This document shows positions 1-16,095 of a stretch of 16,095 bases of DNA, piece after piece. Below the pieces are notes generated by a model that did not search any database, had not been told where the DNA came from, and was given only the letters and a program-made list of their open reading frames with translations. Positions within the stretch are counted from its first letter, which is position 1. Each line of letters begins with the position of its first letter. The DNA is from an uncultured Vogesella sp. (GTDB lineage: Bacteria; Pseudomonadota; Gammaproteobacteria; Burkholderiales; Chromobacteriaceae): positions 1-16,095 of the forward strand of contig CAMLGD010000057.1 in the NCBI GenBank assembly GCA_946479405.1, written 5' to 3'. The translations under genes were made by a program, and so were the position numbers.

Positions 1-787
1 GCATGTACACGCGGTTGTGCTTCACGAACAGGTCCTGGCCTTCCACCAGCTCCACGCCCATCTGCTGCGCCAGGAACGCATGTTCGAAATAGGCGCTGTT
101 GTGGTGGCCGGGGGTGAGCACCACCACGGTGGGGTTCTCTGCCAGGCTGGCGTGGCGCAGGGTGTTGAGCAGCAGGGTGGGGTAGTGCTGCACCGGGGCC
201 ACCGCGTGGCTGGCGAACAGCTCGGGGAACAGCCGCATCATCATCTTGCGGTTTTCCAGCATGTAGGACACGCCGGAGGGCACGCGCAGATTGTCTTCCA
301 GCACGTAGAAGTTGCCGTCGCTGTGGCGGATCACGTCCACGCCGGTGATGTGCGCATAGATGCGGTGCGGCAGGTCCAGCCCCTGCATCGCCGGCTGGTA
401 CTGGCTGTTGGAGAACACCTGCTCGGCGGGAATGATGCCGGCCTTCACGATGTGCTGCTCGTGGTAGATGTCGTGCAGGAAGGCGTTCAGCGCGGTGACG
501 CGCTGGCGCATGCCGGCTTCCAGCGTGCGCCAGTCGCTGGCGGGAATGATGCGCGGCACGCTGTCGAAGGGAATCAGCCGCTCGGCGCCGGAATCATCGC
601 CGTACACGGCGAAGGTGATGCCGACGCGGTGGAACATCAGGTCGGCTTCGGCACGCTTGCGCGCCAGGGTCTGCGGCGACTGCGAGTGCAGCCAGTGGGC
701 AAAGTTGCGGTAGTGCGGGCGGATTCCACCGCTGGCGAGCAGCATTTCGTCGTAGTGGTGCGCTTCGGGCAAGGTCAGGGCATGCAT
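1..787 (-). CDS. Circularly permuted type 2 ATP-grasp protein, N-terminal part (cut by window edge)
   Basis: The minus strand is open from the ATG at 787 down to position 1 with no stop, so about 262 N-terminal residues are visible and the C-terminus lies outside the window. The protein starts MHALTLPEAHHYDEML and contains the stretch YGDDSGAERLIPFDSVPRII (about residues 61-80), then HSDGNFYVLEDNLRVPSG, typical of the DUF404/DUF407 circularly permuted ATP-grasp family. Members are usually about 470-490 residues. They are predicted ATP-dependent ligases of unknown substrate, generally encoded beside an alpha-E (DUF403) protein and a transglutaminase-like protein, which would lie to the left here. 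The start is chosen because GGAG stands 8 bases upstream; an overlapping frame starting at 866 is a shadow. The family call is secure, the biochemical role is not known. Confidence 0.88.
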   Translation of the reverse strand, partial: MHALTLPEAHHYDEMLLASGGIRPHYRNFAHWLHSQSPQTLARKRAEADLMFHRVGITFAVYGDDSGAERLIPFDSVPRIIPASDWRTLEAGMRQRVTALNAFLHDIYHEQHIVKAGIIPAEQVFSNSQYQPAMQGLDLPHRIYAHITGVDVIRHSDGNFYVLEDNLRVPSGVSYMLENRKMMMRLFPELFASHAVAPVQHYPTLLLNTLRHASLAENPTVVVLTPGHHNSAYFEHAFLAQQMGVELVEGQDLFVKHNRVYM

Positions 788-978
788 GGCGCGTTCTCCG
801 GCTGTTCATCGTCAACAGCAGTTCAGCAAGGCCTGTGCCAGTGGCCGGCAGCAAAAAAACATTCAAGCTGGCGGGATTTTGCCCCGAAATAAGGCATGCG
901 CATGGGCTGCCACGATACGGGCGTCATGCTGGTGCGCGATGCCCCTGTTTGGCTCATGGTGTTGTCCACTGCGGCAGC

Positions 979-1008
979 TTGTCACTGTGGAATGTGAGCT
1001 CGTATATT
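979..1008 (+). promoter_or_regulatory. Sigma70-like promoter for the membrane diguanylate cyclase gene
   Basis: TTGTCA at 979-984 and TATATT at 1003-1008 are separated by 18 bases. The expected transcription start is near 1015, only about 14 bases before the predicted start codon at 1029, so the transcript would have a very short leader. No convincing Shine-Dalgarno sequence precedes 1029, which fits a near-leaderless message or a slightly later start such as 1041 or 1089. Confidence 0.5.
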
Positions 1009-1028
1009 GATGCCTTGTTGCTATCGAA

Positions 1029-2642
1029 ATGCCACTTCCCATGCATTCAGCTTTGAGCCGTACCCCTACCGCCAGCAGCGCGGTGCCCATGGCGAACGGC
1101 TTTTACCAGCCATTACCGCTAACGGTGTTGTTGACGCCATCACGCGGGCGCTGGCAGCTGGCGCTGGCCTGGCTGCTGTCGCTGGCGGCCTGCCTGTGGC
1201 TGGGCGTGGTGCAGCTGTATGGCGGCTGGTATGGCTATAGCGTGAGTTATGGCGGGCTGTCGTTTGTGGTCAGCATCTACCCGCCGTTGACCATCGCCAC
1301 CTTGTGGGTGCTGTGGTTCGGTTACGCCTGGGGTGCCAGCCTGGCCTATCTCTCCACGCTGCTGGTTGCCTTTCTGTCCGGCCTGTCACCCGGCTGGGCG
1401 CTGCTGTTTGCCTTTGCCAACCCGCTGGGGCTGCTGGTGATGGCGCTGGTGTACCAGCATGTGAATGTGCGTTACGTGCCGTCGTCGCTGGCGTCCTTGC
1501 TGTTCTTCGTCACCATCTGCTTTATTTCTGCGGTTTCCAGCGCCACCGGCTCCTTCATCTGGAGTTACAGCAACAAGCTGTCGGCGATGGGCGCATTTGC
1601 GGTGTGGCAGGGCTGGTGGTCCGGCAATTTCCTGCAAAGCATTACCACCTGCGGTCCGTTATTGCTGCTGACACCGTGGTTGCTGCGCTGGCGGCAGCAA
1701 CGTTGGCCGCAGGCTGCGGCCAAGGCGCCGTTGCAGCCGCGCTGGGCGCTGCTAGTGGCGCTGACATCGCTGGGCGGGGTGTTGGCTTTCTTGTGGCTAT
1801 CGTTTCTGCTGGCCGACCGCAGTGTGATGACCATGGGTGGCGACAGCTCCGGTGCCTGGCAACAGCGCGCGCTGCTGTATCGCGATTCGGCGATGTCAGT
1901 GTACTGGGTGCTGTCGGTGCTGCTGCTGGCGCTGGTGTTCCTTGGCTACCGCTTTTTCATGCAGCGCACGCTGCAGCTCAAGCTGGCCGCGGAGCGGGTG
2001 GCCTACGAGCGTGATCTGGCGCTGCGCCGTCAGGGCGAAGCCGAGGTGGCGCGCAATGCCTTGCACCAGCTCAACCTGGAGTTGGCCGCCCGCATGAGCG
2101 AGGTGGAGCAACTGCAGGCGCAACTGCGCGAACAGGCCAGCCGCGATCCGCTGACCGGCTTGTACAACCGCCGCTATCTGCATCAGCGGCTGCCGCAGCT
2201 GTTGCAGCGCGCGCAGCGCGGCGGGCAGGCATTGTGCGTGGTGCTGATCGATCTGGACCACTTCAAGGCGGTGAACGATCAGCACGGCCACGCCAGCGGC
2301 GATGCGGTGCTCAAGCTGTTTGCCGGCCTGTTTGCCGGCTTGCTGCAGCCGGAGGACATCGTTGCCCGCTATGGTGGAGAAGAGTTCTGCCTGGTGTTGC
2401 CGCAGCGCTCCTTGGGCGAGGTGGACGCGCTGCTGCGGGCGCTGCAGGCGGCTTACAGTGGCAGCCGCCTGGCGTGTGCCAGCGGTGAGCTGTACGGCTT
2501 GACCTTTTCCGCCGGCATCGCGCTGGCGCAAGGCGGGCAGGATAGCGAGGACAGCCTGCTGCAACAGGCGGATGCGGCGCTGTACCAGGCCAAGGCGGCG
2601 GGGCGCAACAGCTGGCGCCAGTATCTGCCGGTGGTGGCCTAG
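1029..2642 (+). CDS. Membrane-anchored GGDEF diguanylate cyclase with MASE1-like sensor region
   Basis: The 537-residue protein has a hydrophobic N-terminal half with about eight membrane segments (roughly residues 42-310, containing WQGWWSGNFLQS near 193-204) that resembles MASE1-type integral membrane sensors. A probable coiled coil follows (315-372) and then a complete GGDEF domain beginning DPLTGLYNRR (373-382), with active-site motif GGEEF at 449-453. GGDEF enzymes condense two GTP into cyclic di-GMP, and the intact motif predicts activity. The allosteric inhibition site RxxD, expected five residues before GGEEF, reads QPED (440-443), so product inhibition is probably lost. The start at 1029 has no clear ribosome binding site; 1041 and 1089 are in-frame alternatives. 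A terminator follows at 2670-2699, so the gene is monocistronic. The signal sensed is unknown. Confidence 0.9.
   Translation: MPLPMHSALSRTPTASSAVPMANGFYQPLPLTVLLTPSRGRWQLALAWLLSLAACLWLGVVQLYGGWYGYSVSYGGLSFVVSIYPPLTIATLWVLWFGYAWGASLAYLSTLLVAFLSGLSPGWALLFAFANPLGLLVMALVYQHVNVRYVPSSLASLLFFVTICFISAVSSATGSFIWSYSNKLSAMGAFAVWQGWWSGNFLQSITTCGPLLLLTPWLLRWRQQRWPQAAAKAPLQPRWALLVALTSLGGVLAFLWLSFLLADRSVMTMGGDSSGAWQQRALLYRDSAMSVYWVLSVLLLALVFLGYRFFMQRTLQLKLAAERVAYERDLALRRQGEAEVARNALHQLNLELAARMSEVEQLQAQLREQASRDPLTGLYNRRYLHQRLPQLLQRAQRGGQALCVVLIDLDHFKAVNDQHGHASGDAVLKLFAGLFAGLLQPEDIVARYGGEEFCLVLPQRSLGEVDALLRALQAAYSGSRLACASGELYGLTFSAGIALAQGGQDSEDSLLQQADAALYQAKAAGRNSWRQYLPVVA
1700..1711 (+). repeat. Copy of dispersed 12-mer ASGTTGGCCGCA (ACG variant), inside a CDS
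   Basis: This is an exact ACGTTGGCCGCA within the diguanylate cyclase gene, at the codons for Arg-Trp-Pro-Gln after the last sensor helices. It is half of a perfect inverted repeat: TTGGCCGCA at 1703-1711 and TGCGGCCAA at 1715-1723, with a 3-base loop. Confidence 0.75.
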
Positions 2643-2669
2643 CGTGCTGCCGCTGGCCGGTGCCTTCCA

Positions 2670-2699
2670 CCCGCTGCCCGGCAGCGGGTTTTGTTTTTT
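2670..2699 (+). terminator. Rho-independent terminator after the membrane diguanylate cyclase
   Basis: An 8-bp stem CCCGCTGC / GCAGCGGG (2670-2677 and 2681-2688) with a 3-base loop is followed by TTTTGTTTTTT. It lies 28 bases after the stop codon. Confidence 0.9.
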
Positions 2700-2716
2700 G
2701 GATGCCGGTGGCAACA

Positions 2717-2728
2717 AGGTTGGCCGCA
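2717..2728 (+). repeat. Copy of dispersed 12-mer ASGTTGGCCGCA (AGG variant)
   Basis: This exact AGGTTGGCCGCA lies between two convergent terminators, 3' of the diguanylate cyclase and 3' of azoR. It is preceded by A, so it also matches the longer AAGGTTGGCCGCA shared with three other copies. Confidence 0.8.
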
Positions 2729-2755
2729 AGCGCCGGCTGGCGGCGACTGCGGACA

Positions 2756-2781
2756 CAAAAATGCCCCGCACGGGCGGGGCA
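2756..2781 (-). terminator. Rho-independent terminator of azoR
   Basis: Read on the minus strand, an 8-bp stem TGCCCCGC / GCGGGGCA (2774-2781 and 2762-2769) with a 4-base loop is followed by a T tract (complement of 2757-2761). It lies about 60 bases downstream of the azoR stop. Confidence 0.85.
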
Positions 2782-2839
2782 CAAGCAGACAGAGGAGAGA
2801 GTAGCCGCGGCAGGGACTGGCCCGGCCGCGTCAGGCACA

Positions 2840-3442
2840 TCAGGCGGCGGCGATGGCGGCCTTGGCGGCAGTCAGTGCCGCTTCGCGGGCATCACCACCC
2901 ATGGCCACGCCTTCGGCGCGGATGAACTGCACATCGCTGATGCCGAGGAAGCCCAGCACGGTCTTCAGGTAGTCTTCCTGGAAGTCCATCTGCTGGCCTT
3001 GTTCGTTGCTGTACACGCCGCCGCGGGACGACACCACGTACACCTTCTTGCCGCCAGCCAGGCCTACCGGGCCGTTTTCGGTGTACTTGAAGGTGCGGCC
3101 GGCTACGGCCACGCGGTCGATCCAGGCCTTCAGTTGCGACGGGATGGAGAAGTTGTACATCGGCGCGCCGATGATCAGGATTTCGGCGGCCAGGAATTCA
3201 CCGATCAGCTGTTCGCTGCGGGCTGCTTCCTTGCGTTGCAGCTCGCTCCAGTCCGCCTGCTCGGTAAAGGCGGCGCCGAGTATCTCGCCGGACAGGTGCG
3301 GAATCTCCTGCTGTGCCAGATCGTAACGAATCACTTCGGTCTTGCCGTGACGCGCTTGCAGAGTGTCGACCAGGGCCTGGGTCAGGCCACGGGATACCGA
3401 GTTGGCGGCGAGGATGCTGGAATCAATGTGCAGGATTTTCAT
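2840..3442 (-). CDS. azoR: FMN-dependent NADH-azoreductase
   Basis: The 200-residue protein is a full-length flavodoxin-like member of the AzoR/AcpD family, which works as an FMN homodimer in the cytoplasm and reduces azo compounds and quinones with NAD(P)H. Visible family features are the FMN-phosphate loop HIDSSILAANSVS near the N-terminus (serines 9, 15, 17), the flavin-contacting PMYNFSIPSQLKAW (94-107), and VVSSRGGVY (136-144). The start at 3442 is supported by CGGAG placed 7 bases upstream. It is transcribed divergently from a LysR-type regulator 123 bp away, the common arrangement for azoreductase and quinone-stress genes, so that regulator is the likely controller of this gene. A strong terminator follows at 2756-2781. 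Physiological substrate is more likely quinones than dyes, by inference from the family. Confidence 0.93.
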   Translation of the reverse strand: MKILHIDSSILAANSVSRGLTQALVDTLQARHGKTEVIRYDLAQQEIPHLSGEILGAAFTEQADWSELQRKEAARSEQLIGEFLAAEILIIGAPMYNFSIPSQLKAWIDRVAVAGRTFKYTENGPVGLAGGKKVYVVSSRGGVYSNEQGQQMDFQEDYLKTVLGFLGISDVQFIRAEGVAMGGDAREAALTAAKAAIAAA

Positions 3443-3500
3443 GGTGCGGCTCCGTTGGGGGGTATGTGCCGCGCACTGCGGCGATGGGTGTACTTTATGT

Positions 3501-3510
3501 TTGTTACCAA
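3501..3510. promoter_or_regulatory. Possible LysR-type operator between azoR and the regulator gene
   Basis: TTGTTACCAA is a near-palindrome (8 of 10 positions match its reverse complement TTGGTAACAA). It lies in the 123-bp divergent intergenic region, about 55-65 bases from each start codon. TAAAAT at 3527-3532 could be a -10 element for the regulator gene, but no well-spaced -35 was found. It is suggestive only. Confidence 0.3.
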
Positions 3511-3565
3511 TCTGGCACTAGTCGGCTAAAATCGGATTCATTGTTCTACTGGTGGGATAATTGCC

Positions 3566-4504
3566 ATGCAGGACCTGAATGATCTGCTGTTCTTTGCCAA
3601 GGTGGTGGAGCACGGCGGCTTCAATGCCGCCAGTCGCCAGCTGGGCATTCCCAAGTCGCGGCTGTCGCGGCGGGTGGCCGAGCTGGAGGCCCGCATCGGC
3701 GTGCGGCTGCTGCAGCGCACTACGCGGCGGCTGGCGCTGACCGAGGTCGGCGCGCAGTACTACCAGCACTGCCAGGCGATGCTGGCCGAGGCCGAGGCGG
3801 CAGAGGAAACCATCGCCCGCCATACCGCCGAGCCGCGCGGGCTGGTGCGCGTCAGCTGCCCGGAGCTGCTGGCCAAGTCGCTGCTGTCCAGCGTGCTGCC
3901 GGAATTCATGGCGCGTTACCCGCAGGTGCGTATCGTGCTGGAAGTGACCGGCCGCCGCGTCGATCTGATCAACGACGGTATCGACGTGGCACTGCGCGTG
4001 CGGCAAAAACTGGACGACAGCGCCAGTGTGGTGGCGCGGGCGCTGTCGCAAAGCGAAAGCGCACTGGTGGCCAGCCCGGCGTTGATTGCGCAACTGGGCG
4101 TACCGCAGCAACCGGGGGCGCTGGCCGGCTGGCCGGCGCTGGTGATGAGCCGTCCGGACGGCCGTGCCGAGTGGCCGCTGCTGGACGAGGTGGGGCAGCT
4201 GTACAAGGTGGACATCCCGGCGCCACGGCTGATGACCGACGACCTGCTAGTGCTGCGCGAAGCGGCGATTGCCGGCAGCGGGGTGGCGCTATTACCGCTG
4301 ATGGTATGCCACGATGCGCTGGCTGATGGCCGCTTGCAGCGGCTGCTGCCCGGCTACAGCACGCCGGACGGCATTCTGCACCTGGCTTTCACTGGCCGCC
4401 GCCACCTGATCCCGGCAGTGCGCGCCTTTATCGATTTTCTGGTGGATACCGTGCCGTCGCGGCTGGCCAGCAGCATGGTGCAGGTGACGGCGTGCCCGTC
4501 GTAG
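3566..4504 (+). CDS. LysR-family transcriptional regulator
   Basis: The 312-residue protein has the standard LysR length and plan. The N-terminal winged helix-turn-helix covers about residues 3-62 (FFAKVVEHGGFNAASRQLGI, then SRLSRRVAELEARIGVRLLQ). A linker helix follows to about 90, then a periplasmic-binding-protein-like effector domain starting PRGLVRVSCPEL and running to the end. GGTGGGA precedes the start at 3566. Divergent placement from azoR suggests that it controls that gene, probably in response to quinone or electrophile stress, and also itself. The sequence belongs to the broad subgroup of LysR proteins linked to oxidoreductases; the effector cannot be predicted. The final 20 residues diverge from the usual ending, and no clear intrinsic terminator follows. 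Confidence 0.92.
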   Translation: MQDLNDLLFFAKVVEHGGFNAASRQLGIPKSRLSRRVAELEARIGVRLLQRTTRRLALTEVGAQYYQHCQAMLAEAEAAEETIARHTAEPRGLVRVSCPELLAKSLLSSVLPEFMARYPQVRIVLEVTGRRVDLINDGIDVALRVRQKLDDSASVVARALSQSESALVASPALIAQLGVPQQPGALAGWPALVMSRPDGRAEWPLLDEVGQLYKVDIPAPRLMTDDLLVLREAAIAGSGVALLPLMVCHDALADGRLQRLLPGYSTPDGILHLAFTGRRHLIPAVRAFIDFLVDTVPSRLASSMVQVTACPS

Positions 4505-4570
4505 ACGTGTCTCGGACTGTCGACAGCAGTACGCACTACTGTGCGTCAGGCAATTTGCGCTGCCTGCCAC

Positions 4571-4598
4571 CATGCCAGGGCATTCCTGCCCTATCATG
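4571..4598. other. Hairpin between the LysR gene and the mgtC-like gene
   Basis: CATG CC AGGGCA TTCC TGCCCT AT CATG forms a 6-bp stem with a 4-base loop, extended by CATG/CATG across a 2x2 internal loop. There is no T tract, so it is not a standard terminator. It could be an RNA structure 3' of the regulator gene or 5' of mgtC. The rest of 4505-4714 shows no confident promoter. Confidence 0.35.
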
Positions 4599-4714
4599 AC
4601 TATGACAAGTCTTGATTAATTCTTTTGCAAATAGAGGTGTGCGCTAAGCGGCCGCGAGCCTGGCTGCAGCCGCATATCGTCTGCCATGCATTCCTTCACA
4701 GGTTGGCGTTCGTC

Positions 4715-5464
4715 ATGAACATGATTTCCTTGCAGAACCTTGCTGACTACTGGTCGCTACAGCAGATCACGACCAATCTGATCGTGTTCCTGAATCTGCT
4801 GGGCGCACTGCTGCTCGGCATGGTGGTCGGTTACGAACGTACTTATCACGGCCGGGCCGCGGGGATGCGCACCTATGGGCTGGTGTGCATGGCCGCCGCC
4901 GCCCTGACCTCGATTGTCGGCTTTCCGGAACTATGGTTTGGCGGCCATGCGCCCAATGTCGCCATGGCTGACCCGACGCGCGTCATCCAGGGCATCGTCA
5001 CCGGTATTGGTTTTCTGGGCGCCGGCATGATCATGAAGGACGGGCTCAACATCAGCGGCCTGACCACCGCCGCCTCGATCTGGGCCTCGTCCGCCATCGG
5101 CGTGCTGGTGGGGGTGGGGTTCTACGCCTCGGCGATACTGCTTACCGGCTTGTCCGTGGTGTGCATGATGTGGATGTCGCGGCTGGAGCAGTGGCTGCCC
5201 ACGCATCAGGCGGTGGCGGTGAGCATCACTTTCAAGAGTGGTGCCATGCCGCGACGGGAGCTGCTGCAGGCGACCATGCGAGAGCTGGGTTATGGCATTG
5301 CCTGGGGCTCGCTGGCCATCAAGTGCCATGGCGATACGGTGGAGTGGCATTTTGTCGCCGTGGCGCACAGCAAGCAGCGCGGCAGTGTCTTGCCGGATAT
5401 TTCGCTGGCGCTAAGCAGCCACCAGGCGGTGGAAAGATTCTCGCTGTCCTATGCACGCAACTGA
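4715..5464 (+). CDS. MgtC/SapB family membrane protein
   Basis: Starting at the ATG at 4715, the product is 249 residues. An N-terminal hydrophobic domain of about five helices (22-152) carries the family signature GMVVGYERTYHGRAAGMRT (35-53), GIGFLGAGMI (97-106) and GLTTAASIWASSAIGVLVGVG (about 115-135). A soluble C-terminal domain (about 160-249) follows. MgtC proteins support growth in low magnesium, and in Salmonella MgtC acts on the F1Fo ATP synthase and on virulence; the role of non-pathogen homologues is poorly known. The frame is open back to a TTG at 4625, but AGGTTGG lies suitably before 4715 and family alignments start near MNMI-like residues, so the later start is preferred. No mgtA/mgtB transporter is adjacent. 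Inner-membrane location is expected. Confidence 0.85.
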   Translation: MNMISLQNLADYWSLQQITTNLIVFLNLLGALLLGMVVGYERTYHGRAAGMRTYGLVCMAAAALTSIVGFPELWFGGHAPNVAMADPTRVIQGIVTGIGFLGAGMIMKDGLNISGLTTAASIWASSAIGVLVGVGFYASAILLTGLSVVCMMWMSRLEQWLPTHQAVAVSITFKSGAMPRRELLQATMRELGYGIAWGSLAIKCHGDTVEWHFVAVAHSKQRGSVLPDISLALSSHQAVERFSLSYARN

Positions 5465-5491
5465 GTCACCGACGGGCACGGCTGCAGCCCA

Positions 5492-5503
5492 AGGTTGGCC
5501 GCA
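5492..5503 (+). repeat. Copy of dispersed 12-mer ASGTTGGCCGCA (AGG variant)
   Basis: This exact AGGTTGGCCGCA starts 28 bases after the mgtC-like stop codon. It is followed by GCGC, as is the copy at 2717 after one extra A. Confidence 0.8.
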
Positions 5504-5530
5504 GCGCTAACGCCAGCCCGTTCCTTCTGT

Positions 5531-5562
5531 ATGCCGGCTGCCGATGCCGGGCAGGCCGGCAT
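5531..5562. other. Large GC-rich hairpin downstream of the mgtC-like gene
   Basis: ATGCCGGC (5531-5538) pairs with GCCGGCAT (5555-5562). TGCC (5539-5542) pairs with GGCA (5550-5553) around one bulged base. The 12-bp stem is followed only by CACTTTG, so termination efficiency is doubtful. Confidence 0.45.
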
Positions 5563-5640
5563 CACTTTGCCCGCGCGCCGGTAGGTGCGTCTGGTTGCCG
5601 TGCCATGGACAAGGGCTGTCGGCTGGGCTACTGTCCTGCG

Positions 5641-5670
5641 CGCGGCGCGGCGCGGCGCGGCGCGGCGCGG
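5641..5670. repeat. Pentanucleotide tandem repeat (CGCGG)6
   Basis: There are six uninterrupted copies of CGCGG, ending 43 bases upstream of the predicted start of the PAS-GGDEF gene. The tract lies in its 5' untranslated region or promoter. Such tracts can change copy number by strand slippage. Five-base units would shift any reading frame passing through, including the in-frame extension that begins with GTG at 5585. Confidence 0.8.
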
Positions 5671-5713
5671 CAGGCGCCGTATCTCGGCAACTTCTACTCG
5701 GGGAGACGTCTGC

Positions 5714-6661
5714 ATGTCCGACGTGAGCGAATTAAGCAGCGACAATGCGGTTTACAAGACCTTGCTGGAATCGACCAGGGCTATTCCCTGGAAAATCGAC
5801 TGGGCCAGCATGCAGTTTGCCTATATCGGCCCGCAGATCGAGCCGCTGCTGGGCTGGAGCCAGGACAGCTGGGTCAGCGCCAATGACTGGGCGATGCGTA
5901 TCCACCCGGACGACCGCGACTACGTGGTCAACTTCTGCATTGCGCAATCACAGGCCGGTGTCGACCACGAGGCCGACTACCGGGCGCTGACCAGAGACAA
6001 CGGCTATGTGTGGGTCCGCGATGTGGTGCACGTGGTGCGCAACAGCGCCGGCGAGGTGGAAGCGCTGATCGGCTTCATGTTCGATATCAGCGAACGCAAG
6101 AAGACCGAGGAAAAGCTGCTGGCGCTGCAAAAGGAGCTGGAAGCCTTGTCGTTCAAGGATGGTCTGACCGGCATTGCCAACCGCCGTCGTTTTGACGCCT
6201 GCCTGGAACGGGAATGGGATGCTGCCCGTAGCAGTGCGCTGCCGTTGTCGCTGATCCTGCTCGATGTGGATTTCTTCAAGCAATACAATGACCTGTACGG
6301 CCATATCCAGGGTGACAAGTGTCTGACGGACATCGCGCAGACACTAAATCTGGCGGTAACCGGCCAGCGTGATCTGGTGGCGCGCTACGGCGGCGAGGAG
6401 TTTGTGCTCATCCTGCCGGAGACCGATGCCAACGGCGCACAGAAAGTCGCCGAGCGCTGCCAGCGCCTGATTGAAAAACTGGCCATCACCCACCAGTACT
6501 CGCCGCACGGCCAGCAGGTAACGCTCAGCATCGGGGTGGGCACGCTGTTTCCCGCTGCCGGCAGCAGCTCGGCCGACTTTGTCCAGGCCGTGGACCGGCA
6601 GCTGTACGTGGCCAAGCAGCGCGGTCGCAACCGGATCGAGGTCGTACCGCCGCTGGCATGA
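5714..6661 (+). CDS. PAS-GGDEF diguanylate cyclase (soluble)
   Basis: The 315-residue cytoplasmic protein has a PAS domain of the PAS_3 type (about 12-127, with MRIHPDDRDYV and the C-terminal FMFDISERKKTEEKL), a short signalling helix (128-146), and a full GGDEF domain starting FKDGLTGIANRRRFDACL with GGEEF at 226-230. It should make cyclic di-GMP from GTP under control of a small-molecule or redox signal at the PAS domain. The RxxD inhibitory site is absent: the matching residues read GQRD (217-220). The start at 5714 is favoured by GGGGAG 8 bases upstream. The frame is open back to 5585, but that extension would translate the CGCGG tract. No transmembrane segment is seen. No partner gene is evident, and the hydratase 119 bp downstream is functionally unrelated. 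Confidence 0.92.
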   Translation: MSDVSELSSDNAVYKTLLESTRAIPWKIDWASMQFAYIGPQIEPLLGWSQDSWVSANDWAMRIHPDDRDYVVNFCIAQSQAGVDHEADYRALTRDNGYVWVRDVVHVVRNSAGEVEALIGFMFDISERKKTEEKLLALQKELEALSFKDGLTGIANRRRFDACLEREWDAARSSALPLSLILLDVDFFKQYNDLYGHIQGDKCLTDIAQTLNLAVTGQRDLVARYGGEEFVLILPETDANGAQKVAERCQRLIEKLAITHQYSPHGQQVTLSIGVGTLFPAAGSSSADFVQAVDRQLYVAKQRGRNRIEVVPPLA

Positions 6662-6691
6662 CCTGCCGGGCCAGTACCCGATCCGTACTAT

Positions 6692-6724
6692 GCAAGGTTG
6701 GCCGCGCATTGCGGCCAACCTTGC
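6692..6724. repeat. Perfect palindrome built from two facing copies of the 12-mer
   Basis: GCAAGGTTGGCCGC (6692-6705) and GCGGCCAACCTTGC (6711-6724) are perfect 14-bp inverted arms around the loop GCATT. The right arm contains an exact minus-strand 12-mer (6710-6721). The left arm differs at the last base only (6695-6706). It starts 31 bases after the diguanylate cyclase stop. No T tract follows on either strand, so it is not a classical intrinsic terminator. Confidence 0.85.
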
Positions 6725-6780
6725 CAAACCTGGCTTGCGGCGGTAGAACAGCCGCTTTCTTTTTGCCCTGGAGTCCCACC

Positions 6781-7542
6781 ATGCACGCCGATGACATCCG
6801 CTCTGCCGCCATCACCCTTGCGGCCCGCCGCCTCAGCGGAGAATCCGGCCCCTTGCTGGCCGGCGAGCAGGCGCCGCAGACGCTGGCCGACGCCCTGGCG
6901 ATTCAGCAGGGAGTGCGCGAGCTAATGGGCAATAGCGTGGCCGGCTGGAAGTGCGGGCTGCCGGGCGAGGGCCGGGTGGTGCTGGCGCCGATCTACGGCA
7001 GTACCGTGTTTGATGCCTCGCCGTGCCCGGTATGGGTGCGTGGCGGCGTGGTGCGCACCGAGCCGGAGCTGGCGTTCGTGTTCGCCGCCGGCCTGCCGGC
7101 GCGCGACCTGGCTTACAGCCAGGACGAGGTGCTGGCCGCCATCAGCAGTGTGCGGCTGGCGCTGGAGCTGATCGACAGCCGTTTCGAAGCTGAGCCGAAG
7201 CCATCCTTCCTGCAATCGCTGGCTGATGGCCTGGTGAACCAGGGCTTGCTGCTGGGGCCGCATGTCGACAAGGCGCAGGCGCTGGCGGCCGGCACCCTCG
7301 CCATCCGCGTGCAGCAGGGCGAGCGCGACGAGTTGCTGGACGGTGTGCATCCGGCCGGCGAACCGCTGGCGCCGCTGCTGTGGCTGGTGGAATACCTGCG
7401 CCAGCGCGGCGAGGGCCTGCTGCCGGGGCAGGTGGTGATTACCGGTTCCTATGCCGGCGTGGTGGATCTGTTGCCGGTGGTGCCGGCAACGTTGCAGTTT
7501 GGCGATTTGGGTGTGCTGACCGTGGAATTCAGCGCGCGTTGA
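6781..7542 (+). CDS. 2-keto-4-pentenoate hydratase / FAH-family enzyme (MhpD-like)
   Basis: The 253-residue protein has the length and motifs of the MhpD hydratase/decarboxylase branch of the fumarylacetoacetate hydrolase fold. GWKCGL (55-60) corresponds to the conserved lysine region. The divalent-metal ligands are visible as TEPELAF (E94 and E96) and LELIDSRF (E129). VVITGSYAG (218-226) is near the C-terminal substrate loop. Relatives hydrate 2-hydroxypenta-2,4-dienoate in aromatic meta-cleavage pathways, or decarboxylate 4-oxalocrotonate. No other aromatic catabolism gene is adjacent, so the substrate is open. GGAG stands 8 bases before the ATG at 6781; the frame is open further upstream through the palindrome, but that extension has no support. 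It appears to be a single gene. Confidence 0.85.
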   Translation: MHADDIRSAAITLAARRLSGESGPLLAGEQAPQTLADALAIQQGVRELMGNSVAGWKCGLPGEGRVVLAPIYGSTVFDASPCPVWVRGGVVRTEPELAFVFAAGLPARDLAYSQDEVLAAISSVRLALELIDSRFEAEPKPSFLQSLADGLVNQGLLLGPHVDKAQALAAGTLAIRVQQGERDELLDGVHPAGEPLAPLLWLVEYLRQRGEGLLPGQVVITGSYAGVVDLLPVVPATLQFGDLGVLTVEFSAR

Positions 7543-7621
7543 GCGTGCGCCTTGTACCGTATCGCCGGCAGCGCCCGGTGGCGGCACTCCCGCTCGTGTT
7601 GGCTGCAGTCCGTAACGGATG

Positions 7622-7709
7622 TGCGGCCAACGTTTTGGTGGCGGTAGCACGGGCAGGGTAAGGCTCGACTGTTTGGTGACACCACTACCGCAGGGGCACG
7701 TTGGCCGCA
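7622..7709. repeat. Long inverted pair of 12-mer repeats with inner complementary arms
   Basis: A minus-strand copy (7622-7633, TGCGGCCAACGT) faces a plus-strand copy (7698-7709, ACGTTGGCCGCA). Inside them GCGGTAG (7641-7647) is complementary to CTACCGC (7685-7691), so the whole 88 bases can fold into one long interrupted hairpin, a layout like REP/BIME elements. It lies 3' of the hydratase and upstream of the metN promoter. Confidence 0.75.
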
Positions 7710-7822
7710 GCTGCCTTTGGATGGGCTTTATTCTGTATACAGTATGTAAATAGCAGAAAATTCTATAAGCCAAGCACTTTACCGGTAGCTGTTATATGGC
7801 TACTATTTGTGCATCGCAGCGA

Positions 7823-7851
7823 TTGACACAAACGAACGGATGCTGTTCAAT
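7823..7851 (+). promoter_or_regulatory. Sigma70-like promoter of metNIQ
   Basis: A perfect TTGACA (7823-7828) is followed, after a 17-base spacer, by TTCAAT (7846-7851), a 4 of 6 match to the -10 consensus. Transcription would start near 7858. Two overlapping inverted repeats, AATTG-TGAT-CAATT (7849-7862) and ATCAA-TTAC-TTGAT (7856-7869), cover the start site and could bind a repressor. The start lies about 13 bases before the riboswitch-like element. Confidence 0.55.
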
Positions 7852-7870
7852 TGTGATCAATTACTTGATT

Positions 7871-7917
7871 TAACGCCGATTTGATACAGCTTGCGGGCGT
7901 AAAACTGCTAAAGCGTG
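7871..7917 (+). ncRNA. SAM-II-like riboswitch aptamer in the metNIQ leader
   Basis: The layout matches the SAM-II (SAM_alpha) class. P1 is ACGCC (7873-7877) pairing with GGCGT (7896-7900). The loop opens with GATTTGA (7878-7884) and ends with GCTTGC (7889-7894). After P1 come AAAA and then GCTAAAGC (7907-7914). GCTT of the loop (7889-7892) can pair with AAGC (7911-7914), giving the H-type pseudoknot typical of the class. From family knowledge, GATTTG, GCTTGC and GCTAAA are the conserved blocks and SAM is the ligand. Placement before a methionine importer fits. It was recognised by eye, without a covariance-model search. Confidence 0.75.
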
Positions 7918-7929
7918 GAGATTGTCATC

Positions 7930-7974
7930 TTGAATGATCTTCCAGATTTTCGAATTCGAAGATTCCATGCTTAA
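7930..7974 (+). CDS. Possible 14-codon leader peptide gated by the riboswitch
   Basis: GGAG (7917-7920) lies 3 bases after the pseudoknot. Nine bases further a TTG (7930) opens a 14-codon frame, [14 protein letters not shown], whose TAA (7972-7974) overlaps the first bases of the terminator stem. An alternative ATG at 7934 opens a 48-codon frame that runs through the terminator and into metN (stop at 8078-8080). Either way, translation from this site would interfere with terminator folding. There is no homology or codon evidence that the peptide itself matters. Confidence 0.3.
7937..7962 (+). other. Inverted repeat between aptamer and terminator
   Basis: ATCTTC (7937-7942) and GAAGAT (7957-7962) can form a stem whose loop contains the palindrome TTCGAATTCGAA partly overlapping its right arm. 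It could shape or compete with the downstream terminator. It does not overlap the terminator arms, so it is not an obvious antiterminator on its own. Confidence 0.35.
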
Positions 7975-8006
7975 AGCCCGCCAGCACACCAACGGCGGGC
8001 TTTATT
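7973..8006 (+). terminator. Intrinsic terminator in the metNIQ leader (attenuator)
   Basis: AAAGCCCGCC (7973-7982) and GGCGGGCTTT (7994-8003) form a perfect 10-bp stem with an 11-base loop, followed by ATT. It ends about 15 bases before metN and well after the predicted promoter, so it can only act as an attenuator for metNIQ. The trailing T tract is short (TTTATT), which suggests conditional rather than complete termination. Confidence 0.7.
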
Positions 8007-8021
8007 GCTTTGGAGTCCCGG

Positions 8022-8759
8022 ATGATTCACCTCAAGAATGTGCACAAGCGCTTCAAGAAGCCCGATGGCGGCTGGTTTGATGCGGTGCGTGACACCACCC
8101 TCCACATCAAGGAAGGGGAGATTTTCGGCTTGATCGGTTTTTCCGGCGCCGGCAAATCCACCCTGCTGCGCCTGATCAATCTGCTGGAACGCCCGGATAG
8201 CGGCGAAGTGAATGTCGATGGACAGGATCTAACCGTACTGTCCGCCCGCGAGCTGCGTCGTGCCCGCCAGAATATCGGCATGGTGTTTCAGCAGTTCAAT
8301 CTGATGGCCAACCGCACCGTGGCCGACAACGTGGCCTTTCCGCTGGAGATCGCCGGCTGGAGCCGCGCCGAAATCGAGCAGCGCGTGGCGGAATGCCTGG
8401 ACATCGTCGGTCTGGCCGACCGTGCCGGCCACTATCCGGCGCAGTTGTCCGGCGGCCAGAAGCAGCGTGTTGGCATCGCCCGCGCGCTGGCACCGCGCCC
8501 GCACGTGATTCTGGCCGATGAGCCGACCTCGGCGCTGGACCCGAAAACCACGCAATCCATTCTCGACTGCCTGCAGGACATCAATAGCCGCTTTGGCGTC
8601 ACCGTGGTGATCGTCACCCACGAGATGCATGTGGTGCGTTCCATCTGCCATCGCGCCGCGCTGCTGGATGCCGGCGAGGTGGTGGAGACCCTGCTGGTGG
8701 AAAACAAGACAGTGGCGGCGACTTCCGCGCTGGCCAAATCCCTGCTGGAGGCCGCATAA
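8022..8759 (+). CDS. metN: Methionine ABC importer ATP-binding protein, short form
   Basis: The 245-residue ATPase has Walker [10 protein letters not shown] (39-47), Q-loop Q90, signature LSGGQ (142-146), Walker B VILADE (162-167) and switch histidine H200. It powers uptake of L- and D-methionine with MetI and MetQ at the inner membrane. E. coli MetN has about 343 residues, ending in an ACT-like NIL/C2 domain that binds methionine and inhibits transport. Here the protein stops after the ABC domain, as in the Neisseria protein, so this feedback control is absent. The start at 8022 is chosen over the TTG at 8010 because GGAG lies 6 bases before it. The stop codon abuts the metI ATG directly. 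Expression is probably governed by the SAM-II-like leader. Confidence 0.93.
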
Positions 8760-9446
8760 ATGGATGAGCTGACTTTTGCCCAGGCTGTAAGCAATGTGCT
8801 GGAGATGTCGCCGGAAATCTGGCAGGCCAGCCTGGAAACCGGACTGATGCTGGCCATCGGCCTGACCACGGCGATCCTGCTGGGCGGCCCGCTGGGTGTG
8901 CTGCTGTACCTGACACAACCGGGCCAGCTGTTTGCGCATCGTGCCGTCAACGGCGTGCTGGGCTGGCTGGTAAACCTGGTGCGTTCCTTCCCGTTCATCA
9001 TCCTGATGGTATCGCTGGTGCCGCTGACGCGCGTGCTGGTGGGGTCCACCATCGGCCCGATCGCTGCCGCCGTGCCGCTGTCGTTTGCCGCCATCCCGTA
9101 CTTTGCCCGCCTGGTGGAGCAGACCCTGCGCGAGATTCCACGTGGGGTAGTGGAGGCCGCCGAGGCGATGGGTGCCAGCCCGGCGCAGATCATTTTCAAG
9201 GTGCTGATCAATGAAGGCCGTGCCGGTCTGATTTCTAGTCTCACCATTCTGACCATCAGCTTCCTCAGCTACTCGGCAGTAGCCGGCGTGGTGGGTGGTG
9301 GCGGCATTGGCGACCTGGCTATCCGCTACGGCTACTACCGCTTCCAGACCGAGGTAATGGTGGCGATGGTGCTGCTGCTGGTGGTGATCGTGCAGATCAT
9401 CCAGCTGGTCGGCAATCGCCTGGCGGCACGACTGGATAAACGTTAA
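8760..9446 (+). CDS. metI: Methionine ABC importer permease
   Basis: The 228-residue inner-membrane protein has about five membrane helices (roughly 23-51, 65-92, 98-118, 158-185, 197-217). It carries the BPD permease EAA loop VVEAAEAMGASPAQIIFKVLI (begins near 130), which docks on MetN. The opening ETGLMLAIGLTTAILLGGPLG and the SYSAVAGVVGGGGIGDLAIRYGY-like region are typical of MetI. It starts immediately after the metN stop, with GGAGG 8 bases upstream inside the end of metN, so translation of the two is likely coupled. metQ follows 63 bp later in the same operon. Confidence 0.95.
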   Translation: MDELTFAQAVSNVLEMSPEIWQASLETGLMLAIGLTTAILLGGPLGVLLYLTQPGQLFAHRAVNGVLGWLVNLVRSFPFIILMVSLVPLTRVLVGSTIGPIAAAVPLSFAAIPYFARLVEQTLREIPRGVVEAAEAMGASPAQIIFKVLINEGRAGLISSLTILTISFLSYSAVAGVVGGGGIGDLAIRYGYYRFQTEVMVAMVLLLVVIVQIIQLVGNRLAARLDKR

Positions 9447-9455
9447 CCCCCGACC

Positions 9456-9475
9456 GGGGCGGGTAGATGCGCCCC
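9456..9475 (+). other. Hairpin in the metI-metQ gap
   Basis: GGGGCG (9456-9461) and CGCCCC (9470-9475) form a 6-bp stem with an 8-base loop and no T tract. Such a structure can protect the downstream metQ message or limit upstream decay, raising binding protein over transporter. That role is an inference from other ABC operons. Confidence 0.4.
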
Positions 9476-9509
9476 ATTACAAAGAGATCACTCTCACAAG
9501 GAGCTAATA

Positions 9510-10319
9510 ATGCGTCGTTTTGTTCTGAAATCGCTGGCGGTTGCCGCCCTGGGTCTGACTGTTGCGGCCAACGTGCAGGCGGCTGATCCGGCCAAGAAAG
9601 AAATCGTCATCGGCACCACCGTGGGTGACTTTGGCGACATGGTCAAGCAGTCCATCAAGCCGATTCTGGAAAAGCAGGGCTACAGCGTGAAGCTGGTGGA
9701 ATTTACCGACTACGTACGTCCGAACCTGGCGCTGCAGGAAGGCTCGCTGGACGTGAACGTGTTCCAGCACAAGCCGTACCTGGACAACTTTGCCAAAGAG
9801 CACAAGCTGAGCCTGAAGGAAGTGTTCCAGGTGCCGACCGCACCGCTGGGCATCTATCCGGGCAAGCTGAAGTCGCTGAAGGATGTGAAGCCGGGTAGCA
9901 CCGTATCGGCCCCGAACGATCCGTCCAACTTCGCCCGCGCGCTGGTGATGTTCAATGACCTGGGCTGGATCAAGCTGAAGAAGGGCATTAACCCGCTGAC
10001 CGCCTCCGAGCGCGACATCGACGTAAACCTGAAGCAGGTCAAGATCGTACCGCTGGAAGCCGCGCAGCTGCCGCGCTCGCGCAACGATGTGGACTTCGCG
10101 GTAATCAACGGCAACTACGCCACCAGCTCCGGCATCAAGCTGACCGAAGCCGTGTTCCAGGAAAAGAGCTACGCCTACGTGAACTGGGGCGCGATGCGTG
10201 CTGGTGATGTGGCCAAGCCGTGGGCCAAGGACGTGATCGCCGCCTACAACTCCAAGGACTTCCGCGCCTGGGCAACCCAGAAGTACGCTGGCTACAAGCT
10301 GCCGGCCGCCTGGAAGTAA
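9510..10319 (+). CDS. metQ: Methionine-binding protein of the MetNIQ importer
   Basis: The 269-residue protein belongs to the NlpA/MetQ family (EIVIGTTVGDFGDM near the mature N-terminus, then DYVRPNLALQEGSLDVNVFQHKPYLDNF). It delivers methionine to MetNI in the periplasm. The signal peptide MRRFVLKSLAVAALGLTVAANVQA (residues 1-24) ends with a signal peptidase I site VQA|AD. There is no lipobox, and in fact no cysteine in the whole protein, whereas E. coli and Neisseria MetQ are lipoproteins. It is therefore predicted to be freely soluble in the periplasm. A strong AAGGAG lies 9 bases before the start. Its distance from metI (63 bp) and the intergenic hairpin suggest separate tuning of its level. 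A terminator follows at 10449-10473. Confidence 0.93.
   Translation: MRRFVLKSLAVAALGLTVAANVQAADPAKKEIVIGTTVGDFGDMVKQSIKPILEKQGYSVKLVEFTDYVRPNLALQEGSLDVNVFQHKPYLDNFAKEHKLSLKEVFQVPTAPLGIYPGKLKSLKDVKPGSTVSAPNDPSNFARALVMFNDLGWIKLKKGINPLTASERDIDVNLKQVKIVPLEAAQLPRSRNDVDFAVINGNYATSSGIKLTEAVFQEKSYAYVNWGAMRAGDVAKPWAKDVIAAYNSKDFRAWATQKYAGYKLPAAWK
9563..9574 (-). repeat. Copy of dispersed 12-mer ASGTTGGCCGCA (ACG variant), inside metQ
   Basis: TGCGGCCAACGT on the plus strand is an exact minus-strand copy. It overlaps the codons for Val-Ala-Ala-Asn-Val near the end of the MetQ signal peptide, a region tolerant of sequence change. Confidence 0.7.
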
Positions 10320-10400
10320 AGCGCTGTAGTGGCATGGCGGGTGGTGGCGTGTGTGTCGCGTACAACAGGGAGCCATCGCCCGGTCATGTCGGCTGCTGCT

Positions 10401-10412
10401 TGCGGCCAACCT
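10401..10412 (-). repeat. Copy of dispersed 12-mer ASGTTGGCCGCA (AGG variant)
   Basis: TGCGGCCAACCT on the plus strand is an exact minus-strand copy, extended by T to the 13-base AAGGTTGGCCGCA form. It lies between the metQ stop and the metQ terminator. Confidence 0.8.
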
Positions 10413-10448
10413 TTTCCTTGAAACACTCCTGGCATTCAAGGCTTCTCC

Positions 10449-10473
10449 GCGGACTTCGGTCCGCTTTTTTTTT
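10449..10473 (+). terminator. Rho-independent terminator of metNIQ
   Basis: GCGGAC (10449-10454) and GTCCGC (10459-10464) enclose a stable TTCG tetraloop and are followed by nine T residues. It lies 130 bases after the metQ stop. Confidence 0.92.
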
Positions 10474-10522
10474 GGATGGGGTGGGTGCTTGCTTGCGGTC
10501 ACGTGCACGCTGCGCAAGACGC

Positions 10523-10547
10523 AAAAAAGCCCGCCGAGGCGGGCTTT
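10523..10547 (-). terminator. Rho-independent terminator of fadD
   Basis: On the minus strand AGCCCGCC (complement of 10538-10545) and GGCGGGCT (complement of 10528-10535) form the stem, followed by a T tract (complement of 10523-10528). It starts about 20 bases after the fadD stop. The stem sequence is nearly the same as the metN leader terminator. Confidence 0.88.
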
Positions 10548-10565
10548 GCATATCGGTGGTATGCC

Positions 10566-12239
10566 TCAGGCTTTTACTTCGGCATCGCGCAGCGCCCGGC
10601 GCAGGATCTTGCCGACGTTGGTCTTTGGTAGCTCGTCACGGAATTCGACGAACTTCGGCACCTTGTAGCCAGTGAGATTTTCGCGGCAGTGGTGGATGAT
10701 GTCCTGCTCGGTGAGGCTCTTGTCCTTGCGTACCACGAACACTTTCACCACTTCGCCGGATTTGTCGTCCGGAATGCCGATGCAGGCTACTTCCAGTACA
10801 CCCGGGTGGAGGGCCACCACGTCTTCGATCTCGTTCGGGTACACGTTGAAGCCGGAGACCAGGATCATGTCTTTCTTGCGATCCACCAGCTTTACAAAGC
10901 CTTCCGGGGTCAGCATCGCCATGTCGCCGGTGGCGAGGAAGCCTTGGCTGTCGATGACCTTGGCGGTTTCGTCCGGGCGCTGCCAGTAACCCTTCATCAC
11001 CTGCGGGCCGCGGATGCATAGTTCGCCGGATTCGCCGATACCCAGCGGCTGGCCGGTGCTGTCGCGGATCTCGATGTCGGTAGACGGAATCGGCAGGCCG
11101 ATGGTGCCGTTGTATTCCTTCATGTCCAGCGGGTTGATGCAGGCGGCCGGGCTGGTCTCGGTCAAGCCGTAGGCTTCGATCAGCGGGGTGCCGGTGATCT
11201 GCTTCCACTTTTCTGCCACCGCCTTTTGCACCGCCATGCCGCCGCCCAGCGCCAGGCGCCAGCTGGAGAAGTCCACGGTCTTGAAGTCGGGGTTGTTGAG
11301 CAGGGCGTTGAACAGGGTGTTGACACCGGTAATGGCGGTGACCTTGTACTTTTTCAGCTCCTTGACGAAACCGGGAATGTCGCGCGGATTGGTGATCAGT
11401 ACGCTCAGTGCGCCTACCTCGGTGAATACCATCAGGTTGGCCGTCAGGCAGAAGATGTGATACAGCGGCAGCGCGGTGACGATCACTTCCTGGCCTTCGC
11501 GCACGCTGTGCTTGATCCATTCGCCGGCCTGCAGCATGTTGGCCACGATGTTCTTGTGCGTCAGCATCGCACCCTTGGAGACGCCGGTGGTGCCACCGGT
11601 GTACTGCAGGAAGGCGATGTCGTCATGGCCGAGCGCAACCGGCGTGTAGGGCCTGGCGGCGCCTAGTTTCAAGGTGTCGTTGAAGCGGACGTGGCCGGCG
11701 ATGTGCCACGGCGGCACCATCTTCTTTGCCTTGCGTACCACGAAATTGACGATCAGGCCCTTGGGGAAGCCGAGCATGTCGCCGATGCTGGCGACGATCA
11801 CGTTCTTCACCGGGCTGCGCGGTAGCACCTGTTCCAGTACGTTGGCAAAGTTTTCCAGGATCAGGATGGTGTCGACACCGGCATCCTTCAGCTGGTGTTC
11901 CAGTTCGCGCGGGGTATAGAGCGGATTGACGTTCACCACGGTGCAGCCGGCGCGCAGGATGCCGAATACGGCCACCGGATACTGCAGCAGGTTGGGCATC
12001 ATGATGGCGACGCGGGCGCCTTTGGCCAGTTTCAACTCGTGCTGCAGATAAGAGGCAAACCGGGCGGACAGGGTGTCCAGCTCTCCATAGCTGAGTACCT
12101 TGTCCATGCACGCCAACGCCGGGCGCTCGCGGAACTTGGTCGCGCTGCGTTCAAATACTTCGGTGACCGACTGGAATTCGTTGATGTCGATCTCGTGGGC
12201 AATGCCAGGCTGGTAATTTTTGAGCCAGATCTTTTCCAT
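10566..12239 (-). CDS. fadD: Long-chain fatty acid-CoA ligase
   Basis: The 557-residue adenylate-forming enzyme activates fatty acids to acyl-CoA (ATP to AMP plus pyrophosphate) at the cytoplasmic face of the inner membrane for beta-oxidation or phospholipid synthesis. Motifs are the P-loop YTGGTTGVSKG (213-223), YGLTETSP (357-364), TGD (437-439), the hinge region DRKKDMILVSGFNVYPNEIE (453-472, the FACS signature), and the catalytic lysine in NVGK (K544). The length equals bacterial FadD. The frame extends to 12395, but the ATG at 12239 is preferred: it opens MEKIWLKNYQPGI as in other FadD proteins and has GGAGAA 10 bases upstream. TATAGT (complement of 12322-12327) could be a -10 element, though no good -35 is seen. 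It is a single gene with its own terminator. Confidence 0.93.
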   Translation of the reverse strand: MEKIWLKNYQPGIAHEIDINEFQSVTEVFERSATKFRERPALACMDKVLSYGELDTLSARFASYLQHELKLAKGARVAIMMPNLLQYPVAVFGILRAGCTVVNVNPLYTPRELEHQLKDAGVDTILILENFANVLEQVLPRSPVKNVIVASIGDMLGFPKGLIVNFVVRKAKKMVPPWHIAGHVRFNDTLKLGAARPYTPVALGHDDIAFLQYTGGTTGVSKGAMLTHKNIVANMLQAGEWIKHSVREGQEVIVTALPLYHIFCLTANLMVFTEVGALSVLITNPRDIPGFVKELKKYKVTAITGVNTLFNALLNNPDFKTVDFSSWRLALGGGMAVQKAVAEKWKQITGTPLIEAYGLTETSPAACINPLDMKEYNGTIGLPIPSTDIEIRDSTGQPLGIGESGELCIRGPQVMKGYWQRPDETAKVIDSQGFLATGDMAMLTPEGFVKLVDRKKDMILVSGFNVYPNEIEDVVALHPGVLEVACIGIPDDKSGEVVKVFVVRKDKSLTEQDIIHHCRENLTGYKVPKFVEFRDELPKTNVGKILRRALRDAEVKA

Positions 12240-12424
12240 GGCGTTTGGCTTCTCCGTCGTGTTGGATTTATCGCTGCCCTCTCTCGTTATGACGAACTGC
12301 GTGTGGAGGACAGTCAGGCTTACTATAGGTAATTCTTGTAAAACGCCCGTTTGTTTGGCGCGCGACAACTCTACCCGATGTCGTCGTTGGTGCAAAGCGC
12401 AGGCCCGGTGCGCGGCCCGGAGCT

Positions 12425-12456
12425 TGGTTTTCTTTTGCCGTAGAATGGTTTATAAT
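12425..12456 (+). promoter_or_regulatory. Promoter of the rimP-nusA-infB operon
   Basis: A perfect TATAAT at 12451-12456 is the clearest -10 box in the window. The best upstream match, TTGGTT (12425-12430), is 20 bases away, longer than ideal; TTTTCT at 12428-12433 has a 17-base spacer but is a poor -35. The expected start is near 12463, giving a leader of about 50 bases that contains an intrinsic terminator. Confidence 0.6.
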
Positions 12457-12471
12457 CGCGGCATTTTAGGG

Positions 12472-12499
12472 ATGGGCGGGTTTCGCCCATTTTTTATTT
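12472..12499 (+). terminator. Leader terminator (attenuator) of the rimP-nusA-infB operon
   Basis: ATGGGCG (12472-12478) and CGCCCAT (12484-12490) form a 7-bp stem with loop GGTTT, followed by TTTTTATTT. No plus-strand gene ends upstream, since fadD runs the other way. This strong terminator therefore lies only between the predicted promoter and rimP. It fits an attenuator, and in E. coli NusA is known to regulate its own operon through leader terminators. Confidence 0.75.
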
Positions 12500-12514
12500 C
12501 TGGAATTGATGCCC

Positions 12515-12940
12515 ATGGATGTACGTTTGCTGCTCGAGAACACGCTGCCCGGTATGGGCTATGAGCTTGTTGATTTTGAATTGACCCCTGGGGGTGGCTT
12601 TCGCGTGTTCATGGACAAGCCGGGCGGCATTACCGTTGAAGACTGCGTGGCGGTGAGCAATCACCTGACGCGCTTGTTCATGGTCGAAAACGTCGATTAC
12701 GACCGCCTTGAAGTGTCCTCGCCCGGCTTGGACCGCCCGCTGAAAAAGGAAGCGGACTATGTTCGCTTCAACGGCAGTCTGGCCAAGATCCGTACCCGTC
12801 TGCCCATCGACAACCAGAAGCGTTTCTTGGGGCGGATCGTCGGTATTGCCGAAGGGGTGGTGTCACTGGAAGTGGACGGCCGTACTGTTGCCATTCCCCT
12901 GTCGAATATCGACAAGGCCCGGCTGGAGCCGGAGTTCTGA
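12515..12940 (+). CDS. rimP: Ribosome maturation factor RimP
   Basis: The 141-residue protein assists assembly of the 30S ribosomal subunit in the cytoplasm. The N-terminal domain has the hallmark stretches [17 protein letters not shown] (7-23) and [20 protein letters not shown] (30-49), followed by [17 protein letters not shown] (about 63-79). The SH3-like C-terminal domain carries the FLGRIVG region. Family length is about 140-155. Starts at 12506 (TTG) and 12509 (ATG) are in frame and cannot be ruled out; MDVRLLLE is chosen because homologues begin close to this point. It leads the conserved rimP-nusA-infB operon, downstream of the TATAAT promoter and the leader terminator. Confidence 0.94.
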
Positions 12941-12948
12941 TCGTCAGG

Positions 12949-12960
12949 ACGTTGGCCGCA
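12949..12960 (+). repeat. Copy of dispersed 12-mer ASGTTGGCCGCA (ACG variant)
   Basis: This exact ACGTTGGCCGCA sits in the 50-bp rimP-nusA gap inside an operon, immediately followed by TAAAAAAG. A mid-operon position argues against a purely terminator role for the repeat. Confidence 0.8.
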
Positions 12961-12990
12961 TAAAAAAGAATACGAAATTCGGAGGATTGA

Positions 12991-14466
12991 ATGAGTCGCG
13001 AGATTTTGTTGTTGGTTGACGCGCTGGCGAGCGAGAAGAATGTCGGCCGTGAGGTGGTGTTCTCTGCGCTGGAACTGGCGCTGGCTTCGGCTACCAAGAA
13101 AAAGTTCAACGATGAGGAAATCGACGTTCGCGTAGAGATCGACCGTCACAATGGCCAGTACCAGAGTTTCCGTCGCTGGACTGTGGTGGATGCCGAAGCG
13201 CTGGAGTTTGAAGACCGCGAACTGAGCCTGGAAGATGCTCGCGAGCGTGATCCGCGCGCAGAGTTGGGTGGCGTGATCGAAGAACCGATGGAAGCGGTGG
13301 AGTTCGGTCGTATCGGTGCGCAGGCAGCCAAACAGGTGATCCTGCAGAAGATTCGTGATGCCGAGCGTGAGCAAGTACTGAACGAATTCCTGCAGCGTCG
13401 CGAGAGCCTGATCTCCGGCACCATCAAGCGTATCGAGCGTGGCAATGCCATCGTTGAGTGCGGCAAGCTGGAGGCGGTGCTGCCGCGTGACCAGATGATT
13501 CCGAAGGAAAACCTGCGCGTAGGTGACCGCGTCAAGGCATGTCTGCTGCGTATCGACCGCCTCGGTCGTGGTCCGCAGCTGATTCTGTCGCGTACCTCGC
13601 GTGATTTCCTGGTGAAGCTGTTTGAGCAGGAAGTGCCGGAAATTGAAGACGGCATGCTGGATATCAAGGAAGCTGCTCGTGATCCGGGCATGCGCGCCAA
13701 GATGGCTGTCAAATCCAATGATCCGCGCCTGGACCCGCAAGGTACCTGCATCGGCGTACGGGGCTCTCGCGTGCAGTCGGTAACTCAGGAACTGGCCGGC
13801 GAGCGTATCGATATCGTGTTGTGGGCACCGGATCCGGCGCAGTTCGTAATCAATGCGCTGTCCCCGGCTGAAGTGAATCGCATCATGGTGGACGAAGATA
13901 CCCATACCATGGATGTGGTAGTGGAAGAAGACCAGCTGGCCCTGGCTATTGGCCGTGGTGGTCAGAACGTGAAGCTCGCTGCCGAGCTGACCGGCTGGAA
14001 CCTTAATATCCTGACCGTTACCGAGGCGGAAGAGAAGCATCTGGAAGAAGACGCCAAGCTGCGCGACCACTTCATGCAGCACCTGGGTGTGGATGAAGAT
14101 ATTGCCGCTGCGCTGGTGCAGGAAGGTTTTGCCACGCTGGAAGAAGTGGCATATGTACCGATCTCTGAAATGCTGGAGATCGATGGTTTTGACGAAGCTC
14201 TGGTGAATGAGCTGCGTAGTCGTGCGCGTGACGCCATCCTGACCCTGGCCATTGCCTCGGAAGAAAAGGTCGAGGATGTATCCGAAGACCTGAAGAGCAT
14301 GGAAGGTTTGGATAGTGAGCTTGTGCGCAAACTGGCCGAAAACGGCGTGACCACCCGTGACGACCTGGCGGACCTCGCCGTAGATGATTTGGTCGACATG
14401 ACCGGCATGGAAGCCGATGCGGCCCGCGCCTTGATCATGAAAGCGCGCGAACACTGGTTTAATTAA
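12991..14466 (+). CDS. nusA: Transcription termination/antitermination factor NusA
   Basis: The 491-residue protein is full length for the proteobacterial form. It binds RNA polymerase and nascent RNA, stimulates pausing and intrinsic termination, and takes part in rRNA antitermination complexes. Domains in order: N-terminal polymerase-binding domain (1-125); S1 domain (about 135-200, [30 protein letters not shown] region); KH1 (about 205-280, [10 protein letters not shown] at 255-264); KH2 (about 285-345, [12 protein letters not shown] at 319-330); and two C-terminal acidic helix-hairpin-helix repeats (about 365-418 and 438-490), the second of which contacts the alpha subunit in E. coli. GGAGG precedes the start. 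It lies 50 bp after rimP and 43 bp before infB. The leader terminator suggests autoregulation. Confidence 0.97.
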
Positions 14467-14509
14467 CCAGCCGCATATGGAAGATTGCTAGAAGGAATTA
14501 GGAATACGC

Positions 14510-16095
14510 ATGGTTTTGACGAATGTAAAACAGTTTGCGAGTGAGCTGAGCTTGTCCCCGGAACGGTTGCTGGAGCAACTGAGCAATGCCGGTGTGAGCA
14601 AGCGCAGTCTGGAAGACGCACTCACCGAGCAGGACAAAAAACAGCTGCTGGACTACTTGAAGTCCTCTCATGGTGCGCGTGACGAAGGCAAGATCACCCT
14701 GACCCGCAAGCAGACCAGCGAAATCCATACTGCTGCCGGTAGCACCGTTAAGGTGGAAACCCGCAAGAAGCGTGTGTTCGTGCGTCCGGAAGATGAAGTG
14801 CAGAAGCCGGCCGTTGCTGTTGCCGCGGCAGAGCCGGTGGCACCGGCAGTAGAAGCTGCTGTGGTGGTGGAAGCCAAGCCGGAACCGGTTGTTGTGGCCG
14901 AGCCTGTCAAGGTGGAGGCTGCGCAGCCGGTAGAAGCCAAACCGGTTGCTGCCAAGGTAGAAAAACCGGTAGAGGCCAAGGCGCAGGAAGCCAAGGTTGA
15001 AGTAAAGGCTGCCGCGGCCGAAGCGCCGGTTGCCCCGGTAAAACAGCCGACGCTGAGCCGCCCAGCTTCCATCCTGTCGGATGCAGAAATGGCATCTCGT
15101 GCCGCAGAAGAAGCCCGTCAGGCCGAATTCCGCGCACGTCAGCAGGCGCTGCTGCGTGAAAAGCAGGAGCGCGAAGCACGCCGTCTGGCCGCGCGCCAGG
15201 AAGCCGCCGCACCGAAGCCGGTCGCAGCGCCAGCACCGGCCAAAACTGAAGATTTGCCGCGTTCGGCCAAGCCGACTCAGCCGCGCATGCAGCCGGCCGA
15301 TGGTGCTGCTCAGCCGCGCGAACAGGGTCCGCGCGATGCCAATCGTTCCGCACGTCCGGGTCCTGGCGGCCCGCGTCCGGCTGGTGGTGCGCCGGCTCGT
15401 CCGGGTGTCGCAGCTCCGGCTGCCGCTCCGGCGGCGGCAACTGATCGTCCAGGCGACAAGCGTGGCGGCAACAAGAAGCCGGGTGGCAAGGATGGCTGGA
15501 GTGATGGTCGTGGCAAGGGCAAGGGCCTGAAAACCCGCGGTGGCGATGCCAGCAATGACTGGAAATCGCGCAAGGGTGGTAAACACAAAGGCGGCAACAA
15601 TCAGCACGCCTTCCAGACCCCGACTGAGCCGATCGTGCATGAAGTACTGGTGCCGGAAACCATTGCCGTGGGCGATCTGGCCCACAAGATGGCTGTGAAG
15701 GCCGCTGAAGTCATCAAGACCCTGATGAAGATGGGCATGATGGTTACTATCAATCAGGTGCTGGATCAGGAAACCGCGTTGATCGTGGTGGAAGAAATGG
15801 GTCACGTTGGTAAGGCCGCGCAGGCGGACGATCCGGAAGCCTACCTGGATGTTGGTGGCGAAGTGGCTGCTGCCGAAGCACTGCCGCGTCCGCCGGTGGT
15901 GACCGTGATGGGTCACGTTGACCACGGTAAGACCTCGCTGCTTGACTATATTCGTCGCGCCAAGGTTGCTGCAGGCGAGGCCGGTGGCATTACTCAGCAC
16001 ATTGGTGCGTACCACGTGGAAACTCCGCGCGGCATGATCACCTTCCTGGATACCCCGGGTCACGAAGCGTTTACCGCCATGCGTGCCCGTGGTGC
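14510..16095 (+). CDS. infB: Translation initiation factor IF-2, N-terminal part (cut by window edge)
   Basis: There are 528 codons visible before the window ends; full proteins have about 900-970 residues. The N-terminal IF2_N module begins [22 protein letters not shown] long low-complexity Ala/Pro/Val/Glu/Lys linker and a Gly/Arg/Lys-rich stretch follow (about 85-365). A second IF2_N domain begins at HEVLVPETI (377 onward). The GTPase domain then opens with G1 GHVDHGKT (468-475), G2 GGIT (492-495) and G3 DTPGHE (514-519). IF-2 places initiator tRNA on the 30S subunit and promotes subunit joining. AGGA lies upstream of the ATG at 14510. Internal in-frame starts yielding shorter isoforms, as in E. 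coli, are possible but not shown by the sequence. The right end is missing. Confidence 0.97.

Follow-up and report, generated by a model that had tools for sequence, protein, structure and literature searches.

The window analysed here, a stretch of DNA of 16,095 nucleotides, carries a series of genes running from a GGDEF gene to nusA and an infB-like sequence, together with ten sites of a short dispersed motif (Table 1). The NusA protein encoded in the window is 98% identical to that of Vogesella oryzae (L001, genome G001), next to which it was placed in a NusA tree, within a clade that also includes V. alkaliphila and V. fluminis (support 100/99). Since the DNA identity to V. oryzae is 86% over the aligned parts, the window probably derives from a separate species of Vogesella.

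Table 1. Genes and motif copies in the window, listed by position.
Feature	Position	Strand	Remark
GGDEF gene	1029-2642	+	
ACGTTGGCCGCA	1700..1711	+	Putative uptake-tag copy within the GGDEF gene
AGGTTGGCCGCA	2717..2728	+	Between the GGDEF gene and the azoreductase-like gene
Flavodoxin-fold azoreductase-like gene	2840-3442	-	
LysR gene	3566-4504		
MgtC-family gene	4625-5464		
AGGTTGGCCGCA	5492..5503	+	28 bp 3' of the mgtC-family gene
PAS-GGDEF gene	about 5723-6661		
AGGTTGGCCGCG	6695..6706	+	One-mismatch member of an inverted pair with 6710
AGGTTGGCCGCA	6710..6721	-	Exact member of the inverted pair with 6695; core same in V. oryzae
ORF	6778-7542		Without Pfam match at E 1e-8
ACGTTGGCCGCA	7622..7633	-	3' of ORF 6778-7542; wide inverted arrangement with 7698
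ACGTTGGCCGCA	7698..7709	+	Partner of the 7622 copy
ABC transporter and NlpA-family binding protein	8010-10319		Read as metN, metI, metQ
ACGTTGGCCGCA	9563..9574	-	Close to the metQ 5' end; core same in V. oryzae
AGGTTGGCCGCA	10401..10412	-	Spacer between the convergent metQ and fadD-like genes; core same in V. oryzae
AMP-binding enzyme, fadD-like	10566-12395	-	
rimP, nusA	12506-14466		rimP named by eye; nusA also by NusA comparison
ACGTTGGCCGCA	12949..12960	+	Between rimP and nusA; core same in V. oryzae
infB-like sequence	3' of nusA		Named by eye

The ten sites comprise nine exact copies of ASGTTGGCCGCA and the one-mismatch copy AGGTTGGCCGCG at 6695(+). The initial annotation had given every position and strand correctly, and a recount returned its two variants (AGG in four copies, ACG in five), its two inverted pairs (6695/6710, close, and 7622/7698, wide) and its seven of nine exact copies between genes, the exceptions being 1700 in the GGDEF gene and 9563 in metQ. 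Its expectation of about 0.01 copies became 0.007 exact copies when recomputed from composition, and dinucleotide shuffles of the window (n = 200) contained on average 0.34 matches at ≤1 mismatch, with a maximum of three.

The motif is neither confined to the window nor present at the level of composition-matched words. In the V. oryzae genome, the 12-mer occurs 1196 times (594 forward and 602 reverse; reversed-pattern control, 0), and its 10-mer core GTTGGCCGCA occurs 2273 times (reversed control, 13). A ranking over 354 kb of V. oryzae, limited to 10-mers with 15 or more occurrences, put GTTGGCCGCA first by the ratio of observed to expected counts (237 copies, 38 times the expectation of an order-4 Markov model), and the other words among the best 25 overlap GTTGGCCGCA or its palindrome. 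The repeated word of the initial annotation is real, but its unit is the 10-mer and not the 12-mer, with a preference at -2 and -1 for which AG is the commonest choice. The 12-mer was also counted in V. oryzae and 100 relatives: 13 of these 101 genomes contain 895-1635 copies, including V. oryzae, V. alkaliphila, V. fluminis, and one MAG, and the other 88 contain 22 or fewer. A passage of PMC3868556 gives 1474 copies for the 12-mer that Neisseria meningitidis 8013 carries as its own. Vogesella genomes hold roughly two thousand copies of the 10-mer. The motif is distributed genome-wide and balanced between the strands, as also seen across the whole of G033, another genome of the clade (519/510). 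A site for chromosome organisation, as suggested in the initial annotation, or for recombination (KOPS, Chi, or a nucleoid-protein site) would agree with thousands of copies throughout a clade and with the slight strand difference, 262 versus 208 copies, when the first 800 kb of G033 are taken alone (P 0.014); however, KOPS and Chi are strongly polar, the motif has no strand bias genome-wide, and the ComP-type pilin and the dialects described below would be left unexplained, which makes such a role highly improbable.

In related genera, the motif is replaced by variants differing at one or two bases, and at least three dialects occur, namely GCA (GTTGGCCGCA), GAA (GTTGGCCGAA), and GAG (GTTGGCCGAG). 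The GAA word surfaced when 10-mers were ranked in the nusA neighbourhood of relatives (about 20 kb), namely in Crenobacter oryzisoli, Paludibacterium denitrificans, and an Aquitalea-labelled MAG, and the GAG word from 20-kb samples of further relatives. Among the 101 genomes, GAA is dense in seven (579-2168 copies in G003, G009, G017, G039, G040, G042, and G046), weak in G006 (183 copies), and found at most 78 times in the remainder, while GAG reaches 1590 copies in G041 and 1940 in G047, followed by 165 in G003 and no more than 92 elsewhere. A dense word of this kind without CTG is accordingly present in 22 of the 101 genomes, none of which combines two dialects at high density; the nearest to a mixture is G003, with 579 GAA and 165 GAG copies. 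A degenerate pattern for the CTG-containing DNA uptake sequences (DUS) of Neisseriaceae, run as a positive control on the same 101 genomes, was dominated by background and uninformative. The hosts of the dialects are Vogesella, Crenobacter, Gulbenkiania, Paludibacterium, and relatives: the ComP of G047 is identical to a Crenobacter cavernae record, that of G041 to a C. luteus record, and that of G042 nearly identical to a Gulbenkiania record. In all three dialects, the four bases before the core (-4 to -1) tend towards C-A-A-G, GTTGGCCGCA being most often preceded by CAAG or CAAC, and beyond these bases the preferences are weak (e.g., at +11, A in 54% of V. alkaliphila copies and C in 65% of C. 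cavernae copies).

In the NusA tree (37 rows), the seven GCA rows, including the window, form one clade (100/99) and the two GAG rows another (100/98), and the GAA rows are scattered. Rows without any of the words (Chromobacterium, Aquitalea, P. purpuratum, and others) are interspersed. The presence or absence of a word requires five changes on the best tree, and the supported branches make three changes necessary; as NusA on its own gives little resolution at the deep forks, gain and loss are not separable here.

To survey the placement of copies, genes were called with a simple gene finder over the first 800 kb of the chromosome of G033, of which 7.5 kb are masked. The 470 copies divide into 355 coding, 114 intergenic, and one partial, so that the high intergenic share in the window is partly local; the intergenic share in G033 is nevertheless twice that expected from the share of intergenic DNA (12% of bases). 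Copies within genes sit on either strand. Densities per kb are 2.09 in convergent spacers, 1.39 in tandem spacers, 0.50 in coding sequence, and 0.29 in divergent spacers, i.e., copies favour gene 3' ends and avoid divergent promoters. Spacing is more even than random (447 loci after merging copies within 40 bp), and density is lower in low-G+C 5-kb windows, which composition partly explains. Three gaps exceed 8 kb, where about five would be expected at random. By eye, one of these is partly masked, one holds integrase, transposase, and defence-like genes, and one holds native chemotaxis genes. Neisserial DNA uptake sequences accumulate in the core genome and are scarce in mobile DNA; of the three gaps here, only one is clearly a mobile island, and the idea that all motif-free gaps are mobile DNA was dropped.

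The strong preference for convergent and tandem over divergent spacers would also be expected of a transcription terminator or mRNA-stability motif, and the 6695/6710 pair folds into a 14-bp RNA stem (folding z-scores, -3.8 for one strand and -5.3 for the other). However, no T-run directly follows this stem, the folding is not unusual at 12949 (z 0.85), 10401 (z 0.06), or the wide pair 7622/7698 (z -0.93), and three-quarters of the G033 copies lie in genes. Moreover, some neisserial DUS copies are likewise tied to terminators, according to a passage of PMC3630211. A role in termination or mRNA stability as the primary function is hence very unlikely.

The motif is kept in place between some pairs of species, as judged against 10-mers of the same letters and bearing in mind that the species pairs are not independent. 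Five of the nine exact copies in the window fall in DNA aligned to V. oryzae, and all five are kept (control 31%), including the core of copy 2717, which is the same in V. oryzae despite differing flanks. Two of three copies are kept from the window to V. alkaliphila (control 26%), 20 of 38 from V. alkaliphila to G033 (19%), and 19 of 55 in the reverse direction (20%). Retention between V. oryzae and V. alkaliphila (6/19 and 6/20; controls 25% and 22%) was not significantly above the control, and that between V. oryzae and G033 was 1/6 each way (control 22%). With a looser control around nusA, 10 of 16 copies are kept between V. alkaliphila and V. fluminis (17%), and 1/3 and 1/4 for G033 and V. 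oryzae. Alleles that are not identical carry either substitutions, which tend to fall at position 10 when there are only a few, or ragged gaps in poorly conserved stretches.

These alleles bear on a second proposal of the initial annotation, a REP-like element, and on mobile repeats in general, understood as short palindromic elements that a transposase or a copying mechanism would disperse. Some copies form inverted pairs within 35 bp (23 pairs among 273 copies in V. oryzae and 23 among 470 in G033), and several copies lie between genes, as such a repeat would predict. REP elements are extragenic, with a conserved palindrome some 20-40 bp in length as their unit. The flank and position data do not agree with this definition, as the flanks have only weak preferences, all close to the core (some four upstream bases, plus position +11 in both V. 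alkaliphila and C. cavernae), and most G033 copies lie in genes on either strand. In addition, the alternative alleles include no clean insertions of a unit, and one- and two-base dialects replace one another between genera. We therefore give a mobile repeat very little credence. Reading the ACG copies as halves of the 20-bp palindrome that two overlapping copies form was also rejected, as this applies to only 16 of 54 copies (V. oryzae sample), 18 of 54 (V. alkaliphila), and 0 of 37 (G033). This palindrome had no exact match in viral_contigs, which is uninformative.

A ComP-like pilin is encoded in all 23 of the motif genomes searched, and the genes for ComEA and ComEC are present in nearly all of these genomes, ComEC not being found in G002 and G031. 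In a search of the PDB with a profile of 12 of these ComP-like pilins, the three solved ComP structures (2M3K, 5HZ7, and 2NBA) ranked first, and structural alignments with ComP structures have about 26-30% identity. In VIA-align, two further ComP structures ranked third and eighth, with PilV, PilX, and other pilins between them, so that the fold by itself distinguishes ComP only partly from the remaining pilins. The presence of a pilin alone is likewise not discriminating, because ComP-like pilins with overlapping scores also occur in the 17 word-free genomes searched and the Pfam family ComP_DUS (PF16732) has a match in all 29 genomes examined, over the cut-off in 28; PF16732, for which precomputed matches exist on P0001 and others, was consequently discarded as a marker. 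The first match in V. oryzae (L111) was not taken as the ComP orthologue, as it resembles a pilE within a cluster of minor pilins, next to a fimT-like gene, and a better candidate lies at G001:C22:14336-14737.

The motif is very probably the DNA uptake sequence of Vogesella, with the core GTTGGCCGCA serving as a tag of the cell's own DNA that is recognised by ComP. An uptake tag was among the options of the initial annotation, and copy number, strand balance, position, and the ComP-type pilin in every motif genome searched all argue for it. ComP in retractile type IV pili would bind tagged free DNA, which the pilus would then draw across the outer membrane, and ComEA and ComEC would bring it into the cell, where recombination would follow. 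Point mutations that create a tag may then spread because tagged DNA would be preferentially taken up, and through this drive tags would accumulate where they are tolerated, such as gene ends, hairpin stems, and harmless codons. Changes in ComP could shift the preferred word and give rise to dialects. With both the dense word and the pilin, Vogesella is probably naturally transformable.

In the passages of PMC3630211 on DUS, the dialects of Neisseriaceae comprise GCCGTCTGAA and relatives; the eight published dialects all contain CTG, which is essential in Neisseria, and A at +10. PMC12061091 also describes CTG as the invariant core. The same passages of PMC3630211 list Laribacter, Lutiella, Pseudogulbenkiania, and two Chromobacterium genomes as lacking obvious DUS, state that BLAST did not detect ComP in C. 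violaceum, and date the origin of DUS to after the divergence from that species; Vogesella, Crenobacter, Gulbenkiania, and Paludibacterium are absent from them. No report of DUS in Vogesella, Chromobacteriaceae, or Paludibacterium, or of GTTGGCCGCA as such a word, was found among the matches listed, judged by title, from open-licence full texts other than preprints, and the reports found of tags read by a ComP-type protein come from the Neisseria family only, with a different core. The best reading of the genomes is that a DUS system with CCG exists in Chromobacteriaceae, counter to the published origin after the Chromobacterium split.

The tags resemble neisserial DUS in length (10-12 bp), in numbering about 1000 or more copies per genome on both strands, in and between genes, and in their inverted pairs near gene ends, one- or two-base dialects, A at -2, often G at -1, and ComP-type pilin. 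They differ in CCG at +6 to +8 in the three dialects instead of CTG, in TT at +2/+3, and in G at +10 in the Crenobacter cavernae/luteus dialect, A at +10 being present in GCA and GAA and absent in GAG. The initial annotation was right that CTG is missing; beyond this, the motif aligns in register with neisserial DUS, CCG taking the place of CTG, and is one of at least three dialects. Because the core differs, the motif is not counted among the CTG-DUS. Without any shift, AGGTTGGCCGAA agrees at 9 of 12 positions with two neisserial 12-mers, one of which is a string derived from the text of the paper (P 0.01, permuted letters, all registers and strands), and the other two dialect words agree at 8 of 12 (P 0.09 and 0.06). 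Although this alignment is modest alone, common descent with neisserial DUS becomes likely once the orthologous receptor is taken into account. The ComP proteins of Neisseria are the closest solved relatives of the pilins by sequence and the best by fold, belong to the same length class, and have in common with them a stretch around ENAxFxExxY...WPxLP. The uptake signal sequences (USS) of Pasteurellaceae follow the same principle of a dense short self-tag with an unrelated word, and PMC12616744 describes their receptor as unproven, with another minor pilin predicted.

It is quite possible, and we propose it tentatively, that self-tagged uptake through ComP predates the split of Neisseriaceae and Chromobacteriaceae, that GTTGGCCGAA is near-ancestral on the Chromobacteriaceae side and was lost in Chromobacterium and Aquitalea, and that CTG and CCG are two readings set by the loop between strands 1 and 2 of ComP. 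The 22 genomes with a CTG-free word may make the DUS system older than published, and they amount to a natural experiment in the reading of DNA words by pilins. Across the motif genomes, the loop reads N-x-D in 22 of 23; counting against the DUS reading, the loop motif appears in neither of the two aligned ComP-like pilins of Paludibacterium denitrificans, which has 1851 copies of the GAA dialect.

The GAA dialect word GTTGGCCGAA occurs in 183 copies in the Pseudogulbenkiania MAG G006, as opposed to 1104 and 893 copies in its sister genomes G039 and G046, respectively. G006, in which the reading frame of ComP, the candidate pilin receptor, is open, perhaps carries a decaying GTTGGCCGAA dialect. 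Counts are also slightly raised in two genomes of the P. purpuratum lineage, G013 and G056, for both the GAG dialect word GTTGGCCGAG (92 and 85 copies; reversed controls 21 and 17) and GTTGGCCGAA (62 and 45 copies; reversed controls 13 and 11), and these slight elevations are possible relics.

The genome of Paludibacterium denitrificans encodes two adjacent ComP-like pilins, neither of which has the N-x-D loop. In the same species, the nusA reading (L017) contains two stops, perhaps owing to a sequencing frameshift. The sister chromosome G033 harbors an island lacking the uptake word, the gene content of which looks like a defence cluster.

Coordinates of features in related genomes
Feature	Location	Content	Remark
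Island without the uptake word	G033:C1:709041-718383	integrase, transposase, ATPase, helicase	genes named by eye
ComP-like pilin genes of P. denitrificans	G017:C3:1518681-1519600	two genes, side by side	
Repeat-rich stretch (L173)	G054:C1:1-20000	words such as GAGCTGCCTA and GGCAGTGAAC	>50 copies within the 20 kb

The repeats of L173 probably represent a large CRISPR array. Further over-represented words were found in Aquitalea (L008 and L010) and Chromobacterium (L015 and L016), both genera without the uptake word. Over-represented pairs in stretches of these genera, ACAACCGTGG/CACGGTTGTC and ACAATCGCGG/CGCGATTGTC, resemble the arms of palindromes and might be REP-like repeats. In Deefgea chitinilytica (L032), CGCCTCACGC / AGGCGTGAGG is repeated 8–10 times within 21 kb.
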